From the NCBI RefSeq assembly GCF_900182555.1, contig NZ_FXTH01000003.1, forward strand, positions 248,001 to 312,000: a DNA stretch of 64,000 bases, given 5' to 3'. Position 1 is the stretch's first letter. Each line of letters begins with the position of its first letter. A program made the translations under genes and the position numbers. This document shows, piece by piece, positions 1 to 64,000 of the stretch. Source of the DNA: Fodinibius sediminis (GTDB lineage: Bacteria > Bacteroidota > Rhodothermia > Balneolales > Balneolaceae). Under the pieces are notes generated by a model. The model did not search any database, was not told where the DNA came from, and was given only the letters and a program-made list of their open reading frames with translations.

Positions 1-1
1 G

Positions 2-1105
2 GGCCGAACTCATACAAATGGCTATAAGCGGGTCAATGATTTTTTCCCGGAAGTCGGTTATCGACCGGTGTTGAAGACAGTATGTTCCCGAACGGAAGAA
101 AAAGTGCAGGCCTTCGCCGACCAATGGGGCTATGAGTCTATAGAGACGGACTGGCGGGATGTAATTGCCCGTGACGACATTGACGCAGTTGACATCTGCA
201 CACCGAACAGTACGCATGAGGAAATTGCAGTGGCCGCGGCCGAAGCAGGTAAAATGGTACTTTGTGAAAAGCCGCTGGCGCGCAATGTGGAAGAGGGACA
301 GCGGATGGTTGATGCCATTGAGAAGGCAGGTGTTCCAAACACAGTCTGGTATAACTACCGGCGGGTACCGGCCGTCTCTTTAATCAAGCATATCATTGAT
401 TCGGGTAAGCTCGGCCGCATTTTTCACTACCGGGCAAACTTCCTCCAGGATTTTACCATTAATCCGGATGTTCCCCAGGGCGGAGAAGCACTGTGGAGGC
501 TGGACAAGGAGGTGGCTGGGTCGGGTGTCACCGGCGATCTGCTTGCCCACTGCATCGATACGGCTATGTGGCTGAATGGTGGCATCAAGGATGTTTCTGC
601 CGTCGCTGAAACATTTGTAAAGGAACGGGTGCATCAGGAAACGGGAGAAGAGGAAAAAGTAGAGATCGATGACGCCTGTATTTTCCATTGTCATTTTGAC
701 AATGGTTCTCTGGGCCTTTTTGAAGCAACCCGCTACGCCCGGGGGCACAAGGCGTTGTATACGCTCGAAATTAATGGCGAAAATGCCTCGCTCCGCTGGG
801 ACCTGCATGACATGAATCGTCTTGAGTTTTTTGATTATGCTGATGAGCCCGAAGTGCGGGGCTGGAGTTCCATCCATGTCACTGAAGGGGAACACCCTTT
901 TATGGATAAGTGGTGGGTGCCCGGACTTTCTATTGGCTATGAGCATACGTTTGTCCACCAGGTGGCCGATTTCCTCAAGAGTCTGGATAACGATGAGCCC
1001 TGTTCTCCAACGTTCAAGGAGGCCCAGGAAACGCAAAAAGTGTGCGAGGCCATTCTGGATTCTGCTTCTTCTGGCAGCTGGAAAGAAACAGGCGTGGAAT
1101 GGTGA
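2..1105 (+). CDS. Gfo/Idh/MocA-family oxidoreductase, 5' end outside window
   Basis: The reading frame is open from base 2, so the gene starts upstream. The visible N-terminus (G-R-x-H-x-N-x-Y ... F-F-P) matches the Rossmann-fold region after the missing GxGxxG of NAD(P)-dependent sugar dehydrogenases. The family's E-K-P motif (V-L-C-E-K-P-L-A) carries the usual catalytic lysine, and a C-terminal substrate domain follows. The first internal ATG-like start (base 68) would delete half the nucleotide-binding fold, so I reject it. Such enzymes oxidise or reduce sugar hydroxyls, including C3 oxidation of glycosides. The two downstream genes (DUF4432, cupin) follow closely on the same strand and probably form one operon. 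The substrate cannot be told from sequence. Confidence 0.9.
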
Positions 1106-1152
1106 GCGCTGTGCAAAGCGGAACGGGAATAGACATTAAATGATAACGTTTG

Positions 1153-2205
1153 ATGGCAGACTCAATAACAAAAAGAAGCTCGCACCTGCTTCCCGGAAGC
1201 TGGAAGGGTAAAGTATCAAATTATCAGCAGTTGGGAGGCATTGAAACGGCCGTGCTCGATAATGGTGCCGGCAACGGCACTAGAGTAGCGTGGATAGATA
1301 CCGGCAGCGGGCTGCGTTTTAAGGTGGTCATTGACCGGGGGATGGATATTGCCGGGGCCTGTTACGACCAGTATAACCTGGCCTGGATAAGCCACGGCGG
1401 TATATCCCCTCCCAATCCAGCAGCGGTGGAGGGGGCAACCTGGCTCGATTCTTTTGGAGGGGGGCTGTTGACTACCTGCGGCCTGACCCATGTGGGCGGG
1501 CCCGAAGAGGATAAATTCGGGGCCCGGGGGCTGCACGACAGAATCAGTCATATTCCCGCACAGGTGGAATCCATTCAGCAGCCGGATCTCCGGTCGGATG
1601 ATAAGCAGATGAGCCTGACCGGCAGGATGATACAGAGTTCTGTTTTTGGTCCCCATCTGGAGTTAAAAAGAACCATTGCTGCAACTCTCGGTGAACCGGT
1701 TATCCGCATTCATGATGAAGTCACAAATATCGGCAACAGGCCCGCCCCCCACATGCTGCTGTATCACTTGAATTTCGGCTGGCCCCTGGTAGATGAGGAA
1801 GCGGAAATTTTCTGGGATGGAGACTGGAAGGCCCCGAACGGGCAAAGCAGTCGAATATTTAATTCCCAGAATGATTTTAAAAAATGCAGCCCGCCGATCG
1901 ACGATCACCGGGGGGGCGGCGAAGCCGTAGCATTTATTGATATCACACCGGATTCCGCCGGACGGTGCCGCTGCGGGGTGGTCAATTCTGCCATTGATCT
2001 GGGATTGGAAGTGGCGTTTTCCAAGTCGCAGCTTCCGTGGCTGACCAACTGGCAGCACTGGGGCGAGCATGAATATGTGATGGCGCTGGAACCCTGCACC
2101 AATCCCCCTATCGGGCAGTCGGCCGCGCGAAAAGAGGGGGTGCTGATGCAGCTGGAGGTGGGGGAAACGCGGTCTTACGATGTCAGTCTGACGGTGGGAA
2201 GCTGA
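1153..2205 (+). CDS. DUF4432 family protein (aldose 1-epimerase-like fold)
   Basis: A protein of about 350 residues resembling the DUF4432 branch of galactose-mutarotase-like beta-sandwich proteins. The family hallmarks seen are the V-I-D-R-G-M-D-I segment near residue 60, the G-L-T-H-V-G-G segment with the following G-x-H-x-R-I-S-x-P, and late acidic/aromatic segments (H-E-Y-V-M-A-L-E-P). A TTG lies directly before the ATG at 1153; I chose the ATG. It sits 47 bases after the Gfo/Idh gene and before a cupin gene, which suggests a role in epimerising or binding a free sugar or sugar acid made by that small operon. No signal peptide is seen, so it is probably cytoplasmic. The reaction is unproven. 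Confidence 0.8.
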   Translation: MADSITKRSSHLLPGSWKGKVSNYQQLGGIETAVLDNGAGNGTRVAWIDTGSGLRFKVVIDRGMDIAGACYDQYNLAWISHGGISPPNPAAVEGATWLDSFGGGLLTTCGLTHVGGPEEDKFGARGLHDRISHIPAQVESIQQPDLRSDDKQMSLTGRMIQSSVFGPHLELKRTIAATLGEPVIRIHDEVTNIGNRPAPHMLLYHLNFGWPLVDEEAEIFWDGDWKAPNGQSSRIFNSQNDFKKCSPPIDDHRGGGEAVAFIDITPDSAGRCRCGVVNSAIDLGLEVAFSKSQLPWLTNWQHWGEHEYVMALEPCTNPPIGQSAARKEGVLMQLEVGETRSYDVSLTVGS

Positions 2206-2299
2206 AGGCTGCCGGCCCGAAGAAGGAGGCAGCGGCTCTGTCTCAGGGCCTGCAAGCCGAACAGGAATTTGATAAATATAAAAATAAAGGAACAAGAAC

Positions 2300-3517
2300 A
2301 TGAGTAATAATTCTACGATTGCACAACAAGCTTTTGAACAGGGGAAGGGAATTCTAAGGTTGGCCCCCAACTGGGTGCCGCGGTCGTTCTGCGTGCCCGG
2401 ACGCCGTATTAAACTGCATCCCGATGACTACTATGCGCTGGGTGGAGAGCGCGGCGGGATCGACGAACGGTGGTTCTCTTCAACTACGCCGGCGGACAAC
2501 GGCCCGCTGACTGGTGAAATTGAAGGGCTGAGTGAGGTCATCTTTGAAGATAACGGATCGACAGAGCGTATTCTGCTCCGGGATGCGGTGCAGGAGCTCA
2601 AGGGCGAGCTGATTGGCGATCGTATTTGGGATGAACACGGCTCATGGCCGATGTATTCGAAATTTTTTGATAACAAGGGGGCACTGCCTCACCATGTGCA
2701 TCACCGCGATGAGCATGCACAGCTTACCGGGCAGAATGGGAAGCCCGAGGCCTACTATTTTCCGCCCCAGGTCAATAACCACGGCGGCGATTTCCCTTAC
2801 ACCTTTTTTGGACTTAACCCGGGCACGACCAAGGAACAGCTGCTGGAATGCCTGAAGAACTTTACCGAAGGCGATAACAAGATTACGAATCTCTCCAGTG
2901 CTCAGCGGTTGCAGCCCGGCACGGGCTGGAATGTGCCGCCGGGGCTGCTCCATGCCCCCGGTAGTCTGTGTACTTATGAGCCGCAGAAAGCCTCGGATGT
3001 CTTTGCCATGTATCAGTCGCTGGTTGGAGATGCTATTGTACCGGAGGAACTCCTGTGGAAAGATACGCCCGAAGATCGCGTTGGAGATTATGATTTCCTG
3101 ATCGAAGTGCTGGACTGGGAGCTGAACGTGGATGGGAATCTGCAGGAAAAATGCTTCATGGAGCCCCTTCCCGTAAAAAGCAGGGAGCAGATGGAGTCGG
3201 AAGGCTATATTGAAAAATGGATTTGCTATAAATCGGAGGCCTTCAGTGCCAAGGAGCTGACGGTGCTGCCCGGCGAGTCGGTAACAATCAAAGATTCCGG
3301 TGCCTACGGTATGATCATGATGCAGGGGCACGGTACGATGGGAGAGTGGAATATTGAGACGCCGTCCCTGATTCGGTTTGGCCAGCTGACCCATGATGAA
3401 TACTTTGTGAGTGAGCAGGCAGCAAGGGAAGGGGTGCAGATCGTCAACCATTCCAAATCTGACCCCATTGTGATGCTCAAGCACTTCGGACCAGGCAACC
3501 CGGACCTGGACATCTAG
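2300..3517 (+). CDS. cupin-domain sugar isomerase-like protein
   Basis: A 405-residue cytoplasmic protein with a clear cupin core. Motif 1 is the H-H-V-H-H-R-D-E-H segment near residue 131, which supplies metal-binding histidines. Motif 2 is the G-T-G-W-N-V-P-P-G-L-L-H-A-P segment near residue 215. The arrangement recalls type I mannose-6-phosphate isomerases and related uncharacterised cupins that travel with Gfo/Idh and DUF4432 genes. The ATG at 2300 follows AAAGGAACAAGAAC, a reasonable ribosome site. I infer a role in interconverting a sugar intermediate. The substrate, and whether it acts on a phosphorylated sugar, are unknown. Confidence 0.75.
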   Translation: MSNNSTIAQQAFEQGKGILRLAPNWVPRSFCVPGRRIKLHPDDYYALGGERGGIDERWFSSTTPADNGPLTGEIEGLSEVIFEDNGSTERILLRDAVQELKGELIGDRIWDEHGSWPMYSKFFDNKGALPHHVHHRDEHAQLTGQNGKPEAYYFPPQVNNHGGDFPYTFFGLNPGTTKEQLLECLKNFTEGDNKITNLSSAQRLQPGTGWNVPPGLLHAPGSLCTYEPQKASDVFAMYQSLVGDAIVPEELLWKDTPEDRVGDYDFLIEVLDWELNVDGNLQEKCFMEPLPVKSREQMESEGYIEKWICYKSEAFSAKELTVLPGESVTIKDSGAYGMIMMQGHGTMGEWNIETPSLIRFGQLTHDEYFVSEQAAREGVQIVNHSKSDPIVMLKHFGPGNPDLDI

Positions 3518-3651
3518 GCTGGCGAGCGGTGCCACGAGCACCAGCATTCAAAAAGCTGTTGGTGCGGCCGCTGGACCAGTGGACCGTGCCGGCAGGCTTC
3601 ATGATAGTACAGTATTCTTTCCTGATTAATTTGGGGAAGCAGAGAAATCGG

Positions 3652-3678
3652 AGTAGATTCGTGATTCGGCCGTCTCTT
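3652..3678 (+). promoter_or_regulatory. bipartite element copy 1 (AGTAGAT-N12-CGTCTCTT)
   Basis: AGTAGAT at 3652-3658 and CGTCTCTT at 3671-3678 have the same 12-base gap as four other copies in this window. An A/T-rich TATAAG follows at once and could be a -10 box. The element lies about 50 bases before the chosen start of the DUF1080 gene. I infer a promoter/operator shared with the sus and rhamnose loci. Confidence 0.6.
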
Positions 3679-3729
3679 ATAAGAATAAATACGACAAAGG
3701 TGCCTATGCCCTATTTACACGCGAATAAC

Positions 3730-4437
3730 ATGAAAACATTTTTACTGTCCCTTTTGGGAATGACATTGGCGGCGACCTCGGCGCTTCAGGCCCAGTTTCC
3801 GGTACCCGCAGAAAATGAGGATGCAGGTTTTAAACAGATCCTGACTCAACAGACCCTGGACCAGTGGTCTGGAGATGCCGACTACTGGCGTTTTGAGGAT
3901 GGAGTCCTGATCGGCGAGGTCACGGAAGATAAGCTGCTGGAAGAGAACACCTTTTACATATGGGACAAGGAGGTTGAGGACTTTGAATTCAAGGTGGAGT
4001 ACCGGGTCTCGGACGAGGGAAACAGCGGCATCAACTATCGAAGTGAGACTGTGGATGGGGTGAAGTATGCCCTTCGCGGCTACCAGGCAGATCTTGATGG
4101 GGCGAACAGGTGGAGCGGCCAGCTCTATGAGGAGAGAGGTCGTGAATTTCTGGCCGTGCGCGGACAGATAACACACGTGAGAAAAGACGATACACCCCGG
4201 GAAATTGGCTCTGTCGGGGAGGAGGACGAGCTTGCCGGCGTAGTTCGTGACGGCTGGAATGAATACCACCTGATTGCCCGTGGTAACACGCTCATTCATA
4301 TGCTCAACGGCCAGGTGATGGCCGTGGTCATCGATGACGGAGAACAGCGGGCAATGAAGGGACTTCTGGGGGTACAGATCCACCAGGGACCACCCATGAA
4401 GGTGGAATTTCGCAATATGCGCTTTAAAGAATTCTAA
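3730..4437 (+). CDS. secreted DUF1080 protein (3-keto-glycoside hydrolase/lyase-like)
   Basis: A 235-residue protein with an N-terminal signal peptide (M-K-T-F-L-L-S-L-L-G-M then A-L-Q-A) and one DUF1080 concanavalin-like domain. Family features are the W-x-F-E-D-G-V-L segment, N-S-G-I-N-Y-R-S near residue 100, the G-Y-Q-x-D segment and the final V-x-F-R-N-M-R-F-K-E-F. The frame stays open upstream to 3529, but the ATG at 3730 directly begins the signal peptide and leaves the regulatory element at 3652-3678 outside the gene. DUF1080 proteins have been linked to cleaving 3-keto-glycosides after oxidation by Gfo/Idh-type dehydrogenases. That role fits the neighbours but is inferred here. Probably periplasmic or surface exposed. 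Confidence 0.82.
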   Translation: MKTFLLSLLGMTLAATSALQAQFPVPAENEDAGFKQILTQQTLDQWSGDADYWRFEDGVLIGEVTEDKLLEENTFYIWDKEVEDFEFKVEYRVSDEGNSGINYRSETVDGVKYALRGYQADLDGANRWSGQLYEERGREFLAVRGQITHVRKDDTPREIGSVGEEDELAGVVRDGWNEYHLIARGNTLIHMLNGQVMAVVIDDGEQRAMKGLLGVQIHQGPPMKVEFRNMRFKEF

Positions 4438-4504
4438 AGAAACAGCAGGAAAGAGCGCTGGGTACCTTAGCCTTACAGCCAGTGATACATTTTTTAAATA
4501 TTAA

Positions 4505-7144
4505 ATGAACAAACGAATGGGAATGAATACAGACAGAACGGAAATGGGAATCGGTCCTTTTTTGATGGTATTGCTGGTGCCCCTGCTCATGGTAGCTTAT
4601 GAAGTTTCACTACCTGAAGAACATTCGCCGGTCAATCTTCACAGCGCAGTACCGGAGGATACGAGCGATTCCATTCAAACCCTCCCGGGATTTGAAGTAC
4701 AGCTGGTATACCGTGTACCCCGAGAGGAGCAGGGTTCCTGGGTTGGACTGACGGTTGACCCGAAAGGAAGGCTGATTGCTTCCGATCAGCAGGCCAAAGG
4801 AATGTATCGCATTAGGGTAAATGATGACAATCCGGACAGCCTCAAGGTGGATGTCGAAGAGATTATTATGCCTGCTTCGGGAGCACAGGGGATGGCGTGG
4901 GCCTTTGGCCAGCTTTATGCCAATGTAAATGGAAAAGGGCTGTTCCGACTGAAAGATACCAAGGGCAATGACCAGTTTAATGTTATGGAGTACCTTGGAG
5001 GACCGCAGGGGCGCGGTGAGCACGGCAACCATGCTGTATTCCCGACGGAGAATAACAAGGAACTTTATGTAGTCAACGGCAACCATACGGCACCTCCTGA
5101 TTTTACGTCCACCCGTGTAACCAACTGGGAAGAGGATATTTTGCTTCCCCGCCAATGGGATGCCCGCGGACATGCCCGCGGAATCCTGGCGCCCGGGGGC
5201 TATATCGCCCGCATCAATCCTATGGCTACTCAATGGGATATCATAAGTATCGGTTATCGAAACACCTATGATGCGGCTATCAACCAGGATGGTGAACTGT
5301 TCACCTACGATGCGGATATGGAGTGGGATATGGGCATGCCATGGTACCGTCCGACGCGCATCGTGCATTCGGTAAGCGGAAGTGACTATGGCTGGCGCAG
5401 CGGCAGTGGCAAATGGAAACAGTATTTTGAGGACAGCCTGCCGCCGGTATTTAATGTGGGTCCGGGCTCACCCACGGGAGTCCTGTTTGGGACGGGCGCT
5501 CAATTTCCCGCCAAGTACCAGCGCGCCCTTTTTGGCCTGGACTGGACTTTTGGAACGATGTATGCTTTCCACCTGACGCCTGAAGGGGCCAGTTATACTG
5601 CGGAGGCTGAAGAGTTTTTATCGGGCAGTCCGCTGCCGTTGACCGATGCCGTGATCGGGAAGGACGGTGCCATGTATTTTCTCACCGGTGGCCGGGACAA
5701 AGAGTCCAAGCTGTACCGCGTCACCTACACCGGTGATGAATCTACGGCTCCTGCCGAACCGGTAGAAAATGCCGAGGCGGAAAAGGCGCGTGCGGAACGC
5801 CATGAACTGGAGGCTTTTCACGGACGCCAGGACCCGGAAGCCGTTGAAACGGCCTGGCCCTACCTTAATAGCAACGACCGGTTTTTGCGTCACGCTGCCC
5901 GGGTGGCTGTCGAGTGGCAGCCGGTAGAATCCTGGGCAGAAAAGGTGCTCGCGGAAAAAGATCCGCAGGCCCGGATTACCGGAATGATTGCTCTTGCCCG
6001 CAAAGCGCCTGAAAAATATCGGGAGGAAGCAATAGAAGCGCTGCTCGCGATGGATCTGGAGGCTCTTTCACCTGAACAGAAGCTTGGGTATTTGCGTGCG
6101 ATGGCCCTCGTGTTCATGCGTCTTGGAGATCCCGCAGAAGACAGCAGGGAGCAGATTACGGATACCCTTCAGAAACTGTTGCCCCATGAGGATGACCGGG
6201 TAAATGTGGAGCTTGTCCGCCTGCTGGTTTATCTGAAGGATGAACGGGTTATTGATAAAGCGCTTGCTTTAATGCGAAGTGAAGAGAAACCGGGGACCCC
6301 GGACTGGGGAGGCCTGCTTGCCCGTAACGAAAACTATGGTGGTACCATACAGGATATGATCGATAATCCCCCTCCCACCAATAAGCTGGAGTACGCTTTT
6401 ATGCTGCGCAATATGAGTGAGGGATGGACCATCGATCAGCGGCGCGAATACTTTACCTTTATTAATAATGCCGCAGATGCCATGGGCGGAGCCAGCTATA
6501 CCGGTTTCCTGGAGCGGGTGCGCGACGAGGCGCTTGTCAATGCATCCGAAGAAGAACGGGAAGCTGTGGAAGATCTGACGGCACAAAGCCTGGCTCATGA
6601 GCCGCCCTTTGAGATAAAACCGCCTGAAGGTCCGGGGCGTGAATGGACGGTGAAGGAAGCCGTGGAAGCTGTAGAGGGCAACCTCGAGAATCGAAATTTT
6701 GAGAATGGCCGCAACGCCTTCTTTGCCATCAGCTGTGCCTCCTGTCACCAGTTTGATAGCTACGGGGGGGCTATTGGACCGAACCTGAGCACGGTTGGCC
6801 AAAACTTGTCGACACAGGGCCTGCTTGAGGATATTATTACTCCCAGTGCGGTCATTTCAAGTCAGTATAACAGTTCAGAAGTCAAGCTAAAAGACGGGGA
6901 TACCATCTCCGGCCTGGTTGTGGAAGAGGAAGAATATGTAAAAGTGTACGGTCGTGATCCCGATGAAGGTCCCACTATCATCCCGAGTGAAGAGGTCGCT
7001 TCGATCGAGCCGGTAGAAGTATCCCAGATGCCACCGGGACTGGTAAACTCCCTCAGCGCTGAAGAACTGCGTGACCTCGTGGCGTACTTGAAGTCGGGCG
7101 GGGATGAGGAAAACGAAATGTTTGTGCAGGAGGAAAATAAGTAG
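4505..7144 (+). CDS. haem-binding beta-propeller with HEAT-like region and C-terminal cytochrome c (propeller 1)
   Basis: An 879-residue exported protein. A hydrophobic segment at residues 16-33 should anchor or export it. It continues with a six-bladed-propeller region starting L-P-G-F-E-V-Q-L, a helical HEAT-like middle (about 420-690), and a C-terminal domain with C-A-S-C-H (residues 744-748) and the Q-M-P-P-G-L segment typical of the 'putative haem-binding, Pirellula/Verrucomicrobium type' family. Such proteins are thought to be periplasmic or surface redox proteins, and their donors are unknown. It lies 67 bases after the DUF1080 gene, probably in one transcript ending at the terminator 7170-7219. 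Two more relatives occur in this window. Confidence 0.85.
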   Translation: MNKRMGMNTDRTEMGIGPFLMVLLVPLLMVAYEVSLPEEHSPVNLHSAVPEDTSDSIQTLPGFEVQLVYRVPREEQGSWVGLTVDPKGRLIASDQQAKGMYRIRVNDDNPDSLKVDVEEIIMPASGAQGMAWAFGQLYANVNGKGLFRLKDTKGNDQFNVMEYLGGPQGRGEHGNHAVFPTENNKELYVVNGNHTAPPDFTSTRVTNWEEDILLPRQWDARGHARGILAPGGYIARINPMATQWDIISIGYRNTYDAAINQDGELFTYDADMEWDMGMPWYRPTRIVHSVSGSDYGWRSGSGKWKQYFEDSLPPVFNVGPGSPTGVLFGTGAQFPAKYQRALFGLDWTFGTMYAFHLTPEGASYTAEAEEFLSGSPLPLTDAVIGKDGAMYFLTGGRDKESKLYRVTYTGDESTAPAEPVENAEAEKARAERHELEAFHGRQDPEAVETAWPYLNSNDRFLRHAARVAVEWQPVESWAEKVLAEKDPQARITGMIALARKAPEKYREEAIEALLAMDLEALSPEQKLGYLRAMALVFMRLGDPAEDSREQITDTLQKLLPHEDDRVNVELVRLLVYLKDERVIDKALALMRSEEKPGTPDWGGLLARNENYGGTIQDMIDNPPPTNKLEYAFMLRNMSEGWTIDQRREYFTFINNAADAMGGASYTGFLERVRDEALVNASEEEREAVEDLTAQSLAHEPPFEIKPPEGPGREWTVKEAVEAVEGNLENRNFENGRNAFFAISCASCHQFDSYGGAIGPNLSTVGQNLSTQGLLEDIITPSAVISSQYNSSEVKLKDGDTISGLVVEEEEYVKVYGRDPDEGPTIIPSEEVASIEPVEVSQMPPGLVNSLSAEELRDLVAYLKSGGDEENEMFVQEENK

Positions 7145-7169
7145 GACACCGTATGTATTGTCCCCTAAC

Positions 7170-7219
7170 ACCCTTGCCTGTGTTCACCGATTCGGTGGCC
7201 GGGCGGGGGTTTTTTATTT
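7170..7219 (+). terminator. rho-independent terminator after propeller 1
   Basis: An 11-bp stem forms between 7170-7180 (ACCCTTGCCTG) and 7200-7210 (CGGGCGGGGGT), with three G-U pairs. The loop holds a nested CACC/GGTG pair, and TTTTTATTT follows directly. It lies 25 bases after the propeller 1 stop codon, so it should end the DUF1080-propeller transcript. Confidence 0.75.
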
Positions 7220-7427
7220 GAGGGCAAAGGTCCAAACCGTGGTTTGGCGGAGAAAAGCGATGGGCCGGACAGACTTGAATTATGGAAAGGTTAACCCGGG
7301 ATCGGGACTATTGACATTGACCAATGTGTTTCGCATCTAATAGATATAGCATAAGGGATTATACTGGGGGTATGGGACGTGCAGATGGAAGTCTATATCC
7401 GCAGGGAAACGTTTAATTATAGTTGTT

Positions 7428-10325
7428 ATGATTCTTGACAGCCTCTCAGAGTTATGGATCTGGCAGTTTGTGGCAAGGTTGCATCCCTTGGTTATCCATT
7501 TTCCAATAGGGGCTTTAGTTATTGCCTTCTTTCTTGAAATGCTGACGATGGGCGGCAAGAGGACCGAGTTGCGATCGGGTATCAGGTGGCTTGTCTATAT
7601 AGGTGCCGGATCGGCCTCTGTGGCAGCCGGGGTGGGACTGATGCTGGCATATGGAGGGAATTATTCAGAATCGACCATTTTTTACCATCAATGGGGCGGT
7701 ATTTTAACGGTTATCCTTTCGCTGATTACAGCCTGGCTTTTATATCGCGCAAGCCAAAGTGGTGAAAAGAAAAAGCTGAATATGTACCGGTGGATGCTTT
7801 CCGTCGCCATTCTTGTGTTGACGGTTACCGGCCATTTCGGGGCTAATTTGACGCATGGAGACGATTACCTGACCTCCGTGTTACCATGGAATTATGAGTC
7901 ACTATCAGACGGGGAGTTTAATGAACTGGTACAGGAAGTCAACCAGCATAGAAAAATGGGGACTCTTTCAGAAACCCATAAAACGGAATTAAATGTAGGT
8001 GTTCGAAGAATCTTTGCTCAAACCTGTTATCGTTGTCACGATTCAAATGAAGCAGAGGGCGGCCTGGTACTCAACAGCGAAGAAGCCGTGATGAAGGGAG
8101 GAGACAGTGGGCCGGTCATTGTGCCGGGGAAACCGGAAGAAAGCGAATTAATCCATCGCCTCACATTGCCGGCTGGTCACGAGGATGTGATGCCACAGAA
8201 AGGAAGTTCCCTGAGTCCGGACCAAGTCGAGCTTATCCGCTTATGGATAGAGGTCGGCGCTCCGTGGTCTGACGAGGAGGTAAAAACGTTCAGGGAAGCG
8301 CCGATGGCCCTTCGTGCTCCTGCGCCTCCGGATACGGAATCTGATTTCGATAACCCCGTAGATAAATTTACGGCGGCCTATTTCAAGGAGCATGGTATCA
8401 GCTGGCCCGAACCGGTAGATGATGCAACGTTCATGCGAAGGGTATACCTGGATGTGATCGGGCTGGTGCCGGATCCCGTCGAGCTCAGGGCCTTTGTGAG
8501 GGATCCCTCGCCGGATAAAAGAGACCGCCTGGTAGATTCCCTGCTTAGCCGCAGGCATGACTATACACAGCATTGGCTGACTTTCTGGAATGACCTGCTG
8601 AGAAATGATTATACCGGAACGGGTTTTATCACCGGAGGCAGGGAGCAGATTACGGACTGGCTGTATGAGGCCCTGTACCAGAATATGTCCTATAATCGGA
8701 TGGTGCGGGAGCTGACCAACCCCGGCGAACGGTCCGACGGCTTCATCAAGGGAATCAAGTGGCGGGGAGCCGTTAACGCCAGTCAGACTACGGAAATGCA
8801 GGCGGCACAGAATATATCCCAGTCGTTGCTGGGGGTCAATTTGAAGTGTGCATCCTGCCACGACAGTTTTGTCAGCAATTTAACGCTGGAAGAGGCCTAT
8901 GGTTTTGCGCAGGTGTTCTCAGAGGACCCCCTGGCCATCCAGCGTTGTGAGGTAGCAACAGGTGATACGGCAGAGGCAAGTTTTATCTACAGCGAGGAAC
9001 TGGGCGATATCGATGAAAGCCTGTCCCGGGATGAGCGGTTGGAACGGCTGGCGGATATCCTGACACAGAAACAGAATGGTCGCCTGTACCGAACGATCGC
9101 CAATAGATACTGGGAGCTGTTCATGGGCCGGAGTCTTGTAGAGCCGGTGGATGAAATGGATAACATCCCCTGGAACCAGGAGCTGCTCGACTGGCTTGCA
9201 TCCGATCTTATCCGCCACGATTATGATCTCAAGCGCCTTATTTCTGTTATTGTCCGATCAAAAACGTATCAGCTTCCCTCGATTGGAATGAGCGGGGAAG
9301 AAGCAGGTTCAGAAGAGTATGTATTCCGGGGACCGCTGAGAAAAAGGATGACGGCCGAGCAGTTTGCCGACGCAGTTTCAAAAGTGGCGGCCCCCTTCTA
9401 TTACTCCGTAGCTTATGATCCCTACGAAAAACCGCCGGCGGAAGGGGCATGGATCTGGTTCAACACGATGGAGAACGATCGTGTGAGTCAGCCGGACCCG
9501 GGAACATACTATTTTCGTCACAGTTTTGATCTGCCCGCCGCCCGGGAAATAGAAAAAGCACAGCTGCTGGTGACGGCGGATGAAGCCTATAAGCTGTATC
9601 TGAACGGCACGCTGGTGGGCCAGGGCGCCGACTGGCGGAAAATTGAACGTATCGATGTGACCGAACAGCTCAGTCAGGGCACAAACCTCATAGCAGCAGC
9701 GGGCAGGAATGGGGGCTCCATACCAAATCCGGCGGGTATGCTGCTTAACCTCAGGATCAAGTTGAAGGATGGGACAGCACTGATCGTGAAGTCAGGCAAG
9801 GAAGGGTGGAAAGCGCTGGACCGTCAACCCAAGACTGGATGGCAAACGGCCGATTTTGATGACAGCAGCTGGGGCGAGGTGCGTACTTTCGGGAGCAGCC
9901 GCAGCAGCAAGCACTGGGGACAGCTGCTGAAATTTACTCATGATATGGGAAATCAGTTTAATTTTGCCCGGGCGTCGCTGGTTGAAAATGATGATTTCCT
10001 GAAAGAGATGGGCCGTCCCACCCGCGAAAATGTGACTACCAACCGCGAGACGGAGGCCACGCTGCTGCAGGCTTTGGAACTGACCAACGGGGATAAATTG
10101 AATGAAGTGATGGCCCGGGGCGCCGAACGGCTGGTCAATGAATACGGACAGGCTACGGAAAGGATGATGACGGATCTCTATCTGACCGCCTACGGACGCG
10201 AACCCGGAGATCATGAACAAGAAATATTGAACAGCAGGCTGGCAGCAGACAAGCCCGGGAAAGAACAAATTGAGGATATCCTGTGGGCCATTGTCATGAA
10301 TCCTGAGTTTCAGCTGATTGATTAG
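7428..10325 (+). CDS. membrane-anchored DUF2231/cytochrome c/DUF1549/DUF1553 protein with inserted jelly-roll domain
   Basis: A 965-residue multidomain protein. Residues 1-150 hold about four membrane helices of the DUF2231 type (L-H-P-L-V-I-H-F-P-I-G). A planctomycete-type cytochrome domain follows with C-Y-R-C-H at 200-204 and V-M-P-Q-K-G as the likely Met ligand. DUF1549 follows, with a second C-A-S-C-H at 474-478. A beta-sandwich of roughly residues 675-825 (Y-F-R-H-S-F ... K-L-Y-L-N-G) resembles the N-terminal domain of bacterial alpha-L-rhamnosidases and splits or precedes the DUF1553 end. DUF1549/1553 proteins usually sit beside DUF1501 genes, as here. Function is unknown; inferred electron transfer at the cell envelope linked to glycan breakdown. 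Confidence 0.85.
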   Translation: MILDSLSELWIWQFVARLHPLVIHFPIGALVIAFFLEMLTMGGKRTELRSGIRWLVYIGAGSASVAAGVGLMLAYGGNYSESTIFYHQWGGILTVILSLITAWLLYRASQSGEKKKLNMYRWMLSVAILVLTVTGHFGANLTHGDDYLTSVLPWNYESLSDGEFNELVQEVNQHRKMGTLSETHKTELNVGVRRIFAQTCYRCHDSNEAEGGLVLNSEEAVMKGGDSGPVIVPGKPEESELIHRLTLPAGHEDVMPQKGSSLSPDQVELIRLWIEVGAPWSDEEVKTFREAPMALRAPAPPDTESDFDNPVDKFTAAYFKEHGISWPEPVDDATFMRRVYLDVIGLVPDPVELRAFVRDPSPDKRDRLVDSLLSRRHDYTQHWLTFWNDLLRNDYTGTGFITGGREQITDWLYEALYQNMSYNRMVRELTNPGERSDGFIKGIKWRGAVNASQTTEMQAAQNISQSLLGVNLKCASCHDSFVSNLTLEEAYGFAQVFSEDPLAIQRCEVATGDTAEASFIYSEELGDIDESLSRDERLERLADILTQKQNGRLYRTIANRYWELFMGRSLVEPVDEMDNIPWNQELLDWLASDLIRHDYDLKRLISVIVRSKTYQLPSIGMSGEEAGSEEYVFRGPLRKRMTAEQFADAVSKVAAPFYYSVAYDPYEKPPAEGAWIWFNTMENDRVSQPDPGTYYFRHSFDLPAAREIEKAQLLVTADEAYKLYLNGTLVGQGADWRKIERIDVTEQLSQGTNLIAAAGRNGGSIPNPAGMLLNLRIKLKDGTALIVKSGKEGWKALDRQPKTGWQTADFDDSSWGEVRTFGSSRSSKHWGQLLKFTHDMGNQFNFARASLVENDDFLKEMGRPTRENVTTNRETEATLLQALELTNGDKLNEVMARGAERLVNEYGQATERMMTDLYLTAYGREPGDHEQEILNSRLAADKPGKEQIEDILWAIVMNPEFQLID

Positions 10326-10413
10326 CGGTCGGCAAGGGGGCATGGATATAGCATCACCACACTGGATGACAACTGGAATCTGATACCAGGCAACTTGGAG
10401 GTTAATTAGTATT

Positions 10414-11832
10414 ATGAAAAGACGTGAATTTCTTAAAAAGACGTCAGCAGCCACCTTGGCTGCCATGGGAGCAACGATCCCGGGCACTTCTTTTCTCAGC
10501 AGCTGTAAACGGGCCGGCAAACAGATGGAATCAACGGCTGATACGGTGATCCTGTTATGGATGGCCGGGGGTATGGCGCATACTGAAACGTTCGATCCGA
10601 AAGCCTATACACCGTATGAGCCGGGTCTGGAAAGCAACCGGGTATTGAGTACCTTCCCCCAAAGTCCCACAGTAGTAGATGATCTGTTCTTTTCAGAGGG
10701 TCTTGAGGCCATCGGTTCGGTGATGGACCGGGGGACGGTCATCCGTTCCTATCGCGCTGCGGATTTGGGACACATTCTGCATACCCGGCACCAGTATCAC
10801 TGGCATACCTGCTATGAGCCTCCCCAGACGATACAGATGCCGCATCTGGGGGCCTGGATTGCGCATGAGCGGGGGCCTGTGAACCCCGTGATCCCTCCAT
10901 TTATTAGTATTGGGCAGCGCTTTGATGTTGGAGAAGGGGAAGAGCTGAAGGCGTACCATTCGGCGGGGTTTCTTGGCAGTGAATACGGTCCGTTCCTGAT
11001 TCCTGATCCTTCCAGCGGACTGGAGAGTGTACGTCCTCCTGTTGGAATGAATATCAACCGTTTTGAGAAAAGACATCAGCTGTATCGTGATCTGGTGGAG
11101 CAAAGTACGCTGGGAAAGCATGGAAGTGCCTACCACAAGGAATCGATGGTCCGGGCCATGGAGAAATCCTACGCGCTGCTCAAGTCGCCGGAGTCGGAAG
11201 CGTTTAATCTTGAAAAGGAACCGGAGGAGAGCTACAGGGAATATGATACTGGCCGTTTTGGCCTGGGTTGCCTGCTGGCCAAACGCCTCACGGAAGCGGG
11301 GGCCCGCTTCATCAGCGTGTCCACGGAATATGTCCCGTTTATGGGGTGGGATACGCACGAGAATGGGCACAGCCGCACCGTGAAGATGAAACAGCAGATC
11401 AACCGGCCCATAGCGCAGCTCATCCGGGATCTCGACAAGACGGGCCGGCTGGATCGCACCCTGGTCATTCTGGCCAGCGAGTTCAGCCGTGATATGATGG
11501 TTGAAGGCCGCCCCGGAAAAACCGTCAAGGAGCAGGCCAGGCAGCCGGAGGTCATGCAGAAAAAATCACAGTATGGGATGCACAAGCATTTTACGGACGG
11601 CTGTTCCATACTGATGTTCGGAGGCGGAATTAAGAAGGGGAATGTGTACGGCAAAACGGCGGATGAGCGTCCCTGTTCTACGGTTGAGAAACCGGTCAGA
11701 ATTGATAACATCCACCAGACCGTTTACCAGGCCCTGGGCATCCCAGCTGATACGCATTATGTCATTGAGGGCCGACCGGTCTACACCACACCGGATGGAG
11801 AAGGGAAAGCCATTCCTGAATTATTTGCATAA
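10414..11832 (+). CDS. DUF1501 protein with Tat-type signal
   Basis: A 472-residue protein of the DUF1501 family, which has an alkaline-phosphatase/sulfatase-like fold. The N-terminus M-K-R-R-E-F-L-K-K-T is a twin-arginine signal, and S-S-C-K could be a lipidation site. Recognisable pieces are L-L-W-M-A-G-G-M-A-H-T-E-T-F-D-P-K near residue 50, W-D-T-H near 314, the A-S-E-F-S-R segment and G-R-P-V-Y near the end. A good ribosome site (TTGGAGG) lies 11-17 bases before the ATG at 10414. It follows the DUF1549/1553 gene by 88 bases, the standard pairing in Planctomycetota. The family's biochemical role is not established; co-occurrence with sulfatases suggests polysaccharide turnover. Confidence 0.88.
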   Translation: MKRREFLKKTSAATLAAMGATIPGTSFLSSCKRAGKQMESTADTVILLWMAGGMAHTETFDPKAYTPYEPGLESNRVLSTFPQSPTVVDDLFFSEGLEAIGSVMDRGTVIRSYRAADLGHILHTRHQYHWHTCYEPPQTIQMPHLGAWIAHERGPVNPVIPPFISIGQRFDVGEGEELKAYHSAGFLGSEYGPFLIPDPSSGLESVRPPVGMNINRFEKRHQLYRDLVEQSTLGKHGSAYHKESMVRAMEKSYALLKSPESEAFNLEKEPEESYREYDTGRFGLGCLLAKRLTEAGARFISVSTEYVPFMGWDTHENGHSRTVKMKQQINRPIAQLIRDLDKTGRLDRTLVILASEFSRDMMVEGRPGKTVKEQARQPEVMQKKSQYGMHKHFTDGCSILMFGGGIKKGNVYGKTADERPCSTVEKPVRIDNIHQTVYQALGIPADTHYVIEGRPVYTTPDGEGKAIPELFA

Positions 11833-11893
11833 ACGGTGCTGGGTATTGTAATGACCGGTTCGATCAACACTCATTATTTAAATTACCGCTATC

Positions 11894-12966
11894 ATGAATA
11901 ATAGCCGCCGACGGTTTCTCAAGCAGCTCCTGACAACGGCCGGGGCCACCCTGGCTGCCCCGGCATTTGCTGCCGGTGTCAACATCAATGTACGGCAACC
12001 TCGTTTGAGCGACAGGGTTATTGGGCACGGCAATTTTCGTTACCGTATCGAGCAGGATTGGGCCGATCTCGATCCGGCCCGCCATCCGGTCAGGAACTGC
12101 CATGAAATGGTGATGGATCGCCGCGGACGCCTTATTATGATAACAGATGAAGTGCAAAATAATATTCTGATCTTTAGCAAGGACGGGCGGCTGCTCGACA
12201 GCTGGGGCACTGATTACCCGGGTGGCCACGGGTTGACCCTCTGGAGGGCGGGCAGCGAGGAATTTCTCTTTATTACAGATGCACAGTCCGAGTCAGCACG
12301 TGTTCAAAAGACGACGCTGGATGGCCGGGTCTTATTGACGCTGGAAGATCCCCGGTTGGCGGGGGGCTATGCCGAAGATGCCGATTACCGGCCGACGGAA
12401 ACGGCGATAGGCCCGGACGGAACTATTTATGTGGCCGACGGTTACGGTTCCCATCACATCCTCAGGTATAGTTCCGAGGGAAAATATATCGACAAATTTG
12501 GTGGCCGGGGCAATGCGGATCACCAGCTGAATGAACCGCACGGGGTGGCGATAGATAACCGGGGTGCGGAGGCAACCCTTCTTGTTACTTCACGCCGGCA
12601 TAACAGTTTCAAGCGGTTCACGCTTGACGGGCAGTACCTGGAAACGATATTTCTGCCGGGAGCTTATGTGTGCCGGCCGGTGGTGGATGGGGAAAATGTA
12701 TATGCCGGAGTATGCTGGTCGCGACTGCGTTATTTAAACCTGACCGGGGAATCCGGCTTCGTTACCATCCTGAATGGAGAAAACCGTGTGGATCCAACCC
12801 GGGAGGGACTGCCCCGGAATATCAGGAGGGCGAGCTGCAGCTGATGGTTCAGCAAGAACCGGTTTTTAAACACTGCCATGACGTTTGTATTGATGATGAG
12901 AAGAATATGTATGTCTGCCAGTGGAATGCCGGCAATACCTATCCCGTCAAATTGCACCGGGTGTAA
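11894..12966 (+). pseudogene. Tat-exported NHL/six-bladed propeller, frameshifted near its 3' end
   Basis: The 5' part encodes a twin-arginine signal (N-N-S-R-R-R-F-L-K-Q-L) and an NHL-like propeller. That frame stops at 12844 after an unrelated tail. From about 12790 the correct C-terminus (N-P-G-G-T-A-P-E-Y ... H-C-H-D-V-C ... C-Q-W-N-A-G-N-T-Y-P) continues in the neighbouring frame to the stop at 12964-12966. One missing base near 12785-12793 explains the change. The joined product would be about 357 residues, similar to peptidyl-alpha-hydroxyglycine-lyase-like and NHL proteins found beside DUF1501 genes. It could be a real mutation or an assembly error. The upstream neighbour is DUF1501, 61 bases away. 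Confidence 0.75.
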
Positions 12967-13194
12967 AAGCATATCTCCGGCTTGTTATTGCTTGCTGTGA
13001 CTGGTTGCTTGCGGCTGCTGGTCTGCCAAGTAAAGGTCTTTCTTATTTTCACGGTCCATGCAGTATATATCGAACATACCGAGTGTGTGCTCCCTGCTCT
13101 TTGCCAATAGTCTTATGAACCCTATAGCTGTTCATTTTTCCTCCCCGGATATAATCCTCAATGGCCGAATGGTAAAACACACATAGTCAATGTA

Positions 13195-13221
13195 AGTATA
13201 TCAAAAGTCACAGTGTCTCTT
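13195..13221 (+). promoter_or_regulatory. bipartite element copy 2, degenerate (AGTATAT-N12-TGTCTCTT)
   Basis: AGTATAT at 13195-13201 (one mismatch to AGTAGAT) and TGTCTCTT at 13214-13221 keep the standard 12-base gap. The sequence that follows (TATAGTTGAAAGGGG ... CTTGAAC) nearly repeats the SusC1 leader at 18563-18594, so this is a left-over sus leader. It now lies before a susD fragment and three sulfatase genes. Confidence 0.55.
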
Positions 13222-13251
13222 TATAGTTGAAAGGGGGCAGGGATCTCTTGA

Positions 13252-13709
13252 ACAAAACTTTATGTAAAAAAATATGCCTCCGATCATTCGGTTCTTGGGA
13301 GGACCAATGACAACATACCGGTTTACCGTTATGCCCATGTGTTGTTGATGATGGCTGAAGTCATTAATGAAATTGAGGGTCCCACTACTGAGGCTTACGG
13401 TTATATCAATGAGGTTCGCCTGAGAGCGGGTCTTGATCCGCTGACAGCCGGTTTTCAAAAGCTGATTTCAGGGAGGCCGTCTACCATGAGCAGCGCCTTG
13501 AATTGGCGTTTGAGAATCATCGATGGTATAATCTGTTAAGACAGGGAAGAGCTCTGGAGGTTATGCAGCAGCATGCGACGGATGTCAAGGATATTCAGCC
13601 GCACTTTACTGAACCTGTATATAACATTGAAGAGTACAAACTACTCTACCCAATACCGGAAAGGGAATGGACACTAAACGCAGACGTAACACAAAATCCG
13701 GGCTGGTAG
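13252..13709 (+). pseudogene. SusD-like C-terminal remnant, frameshifted
   Basis: A stop at 13249-13251 precedes an open stretch encoding a typical SusD/RagB C-terminal region: V-Y-R-Y-A-H-V-L-L-M-M-A-E, then N-E-V-R-L-R-A-G-L-D-P-L-T-A-G. At the T-run near 13452-13456 the frame shifts by one base and the match continues as F-S-K-A-D-F-R-E-A-V, F-E-N-H-R-W-Y-N-L-L, ending L-Y-P-I-P ... Q-N-P-G-W at 13709. There is no start, signal peptide or N-terminal two thirds. The order of residues is closer to SusD2 than SusD1. A susC leader lies directly upstream with no susC between them, so an internal deletion most likely removed susC and the start of susD. Not expected to make a working protein. Confidence 0.8.
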
Positions 13710-13734
13710 GAGAATTTTACTTGAATAATAATTT

Positions 13735-15123
13735 ATGAAATATATCAGTCGAAGTTATCTCTTAATTTTTGTTTTACTTGTTGGTTGTTCGGCTTCTGGT
13801 GAAGGGGAGCAGGCGAATGCAAGTCAAGAGTCTCCCAACATCGTATTCATTATTTCGGATGACCAGGCCTGGACCGATTATAGCTTTATGGGGCATCCTC
13901 ATATAGAGACGCCCCATATTGATGAGCTGGCCTCGGAGGGCCTGACGTTCACCCGGGGGTATCTGACGGCCCCGGTGTGCAGGCCGTCTCTTGCCTCTTT
14001 GATCACCGGTCTGTATCCGCACCAGCACGGGGTCACCGGCAATGATCCGGCATTCGAATTTGACCGGCAATCGCGTTCCCGGGCGGAGTGGCTTGAGGCG
14101 CGAAAAGAGGTAAATGGTGTGGTCACCAACCGGTTTAATGCGTTGCCTTCCCTTACCGATTACCTGTCGGATTTGGGATACCTCTCCCTGCAGACCGGCA
14201 AATGGTGGGAAGGCAGCTGGAAGGACGGGGGATTTACCCATGGGATGACCCACGGCGATCCATCGCGGGGAGGCCGACATGGAGATGAAGGCCTGAAGAT
14301 AGGCCGAGAGGGGATGGAGCCTATTGAAGACTTTATGGACGAGGCCCGGGCCCGGGAAAAACCATTCTTTCTCTGGTATGCTCCCTTTATGCCTCATACC
14401 CCGCATACGCCCCCCGATTCGCTGTTAAACAAATATCTGCCTGATGCCCCAAGTGAATCCATTGCCAAGTACTGGGCGATGATCGATTGGTTTGATATGA
14501 CGGTCGGGAAGCTCCTGGGATCGATTGAACAGCGGGGGCTGGAGGAAAATACCCTGGTGGTATATGTAACAGATAATGGATGGGTGCAAAACCCGGATAC
14601 GGATAACCAGTTTATCTGGCCTTCCAAGCAGTCGCCCTATGACGACGGCATACGGACGCCCATCACCTACAAATGGCCGGGAGAAATACCGGCCCGGATG
14701 GATACAACCACTTTTGTCAGCAGTAACGACATCGCTGCAACAGTACTGAGTCTCCTTGATATTGCACCGAAAGATGCCCTGCCGGGGATCAATGTGTTGG
14801 ACCGGGAAAAACTTCAGGCCCGGGAGGCGGTATATAGTGAGGATTATAACCATGACATTGCCGATGTGCATGAGCCCACGAAGAGTGTGGAGCACCGGGT
14901 GATTCTGAAGCGGCCCTGGAAACTGATCCTGCCCAACCGGCAGGGCAGTCCGCAGGAAGCCGAACTTTCGGGCGGCGGCCGGTTTATAGATATGGTTGAA
15001 GAACCGAAACTTTATCATATTGTGAATGATCCCCATGAACAGCAGAATGTAGCTTCCGGGCATCCGGCGGTCGTTGAGGAGCTGACGCAACAACTGGACA
15101 GCTGGTGGAACCCTGAATTTTAG
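13735..15123 (+). CDS. sulfatase (S1 family) lipoprotein with variant C-R-P-S-L signature
   Basis: A 462-residue protein with a lipoprotein signal ending L-V-G-C-S near residue 18, so probably periplasmic or surface anchored. It has the S1 sulfatase core: I-S-D-D-Q metal site, T-P-H-I-D, and V-Y-V-T-D-N-G-W near residue 280. The formylglycine site is Cys82 within C-R-P-S-L-A-S-L-I-T-G. The usual C-x-P-x-R arginine is Leu here, although the rest of the helix and the downstream L-Y-P-H-Q-H-G-V-T-G-N-D-P are strongly sulfatase-like. It would hydrolyse sulfate esters on a glycan if matured. It begins a run of three sulfatases, 25 bases after the susD remnant. Confidence 0.88.
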   Translation: MKYISRSYLLIFVLLVGCSASGEGEQANASQESPNIVFIISDDQAWTDYSFMGHPHIETPHIDELASEGLTFTRGYLTAPVCRPSLASLITGLYPHQHGVTGNDPAFEFDRQSRSRAEWLEARKEVNGVVTNRFNALPSLTDYLSDLGYLSLQTGKWWEGSWKDGGFTHGMTHGDPSRGGRHGDEGLKIGREGMEPIEDFMDEARAREKPFFLWYAPFMPHTPHTPPDSLLNKYLPDAPSESIAKYWAMIDWFDMTVGKLLGSIEQRGLEENTLVVYVTDNGWVQNPDTDNQFIWPSKQSPYDDGIRTPITYKWPGEIPARMDTTTFVSSNDIAATVLSLLDIAPKDALPGINVLDREKLQAREAVYSEDYNHDIADVHEPTKSVEHRVILKRPWKLILPNRQGSPQEAELSGGGRFIDMVEEPKLYHIVNDPHEQQNVASGHPAVVEELTQQLDSWWNPEF

Positions 15124-15160
15124 GTCTTCAACAAAAGCCGGAGTTTATTTCTAACAACAG

Positions 15161-16582
15161 ATGGATCTGAAAATGCGACGATTACAATACCTGTACCTTT
15201 ATATGCTTCCAATACTTTTAGTCGTTATTATGGGCTGGACGGTTGTTTATGCTCAAGATAATACAGATGACCGTCCCAACATCCTCATGGTTTATGTTGA
15301 TGATCTGGATCATGAACCGTTTGGCTTCATGGGGAATGAGATCATACAAACACCGAATATTGATCAGCTGGCCGGTGACGGGATCGTTTTCAGCAATGCA
15401 TTTGCCGTTACCGCCACCTGTATCACCAGCCGGGGAAACCTGATGACCGGGCGCTATGCCGCACGTACGGGGATCTATTTCGACCAGTTTGATGAGCTCA
15501 CCGAAGAGCAGGTACAGATGAGTTACCCGGCCCAGCTACGAGAGTCGGGTTATTACACGGGCTATGTCGGCAAGTGGCATCTGGGTCGGGTACCGGAGGG
15601 AGTATTTGATGACGATCGGCGCTATTCGGGGCAGGGACAGTTCTGGTCGGAAGAGCGACCTTCTGATGGCGGCACCCATTTAACAGATCACCTGGGTAAC
15701 AAGGCCGTCGACATGATCCGGGAAGCTCCCGATGGCAAGCCGTTTGCGCTGACCGTCGGTTTTAAAGCCCCCCATGTACAGGACGGATTTCATCCGGTTG
15801 AGCCGTATCCGCCGTCTCCTTCAACAGCGGTGCTCTACGAAGAAGATGAAATACCGGCTCCTCCGCTGTCGGATTCCACATTTTTTAATAGCCAGCCAGA
15901 ACTCATACGAAAGTCCCTGGGACGGGTGCGCTGGGATTACCGGCTGGGCCCACCTGAGTCTCTGAATTTCCAGCGGTCTATGCGGCGTTACTACCGAATG
16001 GTTACGGGGGTCGATAACCAGGTTGGCAAAATGCTTGATGCATTGCGTGAGACCGGCCGCCACGACAATACGATTATTGTGTTAACGGGTGATCACGGCT
16101 TGTATCTGGGAGACCGGGGACTGGCCGGCAAGTGGCTGGGTCATGAAACTTCCATCCGCGTTCCTCTTATCGTACGCCACCCGGGAATTGCAGGGGCCGA
16201 GCGCGGTACCCGGCGAGAGCAGATGGTGCTGATGATCGATTTTATGCCCACATTTCTTGACTGGGCCGGCCTCACCCCGAAGGATGGCGTCCAGGGGCAG
16301 TCCTTCGCCCCGATTGTTGATGGGCAAAGACCCGAGAACTGGCGAACCGAATTCTTTTACGAGCATCACAGCTTCCCGGACCGGATTCCGCCTTCGGAAG
16401 GCGTTCGTACCGAGCGGTATAAATATCTGCGATATCTGGACAGCGATCCGCTCTACGAGGAACTTTACGACTTAAAAAAAGACCCGGATGAATCCAACAA
16501 TTTAGCTGATGAGTCGGAATATGAAGAATTGCTTCAGCAAATGCGTGACAAATGGAAGCAATGGAAGAAAGATGTTCAGTAA
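15161..16582 (+). CDS. secreted sulfatase (S1 family), C-I-T-S-R signature
   Basis: A 473-residue protein with an N-terminal hydrophobic signal segment ending near V-Y-A-Q. Core motifs are Y-V-D-D-L-D metal ligands, T-P-N-I-D-Q-L-A, the active-site Cys87 in C-I-T-S-R-G-N-L-M-T-G, G-K-W-H-L-G near residue 140, and L-T-G-D-H-G-L-Y-L-G near 305. The arginine of the formylglycine motif is kept, but Thr replaces Pro, a variant known in several S1 subfamilies. The C-terminal L-Y-D-L-K-K-D-P-D-E segment is standard. It starts 37 bases after the previous sulfatase, so co-transcription is likely. Substrate unknown; presumably a sulfated glycan imported by the neighbouring SusCD. Confidence 0.9.
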   Translation: MDLKMRRLQYLYLYMLPILLVVIMGWTVVYAQDNTDDRPNILMVYVDDLDHEPFGFMGNEIIQTPNIDQLAGDGIVFSNAFAVTATCITSRGNLMTGRYAARTGIYFDQFDELTEEQVQMSYPAQLRESGYYTGYVGKWHLGRVPEGVFDDDRRYSGQGQFWSEERPSDGGTHLTDHLGNKAVDMIREAPDGKPFALTVGFKAPHVQDGFHPVEPYPPSPSTAVLYEEDEIPAPPLSDSTFFNSQPELIRKSLGRVRWDYRLGPPESLNFQRSMRRYYRMVTGVDNQVGKMLDALRETGRHDNTIIVLTGDHGLYLGDRGLAGKWLGHETSIRVPLIVRHPGIAGAERGTRREQMVLMIDFMPTFLDWAGLTPKDGVQGQSFAPIVDGQRPENWRTEFFYEHHSFPDRIPPSEGVRTERYKYLRYLDSDPLYEELYDLKKDPDESNNLADESEYEELLQQMRDKWKQWKKDVQ

Positions 16583-16707
16583 TATCTTTGGCAGACCGGT
16601 TAAATGGATAAAACAAAAAGTGGGTTTTGGGTTTAATACGGTATCACTGGGGTACTAAACACCACTGGAACTGTTAACCTAACTTTTAGAATGGTTTAAA
16701 AAATGGA

Positions 16708-16724
16708 GAAGCTTACAAACTTGA
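16708..16724 (+). repeat. short intergenic repeat, copy A (GAAGCTTACAAACTTGA)
   Basis: It matches 23595-23610 except for one A in the middle. Both copies lie 70-110 bases before an exported-protein gene. Too short to assign a role. Confidence 0.3.
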
Positions 16725-16779
16725 TAACTGCTAAGTAGAGATAACCATTCATGAGAGATATAAATCTAAGTCCTGTAAA

Positions 16780-18312
16780 ATGAGAGCTAATGTATATCCC
16801 AATATAAATATCACCACCTCTTCTATATTGTTTTTTCTGAGCTTGGGCATAATTTTATGCTGTATGTTACGGCCTGTACACGCTCAAAACTCAGTTGATC
16901 GGCCCAATATCCTGTTTATTGGCATAGATGATTATAATGATTGGGCCGGTGTTCTTGAAACTCATCCGCAGGTTATAACACCCAATATTGACCGCCTTGC
17001 CGAGAGGGGGACCCTTTTCACGAATGCTCATGTGCAGGCTCCTGTTTGCAATCCTTCACGGGTCAGTTTATTGACGGGTCTTCGTCCCTCAACAACGGGC
17101 ATTTATGGACTTGCTCCCGGACATCGAGAAGCCGAGCCTACAAAAGAAGTAGTCACGCTTCCTCAATATTTTGCACAACACGGGTACCATACCTACTCAA
17201 CCGGCAAAATATTTCACAATGTATCGGATGTCACCAAGGAAACCGATTTTGAGGAATGGGGCCCCGGTGGTAGTTTCGGTCCATTTCCTGAAAATAAACT
17301 TGTTGATAAACCTCTTGACATGGTTGATCATCCATTGGTGGACTGGGGTATTTTTCCGGAAGAGGATTCTGCAATGGGTGATTATAAAGTAGCCAATTGG
17401 GCTGTGAACCAATTGGAAGAGCTTGGTCAAGAAACAGATGAGGAACCATTTTTCCTGGCAGTGGGATTTGTCTCTCCTCATGTCCCCTTGTATTCAACGA
17501 AAAAATGGTTTGACCTGTATCCAGCGAAGGAAAAAGTAGTATTACCTTCAGCTCCCGAGGGAGATCGGGATGATATTCCCGATTTTGCATGGTACACCCA
17601 TTGGTTTCTTCCGGAGCCGCGTCTATCCTGGGTTATTGAAAATGAGGAGTGGCATTCTAAAGGAAAATCATATTTAGCCACTGTCAGCTTTATGGATGCC
17701 CAGGTTGGTCGTCTTCTTGACACGCTTGAAAAAGAGGGGTTAGCTGAAAATACGATTGTCGTATTCTGGTCAGATCACGGATATCACCTTGGGGAAAAAG
17801 CAATTACTGGAAAAAATACCCTCTGGGAAAGAACCACTCATGTGCCATTGATCTTTGCAGGGCCGGGTGTTTCTGCCGGAGCACAATCACCGGAAGCTGT
17901 CGAGCTTCTGGATATGTATCCAACATTAGTTGAACTGGCAGGTTTGCCTCCCAAAGAAAATATTGAGGGGCTGTCGCTTGTACCGCAACTCGAAAATGCT
18001 CACACTCCGCGAGAACGTCCGGCTCTGACAACTGCTAATCCCGGGAATCATGCAGTAAGGACAGAAAGATGGCGCTACATACGGTATGCTAATGGCTCAG
18101 AGGAGTTGTATGATCATCATCGCGACCCCCATGAATGGTCAAACCTGGCTAATAATCCAGAATATGCCGATATAAAGGAAAAGCTGGCAAAGTGGTTACC
18201 AGAGAGAAGTGCACCCCATGTCTCAGGCAGTAAAGCCCGGATCCTGTGGGAAGAGAATGGAGTATGGTATTGGGAGGGGGAACCCATCAATTTTGACAAA
18301 CTGATCAAATGA
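16780..18312 (+). CDS. secreted iduronate-2-sulfatase-like sulfatase (canonical C-N-P-S-R)
   Basis: A 510-residue protein with a signal peptide (hydrophobic residues about 10-30, ending V-H-A-Q). It has I-D-D-Y-N-D-W as metal site, active-site Cys90 in C-N-P-S-R-V-S-L-L-T-G, S-T-G-K-I-F-H-N, and S-D-H-G-Y-H-L-G-E-K near residue 330, as in iduronate-2-sulfatase/choline-sulfatase-like S1 enzymes. It is separated from the previous sulfatase by 197 bases with no clear gene. Its base composition is visibly more A/T-rich than neighbours: 22 G+C in bases 17281-17340 against 36 in bases 14041-14100 of the first sulfatase. That hints at a different origin. The preference for a uronic-acid sulfate is inferred only from family resemblance. 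Confidence 0.9.
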   Translation: MRANVYPNINITTSSILFFLSLGIILCCMLRPVHAQNSVDRPNILFIGIDDYNDWAGVLETHPQVITPNIDRLAERGTLFTNAHVQAPVCNPSRVSLLTGLRPSTTGIYGLAPGHREAEPTKEVVTLPQYFAQHGYHTYSTGKIFHNVSDVTKETDFEEWGPGGSFGPFPENKLVDKPLDMVDHPLVDWGIFPEEDSAMGDYKVANWAVNQLEELGQETDEEPFFLAVGFVSPHVPLYSTKKWFDLYPAKEKVVLPSAPEGDRDDIPDFAWYTHWFLPEPRLSWVIENEEWHSKGKSYLATVSFMDAQVGRLLDTLEKEGLAENTIVVFWSDHGYHLGEKAITGKNTLWERTTHVPLIFAGPGVSAGAQSPEAVELLDMYPTLVELAGLPPKENIEGLSLVPQLENAHTPRERPALTTANPGNHAVRTERWRYIRYANGSEELYDHHRDPHEWSNLANNPEYADIKEKLAKWLPERSAPHVSGSKARILWEENGVWYWEGEPINFDKLIK

Positions 18313-18641
18313 AAATGTAAAGTATTATTTCTCATTTCAACTTTTCGAAAGGCAATATTTGGCAGGTATCAGGAAACAGAACTGTTAACATTATTTTTTA
18401 CGGTATGTAAAAATGTTTCCAGATAATCGGATCCATTATTATTGTATCGATCCCTTAGTAATAGGGATCCCCCCCTTCTCCCCTCCCCTGATCTGGTTTC
18501 CATAGCCATCCGTTAAAGCCTGAGTAGTTAATGAGAGTAGATCAATAGTCGCGGTGTCTCTTTATAGTTGAAAGGGGAAAAGGGATCCCCTGAACGAATA
18601 ACATGCAGGGCAATTAAAACATAATTACGGAGATACAGGTT
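18313..18641. other. intergenic region before SusC1
   Basis: No gene is supported in these 329 bases. It holds an inverted repeat GATCCCT/AGGGATC at 18449-18469, followed by a C/T-rich run but no T-tract, so not a clear terminator. It also holds the bipartite element at 18536-18562 and a GGAG ribosome-site-like sequence shortly before the SusC1 start. Confidence 0.6.
18536..18562 (+). promoter_or_regulatory. bipartite element copy 3 (AGTAGAT-N12-TGTCTCTT) before SusC1
   Basis: AGTAGAT at 18536-18542 and TGTCTCTT at 18555-18562 carry the standard 12-base gap. TATAGT/TATAGTTG follows at 18563-18570, close to a -10 or Bacteroidota TAnnTTTG box. The SusC1 ATG lies 80 bases downstream. Confidence 0.65.
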
Positions 18642-21600
18642 ATGGGAAAAAAATGTTGTAGTGTGATGAAAGCGATGATAGCCATTACAGGGCTGCTAGG
18701 GATACAGTTGCTGGTGGCATCATCGCCACTAATGGCCCAGGAGGTTAGCGGCACGGTGGTTGATGCCGAGTCGGGCGAGACGCTTCCGGGCGTAAATGTA
18801 ACGGTAAAGGGAACGACGGCCGGTACGGCCACAGACGGTACGGGGGGTTATGTGCTGGCAGTACCCTCCCTGAGCGACACGCTGGTGTTTTCTTTTGTGG
18901 GCTACCAGGAACAGCAGGTCCCCATTGGCGGCCGTACGACCGTTGATGTCGAGCTGTCCATGCAGGCCATTATGGGCGAGGATCTCGTGGTCGTAGGTTA
19001 TGGCACCCAGGACAAGGCGACAAGCACCGGGTCGATAAGTGCCGTGGGGGGGGAAGATATAGACAAGATGCCGACGGTGAATACCACAAACTCGCTACAG
19101 GGCCGAATGCCGGGCCTGGTTGCGGTAACGCCCATGGGAGAGCCTGGCAACGATAATTCCACTCTGCGGATCCGTGGTGTAAATACGCTGGGCGACAATT
19201 CGCCGCTCATCGTGGTTGATGGTATTCCAAATCGCAGTTTGAGCCGTATTGATCCGGCTACAATCGAGGATATCACGGTGTTGAAAGATGCTTCCGCTGC
19301 TATCTATGGATCCCAGGCTGCCAACGGGGTTATACTGGTGACGACCAAGCGGGGCTCGGAAGGCAAGCCGCAGATCAGAATCAATCTTAACCAGGGATGG
19401 AATACACCAACGGTGCTTCCCGACATGGCGGATGCGGCAAGTTACGCGCAGATGATCAATGAAATTAAAATGTACAATGATGAGCCGCCCCGATATTCGG
19501 AGGAAGACATCGAGAAATATCGAACAGGATCCAACCCGTGGACCCATCCCAATACGGATTGGTTTGATGCGGTCATCAAACCCTGGTCGCCGCAGCGGAA
19601 TGCCAATATATCGTTGAGCGGAGGCTCGGATCGCATACAATATTTCACCTCACTCGGCTACAGCTACCAGGATGGGATTTTCTATAATAGTGCCACGAAC
19701 TATGATCAGCTGAATTTACGGAGCAACCTGGATGCCGATGTTACCGACAATATCAGGATCAGTCTCGATGTGGCAGCCCGGCAGGAAGATCGCAACTATC
19801 CCGGCAAAAGAGGAGTGGGCGGAGGGGCCCTGGATACTTGGTGGGCGTTGAACCGCCAGTATCCGTACTTGCCCGATTACTGGCCCACCGGCGAGCCGGG
19901 GCCCGATGTAGAGTATGGGCAGAATCCTGTACTCACCACCACAGATGCAACAGGATATGTCAACAACAAAACGTATATACTGCAGACGAACCTGAAGTTT
20001 GATGTGACCATCCCCTGGGTCGAGGGACTGTCGCTGACGGCCAATGTGAATGCGGACAAAAACGTCAACAACAACAAGCAGTTTACCAAACCCTGGTATG
20101 TGTATACGTGGGACGGACAAACCCGGGATGAAGAGGGGGTCCCCGTACTTGAACGCGGGAAGCGCGGCGTTTCGGAGCCCCGGCTGTCGCAAAGCATGTC
20201 GGATGGCACCCGCACGACCCTCAAGGCGCTTCTTAACTATGAAACGAGCATAGGACAGCGCAATAACATCAAAGCGCTGCTCGGCTGGGAGCGGATCGAA
20301 GGCGAATGGATGAATTTCAGTGCCTATCGCAGGTATTTCAATTCCACCATTATCGATGAGATGCTGGCAGGTGGCGACCGTCAGAAAGACAACGGCGGGA
20401 GTGCCAGCCATGAGGCCCGCATGAGTTATTTCGGCCGCTTGAACTACGATTATGACTCCAAATACCTCGTTGAATTCCTTTTCCGCTATGACGGCTCCTA
20501 TATTTTTCCTGAAGACAGCAGGTGGGGCTTTTTCCCCGGTGTCTCACTGGGATGGCAAATTTCGGAAGAGGATTTCTGGAGCAACAACATCGGCCTTGTA
20601 AACTATTTCAAAATTCGCGGGTCGTGGGGTGAAACGGGTAACGATCGGATCGCTCCCTATCAGTTTCTTGAGACCTATGGGTACAGTGGAACCTATGTAT
20701 TCAACGGCAATGAACCCAGTAAAACGTTAAACCAGCTTCGTACGCCCAACCCGAGTATTACCTGGGAGGTGGCAAATCAGAAGAATATTGGTTTCGACGG
20801 AGAACTATTTGACGGATCGGTAACCGTCTCGGCCGATTATTTCCATAATCTCCGGTCGAATATTCTCTGGTGGCGCAATGCCTCGGTTCCCCAGTCCACC
20901 GGCTTATCACTCCCCCAGGAAAATATCGCGAAGGTTGCCAACAGCGGGGTTGAATTCCAGGTGGGATATAATAACCAGGTTAAAGACTTCAGTTATGCAT
21001 TTTCTGTGAATGCCTCGCATTCGAAAAATGAGATCAAATTCTGGGATGAGCCGCCTGGGGCCCCAGAATATCAAAAATCCACGGGGCACCCCATGAACTC
21101 CGGGCTCTATTATAATGCTATCGGGGTCTTCGATGACCAGGAAGATGTGGATTCTTATCCCCATTGGGACGGTGCCCGGCCCGGCGATCTAATTTTTGAA
21201 GATGTGAACGGTGACGGGGAAATCAACGGACTGGACCGGGTACGGTACGACAAGTCGGATATTCCAACCTTTACGGGGGGGGTTAATATTGACTTGGGCT
21301 ACAAAGGCTTTGATGCTTCAATACTCCTGCAGGGAGCCGCCGGTGCAGCACGGGCCTTCCGGGAATTCTCGGGAGAGGCCGGCAACTTCCGTATGGATAA
21401 TGTAGAGGGACGCTGGACCCCCGAAAATACGGATGCCTCCAAGCCGAGGGCCTGGAACAGGAGCAAGGAATACTGGATGACCGACGGTGCCCCCAATAAT
21501 ACCTACTGGGTGCGGGACACAGACTATATGCGACTTAAAAGCGTGAACATCGGATACACTCTCCCTCAAACGGTGAATGAGCGACTGGGCATCGGATCGC

Positions 21601-21758
21601 TGAGAGTGTATGTCAGTGGACAAAACCTGTACACTATAACGGGCCTCGAGGATTTCGATCCCGAATCGCCCAGTGCATCGCCCAGCTCCATCTGGGTGAA
21701 CAGCCAGGTTTATCCATTGAACAAGACCTACAATTTCGGTGTATCATTAACTTTTTAA
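18642..21758 (+). CDS. SusC/RagA-type TonB-dependent outer-membrane transporter (SusC1)
   Basis: A 1038-residue outer-membrane protein. After a signal peptide (to about residue 32) comes a carboxypeptidase-regulatory-like beta domain (E-V-S-G-T-V-V-D-A-E-S-G-E-T-L-P-G), then the plug with G-E-D-L-V-V-V-G-Y-G-T-Q, L-I-V-V-D-G-I-P and L-K-D-A-S-A-A-I-Y-G. A 22-strand barrel follows, ending in a C-terminal aromatic (L-T-F). SusC proteins import oligosaccharides with a SusD lid and TonB energy. SusD1 follows 12 bases later, so the pair is co-transcribed. The first about 100 residues are nearly the same as SusC2 while the barrel differs. Control is probably through the element at 18536-18562. Confidence 0.96.
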   Translation: MGKKCCSVMKAMIAITGLLGIQLLVASSPLMAQEVSGTVVDAESGETLPGVNVTVKGTTAGTATDGTGGYVLAVPSLSDTLVFSFVGYQEQQVPIGGRTTVDVELSMQAIMGEDLVVVGYGTQDKATSTGSISAVGGEDIDKMPTVNTTNSLQGRMPGLVAVTPMGEPGNDNSTLRIRGVNTLGDNSPLIVVDGIPNRSLSRIDPATIEDITVLKDASAAIYGSQAANGVILVTTKRGSEGKPQIRINLNQGWNTPTVLPDMADAASYAQMINEIKMYNDEPPRYSEEDIEKYRTGSNPWTHPNTDWFDAVIKPWSPQRNANISLSGGSDRIQYFTSLGYSYQDGIFYNSATNYDQLNLRSNLDADVTDNIRISLDVAARQEDRNYPGKRGVGGGALDTWWALNRQYPYLPDYWPTGEPGPDVEYGQNPVLTTTDATGYVNNKTYILQTNLKFDVTIPWVEGLSLTANVNADKNVNNNKQFTKPWYVYTWDGQTRDEEGVPVLERGKRGVSEPRLSQSMSDGTRTTLKALLNYETSIGQRNNIKALLGWERIEGEWMNFSAYRRYFNSTIIDEMLAGGDRQKDNGGSASHEARMSYFGRLNYDYDSKYLVEFLFRYDGSYIFPEDSRWGFFPGVSLGWQISEEDFWSNNIGLVNYFKIRGSWGETGNDRIAPYQFLETYGYSGTYVFNGNEPSKTLNQLRTPNPSITWEVANQKNIGFDGELFDGSVTVSADYFHNLRSNILWWRNASVPQSTGLSLPQENIAKVANSGVEFQVGYNNQVKDFSYAFSVNASHSKNEIKFWDEPPGAPEYQKSTGHPMNSGLYYNAIGVFDDQEDVDSYPHWDGARPGDLIFEDVNGDGEINGLDRVRYDKSDIPTFTGGVNIDLGYKGFDASILLQGAAGAARAFREFSGEAGNFRMDNVEGRWTPENTDASKPRAWNRSKEYWMTDGAPNNTYWVRDTDYMRLKSVNIGYTLPQTVNERLGIGSLRVYVSGQNLYTITGLEDFDPESPSASPSSIWVNSQVYPLNKTYNFGVSLTF

Positions 21759-21770
21759 AATCAAGGTATT

Positions 21771-23546
21771 ATGAGAAGTTTAAAACATATTGTAACATTT
21801 TCGGTGGTTGTGGTGCTGGTAGCTTCGTGCACGGATTTTCTTAATAAGAAACCGGTCACGGAGTTTACCCGGTCGGATATATGGAAAGATCCGGCACTGG
21901 CAGAATCCTATGTCAATCAAATCTATGACGAGGTGCCCTGGGGGGTAGCCAGAAATGCGGGTAATGTTGATGAATCAAGAAACCGTTCGGGAAATGGCTA
22001 TAATGTCAATAACGCCCTGATAACCCCTGACAACTCCGGCTTTGGAAACTGGGGGGGCAACTATTCCAGTATACGGAAAACCAACAAGTTCCTGGTTAAT
22101 ATCGATAAAATCGATTTTGGAAATGCCGAATCGGACGGGGTTTCTCTGAAAGATCGCATGACGGGCGAAGTCCATTTTTTGAGAGCTTATTTTTATTTCA
22201 ACCTGGCAAGTCATTTCGGAGGAGTGCCGATCATTACCAAGGTCTACGAGCTGAACGAGGAATACGAGGTGCCCCGCGACTCGTTTGCCGACGTGATAGA
22301 CTTTATTGTCGAAGACCTGGATAAAGCCGCCAACCTGCTGCCCCTGACCAATTCGGGCGGCAACAATGGCCGGGCGAGCAAGGGCGCTGCGCTGGCTCTG
22401 AAATCAAGAGTGCTGCTCTATGCGGCCAGTAATCTGTATAACCCCGCCCAAAACGGTGCCATCACCGGTAGCTATTCGAATCCTGAATTCCTGGGATATA
22501 CGGGGGGGGATGCCACGGCCCGGTGGCAGGCGGCTAAAGAAGCAGCCAAAGAAGTGATCGACCTGGGTATTTACAGTCTGTACCAGCCCGATCCGGCGTC
22601 GGACGAAGAGGCTACCCGGAATTACGGGGATCTCTTTACCTCGCAAAAAAGTGTGGAGGATATTTTCGTGCGCTACCGGTCCAACGCGCTAAACGAGGGA
22701 TACGACGGATGGGGGATCGCTCCCAACGGCTGGTATGGCAACGCCGGGGTGGGCGCTATCAGTGAACTGGTGGATGCCTACAGGATGGCGGACGGAAGTG
22801 AGTTTGACCGCAGCAATCCGGACCACGCCCGGGAGCCCTATGAAAACCGGGATCCGCGGTTGACGGCATCCATTTTGTATGAAGGCAATGCCTATCGGCC
22901 ACGGCCGGCCGACCTGGTAAAATATGATCCGGAAGGGGTCGGACAGTTCGGTACCTGGGAGCGCTGGGACAGTGAAAACAATGAGATGTACAGGGAATAC
23001 GGGCTGGACACCCGGAACAGTATTGCCAATCCCTGGAACGGCAACAGGACGGGAGCCACCATGCTGAAGTTTCTGGATAAATCGGTGGATATACAGCAGT
23101 CGAACCAGGATTTGACGTGGCGTTATATCCGGTACGGGGAGATTCTGCTGAACTATGCTGAAGCCTGCATTGAGCTTGGCGAGGAGGCAGAAGCCCGCAA
23201 GTATCTCAATATGTTGAGGCAGCGGGCCCACATGCCCGATATTACCGCTTCGGGCGAGGCGCTGATGGAGGAATACCGAAATGAACGGCGCATCGAACTG
23301 GTGTACGAAAATAAACGATTTTTCGATGTCCGCCGCTGGATGATCGGTCCACAGGCCTACCATGATGTGCACGGAGTCAATATTGTATATGAGCTGCAGG
23401 ACGATAACACGACCGCTGAGATCCCAACCATCACACCGATTAAAATCATGGACGGCAAGTGGGAGAACAAAATGTATTTCTTTCCCATCAACCGGGATGA
23501 AATGAACAGAAACAACAAGCTGGTACAGAACCCCGGCTATGAGTAG
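21771..23546 (+). CDS. SusD/RagB-type glycan-binding lipoprotein (SusD1)
   Basis: A 591-residue surface lipoprotein with lipobox V-A-S-C near residue 20 and the SusD opening D-F-L-N-K-K-P. A TPR-like helical core follows, including F-L-R-A-Y-F-Y-F-N-L near residue 135 and Y-G-E-I-L-L-N-Y-A-E-A near 460. The C-terminal N-E-R-R-I-E-L-V-Y-E-N-K-R-F-F-D segment and the end P-I-N-R-D-E ... Q-N-P-G-Y-E are family hallmarks and show the gene is complete. It caps SusC1 and binds the glycan at the cell surface. It is the only intact susD in this window. Confidence 0.96.
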   Translation: MRSLKHIVTFSVVVVLVASCTDFLNKKPVTEFTRSDIWKDPALAESYVNQIYDEVPWGVARNAGNVDESRNRSGNGYNVNNALITPDNSGFGNWGGNYSSIRKTNKFLVNIDKIDFGNAESDGVSLKDRMTGEVHFLRAYFYFNLASHFGGVPIITKVYELNEEYEVPRDSFADVIDFIVEDLDKAANLLPLTNSGGNNGRASKGAALALKSRVLLYAASNLYNPAQNGAITGSYSNPEFLGYTGGDATARWQAAKEAAKEVIDLGIYSLYQPDPASDEEATRNYGDLFTSQKSVEDIFVRYRSNALNEGYDGWGIAPNGWYGNAGVGAISELVDAYRMADGSEFDRSNPDHAREPYENRDPRLTASILYEGNAYRPRPADLVKYDPEGVGQFGTWERWDSENNEMYREYGLDTRNSIANPWNGNRTGATMLKFLDKSVDIQQSNQDLTWRYIRYGEILLNYAEACIELGEEAEARKYLNMLRQRAHMPDITASGEALMEEYRNERRIELVYENKRFFDVRRWMIGPQAYHDVHGVNIVYELQDDNTTAEIPTITPIKIMDGKWENKMYFFPINRDEMNRNNKLVQNPGYE

Positions 23547-23594
23547 GCCGGCTGGTTGTGCTGTTCCCACGGCTGTGGCTTCGGCTAATTAGGT

Positions 23595-23610
23595 GAAGCT
23601 TACAACTTGA
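23595..23610 (+). repeat. short intergenic repeat, copy B (GAAGCTTACAACTTGA)
   Basis: It matches 16708-16724 with one base missing. It lies between SusD1 and the FG-GAP gene. Meaning unknown. Confidence 0.3.
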
Positions 23611-23632
23611 ACCGAAAAAAGGTACTTTACTG

Positions 23633-23654
23633 CCCCGGGGCGTTGGTTCCGGGG
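23633..23654 (+). repeat. GC-rich hairpin, type CCCGGGGCGTTG (copy 1)
   Basis: The stem CCCCGG (23633-23638) pairs with CCGGGG (23649-23654) around a loop containing GCGTTGG. No T-run follows, so not a classic terminator. The same CCCGGGGCGTTG core occurs at 41616-41627. Confidence 0.5.
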
Positions 23655-23715
23655 TGGTTTATGTATTGAAGGGGCTGTGCTCTGGTCAACGGAAGAAAAA
23701 ATTACAGGAACGCTT

Positions 23716-24900
23716 ATGGATCAATTTTATCGTAAGGGCAGGATGCTATGCTTGTGGGTGCTCTTCGTATGCGCCGGCCCGGTCGGCGCCTATTCCTTTC
23801 AGACGCCCGGGGAGGTACCCCCTGTTCAATTTCGAAAAATGCAGGTTGCCTCTGAAAGCTTTGAGTCGGCCGGGGTTTTTGATGTGAACGATGACGGCCA
23901 CCTGGATATCGTCTCCGGGGCTTTCTGGTATGGCGGGCCCGATTTCAGGGATCGCCATTATATCCGGGATGTCGACAATGTTGGTGAGTACTGGGATGAA
24001 TTTGCCACGATTCCCATGGACGTCAACGGCGACGGGCATACCGACTATGTTACGGGGGGCTGGTTTGGCAAGAACATAAAGTGGCACCAGAACCCGGGCG
24101 AAGCCACCGAATGGAAGGAGCATATCATTGATGAAACGGGCAATGTGGAAACCATTCGGAGCTGGGATGTTGACGGCGATGGTTATCGGGAGATCGTCCC
24201 TAACAACCCGAATGATCCGCTGAAATTTTATACCTTGAACAGGGATGACGGCGGAGAGGCGGTTGGGACGTTCAAAAAGGTAGCCGTAGCAGACCGGCAG
24301 GATCACGGGCTTGGCTTTGGCGACATCAACGGGGATGGAAGGGGCGATTTTATCGTCAGCAACGGCTGGCTCGAGGCCCCGGTCGAGCCAGAAAGCGGGA
24401 AATGGATCCGGCACGAGGAGTTTTCCCTGGGGGATGCCAGCATTCCTATCCTGGTCGTGGATGTGAATGCGGACGGCAGGAACGATCTCATCGTGGGACA
24501 GGCCCACAGCTACGGACTTGACTGGTATGAGCAGGAAGTAAAAAAGACAGGAGAACGAGCATGGGTCAGGCATCCCATCGACCCCCATAATTCCCAGTTT
24601 CACACGATGGAGTGGGTCGATATCGACGGGGATGGACGCAATGAATTGGTGACCGGCAAGCGTTACCGGGCGCACAACGGCAATGATCCCGGGGGAGATG
24701 ATCCGGTGGGCCTCTATTACTACAAATGGAATGGGGAGGCCTTTGTGAAAAACACCATCTCCTACGGACCGCTGGGAGAAGGCAAGGGGGCGGGTATCTA
24801 TTTTGAGGTGGTGGATCTTGGAAAGGACGGATGGAAAGATATCGTCGTGGCCGGCAAGGACGGCCTGTATGTTTTTTTCAACGAAGGTAACCGTTATTAA
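23716..24900 (+). CDS. exported FG-GAP/VCBS-repeat propeller protein
   Basis: About 394 residues with a signal peptide (L-C-L-W-V-L-F-V-C-A ... V-G-A-Y) and repeated calcium-binding loops of the form D-x-N-x-D-G-x-x-D (for example D-V-N-D-D-G-H-L-D, D-V-N-G-D-G-H-T-D, D-V-D-G-D-G-Y-R-E, D-I-D-G-D-G-R-N-E). This predicts a seven-bladed FG-GAP propeller. I chose ATG 23716 over a GTG at 23677 because it sits directly before the signal peptide. W-H-Q-N-P-G resembles a motif of uncharacterised propellers common in Planctomycetota. It may bind or cleave the glycan handled by SusCD1, its upstream neighbour. No catalytic motif can be named. Confidence 0.8.
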   Translation: MDQFYRKGRMLCLWVLFVCAGPVGAYSFQTPGEVPPVQFRKMQVASESFESAGVFDVNDDGHLDIVSGAFWYGGPDFRDRHYIRDVDNVGEYWDEFATIPMDVNGDGHTDYVTGGWFGKNIKWHQNPGEATEWKEHIIDETGNVETIRSWDVDGDGYREIVPNNPNDPLKFYTLNRDDGGEAVGTFKKVAVADRQDHGLGFGDINGDGRGDFIVSNGWLEAPVEPESGKWIRHEEFSLGDASIPILVVDVNADGRNDLIVGQAHSYGLDWYEQEVKKTGERAWVRHPIDPHNSQFHTMEWVDIDGDGRNELVTGKRYRAHNGNDPGGDDPVGLYYYKWNGEAFVKNTISYGPLGEGKGAGIYFEVVDLGKDGWKDIVVAGKDGLYVFFNEGNRY

Positions 24901-24988
24901 TAAATGATTTCAGCAGTATTCTCTATGGGCCTAGGTTTTATTTTGGATCAAAAGCACTGGAAAAGTTAGCACGTACAGCATCGGGCAT

Positions 24989-26227
24989 ATGTACAAAGCG
25001 GTAATTGTTAGTTCTTTATTCATATTATTTGCTTCTTATATCAGTGGTTGTGCAACTGCGCAACAAGTTAAATCCGTGGAAGATTTCCCCGATTTTGAGC
25101 TTGAAAATGAAGATCGGGTGGTGCTGCTGGGGAATTCGCTTATCCAGTACGACCAACAGCATGGGTATATTGAATACGCCCTGACTACCCGTTGGCCCCA
25201 AAAAGATATCACCTTTCGCAATCTTGGATGGACGGGCGACACGGTACATGGGAAGGCTCGCACTTATTACACCACACCACCGGGCCCGTATGAATTGCTG
25301 ATCGACCAGCTAAAAGAGGTGGAGCCAACGGTGGTGTTTGTCGGGTATGGTGCCAATGAGGCGTATGAAGGAGAAGAAGGAATTCCCGATTTCCGGCAGG
25401 GATTAAACAAGTTGCTGGATGATATCGAAAAAATGGAAGCCCGGGCCGTCCTGCTGTCTCCCATCCCCCATATGTCCCAGATGCTCGCGGAAGAAGAACT
25501 TAACGCCCGCAATAAGAATTTGAAGCTTTATTCAGAGGTCATTGCCGAAGTGGCTTCTGCCCGCCATATTAGGTTCATCAACTTGTTTAAGCCTTTTCAA
25601 GGACTGGATAACAGCGATCAGTTTACAACCGACGGTGTCCATCTAAATGAGAATGGATACTATTATTTAGCGTCGGTGATGGAGGATGGACTGGGACTGC
25701 CCCCGCGCAAGTGGAGGGTGGAGATAGACCGTGCTAGAAAGGATGCGAAAGCTACAGGTATGGCCACAATTTTAGAGGCGCAGTTCGGGGATGAAGAAAT
25801 AAATTTTACACTGGGCAGCCAGCTTCTTCCCCTGCCACCTCCGGATTCTGATACGGTCATAGAAATTCAAACAAGAGATTTTACAATAAATGGGCTCGGC
25901 CGGGGATGCTATACCCTGTCCGAAGGCCCTGCTGATATAATATCAGCATCGGCCGAACGCTGGTCCGAGGGCGTAGAAATTGAGCGGGGCCTGCTATTCG
26001 AGCAGGCAAACGAACTTCAAGAGTTGATCGTAAATAAAAACCAGCTGTACTTCCGCAAGTACCGGCCAGTGAATCGGACGTACCTTGTTGGGTTTAGGTC
26101 ATTTGAACAGGGACAAAATACCAAGGAATTGGAGCAGCTAGATCTGTTTATCACCCGGATGGAAGATCAGGTATTCCAGCTTAGAAAACCTCAACCCAAA
26201 GTGTACCGGGTACACGCTGTTAAATAG
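24989..26227 (+). CDS. SGNH/GDSL-family hydrolase lipoprotein
   Basis: A 412-residue lipoprotein (lipobox I-S-G-C-A near residue 21). The SGNH blocks are intact: G-N-S-L with Ser50 as nucleophile, N-L-G-W-T-G-D as block II, V-G-Y-G-A-N-E-A-Y as block III, and D-G-V-H-L with Asp215 and His218. Such enzymes remove acyl groups, for example acetyl esters on polysaccharides. A C-terminal region of about 170 residues is not recognised. It is followed 83 bases later by haem propeller 2. The same two-domain combination appears fused in the protein at 34811-37993, so the two products probably work together in the envelope. Confidence 0.85.
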   Translation: MYKAVIVSSLFILFASYISGCATAQQVKSVEDFPDFELENEDRVVLLGNSLIQYDQQHGYIEYALTTRWPQKDITFRNLGWTGDTVHGKARTYYTTPPGPYELLIDQLKEVEPTVVFVGYGANEAYEGEEGIPDFRQGLNKLLDDIEKMEARAVLLSPIPHMSQMLAEEELNARNKNLKLYSEVIAEVASARHIRFINLFKPFQGLDNSDQFTTDGVHLNENGYYYLASVMEDGLGLPPRKWRVEIDRARKDAKATGMATILEAQFGDEEINFTLGSQLLPLPPPDSDTVIEIQTRDFTINGLGRGCYTLSEGPADIISASAERWSEGVEIERGLLFEQANELQELIVNKNQLYFRKYRPVNRTYLVGFRSFEQGQNTKELEQLDLFITRMEDQVFQLRKPQPKVYRVHAVK

Positions 26228-26310
26228 TAGCCACATCAACATTCGAGTTTGCATGAAATGATTGATACGAAGCAGAAACAGAAATCAATTCACCTGGGAT
26301 CGATAAGCAG

Positions 26311-29300
26311 ATGAACATTTACCCCCGATGGTTCAATTTGTTAGGCAGTAGTTTCTTTGGAATGCTGCTCCTTAATGTGGTTGTGTTGCTCCCAATGAGT
26401 TCTCAGGCACAGGATAATTTGCGAGATGTTCCGAATCCCGACCCGCAGTTTGAAAAGAAGACGCTGAATGTGGCGGAGGGATATGAAATAAAGCTGTTTG
26501 CCGAGGAACCGATGCTGGTGAAACCCATCCAGATGAACTGGGATGAAAAAGGACGGCTCTGGGTGGTCGGCAGTAAAAATTATCCCCAGCTGAAGCCGGG
26601 TGAGGTAGCTGATGATAAAATCTATGTGCTGGAAGATACCACGGGAGACGGCAGGGCAGATGTTTCTACAGTATTTGCTGAAGGGTTGGAGATCCCCACT
26701 GGAATATTACCGGGAGACGGAGGAGTCTATGTGGCGAACGCAACGGAAATTTTGCACCTCAAAGATACAAATGGTGATGGAAAAGCAGATCAAAGGCGCA
26801 GGGTGTTAAGTGGCTTTGGGACCGGCGATGCCCATCACCTCGTCCATACGTTTCGATGGGGACCGGCCGGAAGATTTTATTTCAACCAGTCAATTTACAT
26901 TCACAGCTATCTTGAGACGCCGTACGGGGTGAAAGAGCTCAAGGGCGGCGGTACGTGGCGATATCAGCCTGAAACGATGGAGCTGGGCATTTATATGCGG
27001 GGACTCATTAACCCGTGGGGACTTCAGTTTAACAAATGGGGACAATCATTTTTAACCGATGGAGCGGGCCGCGAAGGCATCAACTTTGCTTTTCCAGGGG
27101 CCACGTTTACCGCGGCACCGGGGGCAGAACGAATTTTGCATGGTCTGAACCCGGGGCAGCCTAAACATTCCGGGCTTGACATTATTTCGGGGCGGCACTT
27201 TCCTGACTCGTTAAGGGGGAGCTTGATCACCAATGATTTTCGCGCCAATCGCATTAACCGGTTTGTCCTGGAGGAACAAGGCAGCGGCTACGTATCAAAA
27301 CAACAGGAAGACTTGATATGGTCTGATAACGTCGCCTTCCGCCCGGTCGATATTTCGGTGGGCCCGGATGGAGCAATTTATGTGGCCGACTGGTACAATC
27401 CTATCATCCAGCATGGAGAAGTAGACTTTCGGGATCCGCGTCGGGATCACCAGCATGGACGCATTTGGCGAATCACGGCAAAGGATCGCCCGTTGGTTGA
27501 AAAACCTGATCTTAGCCGGGCAACGACCAGGGAGTTGTTGAAGGCACTGAAAAAGCCGGAAAAGTGGACCCGTTCCCAGGCAAAGCGAATGCTAAAGGAA
27601 CGCGGTACCGAAGAAATCGTGCCTGAACTAAAATCCTGGGTCAGTGATCTGGATCCCAATGATGCCGATTATGAGCATCAGTTGTTGGAAGCCCTGTGGG
27701 TTTTTCAATCTGTCGATGCAGTGAATGAGTTACTGCTCAAAAAAGTACTGAATGCCCAAAAACACCAGGCGCGGGCGGCAGCCGTGAGAGTGTTGAATTA
27801 CTGGTACGATGACGTTGATGATGCCTATCGTTTACTTCAGGATGCTGCAGCCGATGAAGACCCAAAAGTACGATTGGAGACTGTTATTGCATTCCGTAAT
27901 GAGCAATCGGCAGAAGCCGCAAAAACGGCACTCTCGGTGCTGGCATCTCCCATGGATGAATTCCTGGACTTTGCCCTTTGGCAGACCGTCCGTGAGCTGG
28001 AGCCGCACTGGATGGAAGCCATAGAGGATGAGCCGGAGTTTTTCGGTAATCCGAAGATGAAGGCGTATGCGCTTAAATCGGTGAATAATTCCCAGGCAGC
28101 CAAGCACCTGGTAGCGTTGTACCTGGAGGGGAAGGTACCTGAAGAATACAACCAGGATCTGTTTAATGCAGTCGCCAAGTGGGGGCGGGTGGAGGAGTTG
28201 AACATTTTCCTGGATTTAGCATTGAGTGATCGGGCGGTTCACGAGAATCGCCGCGCGTCCTACCTGAATACCCTGGAGGAAGCGGCCCGCCAGCAAGAGA
28301 AAAAGCCCACAAATAACCTGGATCGGATCATCCGTTTTGTGGATGATGATAACGAGCAGGTCGTACAAAGTGCCATAAAATTGATGGGCTATTGGAAGCT
28401 GGAGCAATTTCGGGACAGGCTGGATGATATAACCCATGGTGGTAACGATATGGCAAGAGAAGCGGCCATGGATGCCCTCGCTTTGCTGGGCGATGAGCAA
28501 AGCCGGCAAATGCTGGATGACCTGACCGGCAATGACCAGCCGGTTGAGCTACGCATAATGGCACTCAAACGCCTGATATCGCTGGATATCACCAAGGCGG
28601 CGCATATTGCTGTAACCCTGTTGCAGGAGACATTGGAACCGGAAATGGCGTCCCAGCTTTTTTCTGCCTTTTTTGCCCAGACAGAGGGGCCCGGGATACT
28701 CGCAGAAAAAATATCCGGGCAGGAATTCCCCAAAGAGACAGCCCAGGAAGGGGTAAAAGCCATTCAGCAGCAGGTACCCTACCACCGCAAGGATGATGAG
28801 GATGTAAAGAAGCTCCAGGAGGTATTTGAGCAATTGGGAGGCGAATTGCCGCCGGATCGCATGCCGCAGCAGTTAAGCAACCGACAAATGAACAGGCTGG
28901 AACTCGACATAAAAGCAAGTGCAGATCCCGCAAAAGGAGAAAAAATATTCAGGAAACTGGAATGTATGAGTTGCCATACCATTGGAGGCGCAGGAGGAAC
29001 AATAGGCCCTGGTGTAAGTAGTTTGGGGGCAAACGCTCCAACTGATTATATCATCCAGAGTCTTCTGAATCCAAGCGAGGATATTAAAGATGGATATGAG
29101 CTCAACCGCGTAGTCAGAAATGACGGCAGTGTCGTAACCGGCTACGTGGTGAATGAATCAAATTCTGAGGTCGTGATACAGGAAGTAGCCGGAAATAAAG
29201 TTTCAATTCCCCAAAGCCAGATAGACGTTCATGAGACGGTACCTGGCTCGTTAATGCCACCAGGCCTGACAGCCAGCCTGGAACGCAAGGAGTTTATCGA

Positions 29301-29808
29301 CTTGGTAGGATTCCTTTCTAAAATTGGGGAAGAGGGAGAGTTTCGCGTCCCCAACAGAAGGTATGTCCGCAGTTGGAAGGTACTGAGTGACAGTGCAAAA
29401 ACCGTCCAGAATATCAGTAACAATGGACTTGAGTCTGTCGTGAATGGGCAGGAGGAAATGAACTGGATGCCTGCCTATAGTAAAGTGGATGGGGGGCTCC
29501 TGCTGCAGGAATTGTCTTTTGTTGAATTGGAGAATGGAGAGAAATATAGCGTTATCTCTTTTGAACTTGAGGTACTGTCGGGGGGAAATGCAACGCTATC
29601 TTTCAATTCCACGGCCGATATCACGGCTTGGGCAGACCAAAAACCAATAGATGGCTCAGGGGATAAATATGAGGTTAACCTGTCCAGGGGGATTCATGAA
29701 TTCACGCTTGCTGTGAACCATAATAACCGTGAGGAGAACAGCATTCGCATAGAAGTTCAGGACGCCGATCAATCTCCCGCACAGATAAAACTCCTTATGG
29801 GTCGTTAA
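26311..29808 (+). CDS. haem-binding beta-propeller with HEAT repeats, cytochrome c and C-terminal beta domain (propeller 2)
   Basis: A 1165-residue exported protein with a signal peptide (ending S-Q-A-Q-D). The propeller begins V-A-E-G-Y-E-I-K-L-F and includes calcium-like D-T-N-G-D-G-K-A-D. A long HEAT-repeat region spans roughly residues 390-840. The cytochrome domain has C-M-S-C-H at 885-889 and L-M-P-P-G-L as probable haem ligand segment. After it comes an extra beta-rich domain of about 150 residues (1015-1165), absent from the other two propeller proteins. Family members are of the PVC haem-binding type. Paired with the SGNH gene upstream; I infer a surface or periplasmic redox enzyme for sugars. 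Confidence 0.85.
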   Translation: MNIYPRWFNLLGSSFFGMLLLNVVVLLPMSSQAQDNLRDVPNPDPQFEKKTLNVAEGYEIKLFAEEPMLVKPIQMNWDEKGRLWVVGSKNYPQLKPGEVADDKIYVLEDTTGDGRADVSTVFAEGLEIPTGILPGDGGVYVANATEILHLKDTNGDGKADQRRRVLSGFGTGDAHHLVHTFRWGPAGRFYFNQSIYIHSYLETPYGVKELKGGGTWRYQPETMELGIYMRGLINPWGLQFNKWGQSFLTDGAGREGINFAFPGATFTAAPGAERILHGLNPGQPKHSGLDIISGRHFPDSLRGSLITNDFRANRINRFVLEEQGSGYVSKQQEDLIWSDNVAFRPVDISVGPDGAIYVADWYNPIIQHGEVDFRDPRRDHQHGRIWRITAKDRPLVEKPDLSRATTRELLKALKKPEKWTRSQAKRMLKERGTEEIVPELKSWVSDLDPNDADYEHQLLEALWVFQSVDAVNELLLKKVLNAQKHQARAAAVRVLNYWYDDVDDAYRLLQDAAADEDPKVRLETVIAFRNEQSAEAAKTALSVLASPMDEFLDFALWQTVRELEPHWMEAIEDEPEFFGNPKMKAYALKSVNNSQAAKHLVALYLEGKVPEEYNQDLFNAVAKWGRVEELNIFLDLALSDRAVHENRRASYLNTLEEAARQQEKKPTNNLDRIIRFVDDDNEQVVQSAIKLMGYWKLEQFRDRLDDITHGGNDMAREAAMDALALLGDEQSRQMLDDLTGNDQPVELRIMALKRLISLDITKAAHIAVTLLQETLEPEMASQLFSAFFAQTEGPGILAEKISGQEFPKETAQEGVKAIQQQVPYHRKDDEDVKKLQEVFEQLGGELPPDRMPQQLSNRQMNRLELDIKASADPAKGEKIFRKLECMSCHTIGGAGGTIGPGVSSLGANAPTDYIIQSLLNPSEDIKDGYELNRVVRNDGSVVTGYVVNESNSEVVIQEVAGNKVSIPQSQIDVHETVPGSLMPPGLTASLERKEFIDLVGFLSKIGEEGEFRVPNRRYVRSWKVLSDSAKTVQNISNNGLESVVNGQEEMNWMPAYSKVDGGLLLQELSFVELENGEKYSVISFELEVLSGGNATLSFNSTADITAWADQKPIDGSGDKYEVNLSRGIHEFTLAVNHNNREENSIRIEVQDADQSPAQIKLLMGR

Positions 29809-29940
29809 ATGTAAGGATCAAATTTGAGGTGTATGCTTCACTGGACCCTACTATTTGTTTGTAGCATGGTTGCGGCTTATTTCTGTAGCTGAAGACCACC
29901 CCGACCCGCCACTTCAGAATAAAAAATTAATCCGTTCCCG

Positions 29941-29967
29941 AGTAGATTGTTCATGGTGATGTCTCTT
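29941..29967 (+). promoter_or_regulatory. bipartite element copy 4 (AGTAGAT-N12-TGTCTCTT) before SusC2
   Basis: AGTAGAT at 29941-29947 and TGTCTCTT at 29960-29967 have the standard gap. TATGCA follows at once. The SusC2 ATG lies 77 bases downstream, close to the 80 bases seen for SusC1. Confidence 0.65.
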
Positions 29968-30043
29968 TATGCATGCAGGGGATTGCGGCCTTTAACGGGC
30001 CCCGAAATAAGTAAGCCAAATATTAACAACAGGGATAAGGGTT

Positions 30044-33000
30044 ATGGAAAGAAAAGGTTATGGTGGGTTAAAAATAGTTGCGGCGATGATAATGTTTTTC
30101 GCGCTGCAGTTTGGAATCAATTGCTCATCCGGGTTTGCCCAGGAAGTCAGCGGCACGGTAGTGGATGCCGAGTCGGGCGAAACGCTGCCGGGCGTGAATG
30201 TTACCGTCAAAGGGACGACGGTTGGGGTGGCAACCGACGGGCAGGGCACCTATTCACTGACGGTGCCTTCACTGAACGATACGTTACTGTTTTCCTTCGT
30301 TGGATATGAAATAGCAGAAATCCCCATCAACGGCCGCACCACCGTTGATGTCAGCCTGGAAAGCGAAGCCATCATGGGCGAGGATGTGGTGGTTGTGGGC
30401 TACGGCACCCAGCAGAAATCTGACCTGACCGGCTCGGTGGGGACGGTGGATGAACAATCGCTCCAGGAGCGGTCGTCTACGAATGTCTCACAGGCACTGG
30501 CCGGAAAAATTTCGGGGGTCGATGTTTCGCTGAGCTCCGGTGAGCCGGGGGGCTCGCCACAGATCAGGATACGGGGAAGCAGCTCGGTGAGTAATACCAA
30601 TGATCCGCTCTATGTGGTTGACGGCGTGATTCTGAATGTTGAACGCATGCAGCAGGGGACCCATGCCATCAATTCCATCCCTCCCAGCAGTATCGAATCG
30701 ATTGAAGTGCTCAAGGATGCCTCTGCCACAGCCATCTACGGGGCCAGGGGAGCAAACGGCGTTGTCCTGATCACAACCAAAAAGGGCAGCCGGGAGGGGC
30801 CCCGCGTCAACTACAGCGGTTCTGTGAGCACCAGCAGTGTAGCCAAAAAGATTGATGTGCTCAATGCCGAAGAATTTCTGAGAGTTGAAGAAATTGCCTA
30901 TTCCAATGCGGAAAAATATGATCCGGCGGGATTTGCGGCGGGCAAATATACCAACCCGGTGGAGAAGAGAACGGATCCCCGGCTCTTTGATCAGAACGGG
31001 AATCCCATTTACGATACAGACTGGCAGGATGAGGCTTTCCGGCAGGCGATAACCCAGAAGCACAACTTGTCTGTTGCCGGGGGCGACAAGCAGACCACCT
31101 ATGGCGTCTATGTGTCGTACAACGATGAAGAGGGTGTGATGAAAGACTCCTGGCTGGAACGCTACTCCGGCAAGTTCAATATTGAAACCCAGGTCACAGA
31201 ATGGCTGAGCGCCGGTGGAAGCATGACCTACAGTAACCAGTCCCAGAAGGAGCTCCATCCCTGGTCCATGCGAATGCTCTATGAATCGATTGCCATCGTA
31301 CCGGTCAAGTACCCGGATGGAACATGGGCCGGCAACGAGGATTATCCGGGGATGGAAGGAGGGCCCAACCAGCGAAGGGTATCGGAGGAGAGCATCCATA
31401 TACTGGATACTCAAAATATCCTGGCCAACCTCCATACGACCATACAGTTTTCCGAGAAGCTGGAGCTGCGGACGATGCTTGGTACGAATGTGATTAACCA
31501 GGAGCAGGACCGGTATTCAGGACGCACGCTCCCTTTCCTGTCGCGCGACCAGGATGGTGTTGCCAGCATTTCACCTTCGCGCAGCGACAACTGGCAGTTT
31601 GAGAACTTGCTCAACTATACCGATGAGCTGAATGAGGTTCATTCCATTTCTGCTCTGCTGGGGCAATCCATCCAGACGTCCAGCCGGTCAAGTTCCAGCG
31701 CCTCTGCCTGGGGCTTTCTGGACGACTATTTTGAATACAATAACCTGGGCATTGCAGACAACCCGCGCCCGCCGAACTCAACGTCGAGCAAGTATACCAT
31801 GTCCTCCTATTTCAGTCGGTTAAACTATACCTATGATGACAAATACCTGGTAACCGTAACGGGTCGGGTTGACGGCTCATCCCGCTTCGGTACGAACAAC
31901 AGGTACGCCTTTTTCCCTTCGGCGGCCCTCGGATGGCGGGTATCCGAAGAGGGGTTCCTGCAGGACAACGCCACCATATCAAACCTGAAACTGCGCGCAA
32001 GCTATGGATTGACGGGCAATTCCGAAATAGCCAATTACCAGTATGAGGCGGGTCTGGGTACCTATACGGCCATCTTCAACGGGACCAGAAATGTCGGTGT
32101 GGGTGTGCAGCGGTTGGCTAACCCGGATTTGAAATGGGAGATCAACAAGCAGTTCGATATCGGTCTTGAACTGGGACTCTTCAATAACAGGGTGGCCCTG
32201 GAAGCGGATGTCTACAGAAGGAAATCTGAGGATATGTTGCTGCAGCGTCCCCTTCCGAGAACAAGCGGCTATGCCACGGTCTTCGAGAACATCGGGAGTA
32301 TGGAAAACCGGGGCATAGAACTGGCCTTAACGACCAACAACATTCGGAAATCCGATTTCTCATGGACCACGGAATTCAATATTTCGATCAATGAGAATGA
32401 AGTGTTGAAATTACATGGAGGCTCTGATATCGAAACCGGCGGTGGCGTCCACGGAGGCGGAGCAGGCAGTATCATCCGGGAAGGATTACCCGTAAATACG
32501 TTCATGGGGTATGTTTCCCTGGGTACCTGGAATACGGATGAAGCGGAAGAGGCGGCCCGGTACAACCGGCTTCCGGGCGACATCAAGTACAAGGATGTCA
32601 ATAACGACGGGGCCATCAATCAGGATGACCGGGTCCCCATCGGGAATGGTGTGCCGGATGGCTACGGCAGCTTTATCAACAGTTTCACCTACAGGAACTT
32701 CGAGGCTACTGCGGATATTCAGTTTATGTATGGTAACGATGTCATGTGGGAGGCCGTGCACTCCACCGAAGACCGGGTGGGGATAGCTAACAGCCTGGGG
32801 TCGGTGCTGAACGCCTGGACTCCCGAGAACCAGGACACCCCCATTGCCCAGCTGCGTCCCACACAGGCCGGTTATGATACGGACAATGATACCCACCGCA
32901 TGCAGGATGGATCTTTTATCAGGGGGCGAAATTTCACCCTTTCCTACAATCTTCCGCAATCCACGATCCAGCCCTGGGGTGCCCGAAATATCAGGGTATA

Positions 33001-33154
33001 CGCTGCGGCGCAGAATTTATTTGTTATTACGGAATTCAGGGGCTACGACCCTGAAGTGTCAACGTCAGGATCCCCTTTCTCTCGTGGACGGGCTCAATAT
33101 TTTGAGTATCCCAAGTCGAGGACCTTTGTATTGGGATTGGATATCGGCTTCTAA
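30044..33154 (+). CDS. SusC/RagA-type TonB-dependent outer-membrane transporter (SusC2)
   Basis: A 1036-residue outer-membrane transporter with signal peptide, carboxypeptidase-regulatory-like domain, plug (G-E-D-V-V-V-V-G-Y-G-T-Q, L-Y-V-V-D-G-V, L-K-D-A-S-A-T-A-I-Y-G-A-R-G) and barrel ending L-D-I-G-F. The N-terminal domain is almost the same as in SusC1 from E-V-S-G-T-V-V-D-A-E-S-G to F-S-F-V-G-Y, while the barrel is clearly different, so the two should take different glycan fragments. SusD2 follows after 42 bases but carries an in-frame stop, so this transporter may lack a full lid. Control is likely through the element at 29941-29967. Confidence 0.96.
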   Translation: MERKGYGGLKIVAAMIMFFALQFGINCSSGFAQEVSGTVVDAESGETLPGVNVTVKGTTVGVATDGQGTYSLTVPSLNDTLLFSFVGYEIAEIPINGRTTVDVSLESEAIMGEDVVVVGYGTQQKSDLTGSVGTVDEQSLQERSSTNVSQALAGKISGVDVSLSSGEPGGSPQIRIRGSSSVSNTNDPLYVVDGVILNVERMQQGTHAINSIPPSSIESIEVLKDASATAIYGARGANGVVLITTKKGSREGPRVNYSGSVSTSSVAKKIDVLNAEEFLRVEEIAYSNAEKYDPAGFAAGKYTNPVEKRTDPRLFDQNGNPIYDTDWQDEAFRQAITQKHNLSVAGGDKQTTYGVYVSYNDEEGVMKDSWLERYSGKFNIETQVTEWLSAGGSMTYSNQSQKELHPWSMRMLYESIAIVPVKYPDGTWAGNEDYPGMEGGPNQRRVSEESIHILDTQNILANLHTTIQFSEKLELRTMLGTNVINQEQDRYSGRTLPFLSRDQDGVASISPSRSDNWQFENLLNYTDELNEVHSISALLGQSIQTSSRSSSSASAWGFLDDYFEYNNLGIADNPRPPNSTSSKYTMSSYFSRLNYTYDDKYLVTVTGRVDGSSRFGTNNRYAFFPSAALGWRVSEEGFLQDNATISNLKLRASYGLTGNSEIANYQYEAGLGTYTAIFNGTRNVGVGVQRLANPDLKWEINKQFDIGLELGLFNNRVALEADVYRRKSEDMLLQRPLPRTSGYATVFENIGSMENRGIELALTTNNIRKSDFSWTTEFNISINENEVLKLHGGSDIETGGGVHGGGAGSIIREGLPVNTFMGYVSLGTWNTDEAEEAARYNRLPGDIKYKDVNNDGAINQDDRVPIGNGVPDGYGSFINSFTYRNFEATADIQFMYGNDVMWEAVHSTEDRVGIANSLGSVLNAWTPENQDTPIAQLRPTQAGYDTDNDTHRMQDGSFIRGRNFTLSYNLPQSTIQPWGARNIRVYAAAQNLFVITEFRGYDPEVSTSGSPFSRGRAQYFEYPKSRTFVLGLDIGF

Positions 33155-33196
33155 GACTTCCGCAACCTATTAATATTAATATTTGGCACCATACCT

Positions 33197-34702
33197 ATGA
33201 GACATTTCATTCACTACCTGTTACTTGGGGCATTTATCGTAAGTACGGCAGCCGGATGCGACGGTTTCCTCTCGCAGTCGGACCCCACCAGTTTTACGGA
33301 CCAGAACTATTACACCAAGCCGGCCCACGCCGAAGCAGTCGTAAATGCCATATATGAAGACCTGAGAGCAGTCAGGGGCGGCGGTTTTGGAGGCGCAGCC
33401 TGGCTGATGACCGAATTCCAGACCGGGCTTGCCAATACCGAGCTGGGACAGGCGACCAACAGCCTGGATATCCGGGCACTCGACAACAGTGCCGACAACG
33501 GCTATGGACAGGCCTACTGGAACAGCCACTATCGCGGCATTGCCAATGCCAACGAAGCTCTTGCCAACATCCCGGACATACCGCAGATAGCAGAAGAACG
33601 GAAGAACAGCCTGCTTGGAGAGGCCCGGTTTTTACGGGCGTATTATTATTTCAACCTTGTCCGCCTGTTTGGCGACGTGCCGTTGATACTGGAGCCCGTG
33701 GGACTGAATTCTGAGCAGCTGAAACCGGAGCGAGCGCCGGTGGCGGAGGTATACGAAGCCATCGTCAGCGACTTGACCTGGGTGGAGCAGAATGCACCGC
33801 TGCCGTTCAACAGCCAGAGCGGCCGGGCAACGCTGGGAGCCGTGAAGACGCTCTTGTCAAGTGTCTATCTGACCATGGCGGGCCACCCGCTGCAGGGGGG
33901 CGAGGAATACTACCAGCTTGCAAGAGATAAGGCAGAAGAGGTTATCAATTCCGGGGAATACCGGCTGTTCGATGATTATGCCGATCTGCACAGCTATGAT
34001 ACCGAGAATTCGGGCGAACATATCTTTATGGTGCAATATGATGCCGAGATTGTTGACCATAACGGCCTGCAGTATGTCACGCTTCCCTATAACCAGGATA
34101 TTTCCCTTTTTTCTGCGGAGACCGGAGGCATATTCGCCCAGGAGGAATTTGTAAATTCCTATGAGTCCGGTGACAAACGGACAGAGGAGAAACAGTTCTA
34201 CTATCATGAATTTACCAAGGTTTCCGATCGCAGCACGCCGGTGAACCTGGGGGGATGGTACCTGTACAAGTTTTTTGATCACGAGGCCAATACGGAAACG
34301 GCAGTTTCTGGTCTCAATTGGCCGCTGTTCCGCTACGCCGAAGTCCTGCTTATTTATGCCGAGGCGGAAAATGAAGTTAACGGGCCCACGGCTTCAGCTT
34401 ACGAGGCCGTCAATAAGATCCGGAGGAGAGCGGAGATTGATGAATTGTCGGGCCTTTCCCAGGCCGATTTCAGGGAGGCCGTCTGGGAAGAGAAGTGGCA
34501 TGAACTCAGTTTTTAAAATAAAACCTGGTTCGACATGGTTCGCCTTCGCAAGGCCTATGACGTGACAACGGGCGACTTTGAGGATTACGTGGGGCACACC
34601 TTTGTCTATGGTCCCACCCTCTCGGAAAGGGAACTGCTGTATCCCATACCGGCAGCTGAGCGCAGGAATAACGAGAACCTCACCCAGAACCCGGGTTATT
34701 AA
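33197..34702 (+). pseudogene. SusD/RagB-type lipoprotein interrupted by an in-frame TAA (SusD2)
   Basis: A SusD-type protein starts at 33197 with lipobox A-A-G-C and D-G-F-L-S-Q-S-D-P. It reads normally to H-E-L-S-F, where TAA at 34514-34516 stops it after 439 residues. The same frame then continues without a shift: N-K-T-W-F-D-M-V-R-L-R-K-A-Y, then L-L-Y-P-I-P and T-Q-N-P-G-Y, to a natural TAA at 34700-34702. The expected codon at the stop is GAA, because the family has F-E-N-K-x-W at this place (SusD1 Y-E-N-K-R; the 13252 remnant F-E-N-H-R). A single G-to-T change explains it. The truncated product lacks the last about 60 residues. It could also be a sequencing error, or be read through. 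Confidence 0.88.
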
Positions 34703-34810
34703 GCACAAAGGATTTTAGGAAAAAAAGAAAATTATAAAGTACTTATGAGACGGGTTCCCTTGTCTTGCGGCAAGGTCCACACTTATTAGCAGGCTCTTAT
34801 TACTTAATAC

Positions 34811-37800
34811 ATGGATTATATGAAATGTTCTTTTGCACGAACGGTAAACGCGTTAATTGGATCCTTGTTTGTGCTTGCACTGCTGGCAGGCTGTTCGGGA
34901 TCTGAAAAACCAAAACTTAGCGTTGAGAAAGGGTCCCATATCGTCCTGATTGGGAATAATCTGGGGTCCCGGATGATGGATTTTGGCCATTTTGAAACGG
35001 AGATGCACCTTCGCTACCCCGACAGCCTCCTGTACATTCGAAATATGGCGGATCCGGGGAATACACCAGGCTTCCGGCCCCACGCGGCCCGCAACTCTCC
35101 CTGGGCTTTTCCGGGTGCAGCCAAATTTCAGGATGAGCTGGCGGCCGAGCCGAGCAGCGTGGGACATTATCCCACGCCGGATGCCTGGCTCACCGAGCTA
35201 AAGGCGGATATCATCATCGCCTTCTTTGGGTACAGCGAATCTTTCGAAGGACAGGAAGGACTTGAGACGTACAAGTCTGAATTGGAGGCTTTCATCGATC
35301 ATACCAGGAAACAGGAGTACAACGGGCAGAATCCGGCGAAGCTTGTTATCGTTTCCCCTATTGCGTTTGAGAACCTGTCCGACAGTCTCGACCTGCCGGA
35401 GGGTGAAGAAATAAATAAAAATCTTTCGCTTTATACGGATGGGATGAAGGAAATTGCTGAAAAGAAAAACGTGCCCTTCGTAAATGTCTATACCCCGACC
35501 AAAGAGTGGCTGGAAAACAGTGATGAAGCGTTGACGATCGATGGCTCGCAGCTCAATGAGAAGGGCTATAAGCAATTTGCCAGGCTGCTGGCCGATAACA
35601 TATTCGGGGATAAAGAGCCGGAGGCTGAAGAGCATCGCAAGCAGGTGCACAATGCCGTGCTCGAAAAAAACTGGATGTGGGAAAATGATTATAAGATTCC
35701 CAATGGCGTTCATGCCTATGGACGAAGATACAAGCCGTATGGTCCTGACAATTATCCCTACGAGATTGCCAAGATACGGGAAATGACGGCTGTTCGCGAC
35801 ACAGCCATCTGGAAGGCGCTTGACGGTGAGAAGATGGACCTTGAGGCAGCGGATGCCAGAACTAAAGAATTGCCGGAAGTTAAAACGAATTATCGGGCCG
35901 ATGCCTATGGTCACGGAAATCCGGAATATCTGTATGGCGAGGAGGCTCTGGAAAAGTTCGATATGGCTCCCGGCTATGAAATATCGCTCTTTGCTTCCGA
36001 AAAACAATTCAATACGCTTGCCAATCCCGTACAAATATCCTTTGATAATGAAGGTCGCCTGTGGGTGGCCGTAATGCCCAGTTACCCCCACTATAAGCCG
36101 GGCAGTGACAAGCCCAATGATAAAATTCTCATATATGAGGATACGGATGCTGACGGCCGGGCCGATAAGCAGATCGTATTTGCGGACAGTCTGCATCTGC
36201 CTGTGGGTTTTGAGCTGGCGACCGAGGGAGTGTATGTCTCGCAGGGGTCTGATATGGTGCTGCTCAAGGATACTGATGGGGATGATAAAGCCGACCAGAG
36301 AAAAGTGGTGCTCAGTGGCTTTGATGATCACGATACGCATCATGCCCACAGTGCCTATACCGCCGATCCCTCAGGGGCGATCTACATGGGGGAAGGGGTG
36401 TTCCTGCATACGAATGTTGAAACATCCTACGGAACCGTTCGGGCAACGAATGGAGGATTTTACCGGTATAACCCTAGCCGAAAACGACTCGAGCGGACAG
36501 CCCAGATCTCGATTCCCAATCCCTGGGGCATTGCTTTTGACCGGTGGGGGCAAAACTTTTTTGCGGAAACCTCCAGCCCGAATGTCCGCTGGATGATGCC
36601 GTCTACCATCCAGTCGCGATACGGCGAAGCCTCACCCATGACGGAAAACCTGATCGAGGACGAACATATGGTGCGTCCCACATCGGGACTTGAATTTGTA
36701 TCAAGCCGGCACTTCCCGGAGGAGGTGCAGGGTGATTTGCTCATCAACAATACCATCGGTTTTTTGGGAACCAAGCAGCATAAGGTGATAGACGATGGCA
36801 CCGGGTACACCACCGAGCATCGGCAGGATCTGGTGCAGTCGTCGGACCCCAATTTCCGGCCGGTTGATTCTGAATTTGCCCCGGATGGCTCCCTCTATCT
36901 GGTTGACTGGCACAACAAGCTGATCGGACACATGCAGCATAATGCCCGGGATCCGCTTCGTGATCACTCGCACGGAAGGATTTATCGTGTAACCTATCCC
37001 GAGCGGCCGTTGGTGGAGCCCGCAGAGATAGCCGGAGCCGGTATCGACCAGCTGCTGGATAATCTGAAATTGCCCGAATACCGTAGCCGATACCGGACCC
37101 GGCGAGAGCTCAGAGGCCGTGACGCCAACGAGGTGCTCAATCATATTGAAACGTGGACACAGAATTTGGATGATAATGATCCGCAGTACGAGCATCATCT
37201 TCTTGAAGCATTATGGGTCTCCTGGGGGCTCAACAAGGTGGATGAATCGTTGCTTCGCCAGCTGTTAAAGGCCGAGGACCATCGGGTGCGCGCGGCCGCG
37301 GTTCGGGTTCTCCGCTACATGGGACATCAGGTTGCCGATCAGCAAAAATTGCTGGTTGATGCCGCACGGGATGAACACGGGCGGGTTCGGCTGGAAGCTA
37401 TTGTCGCGGCATCCTGGCTGAGTGAAGAGGAGGGCATGCCCGTTTTGAATGAAGCCAAAAAACATTCCCTGGACAAGTGGATGGAGGAACCGTTCAAAGC
37501 GGCGGTAGCCCGCGTCCAGGGCAAGGCCTACCGGACGGAAGAAGAGGAAGAGGAAAATAAGATAGAAACTGATCTTGAAGGGGAGGCAAGGGAGCTTTTC
37601 ATCAAGGGTAAAGCTATCTATGAACAGGATGGTTTTTGCGGAACCTGCCACCAGCCTGACGGCAAGGGAGCTTCTGGTTTTCCGCCCCTCGAAGGATCCC
37701 AATGGGTGACAGGGCAGGAAGAGCTTCTTACAAAAATTGTGTTAAAGGGTCTGCAGGGGCCGATTGAGGTTGGCGGGGAAAAGTATCCCGGCCAGGTTCC

Positions 37801-37993
37801 CATGACCGCTTTTGGAGGGATGTTAAACGATGAAGAAGTGGCGGCCGTGCTGACGTATGTCCGCAACGCTTTTGGTAATGACGCCTCCCCTGTAACACCG
37901 GATAAAGTCAAGAAGATACGGGCTGCGGTTCAGGACAAGGAAGGCTTGTATACCCCCGCGGAGTTGCTTGAGGAACATCCTTTTGAGGATTAG
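34811..37993 (+). CDS. degenerate SGNH domain fused to haem-binding propeller, HEAT repeats and cytochrome c (propeller 3)
   Basis: A 1060-residue lipoprotein (lipobox L-A-G-C near residue 28). Residues 40-265 form an SGNH-like domain, but the nucleophile position reads G-N-N-L (Asn50) and the block V His is Gln (Asp244-G-S-Gln247), so esterase activity is probably lost. A linker leads to the propeller (M-A-P-G-Y-E-I-S-L-F, about 390-740) with D-T-D-G-D-D-K-A-D. HEAT-like helices follow (R-V-R-A-A-A-V-R-V-L), then a cytochrome c with C-G-T-C-H at 943-947 and V-P-M-T-A-F as probable Met ligand. The cytochrome differs in type from that of propellers 1 and 2. It lies 109 bases after SusD2. Envelope redox role inferred. 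Confidence 0.87.
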   Translation: MDYMKCSFARTVNALIGSLFVLALLAGCSGSEKPKLSVEKGSHIVLIGNNLGSRMMDFGHFETEMHLRYPDSLLYIRNMADPGNTPGFRPHAARNSPWAFPGAAKFQDELAAEPSSVGHYPTPDAWLTELKADIIIAFFGYSESFEGQEGLETYKSELEAFIDHTRKQEYNGQNPAKLVIVSPIAFENLSDSLDLPEGEEINKNLSLYTDGMKEIAEKKNVPFVNVYTPTKEWLENSDEALTIDGSQLNEKGYKQFARLLADNIFGDKEPEAEEHRKQVHNAVLEKNWMWENDYKIPNGVHAYGRRYKPYGPDNYPYEIAKIREMTAVRDTAIWKALDGEKMDLEAADARTKELPEVKTNYRADAYGHGNPEYLYGEEALEKFDMAPGYEISLFASEKQFNTLANPVQISFDNEGRLWVAVMPSYPHYKPGSDKPNDKILIYEDTDADGRADKQIVFADSLHLPVGFELATEGVYVSQGSDMVLLKDTDGDDKADQRKVVLSGFDDHDTHHAHSAYTADPSGAIYMGEGVFLHTNVETSYGTVRATNGGFYRYNPSRKRLERTAQISIPNPWGIAFDRWGQNFFAETSSPNVRWMMPSTIQSRYGEASPMTENLIEDEHMVRPTSGLEFVSSRHFPEEVQGDLLINNTIGFLGTKQHKVIDDGTGYTTEHRQDLVQSSDPNFRPVDSEFAPDGSLYLVDWHNKLIGHMQHNARDPLRDHSHGRIYRVTYPERPLVEPAEIAGAGIDQLLDNLKLPEYRSRYRTRRELRGRDANEVLNHIETWTQNLDDNDPQYEHHLLEALWVSWGLNKVDESLLRQLLKAEDHRVRAAAVRVLRYMGHQVADQQKLLVDAARDEHGRVRLEAIVAASWLSEEEGMPVLNEAKKHSLDKWMEEPFKAAVARVQGKAYRTEEEEEENKIETDLEGEARELFIKGKAIYEQDGFCGTCHQPDGKGASGFPPLEGSQWVTGQEELLTKIVLKGLQGPIEVGGEKYPGQVPMTAFGGMLNDEEVAAVLTYVRNAFGNDASPVTPDKVKKIRAAVQDKEGLYTPAELLEEHPFED

Positions 37994-38042
37994 AAATTGT
38001 CAATGCAGGGATGGAAAGCAATTTTAACAATAATCTGATAAC

Positions 38043-39479
38043 GTGCTGAGATACCTGCCCACACCAATGATTGTGCTGGCGTGTTTTGCCTTTTCGGCAT
38101 TCCCATTTGACGCAGGGGCAAAGTCACAGCCCCCCAACATTGTATTTATTTTTGCCGACGACCTTGGTTACCACGACGTAGGCATCTATGGTAACCATGA
38201 AGTTCGAACGCCCAATATCGATGCCCTTGCCAGGGAGGGCGTGATGTTTAGCCGGGCCTACAATATGGGGTCCTGGAGTCCGGCTGTTTGCATGCCCAGT
38301 CGTACCATGTTGAACACGGGACGCTATGTGTGGAAGGCCAAAGAGGCCTATGACGAAGGGTATGCAGAGATACAGGAGGAAGGCAATTTCTGGAGCCAGC
38401 AGCTCAGGCAGGCGGGGTATGAAACCTATTTCACCGGGAAGTGGCACGTTCCCGGACTGGATCCCAATAAATTGTTTGACCATGTGGTTCATGTCCGCCC
38501 GGGCATGCCGAAGCAGACCGAGGCCGGTTACGACCGTCCCAGGAAAGAAAAAAAAGATGAATGGAGTCCATATGATCCTGAATTCGGTGGTTTCTGGGAA
38601 GGAGGCACGCACTGGTCGGAAGTGCTCGCGCAGGATGCTGAGATGTTCATCGAGCATGCTCGTGAAAAGCAGAACCCGTTTTTTATGTACCTGGCATTCA
38701 ATGCAGCCCATGATCCGCGGCAGTCACCGAAAGCGTTTGTAGAATCCTATGACCCGGATGAGCTGGCCCTTCCGCAAAATTTTCTTCCCGAGTATCCCTA
38801 CAACGAAGCGATGGGTTCCGGCCGGAAACTGCGTGATGAGCGTCTTGCGCCTTTCCCCCGGACCGAGTATGCCGTCCGGGTACATCGACAGGAATATTAT
38901 GCGATTATATCACATATGGATGAACAGATCGGAAGGATCCTGGATCAGCTGAAGTCCGAAGGCAGGTATAATAACACCATTTTTGTTTTTACAGCTGATC
39001 ATGGCCTGGCTGTTGGACAGCACGGGCTAATGGGAAAGCAGAATATGTACGAGCATTCGTTGCGGGTTCCCCTTATCATAGCGGGACCGGGGATTCCGGA
39101 GGGTGAGAAGAGGACGACGCCCGTCTACCTGCAGGATGCAGTACCGACCACGATAGACTTTGCCGGCGGCCGGGTACCGGATTCGTATCAGTTTAGGTCT
39201 TTAGTTCCCCTGATTCGCGGAAAAGAAATACAGCTGCACCCCGCCATCTACGGAGCCTATATGGACAAGCAGCGTGCAGTCATCGAATGGCCGTATAAAT
39301 TGATTCTGTATCCCGAAATTTCCAAAATACGGTTGTATAATCTGGAGGAGGATCCCCTTGAAACCAACGATCTGGCCGGGCATGAGGATATGAAATCCAC
39401 CGTTCGGCGGCTCATCTATTGTCTTGAGGAGCTTCAGAAAAAAACGGGAGATGATTTAAATCTGAGCAGCTGGTCATAA
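38043..39479 (+). CDS. secreted sulfatase (S1 family), canonical C-M-P-S-R
   Basis: A 478-residue sulfatase with a signal peptide (M-I-V-L-A-C-F-A-F ... A-G-A-K). The GTG at 38043 is the chosen start; ATG at 38067 would also leave a usable signal. It has F-A-D-D-L-G-Y-H-D metal ligands, active-site Cys83 in C-M-P-S-R-T-M-L-N-T-G, G-K-W-H-V-P-G near residue 135, and T-A-D-H-G-L-A-V-G-Q-H near 318. The formylglycine motif is standard. It starts 49 bases after propeller 3 and precedes the ThuA-like gene. The substrate is presumably the sulfated glycan of this region. Confidence 0.93.
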   Translation: MLRYLPTPMIVLACFAFSAFPFDAGAKSQPPNIVFIFADDLGYHDVGIYGNHEVRTPNIDALAREGVMFSRAYNMGSWSPAVCMPSRTMLNTGRYVWKAKEAYDEGYAEIQEEGNFWSQQLRQAGYETYFTGKWHVPGLDPNKLFDHVVHVRPGMPKQTEAGYDRPRKEKKDEWSPYDPEFGGFWEGGTHWSEVLAQDAEMFIEHAREKQNPFFMYLAFNAAHDPRQSPKAFVESYDPDELALPQNFLPEYPYNEAMGSGRKLRDERLAPFPRTEYAVRVHRQEYYAIISHMDEQIGRILDQLKSEGRYNNTIFVFTADHGLAVGQHGLMGKQNMYEHSLRVPLIIAGPGIPEGEKRTTPVYLQDAVPTTIDFAGGRVPDSYQFRSLVPLIRGKEIQLHPAIYGAYMDKQRAVIEWPYKLILYPEISKIRLYNLEEDPLETNDLAGHEDMKSTVRRLIYCLEELQKKTGDDLNLSSWS

Positions 39480-39618
39480 GATCTTGAATAAAACCTAATA
39501 ATAGGCTATATCAAAGCATGCACCTGCTTTGCCTAGAAACGACAACAGGGGCTCATTGCCCAGAGAGACTAATGTGCGGTTCACAGGAAATGCTAATACA
39601 GAATAACAGATTACATCT

Positions 39619-40659
39619 ATGAAATGTAAAAAAGCCAGTGTCACAAGGGCTGCAGTATGCTGCGGTTTATTTTTTTTCTTTCTTTCAGTAAATATGGAAA
39701 CGGCCCTGGGACAGGAAGGTAAACAGTGGATCTCCTATGAACCGGGGACGGGGCCGGGCAACGGAAAGCATATTGTACTGGTCAGTGGAGATGAGGAGTA
39801 CCGGTCGGAGGAAGCCCTGCCGCTGCTGGCGAGCATTTTAGCCGAAAAACATGGCTTCAAGACAACCGTACTGTTTGCCATAAATCCCGAAACCGGTAAT
39901 GTTGATCCGGAATACCAGACGAATATCCCGGGCCTTGCACAGCTGCGTTCGGCAGACCTGATGGTGCTTTTTACGCGGTTCCGGGAGCTGCCGGATGAGC
40001 AAATGAAATACATCCATGAATATATTGCGGCCGGGAAGCCTGTTGTGGGGCTGCGTACGGCTACGCACGCGTTTAATTACAAGCGGAATACGGACAGTCC
40101 CTATGCCAAATACGATTTTAGAAGTGAAAAAGAGGGTTGGGAAGGCGGTTTCGGCCGCCAGATCCTGGGCGAGACGTGGATCGATCATCACGGTGTCCAC
40201 GGCGAAGAGGGAACAAGGGGGCTTATTGACGGCATTGAGGAGCGGAAGGAGCATCCCATCCTGCAAGGCGTGCACGATATATGGGGCCCCACGGACGTCT
40301 ACGGTGTTACGGAATTGGACGGAGATCCTGAGGTACTGGTTTGGGGACAGTCGACAGCGGGCTTGCGTCCCGAAGCCCCGCTGAATTGGGAGAAGTCGAT
40401 CATGCCGGTGGCCTGGACAAGAGAATACAGCAGTGCAAGCGGAAAAAGCGGCAGGGTGTTTGCTACGACCATGGGAGCCGCCGTCGATTTGAAAAGCGAG
40501 GGCCTGCGCCGGTTGCTGGTTAACGCTTGTTACTGGGCGGCAGGGATGGAAGATGAGATTCCTGACCAAAGCGATGTTTCGATAAACGGTGAGTATAATC
40601 CCACCATGTTTGGATTTGGTGACCACAGGAAAGGATTGGCCCCCTCCGATTTCAAATAG
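39619..40659 (+). CDS. secreted ThuA-like domain protein
   Basis: A 346-residue protein with a hydrophobic N-terminal signal (F-F-F-F-L-S-V-N) and a class-I glutamine-amidotransferase-like ThuA fold: H-I-V-L-V-S-G-D-E-E-Y-R-S-E-E-A-L near residue 50, L-M-V-L-F-T-R-F-R-E-L-P and P-V-V-G-L-R-T-A-T-H-A-F near 140, and G-R-V-F-A-T-T-M-G-A later. The exported version is common in Planctomycetota glycan loci. ThuA was linked to trehalose/3-keto-sugar use in rhizobia, which fits the oxidative genes around it. No catalytic residue can be proven from sequence. Confidence 0.8.
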   Translation: MKCKKASVTRAAVCCGLFFFFLSVNMETALGQEGKQWISYEPGTGPGNGKHIVLVSGDEEYRSEEALPLLASILAEKHGFKTTVLFAINPETGNVDPEYQTNIPGLAQLRSADLMVLFTRFRELPDEQMKYIHEYIAAGKPVVGLRTATHAFNYKRNTDSPYAKYDFRSEKEGWEGGFGRQILGETWIDHHGVHGEEGTRGLIDGIEERKEHPILQGVHDIWGPTDVYGVTELDGDPEVLVWGQSTAGLRPEAPLNWEKSIMPVAWTREYSSASGKSGRVFATTMGAAVDLKSEGLRRLLVNACYWAAGMEDEIPDQSDVSINGEYNPTMFGFGDHRKGLAPSDFK

Positions 40660-40728
40660 GTGATTATGACAGTGGGTAGGAATTGTTGGCAAGTTTAAGA
40701 TATCCTTAATCAAAAATAACAGAATACA

Positions 40729-41580
40729 ATGGCAAAAATTGGTTTTAACCTGCTGGCCTGGTCAGCAGTTGTTTCGGATGAGATGTTACCCATAGCGGAA
40801 CGGTTGAAGAATATTGGATATGATGGAATAGAATGTTTTCTGGCCCCGATAGAGAAGGAGGTTTACCGTAACTTCGGGAAAGAGGTGGCTGACCTGGGCC
40901 TGGATATGACCTGCGTGATGGTACTGGGACCGGAGGAAAACCCCATCAGTCCTTCTGCAGAAGTGCGGCAAAAAGGACTTGACCGCATCAAATGGGCTAT
41001 TGATCGGGCGGATGATATGAATGCCGGAGCATTATGCGGCCCTTTCCATTCTGCCTTTGCCACCTTTCATGACAAGGCTCCGGACGAGGATGAATACAAG
41101 CGCAGTGCCGAGGTTTTGGCAAAGGCGGGCGAGTATGCCGAGCAGGCCGGAATCCTGCTGGCCCCGGAGGCCATCAACCGCTTTGAATGTTACCTGTGCA
41201 ATACCATGGAACAGCTGGTCTACCTGGTGGAAAAGGTATCGCATCCCAGCGTGAAGGCACATTTTGATACCCATCACGCCAATATTGAGGAAAAGAATAT
41301 TGGAGACGCCATCCGCAGGGCGGCCCCGGTTCTTGGACACGTGCATATTAGTGAAAATGATCGCGGAACACCGGGTTCGGGCCATATTTCCTGGGACGAA
41401 ACCTTTGGTACCCTGGCTGAGATCGGCTATGACGGGTGGTTAACCATTGAGGCGTTCACCAGGGATGACCCCGATTTTGCAAACTCGATCAACGTATGGC
41501 GCGAATATTCAAAGCCGTGGGATGTGGCAGAGAATGGATATGCCCTGATTAAGGAAAAGTGCGAGGAGTTTGGGATATAA
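40729..41580 (+). CDS. sugar 3-epimerase-like TIM-barrel protein (D-tagatose/D-psicose 3-epimerase family)
   Basis: A 283-residue xylose-isomerase-like TIM barrel without a signal peptide, so cytoplasmic. The metal/acid-base set expected for ketose 3-epimerases is visible: Glu147 (P-E-A-I-N-R-F-E), Asp180 (F-D-T-H-H-A-N-I-E-E), His206 (V-H-I-S-E-N-D-R-G) and Glu241 (T-I-E-A-F). Spacing agrees with the Glu/Asp/His/Glu quartet of Pseudomonas tagatose 3-epimerase, as remembered. Members epimerise free ketoses; others act as hydratases in 3-keto-sugar pathways. It lies 69 bases after the ThuA-like gene. The true substrate is open. Confidence 0.85.
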   Translation: MAKIGFNLLAWSAVVSDEMLPIAERLKNIGYDGIECFLAPIEKEVYRNFGKEVADLGLDMTCVMVLGPEENPISPSAEVRQKGLDRIKWAIDRADDMNAGALCGPFHSAFATFHDKAPDEDEYKRSAEVLAKAGEYAEQAGILLAPEAINRFECYLCNTMEQLVYLVEKVSHPSVKAHFDTHHANIEEKNIGDAIRRAAPVLGHVHISENDRGTPGSGHISWDETFGTLAEIGYDGWLTIEAFTRDDPDFANSINVWREYSKPWDVAENGYALIKEKCEEFGI

Positions 41581-41614
41581 TTATTTCCAGGCACTGATAA
41601 AATATAACATTACA

Positions 41615-41634
41615 GCCCGGGGCGTTGCCCGGGC
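41615..41634 (+). repeat. GC-rich hairpin, type CCCGGGGCGTTG (copy 2)
   Basis: GCCCGGG (41615-41621) and CCCGGGC (41628-41634) form a perfect 7-bp stem with a 6-base loop. An A-run follows, so it is not a plus-strand terminator. It shares the CCCGGGGCGTTG core with 23634-23645. It may be an attenuator or mRNA-processing structure. Confidence 0.5.
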
Positions 41635-41661
41635 ACAAAAAATGAAGGATAACCCAGGCCA

Positions 41662-42096
41662 ATGAAATACACTGTTTATCTCTCTGTAATCATTGCATTA
41701 TGGTTTAACTATGCCCCCGGAATGTTTTCCGGGAAAGCGGATGAACCTGCAAAAGAAGAAAATATAACAGATACCGAACATATGGACCAAAAACGGTTGC
41801 GTCATGTCGTGCTGATTAAGTTCAAGGAAAATACCTCTGAGGAAGATATAGCCGAGGTGGAAGACGCTTTTTCTGCGCTGCCGGACAAAATTCCTGAAAT
41901 CAGGGATTATGAATGGGGCATAAATAACAGTCCGGAGGGACTGAATAAGGGGTTTACCCACTGCTTCCTGGTAACTTTTGCAAGCGAGGAGGACCGGGCC
42001 GTCTACCTTCCCCACCCCGACCATAAGGCCTTTGTAGAAGTGCTGGAGCCGCATCTTGCCGATGTTCTTGTGGTGGATTACTGGACCGGTAACTGA
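41662..42096 (+). CDS. secreted Dabb (stress-responsive A/B barrel) protein
   Basis: A 144-residue protein with an N-terminal hydrophobic segment (signal or anchor, residues 3-20) followed by a Dabb ferredoxin-like domain: R-H-V-V-L-I-K-F-K near residue 47, then the A-L-P-x-K-I-P-E-I helix, G-F-T-H-C-F-L-V-T-F and a final V-L-V-V-D-Y-W. Single Dabb domains dimerise; several act on small carbonyl compounds, but no fixed reaction belongs to the family. It lies 81 bases after the epimerase gene and before rhaM, inside the sugar operon. Confidence 0.8.
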   Translation: MKYTVYLSVIIALWFNYAPGMFSGKADEPAKEENITDTEHMDQKRLRHVVLIKFKENTSEEDIAEVEDAFSALPDKIPEIRDYEWGINNSPEGLNKGFTHCFLVTFASEEDRAVYLPHPDHKAFVEVLEPHLADVLVVDYWTGN

Positions 42097-42183
42097 AAAG
42101 CTGGTTTCCTTTCTGAAGGAAAATGGTCAGCAGAAACGCATAAAGAATTCCAGATAAGTATTAATTAAACAGAATAGAGCTCA

Positions 42184-42498
42184 ATGGAACGGCATGCCTT
42201 TAAAATGAAGCTTAAGCCCGGCTGTGAGCAGGAATACAAAAGACGCCATGATGAGATCTGGCCAGAGCTGGAACGGCTGCTTTCAGAAGCCGGTGTGCAC
42301 GACTATTCTATTTTCCTGGACGAGAAAAATCTTACGCTTTTTGCTGTCCAAAAACGCGAAGAGGGATACAGTGAAGAGGGGCTTGCCTCCCACCCGGTGG
42401 TAAAAAAATGGTGGGACTACATGCAGGATCTCATGGAAACACATCCCGATAATTCGCCGGTAGCCACCCCTTTGAAAGAGGTTTTCCATATGGATTGA
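42184..42498 (+). CDS. rhaM: L-rhamnose mutarotase
   Basis: A 104-residue cytoplasmic protein of normal RhaM length. It interconverts alpha- and beta-L-rhamnose ahead of the isomerase. The catalytic His22 ([10 protein letters not shown]), Tyr41 (H-D-Y-S-I-F) and the late tryptophan pair W76/W77 agree with the Escherichia coli enzyme. It starts 87 bases after the Dabb gene. Together with the GH106 gene downstream it marks the beginning of the rhamnose part of the region. Confidence 0.95.
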
Positions 42499-42859
42499 TT
42501 AGGGCTGCCGGGTCCTGTTTAAATGTTAAAAGGGAAGTCGGTGAATGGTGATCACAGCCCATGAAAATTTCCCTGTTTCATATCATAAGCCTGCCGGGAT
42601 TACTTATTTCACTTGAAAGTTCGGGGCAGCCGATCACAAACGATAAGGGCGATGAACAGGTACAGCATGGCAGTCGATGGTATCAATTGCAATTTCTCAT
42701 CCCAGCTTTCACATGGAGAAATATGCGGAGGCGGGCAACTCTTTAGGTTCTATTTCCACGACCTTCAAACCCGCTCCGCCCCAGATAGTCAAGCCGGATT
42801 TCAGCCTGGAATAGAATTTCAAGGATGCAAATATTTTAATTTTGAACAGAGGATCAGGG
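42499..42859. other. intergenic region between rhaM and GH106
   Basis: About 360 bases without a complete gene. It contains a short open stretch (42656-42814) that reads like a protein C-terminus, listed separately. No regulatory element of the AGTAGAT type is seen. Confidence 0.5.
42656..42814 (+). pseudogene. possible C-terminal remnant of an unidentified protein
   Basis: After stops upstream in the same frame, 52 codons read M-E-K-Y-A-E-A-G-N-S-L-G-S, then P-A-P-P-Q-I-V-K-P-D-F-S-L-E and a TAG. It looks like a natural protein tail and lacks a start, signal or body. I do not recognise the parent family. It may be chance. Confidence 0.3.
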
Positions 42860-45742
42860 ATGGGAAAGAAAATCAGACATATCGTCTTAATCACGGGAAT
42901 TTTGCTGTTGTATGTGATGGCTGGCTGTACGGAAGAAGACCTGCACGAGCCGCAATGGCCGGAAATAACCTCCGAAAACAAGCCGTGGACACGCTGGTGG
43001 TGGCATGGCAGCGCTGTGGACAAGAAGAACATCAGCCGGGAGCTGCAGCAGTTCAGGGATGCGGGCATCGGGGGTGTGGAAATAACCCCGATCTATGGCG
43101 TCGCCGGATATGAAGACCAGTTTATCGACTATTTATCCCCGGAGTGGATGGAGATGCTCGTTCATACTCTGCAGAAAGGAGACAGCCTCGGCATCGGTGT
43201 TGATATGGCAACAGGAACGGGCTGGCCTTTTGGGGGTCCCTGGATAGGAGCGGAGGAGGCTGCAAAATACATGACATACAAAACTTATAATCTTCAGGAG
43301 GGCGAACAGCTCCAAGAGCAGATAACCTATGTGCAGGAGCCTTTCGTGAGAGCCCTGGGCAACCGCATGGTTGATGTGGAAAGCGGCTCTGTCCTTGCTC
43401 CCGGTAAGGAGGTCGGCCTTGCCGATGTACAGCAACCTATTTCAGCCAACGACGATTTACAGTCGCTGGCACTCGAACAGGTGCGCTTTGAAGAATCGTT
43501 GCCGCTGGTTGCACTCATGGCCTATTCTGATGAAGGACAGACTGTTGACCTTACCGAACGGGTAGACCCGGAAGGGAGGCTGGAATGGACCGCACCGGCG
43601 GGGGAATGGGCACTATATGCCCTTTTTGAAGGAATACATGGAAAAATGGTTGAGCGGGCCGGTCCCGGGGGCGAGGGGCTGGCGATCGATCATTTTGATG
43701 AAAAAGCTCTTCGGAAGTATCTTCAAAAGTTCAATGAGGCATTTGAGGAGTATGATATTTCGGGACTTCGCAGTTTTTTTAATGATTCCTATGAAGTGGA
43801 TGATGCGCGTGGAGAAGCCAATTGGACAGCCCGTTTGCTGGAGGAATTTGAGGAGCGCCGGGGATACAGCCTGAAAGAGCAGCTGCCGGCCTTGCTGGGG
43901 CAGGTAGATCGCGAGAAAGGCCGCCGTGTATTAAGCGACTACCGGCAGACCCTTTCGGAGCTGCTGCTGGATAACTTTACGCGCCCGTGGGATCAGTGGG
44001 CTGCGGAGAAAGGAGCACTGATTCGCAACCAGGCTCACGGATCACCGGCCAATATTCTTGATCTTTATGCTGCAAGTGACATCCCTGAAACAGAGGGGAC
44101 TGATATTTTCCGGGCCAAGATGGCCTCTTCTGCTGCCAATGTAACGGGAAAAAAGCTCGTGGCATCAGAGTCTGCGACCTGGCTTAATGAGCATTTCACC
44201 TCTTCCCTTTCGGATGTCAAGGCAGCGGTCGACCGGTTCTTTCTCAGCGGTGTCAATCATATTTTTTATCATGGCACGGCCTACGCTCCCAAAAAGGAGC
44301 CCTGGCCGGGGTGGTTGTTTTATGCGGCCGTACACTTTAACCCGCGCAATCCGTTCTGGAAGCATTTTGGGGCGTTAAATGCGTATATTGCCCGTACACA
44401 GTCTTTTTTGCAGAGTGGTCGGTCCGACAATGGGGTGCTGCTTTACTATCCGATTCATGATCGCTGGTCGGAGGCCGGTCCGGGCTACCTGGAACATTTT
44501 GACGGGGGGATTGAGGAACAGTTTGAGGGCACGTCTTTTAAGGAAGCTGCAAAATTTATGCAGCGCCGCGGTTATGGCTTCGATTTTATTTCAGATCAAC
44601 AGGTCCGCATGGGCGAAACTTCCTACAAAACAATTCTTCTGCCCCGTAGCCAGTTTGTTCCGCTCGAGACATTGGAAAAAATCCGGGAACTGGCCAAGAA
44701 AGGGGCGACGATATTGTTTTATGAGGGACTTCCGAAAAAGGCGGCAGGGTTCGCCAACCTCGAGGAAAAAGAGAAAAGGTTCCAGGCGCTTTTGGATGAA
44801 TTCTCTTTTTCAGAACGTGAAGATTCTGGTGTGCGCACGGCGTCGCTCGGTAGCGGGAAGCTCCTCATGGGAAAGGATCTGGATCGGCTGCTGAAAACAG
44901 CCCGCCTGCGGCGCGAGGAGATGGTGGATCATGATCTTGAATTTCTACGTCGAAGCGATGGGGAAAGTCATACCTATTTCATCGCCAACCGGGGGGATGA
45001 AGCCATCCATGAATGGGTGCCGATCGGGGTACCGGCTGAATCCGCTGTCCTCTTTGATCCGATGAGCAGGGCCAAAGGGTTTGCAAAGATTCGGACTTCC
45101 GGTCAAAAAGGTCCGGAAGTCTATCTCCAGCTGGAAGCGGGAGAATCGGTCATACTCCGAACCGGTCAGCAGGAGTATGACCACGCTACCTACCCCTACC
45201 TCGGCGAGAAGGGCCGGTCCGTTGCCTTGAACGGCCGCTGGAAGGTGGAGTTTACAGAAGGCGGACCTGTTGTGCCCGGCTCCGTTGAGATTGATTCGCT
45301 TGTTTCATGGACGGATTTCGGTGGAGAGGCTGGAGCAGAATTTTCGGGTTCGGCGGTGTACCGGTATGCCCTCCCGGCTCCTGAAGCAGAAGCGGAGGGC
45401 TGGCTGCTCGATCTGGGTGAGGTAAAACACAGTGCCCGGGTAACACTCAACGGACAGGAACTGGGGACGCTCATCGGTCCGTCCTACCAGCTTTACATAA
45501 ACAGTGACCGTCTGGGACGCGATAACCGTCTTGAAATCGAAGTGGCCAACTTGATGGGCAACCGTATCGCCTTCCTGGAGCGTACGGGCAGTCGCTGGAA
45601 AAAATTCTATAATATTAATTTCTCTGCCTGGGAGGCTGCAAACCGTGATGAGCACGGCCTTTTTGATGCCTCCGGATGGAAACCTTCAGATTCCGGTCTT
45701 CTGGGACCTGTAACACTCACCCCTGTAGATCTTCTTGACTAG
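42860..45742 (+). CDS. GH106 alpha-L-rhamnosidase lipoprotein
   Basis: About 960 residues with a lipoprotein signal (L-L-Y-V-M-A-G-C). I chose ATG 42860; a TTG six codons earlier adds nothing. The opening P-W-T-R-W-W-W-H-G-S-A-V and G-I-G-G-V-E-I-T-P-I-Y, then D-M-A-T-G-T-G-W-P-F-G-G-P, are the GH106 signature. A C-terminal galactose-binding-like sandwich (W-L-L-D-L-G-E-V-K-H-S-A-R-V-T-L-N-G) follows. GH106 enzymes release terminal alpha-L-rhamnose by inversion, usually from rhamnogalacturonan or related glycans. It is the only clear glycoside hydrolase in this window and supplies rhamnose to the downstream pathway. Expected at the surface or in the periplasm. Confidence 0.93.
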   Translation: MGKKIRHIVLITGILLLYVMAGCTEEDLHEPQWPEITSENKPWTRWWWHGSAVDKKNISRELQQFRDAGIGGVEITPIYGVAGYEDQFIDYLSPEWMEMLVHTLQKGDSLGIGVDMATGTGWPFGGPWIGAEEAAKYMTYKTYNLQEGEQLQEQITYVQEPFVRALGNRMVDVESGSVLAPGKEVGLADVQQPISANDDLQSLALEQVRFEESLPLVALMAYSDEGQTVDLTERVDPEGRLEWTAPAGEWALYALFEGIHGKMVERAGPGGEGLAIDHFDEKALRKYLQKFNEAFEEYDISGLRSFFNDSYEVDDARGEANWTARLLEEFEERRGYSLKEQLPALLGQVDREKGRRVLSDYRQTLSELLLDNFTRPWDQWAAEKGALIRNQAHGSPANILDLYAASDIPETEGTDIFRAKMASSAANVTGKKLVASESATWLNEHFTSSLSDVKAAVDRFFLSGVNHIFYHGTAYAPKKEPWPGWLFYAAVHFNPRNPFWKHFGALNAYIARTQSFLQSGRSDNGVLLYYPIHDRWSEAGPGYLEHFDGGIEEQFEGTSFKEAAKFMQRRGYGFDFISDQQVRMGETSYKTILLPRSQFVPLETLEKIRELAKKGATILFYEGLPKKAAGFANLEEKEKRFQALLDEFSFSEREDSGVRTASLGSGKLLMGKDLDRLLKTARLRREEMVDHDLEFLRRSDGESHTYFIANRGDEAIHEWVPIGVPAESAVLFDPMSRAKGFAKIRTSGQKGPEVYLQLEAGESVILRTGQQEYDHATYPYLGEKGRSVALNGRWKVEFTEGGPVVPGSVEIDSLVSWTDFGGEAGAEFSGSAVYRYALPAPEAEAEGWLLDLGEVKHSARVTLNGQELGTLIGPSYQLYINSDRLGRDNRLEIEVANLMGNRIAFLERTGSRWKKFYNINFSAWEAANRDEHGLFDASGWKPSDSGLLGPVTLTPVDLLD

Positions 45743-46240
45743 TGGCTCAAGCTAAATACCACATGGTTATTAAATGAATGGAATTGAATTTTTGAATTTT
45801 ATTGCATATCTGTAATTGTACGGCGAAGCAATATATGGCTAAGTATGGGGGAAACAAGATATTACATTGATTTAAGAGATAGTAGATTATAACTATCAAC
45901 CTGATTGCTGGAATGGATAAATTTGCAGCCTGGATGTTTCAGTAGCGTCAGCATCTGCCTGCCGGTCCCGGTGGACACGGAAATGTGATGCGAGAGGGAG
46001 ATCGCCCTATCACCTGATCCATGGATGCAAGCCATAGAGATGCTGAAGTATGATTTCAGCCCTAATACAAAATGACAAAGGAAGGATAAAAGGATAGTAG
46101 ATTGGTCGTACCGATGTCTCTTTAAAGATGGAGATGATAGTACGGCATCATTATATAGCTGAGACGCCATATGGATACCGGCCGAATGTTAGTTGAAGAT
46201 TTTTTGATTGGAACAGGAAGTTACAGCAGAATGAACAGGA
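45743..46240. other. intergenic region before the rhamnose catabolic operon
   Basis: Nearly 500 bases with no supported gene. It contains the bipartite element at 46096-46122. At 45873-45887 there is AAGAGATAGTAGAT, which looks like two half-sites of the same element placed back to back. The length suggests a regulated promoter region for the operon starting at 46241. Confidence 0.5.
46096..46122 (+). promoter_or_regulatory. bipartite element copy 5 (AGTAGAT-N12-TGTCTCTT) before the rhamnose operon
   Basis: AGTAGAT at 46096-46102 and TGTCTCTT at 46115-46122 have the standard gap. TAAAGA follows. The transporter start is 118 bases downstream. It links the rhamnose operon to the two susC genes and the DUF1080 operon. 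Confidence 0.65.
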
Positions 46241-47650
46241 ATGACTGAAGGGTTTTTAAAGCGGCTGGACACCCGGCTTGATGCTATTGATGAGTACGAG
46301 CGTGAGCCCGTGCCCGAAGATAGGCTGAAGGGCTGGAAGGGGTTCATAGGTATGTATGCCGGGGAACACACGGCCGGTACGGAATTTGTCATTGGCCCGC
46401 TCTTTGTCGCGCACGGGGTTGCTGCTGTTGACTTGATCTGGGGACTTATCCTGGGGAACATCCTGGCTGTTTTGAGCTGGGCCTTTCTGTGTGCCCCGGT
46501 AGCGGTGCGAACAAAATTGACGTTGTACTGGCAGCTCAAAAAAATATGCGGTTCCAGGCTGGCGCTGGTTTACAATATCGTCAATGCCCTGATGTTTTGC
46601 TTTCTGGCCGGATCGATGATAGCTGTTTCTGCAACAGCGGTGGGACTCCCTTTCGGGATTGCAATGCCGGCCCTCGGCGACTGGCTGCCAACAAGCATCG
46701 GATGGATTATCACGGTTTTTGCGGTCGGTCTTGTCATTACGCTTGTAGCCATACTTGGATATGATTATGTAGCTCGTTTTGCGAATATCGCATTCCCCTG
46801 GATGATTTTGGTTTTTATTGCAGCGGCCCTGGCGGTACTGCCACAGCTGGGAGTATCCTCAGTTTCTGATTTTTGGACCGTTGCCCGGGAGCGTATATGG
46901 ACCGGAGTACCGGCAGAAGGACAGAGCAAGTTTACATTTTGGCATGTGATGTTTTTTGCGTGGTTTGCGAATATGGCCATGCATATAGGAATGTCGGATA
47001 TGTCGATCCTGCGGTTCGCCCAAAAGTGGCAGCATGGATTTTCGTCGGCCACGGGCATGTTTTTCGGGCACTTCATTGCGTGGATGGCCTCGGGCATCTT
47101 AACCGCTGCAGCGGCCGGTGCAATAGCCCCCGGCATCATTGCTTTTAACAGTGCGGGTGTTGCCGGTGCAATATGCGTTGTCATTGCCGGATGGACCACT
47201 GCAAACCCCACGATTTACCGGGCCGGATTGGCTTTCCAGTCGGTTACGCCAGACTGGAAACGATGGAAGGTAACGCTCTTTACCGGGATGCTTACCTCCA
47301 TCGCGGCTTGCTTCCCGGCACTTGTTATGAAACTGCTGGATTTTGTAGCTCTCTATGGCTTGGTCTTAATGCCGATGGGCGCTGTTATTTTTCTGGATGT
47401 CATGCTTTTCCCGAAGATGAAAATGAAAAGCAACCTGGCAGAAAAAGCGTCCCTGGATTTTAACTGGGCGGCGGGACTAACCTGGTTTGTGACGCTCCTG
47501 CTGTGCCTGTTTATTAATTTATATGTGGGTATCGAGATTTTCTTTCTGGGGCTGCCCGGATGGTTTATCGCTTCACTGTTGTATGTGGGGCTGAGTGCCA
47601 TATATCAGAAGAGGGTTCAGTTCACTGCCGTACCCTCTGCAACGGGTTGA
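46241..47650 (+). CDS. NCS1-type (cytosine permease-like) membrane transporter, candidate rhamnose importer
   Basis: A 469-residue inner-membrane protein with about 12 hydrophobic helices. Features of the nucleobase-cation-symporter-1 family include the N-terminal W-K-G-F-I-G-M-Y-A-G-E-H-T-A-G-T-E-F with a conserved first helix, the G-Y-D-Y-V-A-R-F-A-N segment near residue 175 and T-A-N-P-T-I-Y-R-A-G-L-A-F near 320. It is the first gene after the regulatory element and directly precedes the rhamnulose-1-phosphate aldolase gene by 96 bases. I infer L-rhamnose or lactaldehyde-pathway substrate import, since no RhaT-like gene is present here. Classical NCS1 members move cytosine or hydantoins, so this would be a new specificity. 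Confidence 0.8.
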   Translation: MTEGFLKRLDTRLDAIDEYEREPVPEDRLKGWKGFIGMYAGEHTAGTEFVIGPLFVAHGVAAVDLIWGLILGNILAVLSWAFLCAPVAVRTKLTLYWQLKKICGSRLALVYNIVNALMFCFLAGSMIAVSATAVGLPFGIAMPALGDWLPTSIGWIITVFAVGLVITLVAILGYDYVARFANIAFPWMILVFIAAALAVLPQLGVSSVSDFWTVARERIWTGVPAEGQSKFTFWHVMFFAWFANMAMHIGMSDMSILRFAQKWQHGFSSATGMFFGHFIAWMASGILTAAAAGAIAPGIIAFNSAGVAGAICVVIAGWTTANPTIYRAGLAFQSVTPDWKRWKVTLFTGMLTSIAACFPALVMKLLDFVALYGLVLMPMGAVIFLDVMLFPKMKMKSNLAEKASLDFNWAAGLTWFVTLLLCLFINLYVGIEIFFLGLPGWFIASLLYVGLSAIYQKRVQFTAVPSATG

Positions 47651-47746
47651 TGGGCAGGAGAGCCGCAACTACAGGCGTGACGGATTTTTTGGATGTTATA
47701 ACAACAAAAGAACTTAAAAATAAAGGCAAATACAGATCATACTGAT

Positions 47747-49945
47747 ATGAATACAAGTACCACAAAAAAATATTTCAGGCAAGTTGAAAGCAAATGGGAT
47801 GACCAGGAAGCCAAAGGCAAAGATCCGCTGGCCAGCCTGGTCTATCGCTCGAACCTGCTGGGCAGCGATTCGTACATCAATAATACGGGGGGAGGTAATA
47901 CGTCCAGCAAAGTGATGGAAAAAGACCCTATTAGCGGGGAGGAGGCGGAAGTACTCTGGGTAAAGGGCTCGGGCGGTGATCTGCGAACGGCTACCAAGCC
48001 CAACTTTGCTTCGTTGTACCAGCAGAAGTTGTTGAAGCTGCAGGATATCTACCACGGTATGGAAAATACCGGGCTTAAAACGCCGGCTGAAGACTCTATG
48101 ACCGAAATGTACGCGCATTGTACGTACAATCTGAACCCGCGCGCCCCATCCATCGATACACCGCTGCATAGCTTTATTCCCTATAAGTTCGTCGATCACA
48201 CGCACCCCGTTCCGGTTATCGCCATAGCGACAGCGGACAATGGTCCCGAGTTGATGCGTGAGGTCTACGGTGATGAGGTGGAATGGGTCGACTGGATGCG
48301 CCCCGGTTTTGAACTTGGCCTGAAGCTGCAGGAAGTGATCGAGAAGAACCCGGATATAAGGGGTATTATCCTGGGAGGACACGGGCTGATAAACTGGGCG
48401 GATGATGAAAAGGAATGCTACGAAACCAGTATCGAGCTTATCAACAAGGCCGCCGCTTATTTGAATGAGCACGAGCGGGGGGAGGAATCATTCGGGGGAT
48501 CCCGGTATGATGCTGTTGAAGAAGAGCAGCGGCGCGATATGCTGGCGGAGGTCCTTCCCTTTTTGCGGGGACAGGTCAGCCAGGAGAACCAGTTTATCGG
48601 GACGGTCCAGGATGATGATGTAACCCTCCAGTTTATCAATGCGGAAGATGCACCGCGCTTGGCAGAACTGGGCACCTCCTGCCCCGATCATTTTCTGAGA
48701 ACCAAAATCAAACCGCTTTATGTTGATTGGAATCCGCAGCAGGAATCGATTGATGAGCTCAAATCGGCTATTAGATCGGGCCTGGAGCAGTACCGAAAAG
48801 ATTATGCCGCCTATTACAACGACCATCGTGACGAGGATTCTCCAGATATGCGCGATCCCAATCCGACGGTCATCCTTATCCCGGGACTCGGCATGGTTGC
48901 TTGGGGTAAAAATAAAAGTGAATCCAGGGTTACCGCCGAATTTTATACCGCGGCCATCGGTGTGATGCGTGGGGCCGAATCGGTTGCAAACTATACGGCG
49001 CTGCCCAAACAGGAGGCCTATGATATCGAATATTGGGCGCTCGAAGAGGCAAAGCTGCAGCGCATGCCTCCTGAAAGCGAACTTTCACGACAGGTCATCG
49101 CCGTTGTTGGGGCCGGAAGCGGTATCGGTAAAGCGCTCGTACGGCGTCTCATTGAAGAGGGGGGAACGGTGGCTGCCCTCGATCTTGACAGCGAGGCCGC
49201 CGAAGCAACGGCCAGGGAAGTGCTTGATGATATTGGCATGGGTATTGGTGTAGCCGGTTCGGACATCAGCGGTTCCGGTGATGTGATAGGGCTCGGATGC
49301 GATATTACCGACCGGGATTCCGTTCAAGAGGCCCTGCAGCAGGTGATCATTGCTTACGGCGGCGTAGACAATGTTGCGGTGACGGCCGGTCTGTATCCCA
49401 CGCCCGACGAGGAGGGGCATGTGGATGATGCCGCCTGGGACCGTGCCTTTGCCGTGAATGTCAAAGGGAATTATATTGTGGCCGATGAAGTGGGTTCTGT
49501 TTGGGATGCCCAGAACCTGAAGGGAAGCATGGTTATTACGACCAGCGCCAACGCGGTGGTCGCCAAGGCGGGAAGCCTGGCCTACGATACCAGCAAGTCC
49601 GCAGCCAATCACCTGATCCGTGAGCTGGCCATTGAGCTTGCCCCCAGGGTCCGCGTCAATGGCGTGGCGCCGGCTACCGTTGTCGAGGGAAGCAGCATGT
49701 TCCCCAGAGAGCGGGTCATTGCCTCACTGACAAAGTATGAAATTGATTTTGACAGGGAGGAAAGTACGGCCGACCTTCGTGAAAAACTGGCTGATTTCTA
49801 TGCCAGCCGCACGCTGACCAAACAGCCTATTACGCTGGATCAGCAGACCGAAGCAATTTATTCTCTGCTCAGCTCGCGGTATGAAAATACCACGGGGCAT
49901 GTTCTTCCCGTCGACGGTGGGCTCAGGGACGCCTTCTTGCGCTAA
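47747..49945 (+). CDS. rhaEW: bifunctional L-rhamnulose-1-phosphate aldolase / short-chain dehydrogenase (L-lactaldehyde dehydrogenase)
   Basis: A 732-residue two-domain enzyme. The N-terminal class II aldolase domain has zinc ligands His151 and His153 (D-H-T-H-P-V-P-V) and His212 (G-G-H-G-L-I-N-W). The C-terminal short-chain dehydrogenase begins near residue 450 with G-A-G-S-G-I-G and has the Tyr613-x-x-x-Lys617 pair (Y-D-T-S-K-S-A). It splits rhamnulose-1-phosphate to DHAP and L-lactaldehyde, and the second domain oxidises the aldehyde to L-lactate, as shown for the Chloroflexus-type protein. The LutABC genes downstream fit lactate as product. Cytoplasmic; operon of the NCS1, isomerase and kinase genes. 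Confidence 0.93.
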   Translation: MNTSTTKKYFRQVESKWDDQEAKGKDPLASLVYRSNLLGSDSYINNTGGGNTSSKVMEKDPISGEEAEVLWVKGSGGDLRTATKPNFASLYQQKLLKLQDIYHGMENTGLKTPAEDSMTEMYAHCTYNLNPRAPSIDTPLHSFIPYKFVDHTHPVPVIAIATADNGPELMREVYGDEVEWVDWMRPGFELGLKLQEVIEKNPDIRGIILGGHGLINWADDEKECYETSIELINKAAAYLNEHERGEESFGGSRYDAVEEEQRRDMLAEVLPFLRGQVSQENQFIGTVQDDDVTLQFINAEDAPRLAELGTSCPDHFLRTKIKPLYVDWNPQQESIDELKSAIRSGLEQYRKDYAAYYNDHRDEDSPDMRDPNPTVILIPGLGMVAWGKNKSESRVTAEFYTAAIGVMRGAESVANYTALPKQEAYDIEYWALEEAKLQRMPPESELSRQVIAVVGAGSGIGKALVRRLIEEGGTVAALDLDSEAAEATAREVLDDIGMGIGVAGSDISGSGDVIGLGCDITDRDSVQEALQQVIIAYGGVDNVAVTAGLYPTPDEEGHVDDAAWDRAFAVNVKGNYIVADEVGSVWDAQNLKGSMVITTSANAVVAKAGSLAYDTSKSAANHLIRELAIELAPRVRVNGVAPATVVEGSSMFPRERVIASLTKYEIDFDREESTADLREKLADFYASRTLTKQPITLDQQTEAIYSLLSSRYENTTGHVLPVDGGLRDAFLR

Positions 49946-49970
49946 CAGTGGCCTTTAATCATATCGGAAC

Positions 49971-50144
49971 ATGAAAACACTGCTTGTACTCCTGTCGATA
50001 GCTGGATTGGCACTGACGGTAATACCGTCGGTGCTGGTCTTCAGCCAGGGGCTGTCTCTTGAAACCCATAAGCTGTTGATGCTCGCAGGCATGCTTATGT
50101 GGTTTATTACGGCTCCCTTCTGGATGAAGGAACAGGAGCTGTAG
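49971..50144 (+). CDS. 57-residue two-helix membrane protein of the rhamnose operon
   Basis: A small gene encoding 57 residues with two hydrophobic segments (M-K-T-L-L-V-L-L-S-I-A-G-L-A-L-T and L-M-L-A-G-M-L-M-W-F-I-T) separated by a polar turn (S-L-E-T-H-K), ending W-M-K-E-Q-E-L. It starts 25 bases after the aldolase stop and ends 55 bases before the isomerase, in frame with operon organisation. The predicted inner-membrane hairpin resembles small proteins I recall next to sugar operons of Bacteroidota. It might assist the NCS1 transporter. The function is unknown. Confidence 0.7.
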   Translation: MKTLLVLLSIAGLALTVIPSVLVFSQGLSLETHKLLMLAGMLMWFITAPFWMKEQEL

Positions 50145-50199
50145 GATCTGGTATCAGCCATAACAGTGTTCTAGTGTTCGAACTGTACATACAGACCTT

Positions 50200-51477
50200 A
50201 TGATCATCACTCCGCAGCACATTCATGAGCATAATCAAAAAGCGAAGGAAGAGCACGCTGCTTCCTTTTCTGCGCTGGCCGGTCAGCTTGACGGTAAGGG
50301 CATGGCCGTGGAAGACCTGGTAAATAAAGTCGCCTCTTTCCAGGTGGCGATACCAAGCTGGGCCCTGGGCACCGGCGGTACGCGCTTTGGGCGTTTCCCC
50401 ATGGGCGGGGAGCCGGGATCCCTGGAGGAGAAAATTGAGGATGTGGGATTGCTTCACGCCCTCAATCGCTCGAGCGGGGCTCTTTCCCTGCATATCCCCT
50501 GGGATATCCCCGAAGACACCAAAGCCGTGAAAGCACTGGCCCGCGAGTATGACCTGGTGTTTGATGCCGTCAACTCCAATACGTTCCAGGATCAGCAGGA
50601 ACAGGAATATTCTTATAAATTCGGCTCCCTTTCGCATACCGACAAGGCAGTCCGAAAACAGGCGGTCGAGCATAACCTGGATGTGATCCGATACGGGAAA
50701 GAACTGGGGTCGAAGGCGCTGACGGTCTGGCTGGCGGACGGCTCTAATTTTCCCGGTCAGCAAAATTTCAGAAAAGCACTGCAGCGAACGCAGGAATCGC
50801 TTGAGGAGATTTATGAGCAGCTCCCGGACGACTGGCAGTTGTTGATCGAATATAAGCCGTATGAACCCAACTTTTATTCCATGGTCATCCCGGATTGGGG
50901 TACTTCTTTTCTGCTGGCCAATAAGCTTGGCGAGAATGCCCGGACGCTGGTAGACTTGGGCCATCATTTACCCAATACCAATATCGAACAGATTGTGGCC
51001 ATCCTTTCGATGGAGCAGAAATTGGGTGGCTTCCATTTCAATGATTCCAAGTACGGGGACGATGATCTGACGACCGGGGCCATCAAACCCTATCAGCTGT
51101 TCCTGATATTCAGTGAGCTTATTGCCGGGGGCGGGGCAGGCTTTACTGACCAAATTGCCTGGATGATTGATGCGAGCCACAATGTCAAAGATCCCCTGGA
51201 AGATCTGCTGCAGTCGGTGGATGCCATAAACAAAGCTTATGCCAAGGCTTTGCTGATCGATCGGGAGAAGCTGGCCGAGGCCCGGATGTCGAATGACCCG
51301 GTGGCAGCCCAGGAAACCCTGCAGGATGCTTTTCAAACGGATGTTCGCCCGTTACTGCGTGAGGCGAGGATAGCGAACAAGGCCGCCGCGGCTCCCCTTA
51401 AACTTTACCGCGATCTGGGGGTGCGAAAGCAGCTGATCAAGAAACGCGGCACCAAGAGCATAGCCACCGGCCTGTAA
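50200..51477 (+). CDS. rhaI: L-rhamnose isomerase, Pseudomonas stutzeri/RhaI type
   Basis: A 425-residue TIM-barrel isomerase that turns L-rhamnose into L-rhamnulose. The metal ligands are in order: Glu217 (L-L-I-E-Y-K-P-Y-E), Asp252 (V-D-L-G-H-H), His279 with Asp282 (F-H-F-N-D-S) and Asp324 (W-M-I-D-A-S-H-N). This agrees with the broad-specificity P. stutzeri enzyme and not with the RhaA of Escherichia coli. No signal peptide. It lies between the small membrane protein and the kinase gene (29 bases to rhaB), so the operon is tight. Assignment is firm; alternative aldose substrates are possible because the family is promiscuous. Confidence 0.93.
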   Translation: MIITPQHIHEHNQKAKEEHAASFSALAGQLDGKGMAVEDLVNKVASFQVAIPSWALGTGGTRFGRFPMGGEPGSLEEKIEDVGLLHALNRSSGALSLHIPWDIPEDTKAVKALAREYDLVFDAVNSNTFQDQQEQEYSYKFGSLSHTDKAVRKQAVEHNLDVIRYGKELGSKALTVWLADGSNFPGQQNFRKALQRTQESLEEIYEQLPDDWQLLIEYKPYEPNFYSMVIPDWGTSFLLANKLGENARTLVDLGHHLPNTNIEQIVAILSMEQKLGGFHFNDSKYGDDDLTTGAIKPYQLFLIFSELIAGGGAGFTDQIAWMIDASHNVKDPLEDLLQSVDAINKAYAKALLIDREKLAEARMSNDPVAAQETLQDAFQTDVRPLLREARIANKAAAAPLKLYRDLGVRKQLIKKRGTKSIATGL

Positions 51478-51506
51478 CTCTTAATAACGAAGACCTGTAA
51501 TTTATC

Positions 51507-52955
51507 ATGGCGACGCCCGTAACGGCAGTATTCGACATTGGAAAGACGAACAAAAAATTTTTTCTCTTCGATGAGGATTATTCCATACTTCAAAAGCAGC
51601 AGACGACCCTCGACCAGCAAGAGGACGAAGACGGGGATCCCTGTGAGGATTTGCGCCAGCTCGAATATTGGATGCTGAACAAGCTGGAGGCAGCCTGCCG
51701 GGATGAAGAAATCGACATCAGGGCACTAAATTTTTCAGGCTATGGCGCGAGCCTGGTGCACCTGGATAAGCAGGGCCGGGCGATTCCCCCGCTTTATAGT
51801 TATCTCAAGCATTACCCGGAGCAGCTGCTTCAGCAGTTCTACAAAAAGTACGGCGGCCGAAAAGCATTTGTGCTGCAGACGGCTTCGCCTCCGATGGGAA
51901 TGCTGAACTCCGGACTGCAGCTGTACTGGCTCAAGCATGAACGACCGGAGAAATTTAAGCGAATAGACTGTACGCTTCATTTTCCTCAGTACCTGAGTTA
52001 TCTGGTATCACGCAAGGCAGTGACCGAGCAGACCAGCATCGGCTGTCACACCGCCCTGTGGGATTATGAGAAAGGCGGTTACCACCGCTGGCTGGAACAG
52101 GAGGGCATGACAAAGCTCCTTCCGCCCATTCGGCCGGTATCCACAGTCAATGACGTCAGCACCTATGGCACGGAAATGGAGGTGGGGATCGGCATTCATG
52201 ATAGTTCTGCGGCCCTGGCCCCCTACTTGTTTGCCTCAGACAGCTCGTTTATGCTGATTTCCACAGGCACCTGGAGCATTACGCTCAATCCCTTCAACAA
52301 GGAGCCGCTGACGTACGAAGAGCTCCAGAGAGATTGCCTTTGTTATATGGATATCCATGGCAACCAGGTGAAGGCTGCCCGGCTTTTTTTGGGCAGCGAG
52401 TACATGCACCAGACCAAAAAGCTGAGTCGCCACTTCGGAAAAGAGCATCGCCAGAACAGCGTCAAGCTGGACCCGGTTCTGCTCAACAGGCTCAGCAAAG
52501 AAGCCTCACCGCCCGCCCGCCTGCAGCTCGAAACGGCGCACACCTCGGGCCCCTTTCCCACGGAGGGAGCCGGCGACTGGCAGGTCGATCAGTTTGCCTC
52601 CTACAAAGAGGGCTATCACCAGCTTATGCTCGACCTGGCGGCCATCCAGGTCGAATCGATAAAACTGGCTGAAGGGAATACGGCAGTGGATAAGTTGATT
52701 GTAGCGGGCGGCTTTAGTCAAAACGATTTTTATGTGAATTTACTGGCATCTTTTTTGCCAAACAGGGAAGTTTATACCGCATCCCTGCCCCATGCCTCGG
52801 CGCTGGGTGCTGCAATGGTAATGAATGAAAGAAACGGGGAGTGGAAAAAGTCGATCGACTGGAAGGCTTTACTGGGACTGGAACGACACAAGCCCCTTGA
52901 AGAGCTGGAGGTCGGGCATTATACCTGGGAGCCCCCGGCCACCAATAGTAAATAG
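51507..52955 (+). CDS. rhaB: L-rhamnulokinase (FGGY family)
   Basis: A 482-residue carbohydrate kinase. The first ATP-binding motif is F-D-I-G-K-T-N-K-K-F-F-L-F near residue 10. Further FGGY features are the N-F-S-G-Y-G-A-S-L-V segment near 73, I-S-T-G-T-W-S near 252 and V-A-G-G-F-S-Q-N-D-F-Y-V-N near 400 before H-A-S-A-L-G-A-A. It phosphorylates L-rhamnulose to give the aldolase substrate. Sequence alone does not exclude another ketose, but the position between rhaI and lutA and the complete pathway make rhamnulose the best call. Cytoplasmic. Confidence 0.9.
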   Translation: MATPVTAVFDIGKTNKKFFLFDEDYSILQKQQTTLDQQEDEDGDPCEDLRQLEYWMLNKLEAACRDEEIDIRALNFSGYGASLVHLDKQGRAIPPLYSYLKHYPEQLLQQFYKKYGGRKAFVLQTASPPMGMLNSGLQLYWLKHERPEKFKRIDCTLHFPQYLSYLVSRKAVTEQTSIGCHTALWDYEKGGYHRWLEQEGMTKLLPPIRPVSTVNDVSTYGTEMEVGIGIHDSSAALAPYLFASDSSFMLISTGTWSITLNPFNKEPLTYEELQRDCLCYMDIHGNQVKAARLFLGSEYMHQTKKLSRHFGKEHRQNSVKLDPVLLNRLSKEASPPARLQLETAHTSGPFPTEGAGDWQVDQFASYKEGYHQLMLDLAAIQVESIKLAEGNTAVDKLIVAGGFSQNDFYVNLLASFLPNREVYTASLPHASALGAAMVMNERNGEWKKSIDWKALLGLERHKPLEELEVGHYTWEPPATNSK

Positions 52956-52982
52956 CAATGGTGTGATCAGTAGAAGTATATT

Positions 52983-53720
52983 ATGCAAATTTCTCTTTTT
53001 ATAACCTGTTTCAATGATACCCTGTTTCCCGAAACAGGAAAGGCCATGGTACAGCTCCTGGAACGGCTGGGGCATCAGGTGGACTTTCCCCTCGAACAGA
53101 CATGCTGTGGCCAAATGCACTATAATACCGGCTATCAGGAAGAAACTATTCCTCTGGTACGCCGTTTTGTGGAGGTATTTGGTGAGGCTGAAGCTGTCGT
53201 AGCGCCGTCGGCTTCCTGCGTGGGAATGGTCAGGGAATTTTATTCAAAGGTGGCCGAACGGGCGGGGGATCCGGAGCTTGCCAATGCCGTGGAGGAGGTG
53301 ATCCCCCGGGTATTTGAGCTATCGGAGTTTTTGGTGAAGGAATTGGGCATAGAGGATGTAGGTGCCTACTACCCGCATCGGGTAACTTACCACCCCACCT
53401 GTCACTCGCTGCGGGTTCTGCATGTGGGCGACGCGCCGTTGATTCTTCTTCGCAACGTGCGGGGCATCGACCTGGTGGAGCTGCCCGCCGCAGAACAGTG
53501 CTGCGGTTTTGGCGGCACCTTTGCTGTCAAGAATGCGGATACTTCTATGGCGATGCTGGGAGATAAAATCCGTCATATCAAGGGTACCGGGGCAGAGGTT
53601 TGTGCCGCTGCTGACAACTCCTGTCTGATGCATATCGGCGGGGCCCTGAAACGCCAGCGCAGCGGGGTCGAACCGGTGCACCTGGCCGAGATACTCGCCT
53701 CAACGGAAGAGACTGAATAG
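52983..53720 (+). CDS. lutA: L-lactate utilisation protein LutA (cysteine-rich CCG protein)
   Basis: A 245-residue protein with the two CCG modules of the heterodisulfide-reductase-like family: C-C-G-Q near residue 40 and A-E-Q-C-C-G-F-G-G-T-F near 172, plus C-H-S-L-R near 140. With LutB and LutC it forms the iron-sulfur L-lactate dehydrogenase that yields pyruvate. It follows rhaB by 27 bases, which ties lactate oxidation to rhamnose breakdown. Probably peripheral on the inner membrane, passing electrons to quinone. Length is normal. Confidence 0.95.
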   Translation: MQISLFITCFNDTLFPETGKAMVQLLERLGHQVDFPLEQTCCGQMHYNTGYQEETIPLVRRFVEVFGEAEAVVAPSASCVGMVREFYSKVAERAGDPELANAVEEVIPRVFELSEFLVKELGIEDVGAYYPHRVTYHPTCHSLRVLHVGDAPLILLRNVRGIDLVELPAAEQCCGFGGTFAVKNADTSMAMLGDKIRHIKGTGAEVCAAADNSCLMHIGGALKRQRSGVEPVHLAEILASTEETE

Positions 53721-53772
53721 CTGGAATGCGAAATACCCGACATATGGGGCATAGAGGAATCATAAGCCGGCC

Positions 53773-55263
53773 ATGCCTGAACATAATACAGGGGCCGATT
53801 GGATTAATGTTGACTTTATTAGCGTGACCATGAAGAATAAAAAGAAAACACCCACCTTTGAGGAGACGGCAAAGGCGTACTTGTCTAATACGCAGCTGCG
53901 CCGCAACATCGGTCATGCAACGCATACCATTCGCGAAAAACGTGAGACAGTGGTCGGCGAGATGCCTGACTGGGAGATATTGCGTGAGGCCGGCAGCCAG
54001 CTTAAAAAGCGTGTCATGCGACACCTTGATGACTACCTGTTGCAGCTGGAGGCCTCGGTACAGGAGGCCGGCGGAAAGGTCCATTGGGCAGGCGATGCCG
54101 AAGAAGCTAACCGTATTATTGCAGACCTGGTAAAAGAGCAGCAGGCAGAAGAGGTTGTCAAGGTAAAGTCTATCACTACGGACGAAATCGGGCTTAACCA
54201 AGCCCTGGCCGGAGAAGGCATACGGGCGTTGGAAACCGATCTTGCCGAACTCATCGTACAGCTGGCAGAAGACGAACCCTCCCATATCCTTGTTCCGGCC
54301 ATCCACAAGAACCGCTCTGAAATACGGGAGCTGTTCCGAAAAAAACTGAACCAGCAGGAGCTGAGCGACCGCCCGGAAGACCTGGCGGAGGCCGCCCGGC
54401 TTTACCTGCGCAAGAAATTTCTGAATGCGAAGGTGGGTATTAGCGGGGCCAATTTTGCCGTCGCGGACACAGGTACCGTAGCAGTGGTTGAATCGGAAGG
54501 CAATGGACGGATGTGTACCACCCTCCCTGAAACACTGATTACGGTGATGGGAATTGAGAAGATCATCCCCCGCTGGCGCGATTTTGAAGTTTTCATGCAG
54601 CTGCTGCCCCGGTCGTCTACTGCCGAACGCATGAATCCCTACAATTCTTTCTGGACAGGTGTGACCGAAGGGGACGGCCCCCGGGAATTTCACCTTGTGT
54701 TACTGGATAACGGACGTACCAACGTACTGGCCGATGAGGTTGGACGACAGACTCTTAATTGTATTCGATGCAGCGCCTGCCTGAATGTATGTCCCGTCTA
54801 TGAGCGTACCGGGGGACATGCCTATAATTCGGTATACCCGGGTCCCATCGGTGCTATTTTAACGCCCCAGCTACGGGGACTGGATGACGAGGGTGCGGCC
54901 TCCCTGCCCTATGCCTCTACCTTGTGCGGGGCTTGCTACGAAGTTTGTCCTGTGAAAATTAATATTCCGGAGGTCCTGGTTCACCTGCGGGGAAAGATTG
55001 TGGATCGAAAGAAGCGCGAAGGAGGTCTTAAGACCAAAACGGATCCTGAACATGTTGGCATGCGATGGATGGGGCGTGCGTTCACTAAACGGTCGCGTTA
55101 TGAGCGAGCACAGAAAATCGCCCGTCTGGGCCAGAAAATATTTGTCCGGGACGGGACCATTTCAAATTTACCCGGTGAGTTGTCCGGGTGGACCGCCATG
55201 CGCGATTTGAAACCAATTCCAAAACAAACATTCCGCGAGTGGTGGGGAGATCGTGATGAGTAG
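53773..55263 (+). CDS. lutB: L-lactate utilisation iron-sulfur protein LutB
   Basis: A 496-residue protein with an LUD domain (N-terminal Q-L-R-R-N-I-G-H-A-T-H-T-I-R) and two 4Fe-4S clusters: C-I-R-C-S-A-C-L-N-V-C-P-V-Y near residue 330 and C-G-A-C-Y-E-V-C-P-V near 380. It accepts electrons from lactate in the LutABC complex. The first ATG at 53773 is listed; an inner ATG at 53830 begins closer to usual LutB starts and may be the true one, since neither has a good ribosome site. The stop overlaps lutC. Confidence 0.95.
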   Translation: MPEHNTGADWINVDFISVTMKNKKKTPTFEETAKAYLSNTQLRRNIGHATHTIREKRETVVGEMPDWEILREAGSQLKKRVMRHLDDYLLQLEASVQEAGGKVHWAGDAEEANRIIADLVKEQQAEEVVKVKSITTDEIGLNQALAGEGIRALETDLAELIVQLAEDEPSHILVPAIHKNRSEIRELFRKKLNQQELSDRPEDLAEAARLYLRKKFLNAKVGISGANFAVADTGTVAVVESEGNGRMCTTLPETLITVMGIEKIIPRWRDFEVFMQLLPRSSTAERMNPYNSFWTGVTEGDGPREFHLVLLDNGRTNVLADEVGRQTLNCIRCSACLNVCPVYERTGGHAYNSVYPGPIGAILTPQLRGLDDEGAASLPYASTLCGACYEVCPVKINIPEVLVHLRGKIVDRKKREGGLKTKTDPEHVGMRWMGRAFTKRSRYERAQKIARLGQKIFVRDGTISNLPGELSGWTAMRDLKPIPKQTFREWWGDRDE

Positions 55264-55915
55264 TGCAAAAGACAACATACTGGGCAGCATCAGGGCGGCC
55301 CTCCGAGAGGTGCCCGCAGAAGAACAACCAGAAGATATCGAGGTGCCGCGGGACTATCGGAAGCAGGGAGAAGGGGGCGTCATTGACATAGTCGAACGGT
55401 TTGCAGAGCGGGTTGGAGAGTACAAGGCCACGGTAAACCGGATTCATGAAGAGGAGTTGAAAGACACCATAGCCGAGAGTTGCCGCGGGGAGGGGGTGGA
55501 AGCACTGGCGGTCCCCGACGGCTTCCCCGGGGAATGGCTGCCCGATGACCTGACGCTTCTGCAGGATAAAAAAGACGCCCCCCTTTCTCACCGGGAGCTG
55601 GACCGTTCAGATGGCGTGATTACCACCTGTGCGCTTGGCATCGCCCAGACCGGGACCCTTGTTTTGGATGCCGGTGCGGGGCAGGGGCGCCGGGTGTTAA
55701 CGCTTTTGCCTGATTACCACCTTTGCATTATCTGGGAAAGCCAGATTGTGGAGCTTGTGTCCGAAGGATTTCGGTATTTTGAAGCATCCGTGGAACAGGA
55801 GGGTCCTCCCCTCACCTTTATTTCGGGCCCTTCCGCCACTTCGGATATTGAACTCAGCCGGGTGGAGGGTGTTCACGGCCCCCGCAGGCTCGAGGTGTTA
55901 ATTGTCAGCCGGTGA
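55256..55915 (+). CDS. lutC: L-lactate utilisation protein LutC
   Basis: A 219-residue LUD-domain protein. The C-terminal T-G-T-L-V-L-D-A-G, D-Y-H-L-C-I-I and I-S-G-P-S-A-T-S-D-I-E segments are the LutC hallmarks. The ATG at 55256 overlaps the end of lutB by eight bases (a GTG at 55253 is also in frame), indicating translational coupling. Third part of the lactate dehydrogenase complex; last gene of the plus-strand rhamnose-to-pyruvate series. The convergent PepSY gene ends just 20 bases away. Confidence 0.95.
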   Translation: MSSAKDNILGSIRAALREVPAEEQPEDIEVPRDYRKQGEGGVIDIVERFAERVGEYKATVNRIHEEELKDTIAESCRGEGVEALAVPDGFPGEWLPDDLTLLQDKKDAPLSHRELDRSDGVITTCALGIAQTGTLVLDAGAGQGRRVLTLLPDYHLCIIWESQIVELVSEGFRYFEASVEQEGPPLTFISGPSATSDIELSRVEGVHGPRRLEVLIVSR

Positions 55916-55935
55916 AGGCCGGGGGCTATCGATCG

Positions 55936-57120
55936 TCAGGCCGCCCTGGAGCTGACGGCAGACGAAGCAGAACGGTTTTCTTTCCTTCTGACAGCCTGCC
56001 GCCGTCGCCCCCACCAGATGGTAATGCCGGTCACCGGCAGGCTGGCCACGACAAGACTGCTCAGGAAGACGATGATTTTACCCGCGAAGCCGCCGATGGC
56101 GCCCACATGGATATCATAATTCATTCGCTGAATGTTATCAGCAATTGAAGCCTGCTCGAGCTTGCCATAGATATGGTCGGGTTCAACCTCTTCAAGCGTC
56201 CGGGCATCAAAATATCGGAAGTCGGAATCCCAGTACGTGCCTTTGGACAGCTTTACGTAGGCGTAAATGGTATATTCCTCGGTGGGGGGGTAGTGCATTT
56301 CCACGCTTGCGGCCTGTGGATATTCCTGCATCATCTGTCTCCAGATAATATCAATGGGTTTGCCGGATGGCCCTGTTTCCTGAACCGAACTAATGTTCTC
56401 CGGCAGTACAAACCGGGTCTGTTTTTCGCCCCCTGTCAAAATATGAACACCTTCAGAAAACCAATTGAAGGCTATACTCAGACCCGTTATGGCAACGACC
56501 AGGGCAATGAGGGAGGCATAAAATCCCAGGATGTTGTGTAGGTCATAGTTTTTTCGTTTCCATCGGGTCCGGTCAGACCAGCGGAACCGGACTCGCTTTC
56601 GGGCCGCTTTGCGGTTTCTGGGCCACCACAGGATAAGTCCAGATACGAGGATCAGCAGGAAGATGAGCGTGCTGTAGGAAACGATCTTTTTGCCCACCTC
56701 CCCCATCCACAGGTAGATATGCCCTTCCAGGATGAAATGAAAGAAGCCCGCCTCCAGGTCAACCATTTTGATGAGCTGGCCGGTGTAGGGATTCAAATAT
56801 GCTTTTTGATAAAATTCGGGTTCCGCTTCATAAAAGATGACCTCAAGGGCCTCGTTGGGGGCGCCATAGACGACACTGTGGATATGACGTCCGGGCATTG
56901 TTTCTTCGGCAATAGCATGGGCCTCTGAGGGAGGAATAAAGGAGACTTCCTGCGGGGCCACATGCTGATAGTCCTCATAGAGGCTGCGAATTTCTTCCTG
57001 GAAGCAGTAGATGCAGCCGGTAACGGCGACTACAAACACCACCAGCCCGGTGGGAAGCCCGAGCCAGAGGTGAATGTGGCCGGCGATCTTTTTAAATGGT
57101 CGTTTGCCTACGCTGATCAT
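55936..57120 (-). CDS. PepSY-associated membrane protein (probable ferric reductase / iron-siderophore system)
   Basis: A 394-residue inner-membrane protein with four hydrophobic segments (near residues 20-40, 135-160, 195-215, 340-370) of the PepSY-TM type: H-I-H-L-W-L-G-L-P-T-G near the start, F-I-L-E-G-H-I-Y-L-W-M-G near 130, and histidines suited to haem. The C-terminus ends in basic and Ser-rich residues. It follows the DUF4374 and TonB-receptor genes on the same strand, with three bases to the former. In Bacteroidota this trio serves iron-chelate uptake, with the PepSY protein as a likely reductase. Confidence 0.85.
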   Translation of the reverse strand: MISVGKRPFKKIAGHIHLWLGLPTGLVVFVVAVTGCIYCFQEEIRSLYEDYQHVAPQEVSFIPPSEAHAIAEETMPGRHIHSVVYGAPNEALEVIFYEAEPEFYQKAYLNPYTGQLIKMVDLEAGFFHFILEGHIYLWMGEVGKKIVSYSTLIFLLILVSGLILWWPRNRKAARKRVRFRWSDRTRWKRKNYDLHNILGFYASLIALVVAITGLSIAFNWFSEGVHILTGGEKQTRFVLPENISSVQETGPSGKPIDIIWRQMMQEYPQAASVEMHYPPTEEYTIYAYVKLSKGTYWDSDFRYFDARTLEEVEPDHIYGKLEQASIADNIQRMNYDIHVGAIGGFAGKIIVFLSSLVVASLPVTGITIWWGRRRQAVRRKENRSASSAVSSRAA

Positions 57121-57123
57121 CCG

Positions 57124-58356
57124 TTACGGGTTGAGGTTGTAAATGCCTTTCAACTCTTTTCCCATGATTTCGGCTCCTTTCACGGCGGTGGCACTTGCTA
57201 CATCCACTTTGTAGACATGGGCACTTTCGGAAGTGGTGACGCTCATATACACTGTTCCATTATCGACATGCCACGGACTCCCGTAAAATCCACCGTGGAG
57301 CGGCATATTGCTTACTTCGGTGGATGTTTGGTTTTCAAGGTCCAGCACTACCAGCTTGTGGATTTCATTGGCGGCCGAAAAGGAGCCCCAGAGCTGAGAG
57401 TCGTCCGTGACAATGTTGGCAACAGCCTTGCCGTTCCCCGCATATTCAAGGAAGTTGATTTTGCCGCCTGCGGCCTCCTCCACGTTGAAGAAGTAGTTGC
57501 TGTCAAAGCGGTTCTCCCCGTTGTTGATGCGCAGAATACCGGAAGGTTTGCCCTGCGTGGTAAAGCCGTTTGCCAGAGAAGCAGAGGAGTAAGCATAAAG
57601 GTTGTCATTTTCATCGGCAATCATCCCGTTGAAGAGGCCGTACACGCCAATGGGCCCCATGCGTATATCTTTTAAATACTGCTCAAATTCAAGTTCGGGG
57701 TATGAGTATACCGCTACATAAGCCGTATCGGTCTGTGGAGTAGAGAAATCGCCACGGGCGTGAATCTTGTAGAAAGGCACGAAGAGCTTGCCGTCGCGGA
57801 CTGTCAGAGCCGTAGGCCAGGCGACCAGCGAATCTTCCCTGCTTTCCCAGATGCGCATATTGACTTTCTCCCTGATGGAGACGGATGGCACATCAATTTT
57901 GTGCAGTACCCGGTCGGCAAAATCCACGCGGGGTACCTCCATGGCCAACATGGTTTCCTTGTTGGCATGGCCGACCATGTCAAGGGTATTCTGGAAAACA
58001 AAACGGCCTTTTTCAGTGATTACGCCCTGCTCGTTGAGTTCATAGGCAATGACATTATTATCATCAAAATAGCCTATGCTGAACAGGGTGTTGTTGTGAT
58101 TTGCCATATAACGCCAGCCGGTCTGCTCAATACCGACCCCTTCGGCAGAGAGTGATCCGCTCATCAGGTTTTCGGTATTTAAAATATAGTCGGTCGACTC
58201 ATTTGCCGAACCCTGGGCCGTAAAAGCCACGGTATATTCTGTTGGCTGCTGTTGTTTTTGCTCGTCGTTTGATCCGGTTACGCTGCTGCAGGCGGTGCCC
58301 AGAACAGCAAGCAGGCTCAGTAATAGTGATAGGATTAGGTATCTGTTCAGTTTCAT
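57124..58356 (-). CDS. DUF4374 lipoprotein of iron-uptake cluster
   Basis: A 410-residue lipoprotein with lipobox (L-L-A-V-L-G-T-A-C-S) and a propeller-like DUF4374 body. The open frame reaches 58470, but that overlaps the end of the receptor gene; the ATG complement at 58354-58356 starts the signal peptide M-K-L-N-R-Y-L and leaves a 34-base gap. DUF4374 proteins are found with TonB receptors for siderophores or haem. Probable role: binding the chelate at the outer membrane or in the periplasm. The function is inferred from neighbours. Confidence 0.85.
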   Translation of the reverse strand: MKLNRYLILSLLLSLLAVLGTACSSVTGSNDEQKQQQPTEYTVAFTAQGSANESTDYILNTENLMSGSLSAEGVGIEQTGWRYMANHNNTLFSIGYFDDNNVIAYELNEQGVITEKGRFVFQNTLDMVGHANKETMLAMEVPRVDFADRVLHKIDVPSVSIREKVNMRIWESREDSLVAWPTALTVRDGKLFVPFYKIHARGDFSTPQTDTAYVAVYSYPELEFEQYLKDIRMGPIGVYGLFNGMIADENDNLYAYSSASLANGFTTQGKPSGILRINNGENRFDSNYFFNVEEAAGGKINFLEYAGNGKAVANIVTDDSQLWGSFSAANEIHKLVVLDLENQTSTEVSNMPLHGGFYGSPWHVDNGTVYMSVTTSESAHVYKVDVASATAVKGAEIMGKELKGIYNLNP

Positions 58357-58390
58357 GATTGAATGGGTGTTTGGATTGTTCATTAGATTG

Positions 58391-60754
58391 TTAATTAAAG
58401 AGGTATCGAAATTTGATTTGAAATGCCCGCCCGGGTTTCTGCAGCCGAAAGTGGTCGTAGGCCTTCGCATTTGTGATGTTGGAACACGCTACGTTGATAT
58501 TGTATCGTCCATCTTCGAGGGAATACCCCAGTTGAAGATGCTGCACATATTGACGCGGAATAACATATTTACTCTCATCTGCGCCCAGGCTGGGCCATTT
58601 GAGGTAATACTCTTCAACAAAGTTGCCGCTCCACGTAAATGAGAGGCGGTCATGCGGTACAATCAGCCCATCGAACTTAAGGCCGGCAGACTGGCTGCTC
58701 ATCAGGTAGGGAATGTTAGGAATACGATCGCGGTAGATATGGCTGATGCGCCCGTTTTCGTATTTTGAGTTGTTTAGAATATTCTGATAGGTGGTATTGA
58801 GATCAGCAAAAAACAAGCGCTCGTATTCATAGCGAAGACCGGCTTCAATACCCGAACTTACAACACTGCGCTGGTTGATATACTGACTGGTAAGGCCGGT
58901 GACCTGGATTCGGATCAGATCTTTGGCATCCCGTCGAAAATAGTTGGTTTCAGCCATCAGGCGGTGACTGCCCAGAAGCCGTTCAATTTGAAGCCCAAGA
59001 TTAAAATTGTTGCTGTTTTCGGGAGCCAGTTGGGGATTGGACAACAGCAGTAGTCCATCCCCGAATACTTCATAGCCGTCCGGGAAGCGGTAGGTCTTTT
59101 CGTACGAGGCTTTTGCCTGCAAGCCTTCCAGCGGATGGTAAGTGGTGGCAATACCATAGCCCGGCTTGAAGGTATTACTGTTAAATTCAGATCGTTTCCC
59201 GTCCCAGTCAACGCCAATAACGTTTGAATTAAAGAAGTAGAGCTTCGAAAAAATGGTGGTGGACCAGCGATCGTCAAACAAGCGGAGCTTATAGCTGCCG
59301 GAAAGCACGTTCTTGTTCAGCGTGTTTGGATCCGCGAAAGCGACAGGATTCGTGCTTATGGGATCATGGCCCTCCCGGTTGATGTAACTCCGGGTATGAT
59401 TTAAAACCGCTACGTGCTGATCGCTGAACTGATATCTCAAATTTACATTGCTCTGGAAAGCCTCATCATTGTACCGGAACAGCGTTTTTTCCCAGCTGGA
59501 TTCTGCGATGTTTTGATTGTTCTTGCGTTCGTATTCACCAAGCCAGTTGTACGAGACAGCACTGGTATCCACAACCCCCGAGTGGCTGTTCAGGAAGGAG
59601 GCAAAAGCTTTGATTTGTAGCCTGTTCAGCTCTTTGCGGTAGGTCAGGGAACCCAGTTTCGTGTTGCTGGTGGTGTGGACGCGGCCAAATACCCGGTCCA
59701 TGCTCACCCCGTGCTGCACATCGTCCCGGTTGTCGGCCAACGAGAGCCCGACCATAATTTCATCGGCAAAATGCAGCCCGCGAAATCCCGTCTCCAGGTT
59801 GAACATTCGCGATTCATAGGCATCGTGGAATCGTTTGACCTGCTGCTCTTCGCCATAGGTGCCCGTTTCGGGATCAGGGATGTGCACGTCGATGGTATAA
59901 TTGTTATCGGAGTAGTTGTAAAAGCCGCTGGTTTTCAGGATGAAACCAGACGACGGATGTACATACTGGCCATCCAGGGCCAGCTTGTGGGTATTGAACG
60001 ATCCCACCGCGTACGAAGCATCAAGGTAGTGCCGGGGCGACTGCTCGGTCACCAGGTTGACAGCCCCACCGAGGGCATCACCGCCCAGGTACACCGGAAC
60101 CACCCCCTTGTATACTTCCACGCGTTCAATCAGATTAACGGGGATGTTGTTAATGCCAAAGGTGCTTCCGTAATTTTCAATGGGAAGGCCGTCCATAAAA
60201 AAGCGTACCTGGCGGCCGGAGAGGCCATTGAGGGAAAGGTTGAACCGGGAGCCGAGCCCGCCTTCCCGGCGAATGTGAATGCCCGGATTGGTTTGAAGGA
60301 TGTCATCAATATTGGCGTTCGTATTCTCCAGGCTTTTGGTGCTTATTGAAGCGACGCTGAAAGCTTCTTCCCGTTTCAGTTTGGCTTCCGATTTGCCCTG
60401 AACCATAACAGACTGCATCTGCAGGGTATCCTCCTTCAGGGTAAGGTGCAGGGGTTTCCTTTCGTTGGGAGCAAGCAATACGCTCCGTTCCTCTGAAACA
60501 TATCCAATAGCCGAGAAGACCAGCGTATGTTCGCCGGGAGCCAGCCGCGACAGCTCAAAATATCCGCGGGTGTCGGTGGCTGCGCCACGAGTGCTTCCCT
60601 CCAGTCTGACGGTGATACCGGCCAGTGGATCTCCCGCAGTGTTCAACACCTGTCCGGAAATACCAGTACCCGCGGTTTGGGCAGCCAGCTGCGGCACAGC
60701 AGGACAGAAAAGTGCCAGGATCAAAAGTAAAGGAATGGTGTTTCGTACGTGCAC
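58391..60754 (-). CDS. TonB-dependent receptor, probable siderophore/iron chelate
   Basis: A 787-residue outer-membrane receptor. Signal peptide (to L-A-A-Q-T), a carboxypeptidase-regulatory-like domain (G-I-S-G-Q-V-L-N-T-A-G-D-P-L-A-G), plug (D-I-L-Q-T-N-P-G-I-H-I-R, F-F-M-D-G-L-P-I, V-E-V-Y-K-G-V-V-P) and a barrel ending F-R-Y-L-F-N. It is shorter than the SusC proteins and has no SusD, so small chelates are more likely than glycans. First gene of the minus-strand operon with DUF4374 and PepSY proteins. A near-perfect AT-rich palindrome 76 bases upstream is a candidate iron-responsive operator. Confidence 0.92.
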   Translation of the reverse strand: MHVRNTIPLLLILALFCPAVPQLAAQTAGTGISGQVLNTAGDPLAGITVRLEGSTRGAATDTRGYFELSRLAPGEHTLVFSAIGYVSEERSVLLAPNERKPLHLTLKEDTLQMQSVMVQGKSEAKLKREEAFSVASISTKSLENTNANIDDILQTNPGIHIRREGGLGSRFNLSLNGLSGRQVRFFMDGLPIENYGSTFGINNIPVNLIERVEVYKGVVPVYLGGDALGGAVNLVTEQSPRHYLDASYAVGSFNTHKLALDGQYVHPSSGFILKTSGFYNYSDNNYTIDVHIPDPETGTYGEEQQVKRFHDAYESRMFNLETGFRGLHFADEIMVGLSLADNRDDVQHGVSMDRVFGRVHTTSNTKLGSLTYRKELNRLQIKAFASFLNSHSGVVDTSAVSYNWLGEYERKNNQNIAESSWEKTLFRYNDEAFQSNVNLRYQFSDQHVAVLNHTRSYINREGHDPISTNPVAFADPNTLNKNVLSGSYKLRLFDDRWSTTIFSKLYFFNSNVIGVDWDGKRSEFNSNTFKPGYGIATTYHPLEGLQAKASYEKTYRFPDGYEVFGDGLLLLSNPQLAPENSNNFNLGLQIERLLGSHRLMAETNYFRRDAKDLIRIQVTGLTSQYINQRSVVSSGIEAGLRYEYERLFFADLNTTYQNILNNSKYENGRISHIYRDRIPNIPYLMSSQSAGLKFDGLIVPHDRLSFTWSGNFVEEYYLKWPSLGADESKYVIPRQYVQHLQLGYSLEDGRYNINVACSNITNAKAYDHFRLQKPGRAFQIKFRYLFN

Positions 60755-60829
60755 GGCTATAAATGCGTTTTATTTAGATCGATTCTTAATTGAGGCAGAG
60801 AAGTTAGTTTCAGCAGGTGGCAAGCCCAA

Positions 60830-60858
60830 ATTTTATTTAGAATAATTTTAAATAAAAT
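60830..60858. promoter_or_regulatory. AT-rich 29-bp near-perfect palindrome, candidate operator of the iron cluster
   Basis: Arms ATTTTATTTA (60830-60839) and TAAATAAAAT (60849-60858) are exact inverted copies, and the centre continues the symmetry except for one G/T pair. It lies 76 bases upstream of the TonB receptor start. The A/T-rich dyad is Fur-like in style, but it does not spell the classic Fur box. Confidence 0.5.
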
Positions 60859-60952
60859 ATTTCTATAGGCCTGTATGAGCTATAGGTACGCTTTTTGTCG
60901 ATAAAACATGACTATCAGGGCGACTCACTCTTGTATTTACAGGTACAGCCCA

Positions 60953-60968
60953 TGACTGTGCACAGTCA
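60953..60968. promoter_or_regulatory. 16-bp perfect palindrome TGACTGTGCACAGTCA
   Basis: Perfect dyad symmetry with no loop, 166 bases before the acyltransferase gene and about 200 before the receptor. It could be a dimeric regulator's operator. Chance is not excluded. Confidence 0.35.
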
Positions 60969-61134
60969 ATAAAAAGCCGGGAGGCGCTGTGCGAAAAGCT
61001 TCAGTTTATGGAACAAAAGATCCTGGATTTCAGATGGTTTTCTTTTAGAGATTTACCGTTGTTTTTATTAATGTTTTAGCTTGCTGCTGCAGGGATGGAA
61101 CAGGAATGTCAACAGAAAATGACGGGTAGTTCGG

Positions 61135-62256
61135 ATGGAAAACATTGATCGTACACTATTGGATAAATACGGGCGATTGCTGTCGCTTGATTTTTACCGG
61201 GGACTGACGATGTTTCTGCTGGTTGCCGAGGGGGCCGGCTTGTGGTATGCCATTGTTGATCCCTATTTTGAAGGAACCCTCCTGAGCATGATAGGTACCC
61301 AGTTTCATCATCATCCGTGGAATGGCCTTCGTTTCTGGGATCTCGTACAGCCGTTCTTCATGTTTATTGTCGGGGTGGCCATGCCCATCTCTTTTGGAAA
61401 ACGGTGGGCCCGCGGAGACAGCTGGAGGGATACGTTTGGACATGCCCTGTACCGGTCCCTGGTGCTCTTGACCCTGGGTCTGACGCTGCACTGCATCTAT
61501 GCGGGGGAACTGGTTTTTGAATTATGGAATGTCCTTTCACAGCTCTCCTTCACCTACCTGGTGGCTTTTTTAATCATGCGCAAAAGCTGGAAATTTCAGA
61601 TCAGCTTTTCTGTGGGGCTACTGGTGCTGACGGAATTGCTGTACCGCCTGTGGTCGGTGGAAGGGTTCAGCCAGCCCTTTACGCCCGATCATAATTTCGG
61701 TTCCTGGATGGATCTCATTCTTATGGGCAAACTGAGCGGGGGACACTGGGTGGCTGTGAACGCTATTCCCACAGCAGCGCATACAATCTGGGGCGTGATC
61801 GCCGGGCAGTTATTAATAAGCGGCCGAGAGACGGGCGAAAAAATAAAAAAACTCCTGCTGGCTGGTTTCGGGCTGGTTGTGATGGGCTACCTGCTTGATC
61901 CCTTGACGCCCATCATCAAGCGCATCGCCACCACCTCCTTTACCATTGTGAGTGGTGGTTGGTGCCTGCTGGCACTGGTTGCCTCATTCTATCTGTTCGA
62001 TGTGAAAAAGACAAGGATAACATCAGCCCGGTTTTTTGCCATCGTGGGCATGAATCCCCTGTTTATATACCTTTTCAGCGAGCTTGGTGGCGTTGACTGG
62101 GTATACAGCATGGTGGAAGTATTTACGATAGGCATACTGGGCTGGGTTTCCATGCCAGCTGCATGGATTGGCATTTTGACATCCGCCATTGTTCTGGGAC
62201 TCATGTGGTATTTGACCTATTTCCTGTACAAAAGGGAAATATTTATTTCCATCTAA
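61135..62256 (+). CDS. HGSNAT-like/DUF5009 membrane acyltransferase
   Basis: A 373-residue polytopic inner-membrane protein with about ten hydrophobic helices. The opening L-S-L-D-F-Y-R-G-L-T-M-F, the H-H-P-W-N-G-L-R-F-W-D-L-V-Q-P-F-F-M-F-I-V-G segment and V-G-M-N-P-L-F-I-Y match relatives of human heparan-alpha-glucosaminide N-acetyltransferase (COG4299). That enzyme moves acetyl from cytosolic acetyl-CoA onto terminal sugars outside the membrane. Bacterial relatives often occur in glycan loci, but no substrate is proven. Divergent from the iron cluster; it ends 24 bases before the convergent alkaline phosphatase gene. Confidence 0.85.
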   Translation: MENIDRTLLDKYGRLLSLDFYRGLTMFLLVAEGAGLWYAIVDPYFEGTLLSMIGTQFHHHPWNGLRFWDLVQPFFMFIVGVAMPISFGKRWARGDSWRDTFGHALYRSLVLLTLGLTLHCIYAGELVFELWNVLSQLSFTYLVAFLIMRKSWKFQISFSVGLLVLTELLYRLWSVEGFSQPFTPDHNFGSWMDLILMGKLSGGHWVAVNAIPTAAHTIWGVIAGQLLISGRETGEKIKKLLLAGFGLVVMGYLLDPLTPIIKRIATTSFTIVSGGWCLLALVASFYLFDVKKTRITSARFFAIVGMNPLFIYLFSELGGVDWVYSMVEVFTIGILGWVSMPAAWIGILTSAIVLGLMWYLTYFLYKREIFISI

Positions 62257-62280
62257 GCAGTCGGTCGCTAATAAATTCGC

Positions 62281-63387
62281 CTACTTAGAAGCTACAGAGG
62301 CCGATGCATCAAGATTCAGTGCGTCCATAAGCCTGTCATAGATGGTGGTGTTTTCATAGATGCCACTGAAATTTTCAGCTCCCGGTCCGTAGGAAAATAC
62401 CGGGACAAGCGTGCCGGTATGCCCTCCTGTTGAAAACGCTCCCTTCACTTCCCCTGTTTCCAGGCTGCCGTCTTTCAGGGTGAGTCCTCCGGTTTCGTGA
62501 TCCGCCGTGATGACAACCAGGGTTTCGCCGTCCTGTTCGGCAAATTCCAGTACATCTCCAATCGTTTTATCAAAATCGAGCATTTCCTCAATGGTATACT
62601 GCAGGTCATTATCGTGGCTTCCCCAGTCAATTTGCGAACCCTCTATCATCAGAAAGAACCCTTTCTTCTTTTGGTTCAGCAGGTTGATGGCCGTCTGCGA
62701 GGTTTCCGGCAGCTGGTCTCCGCGTCCCTCCGACCAGCGGCGTACAGGTAAAAAGCCGGCCAGCTTGCCATCGCTTGTACGGGTGATTTCCCTGAGGTCC
62801 GTTGAAACTTTATAGTTTCTGGCACGCAGTTCTTCAAGAAGATCCTGTCCATCTTCCCGGTCACTGAAATATTCCCTGCCGCCTCCAATGAATACATCGA
62901 TATCCGTGCTGAGAAAATCGGCGGCAATTTCTTCTGCCATATCCCGGGAAGGCTGATGGGCAATAAAGGAGGCGGGAGTGGCATGGGTAATGGAGGAAGT
63001 GGCGACAAGGCCGGTTGCAAGCCCCTGCTGCTCAGCAACTTCCAGGATGCTGGGGACGGGCTTGCCCGTGGAATCCACCCCTATGGCTCCATTATAGGTT
63101 TTATGTCCCGTGGCATAGGCCGTTGCCCCGGCCGCGGAATCCGTGACATATTTATCAGAAGCGTAGGTTTTAACGAAACCGGTGTGTGTTGCTTTCTCCA
63201 GGTTGAGAGATCCCCTGTTGGCGGTGAGGCCGGCATAGATCTGGGCGGTGCCCATGCCATCGCCAATCATGAGGATAACATTTTTTACCCGCGGAGGGGC
63301 TTGCGGGTCATGGGCCTGGGAGCTGCAGCCGGTTGCTATGACAAGTAAGAGGATAAACTGGAGAGTGGTATATTGAAGGCTTTTCAT
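62281..63387 (-). CDS. alkaline phosphatase (PhoA superfamily), lipoprotein
   Basis: A 368-residue protein with a lipoprotein signal (L-L-V-I-A-T-G-C-S). Motifs of the PhoA family are V-I-L-M-I-G-D-G-M-G near residue 40 (metal), D-S-A-A-G-A-T-A-Y-A-T-G near 83 with the nucleophilic Ser, I-E-G-S-Q-I-D-W-G-S-H near 247, and I-T-A-D-H-E-T-G-G-L near 295. The usual D-S-A-A-S-A reads D-S-A-A-G-A here. It releases phosphate from monoesters in the periplasm or at the surface. About 370 residues is on the short side for this family but all core motifs are present. No Pho box was recognised upstream. Confidence 0.93.
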   Translation of the reverse strand: MKSLQYTTLQFILLLVIATGCSSQAHDPQAPPRVKNVILMIGDGMGTAQIYAGLTANRGSLNLEKATHTGFVKTYASDKYVTDSAAGATAYATGHKTYNGAIGVDSTGKPVPSILEVAEQQGLATGLVATSSITHATPASFIAHQPSRDMAEEIAADFLSTDIDVFIGGGREYFSDREDGQDLLEELRARNYKVSTDLREITRTSDGKLAGFLPVRRWSEGRGDQLPETSQTAINLLNQKKKGFFLMIEGSQIDWGSHDNDLQYTIEEMLDFDKTIGDVLEFAEQDGETLVVITADHETGGLTLKDGSLETGEVKGAFSTGGHTGTLVPVFSYGPGAENFSGIYENTTIYDRLMDALNLDASASVASK

Positions 63388-63711
63388 GTGATGTTGGGTA
63401 TCTGGTCAGTATGGTAGATCCCGGAATGGGTTCCCTTGTACGAATGCAGTGTATAACATGAACAATAATTTACGAGTAAATAGGATATAATCAAGTACTT
63501 TCATCGGCATGAGACATGTCTTCCTTTATTGCGAACATTGAGTTGGCTCGACCCCGCTTCGGCAGAGAGCTCTGATGCAGGCAGGGGATATGCCCATCAC
63601 AGCAGCAGTAAATCCCCGATGTTCTTCCAGTGATTTTTCTGTTATTGTACTGCATCGCTATGAATACAGCGCCATTGGCAAAAATGTTAAATAAAGCAGG
63701 GAGAGTATATT
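63388..63711. other. divergent intergenic region before the PEBP-family gene
   Basis: These 324 bases hold no supported gene and no repeat or clear regulatory element. A purine-rich GCAGGGAGAG lies 7-16 bases before the 63712 start and serves as its ribosome site. Confidence 0.5.
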
Positions 63712-64000
63712 ATGTCGTTGCAATTATCGAGCCCCGCCTTTGAACAAAATGAAAAGATTCCTTCTGTCTACACCTGTGATGACAGGAATATTTCACCGCC
63801 GCTGGAATGGTCGCAGGTGCCCGGCGAAACCCGATCTTTCGCCATTATCTTTGATGATCCCGATGCCCCTTCCAAAACCTGGGTGCACTGGCTTTTATAT
63901 AACATTCCGGGTGACTGGACGGGGCTGGAGGCGCAGGTTGAAGAGGATGAGGAGATCGCGGGCGGGGCTCTGCACGGGGTCAATGATTTTGGAAACTACG
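63712..64000 (+). CDS. YbhB/YbcL family (PEBP-like) protein, 3' end outside window
   Basis: The visible 96 residues match the PEBP/Raf-kinase-inhibitor-like family: S-S-P-A-F near the start, Y-T-C-D-D-R-N-I-S-P-P-L-E-W, F-A-I-I-F-D-D-P-D-A-P, W-V-H-W-L-L-Y-N-I-P, and G-V-N-D-F-G-N-Y at the edge. These are small cytoplasmic ligand-binding proteins of unsettled role. No signal peptide is seen. The gene continues past base 64000. Confidence 0.92.
   Translation, partial: MSLQLSSPAFEQNEKIPSVYTCDDRNISPPLEWSQVPGETRSFAIIFDDPDAPSKTWVHWLLYNIPGDWTGLEAQVEEDEEIAGGALHGVNDFGNY

Follow-up and report, generated by a model that had tools for sequence, protein, structure and literature searches.

Within a window of 64,000 nucleotides from Fodinibius sediminis, which is the whole stretch of DNA analyzed here, an SGNH-fold module and a haem-bearing propeller module occur twice: as a pair of adjacent genes and, further downstream, in a single polypeptide (Table 1). 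The original prediction read the pair as a lipoprotein SGNH hydrolase followed by a propeller-cytochrome protein, and the open reading frames, their order, strand, and domains agree with that description. The two genes are separated by 83 bp. The lipobox of the SGNH protein (ISGC) ends at residue 21, and in alignment the protein keeps the residues of all four SGNH blocks and the Asp (S50, G83, N123, D215, and H218); it has the residues of an SGNH hydrolase and is a putative enzyme. Both propeller proteins of the window score above the curated TIGR02604 cutoff of 122.2 bits (273.7 and 224.8 bits).

Table 1. Coordinates in the window of the split unit, the fusion, their domains, and adjoining genes
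Feature	Position	Strand	Remarks
SusC/SusD pair upstream of split unit	18642..23546	+	
FG-GAP repeat protein adjoining split unit	23677..24900	+	
Split SGNH protein (class S)	24989..26227	+	Lipoprotein, 412 aa; PF13472 E 5.9e-16
Split propeller protein (class S)	26311..29808	+	1165 aa; DUF7133/TIGR02604 propeller, HEAT repeats, TIGR02603 haem domain (one CxxCH)
TIGR02603 haem-binding domain of split propeller	28921..29322	+	Residues 871-1004
SusC/SusD pair between split unit and fusion	30044..34516	+	
Fused protein (class A)	34811..37993	+	1060 aa lipoprotein, invariant Cys28; pseudo-SGNH, propeller, HEAT, cytochrome c
SGNH-like domain of fusion	34931..35620	+	About residues 41-270; N50 for catalytic Ser, S142 for Asn, Q247 for His; Asp244 kept
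DUF7133/TIGR02604 six-bladed propeller of fusion	35939..36997	+	Residues 377-729; best fold matches of the model are AA12 and soluble PQQ sugar dehydrogenases
C-terminal cytochrome c domain of fusion	37604..37867	+	Residues 932-1019, CGTCH at 943-947; Cytochrom_C
Sulfatase, ThuA-like, and xylose-isomerase-like TIM-barrel genes downstream of fusion	38043..41580	+	

PF13472 scores the SGNH domain of the fusion at 26.9 bits (E 8.3e-6), under its cutoff of 32.9; blastp aligns the domain with the split SGNH protein at 97 bits (E 1e-26), and a low-confidence model of it matches SGNH structures in Foldseek. By fold and sequence similarity the domain belongs with the SGNH proteins, although it lacks the catalytic Ser and His. 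The fusion had been described as the same two modules in one chain. This holds in that the modules are homologous and form one polypeptide, but they are old paralogs, with only 40% identity to the split pair in the propeller and 27% in the SGNH part. The haem domains differ in family: TIGR02603 in the split pair versus a ccoP/nitrite-reductase-like cytochrome in the fusion.

Both units had also been described as SusCD-linked, and a SusC/SusD pair does lie upstream of each; elsewhere, SusC was detected near only 10 of 44 class A entries and four of 10 class S units (classes defined below). The window has the gene content of a SusCD-linked glycan utilization locus, with two SusCD pairs, four sulfatases, GH106, and rhamnose catabolism, together with Gfo/Idh/MocA, ThuA-like, and TIM-barrel proteins and a 3-keto-disaccharide hydrolase (PF06439). 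From this content we infer a sulfated, rhamnose-containing glycan locus. The order SusC-SusD-sulfatase-FG-GAP-SGNH-propeller is found again in L102, and the order SusC-SusD-class A fusion-ThuA-TIM is conserved in Fodinibius (L086, L087) and in L179. ThuA-like genes are near nine of 11 B, all four C, and 16 of 44 A units.

Further genes of the window are worth recording. At 42842-55260, a GH106 rhamnosidase, a rhamnose isomerase-like protein, an FGGY kinase, a fused aldolase/dehydrogenase, and Lut-type genes form a rhamnose catabolism cluster adjoining the glycan locus. At 7428-11832, a PSCyt1/PSCyt2(DUF1549)/PSD1(DUF1553) protein, whose N terminus is a membrane domain (DUF2231), is followed by a DUF1501 gene; the two genes are likewise found after the S unit in L102 and after an A unit in L116. 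The region 68-7144 holds Gfo/Idh/MocA, DUF4432, and 3-keto-disaccharide hydrolase genes and then a cytochrome c protein (at 4505; 879 aa), which has no named N-terminal domain.

We surveyed a sample of 395 genomes from one phylum, with the fused SGNH domain and either propeller as queries, E limits of 1e-15 and 1e-60, and propeller scoring on the two best candidates per genome. The SGNH search and the propeller search match the identical 42 genomes. Class A comprises fusions of ~1050 aa, found in 29 sample genomes and, outside the sample, in named Flavobacteriaceae and others. Class B comprises fusions of ~950-1000 aa (11 genomes), class R fusions of 1354-1361 aa (two genomes, L105 and L106), class S split pairs like that of the window (10 genomes), and class C split pairs with an A-like propeller (four genomes). 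Viral contigs that we searched gave no match, and no description of an SGNH-linked propeller architecture turned up in the literature searched.

The split genes do not have random neighbors: 13 of the 14 pairs are adjacent (nine of 10 in S, four of four in C), in a common order and on a common strand, with gaps of 1-103 bp or an overlap of 92. Where the partner shares the contig, the propeller gene lies directly 3′ of every split SGNH gene (nine S and four C). The exception is genome G254 (L160), in which the S SGNH and S propeller genes are on separate contigs and a different gene follows the SGNH gene. In this draft genome the SGNH gene (11133-12767) adjoins an A fusion, and an acyltransferase-like reading frame comes next. 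Some other units are incomplete or disrupted: the G293 unit is interrupted by contig ends; an S unit on a Runella rosea plasmid (L190, 8004-11249) has an intact SGNH gene and a propeller gene that reaches the record end; and the A fusion of Maribacter halichondriae (L101, 6995-10158) is split into two overlapping frames by a frameshift or a sequencing error.

The proposal that fused and split forms exclude each other, offered as a check on the original prediction, is refuted, since, of the 12 genomes that contain S or R, eight contain A as well, against 0.9 expected (hypergeometric P = 1.3e-7, relatedness ignored). In the window and in G254, classes A and S share one neighborhood; they do so in G162 too, at a distance of 26 kb.

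A tree of the propellers and a tree of the SGNH domains recover identical five clades, with S and R set against A, B, and C. Rooted against an outgroup of eight other TIGR02604-type propellers, the SGNH-linked propellers form one clade (support 100/99), and the reading frames of the six outgroup propellers from the window's own genome contain no SGNH match. The fused/split state changes at least twice on either tree. The association of SGNH and propeller thus most simply has a single origin, with two or more later losses or gains of the boundary between the genes. The window's fusion falls in one deep half of the tree and its split pair in the other; from their sequences the two are old paralogs rather than alternative forms. 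The split pair has its true fused counterpart in class R, and A and B have their true split counterpart in class C. The suggestion that the window's fusion arose from its neighboring pair is therefore rejected by both trees, in keeping with the low identities. The broader argument, that fusion of neighbors means joint action, fares better: a single clade, conserved adjacency, and at least two changes between fused and split states make it a strong inference that the two modules act together. These boundary changes are the useful form of the Rosetta-stone argument here.

What the SGNH partner contributes can be judged from its former active site. In an alignment with the split SGNH protein of the window, the catalytic Ser is replaced by Asn in all 43 distinct A proteins and the His by Gln in 42 and by Ser in one; every one of them retains the Asp. 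Recognizable GDS/GNS and DGxH motifs, by comparison, occur in five of six further SGNH proteins from the window's genome, which served as a control. Across 16 diverse fusions, there is little or no variation at Asn50, Asp244, and Gln247 or in the GNNL.SRM and FFGY segments beside them; such constancy of the altered sites and the residues around them points to a new use, not to decay. Ser53, within the GNNL.SRM motif, was considered as an alternative nucleophile and set aside, its His partner being lost too. Judged by these residues, deacylation by the fusion is very unlikely. The SGNH partner of the widespread fused form more probably holds substrate than removes acyl groups, because the residues that cut esters are lost.

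A purely structural role instead of docking, in which the SGNH domain has no ligand and serves to anchor or fold the propeller, is possible, if rather improbable. Loss of catalysis has been tolerated repeatedly, and a lipobox-like signal starts most A and B fusions and R, whereas ordinary signal peptides are found in most split SGNH proteins and all split S propellers. However, because most split SGNH proteins lack a lipobox, anchoring is not the general role of the module, and in class A the former active-site positions are not drifting.

The electron carriers vary. A CxxCH haem domain forms the C terminus in all 44 class A entries, in nine of nine S proteins, and in both R proteins. In B and C its place is taken by an azurin-like cupredoxin domain (C-x4-H-x3-M; motif CTFPGH...M), present in all four C proteins and in nine of 10 B proteins with a complete C terminus (13 of 14 overall), with PF00127 E-values of 1.5e-7 to 7.6e-10 in the four proteins scanned. 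Their sequences predict the type-1 copper ligands of azurin and plastocyanin in these C termini. Haem, which the original prediction named as part of the propeller, is therefore not the conserved partner of the SGNH module. One B fusion (L108, 7041-10016) has a haem domain where its relatives carry azurin, a carrier swap inside one subfamily. Since an exchange of cytochrome c for blue copper keeps one-electron transfer only, it is the best evidence that the propeller would be an oxidoreductase.

The fold of the propeller is compatible with this. Sequence searches of the propeller against the PDB gave no meaningful match, and the full-length AlphaFold2 model of the fusion (pLDDT 60) left the propeller unresolved; a model of residues 372-738 reached pTM 0.81 and a mean pLDDT of 73. 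This model matches the AA12 quinohemoprotein pyranose dehydrogenase CcPDH (6jt5) with Z 23.9 over 292 residues at 3.3 Å (VIA), Trichoderma AA12 with Z 23.6-23.8, and soluble PQQ glucose dehydrogenase (sGDH) with Z 21.6, and the fold matches down to rank 15 are also PQQ-type sugar dehydrogenases. The propeller thus appears in the model to have the six-bladed AA12/sGDH fold, at 15-17% identity, although a shared fold shows no function. CcPDH likewise joins a redox propeller to a one-electron carrier domain (PMC6881789); it differs in having no HEAT or SGNH module and in using cytochrome b (AA8) as its carrier in place of haem c or copper.

The AA12 enzymes and sGDH flank their quinone with a His and an Arg/Asx pair (PMC6881789, PMC6881810). 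By motif reading, the family appears to have the His (DTHH) and the Asn (NPWG), but the Arg of the dyad is not evident: its position would hold Pro in the fusion (IPNPWG) and Ile in the split protein (LINPWG). No PqqE scored above cutoff in 12 genomes with the unit, although PQQ import is possible. PQQ is a candidate cofactor only.

These points also bear on the alternative that the propeller is a glycan-binding or hydrolytic domain whose carrier serves some other purpose, with no substrate oxidized. Lectins, lactonases, and sialidases are among the Foldseek matches of the propeller, and neither the PQQ Arg nor, in the 12 genomes, a PQQ synthesis gene above cutoff is evident. The closest assayed relative counts against oxidation as well: Lac161_ORF7 (AGW45552), a Verrucomicrobial protein that shares TIGR02604, HEAT repeats, and cytochrome c with the unit and for which no SGNH module is described, is reported as a beta-galactosidase that hydrolyzes lactose (PMC5342196). 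We nevertheless consider a non-oxidizing propeller unlikely, given that a one-electron carrier ends every complete member, that haem and copper interchange, and that the top fold matches are sugar dehydrogenases.

The original prediction went further and coupled deacylation to redox chemistry at the cell surface. The exchange of haem for azurin favors the redox half; the deacylation half fits poorly with the loss of Ser and His throughout class A and of part of the site in most split SGNH proteins. Class C has Ala for Ser in all four proteins, both R proteins keep the Ser and lose the Asn, and the S proteins have Ser in four and Gly in six of 10; the window copy is the only one among them with Ser, Asn, Asp, and His together. 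SGNH/GDSL hydrolases (PF13472), such as BT4096 (7br2), have the fold and block order in common with the module and resemble the window's split copy in its full site, unlike the A-type domain. Esterase activity may persist in some members, because the Ser, Asn, and His are all retained in seven of 11 B fusions (all 11 of which have Asn and His) and in the window's split SGNH protein; deacylation by the latter is possible. Acylated glycans are common in such loci. As an account of the unit, a working deacylase coupled to the propeller is nonetheless quite unlikely. That adjacency and fusion came about by chance and independently in a glycan locus rich in genes is scarcely credible and, unless sampling was grossly biased, is refuted by the survey: the separate contigs of G254 speak for it, against the constant order and strand of the other pairs, congruent trees, and two fused/split changes.

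Among known proteins, the unit is close to the PVC-type heme-binding CxxCH proteins (TIGR02604/DUF7133, PF23500, with TIGR02603), which have the propeller, HEAT repeats, and C-terminal haem domain of the window proteins. It differs from them in the SGNH module, which is specific to one clade (five further TIGR02604 proteins above cutoff in the window's genome lack it), and in the azurin that replaces haem in B and C.

Given the module linkage, the loss of catalytic residues, the carrier swap, and the fold similarity observed here, we favor, with a probability of roughly 0.55, a surface sugar or glycan oxidoreductase with an SGNH-derived, mostly non-catalytic docking module. The window's pair and fusion would then be two old paralogous versions of one exported unit. 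The SGNH-fold module at the front would dock a glycan, possibly acylated or sulfated; in fused A proteins the former active site would be an invariant pocket lined by Asn and Gln, and the SGNH part would bear the lipid anchor. At the cell surface, the propeller would oxidize a sugar or glycan, and the electrons would be taken up by the haem c or, in other members, azurin-like copper domain of the protein itself. Neighboring enzymes of the rhamnose-glycan locus (sulfatases, the 3-keto-disaccharide hydrolase, the TIM-barrel isomerase/eliminase-like protein, and Gfo/Idh/MocA enzymes) would receive the products, and lyases, hydrolases, and reductases would complete the breakdown. Cleavage of C3-oxidized glycosides by sugar-isomerase-like eliminases is established in other systems (PMC10628242). 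The reported action of Lac161_ORF7 on lactose (PMC5342196) is also a point in favor of this reading.

A bolder form of this reading, which we offer tentatively and hold to be on balance doubtful, is a new class of surface glycan oxidoreductase: a PQQ-dehydrogenase-like propeller with another cofactor or another PQQ site, interchangeable haem and blue-copper carriers, and a retired SGNH esterase serving as the carbohydrate-binding pocket for substrate selection. We know of no activity for any SGNH-linked member.

TIGR02604 proteins are numerous (seven score above cutoff in the window's genome) and almost without assigned function. One clade among them has stayed with a single SGNH partner even as the genes fused and split, catalysis was lost, and the carrier changed. 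To annotate these SGNH-linked propeller proteins as esterases, or simply as haem proteins, is misleading. The invariant former active site is a candidate binding pocket that can be tested, and the carrier swap argues for an oxidoreductase.
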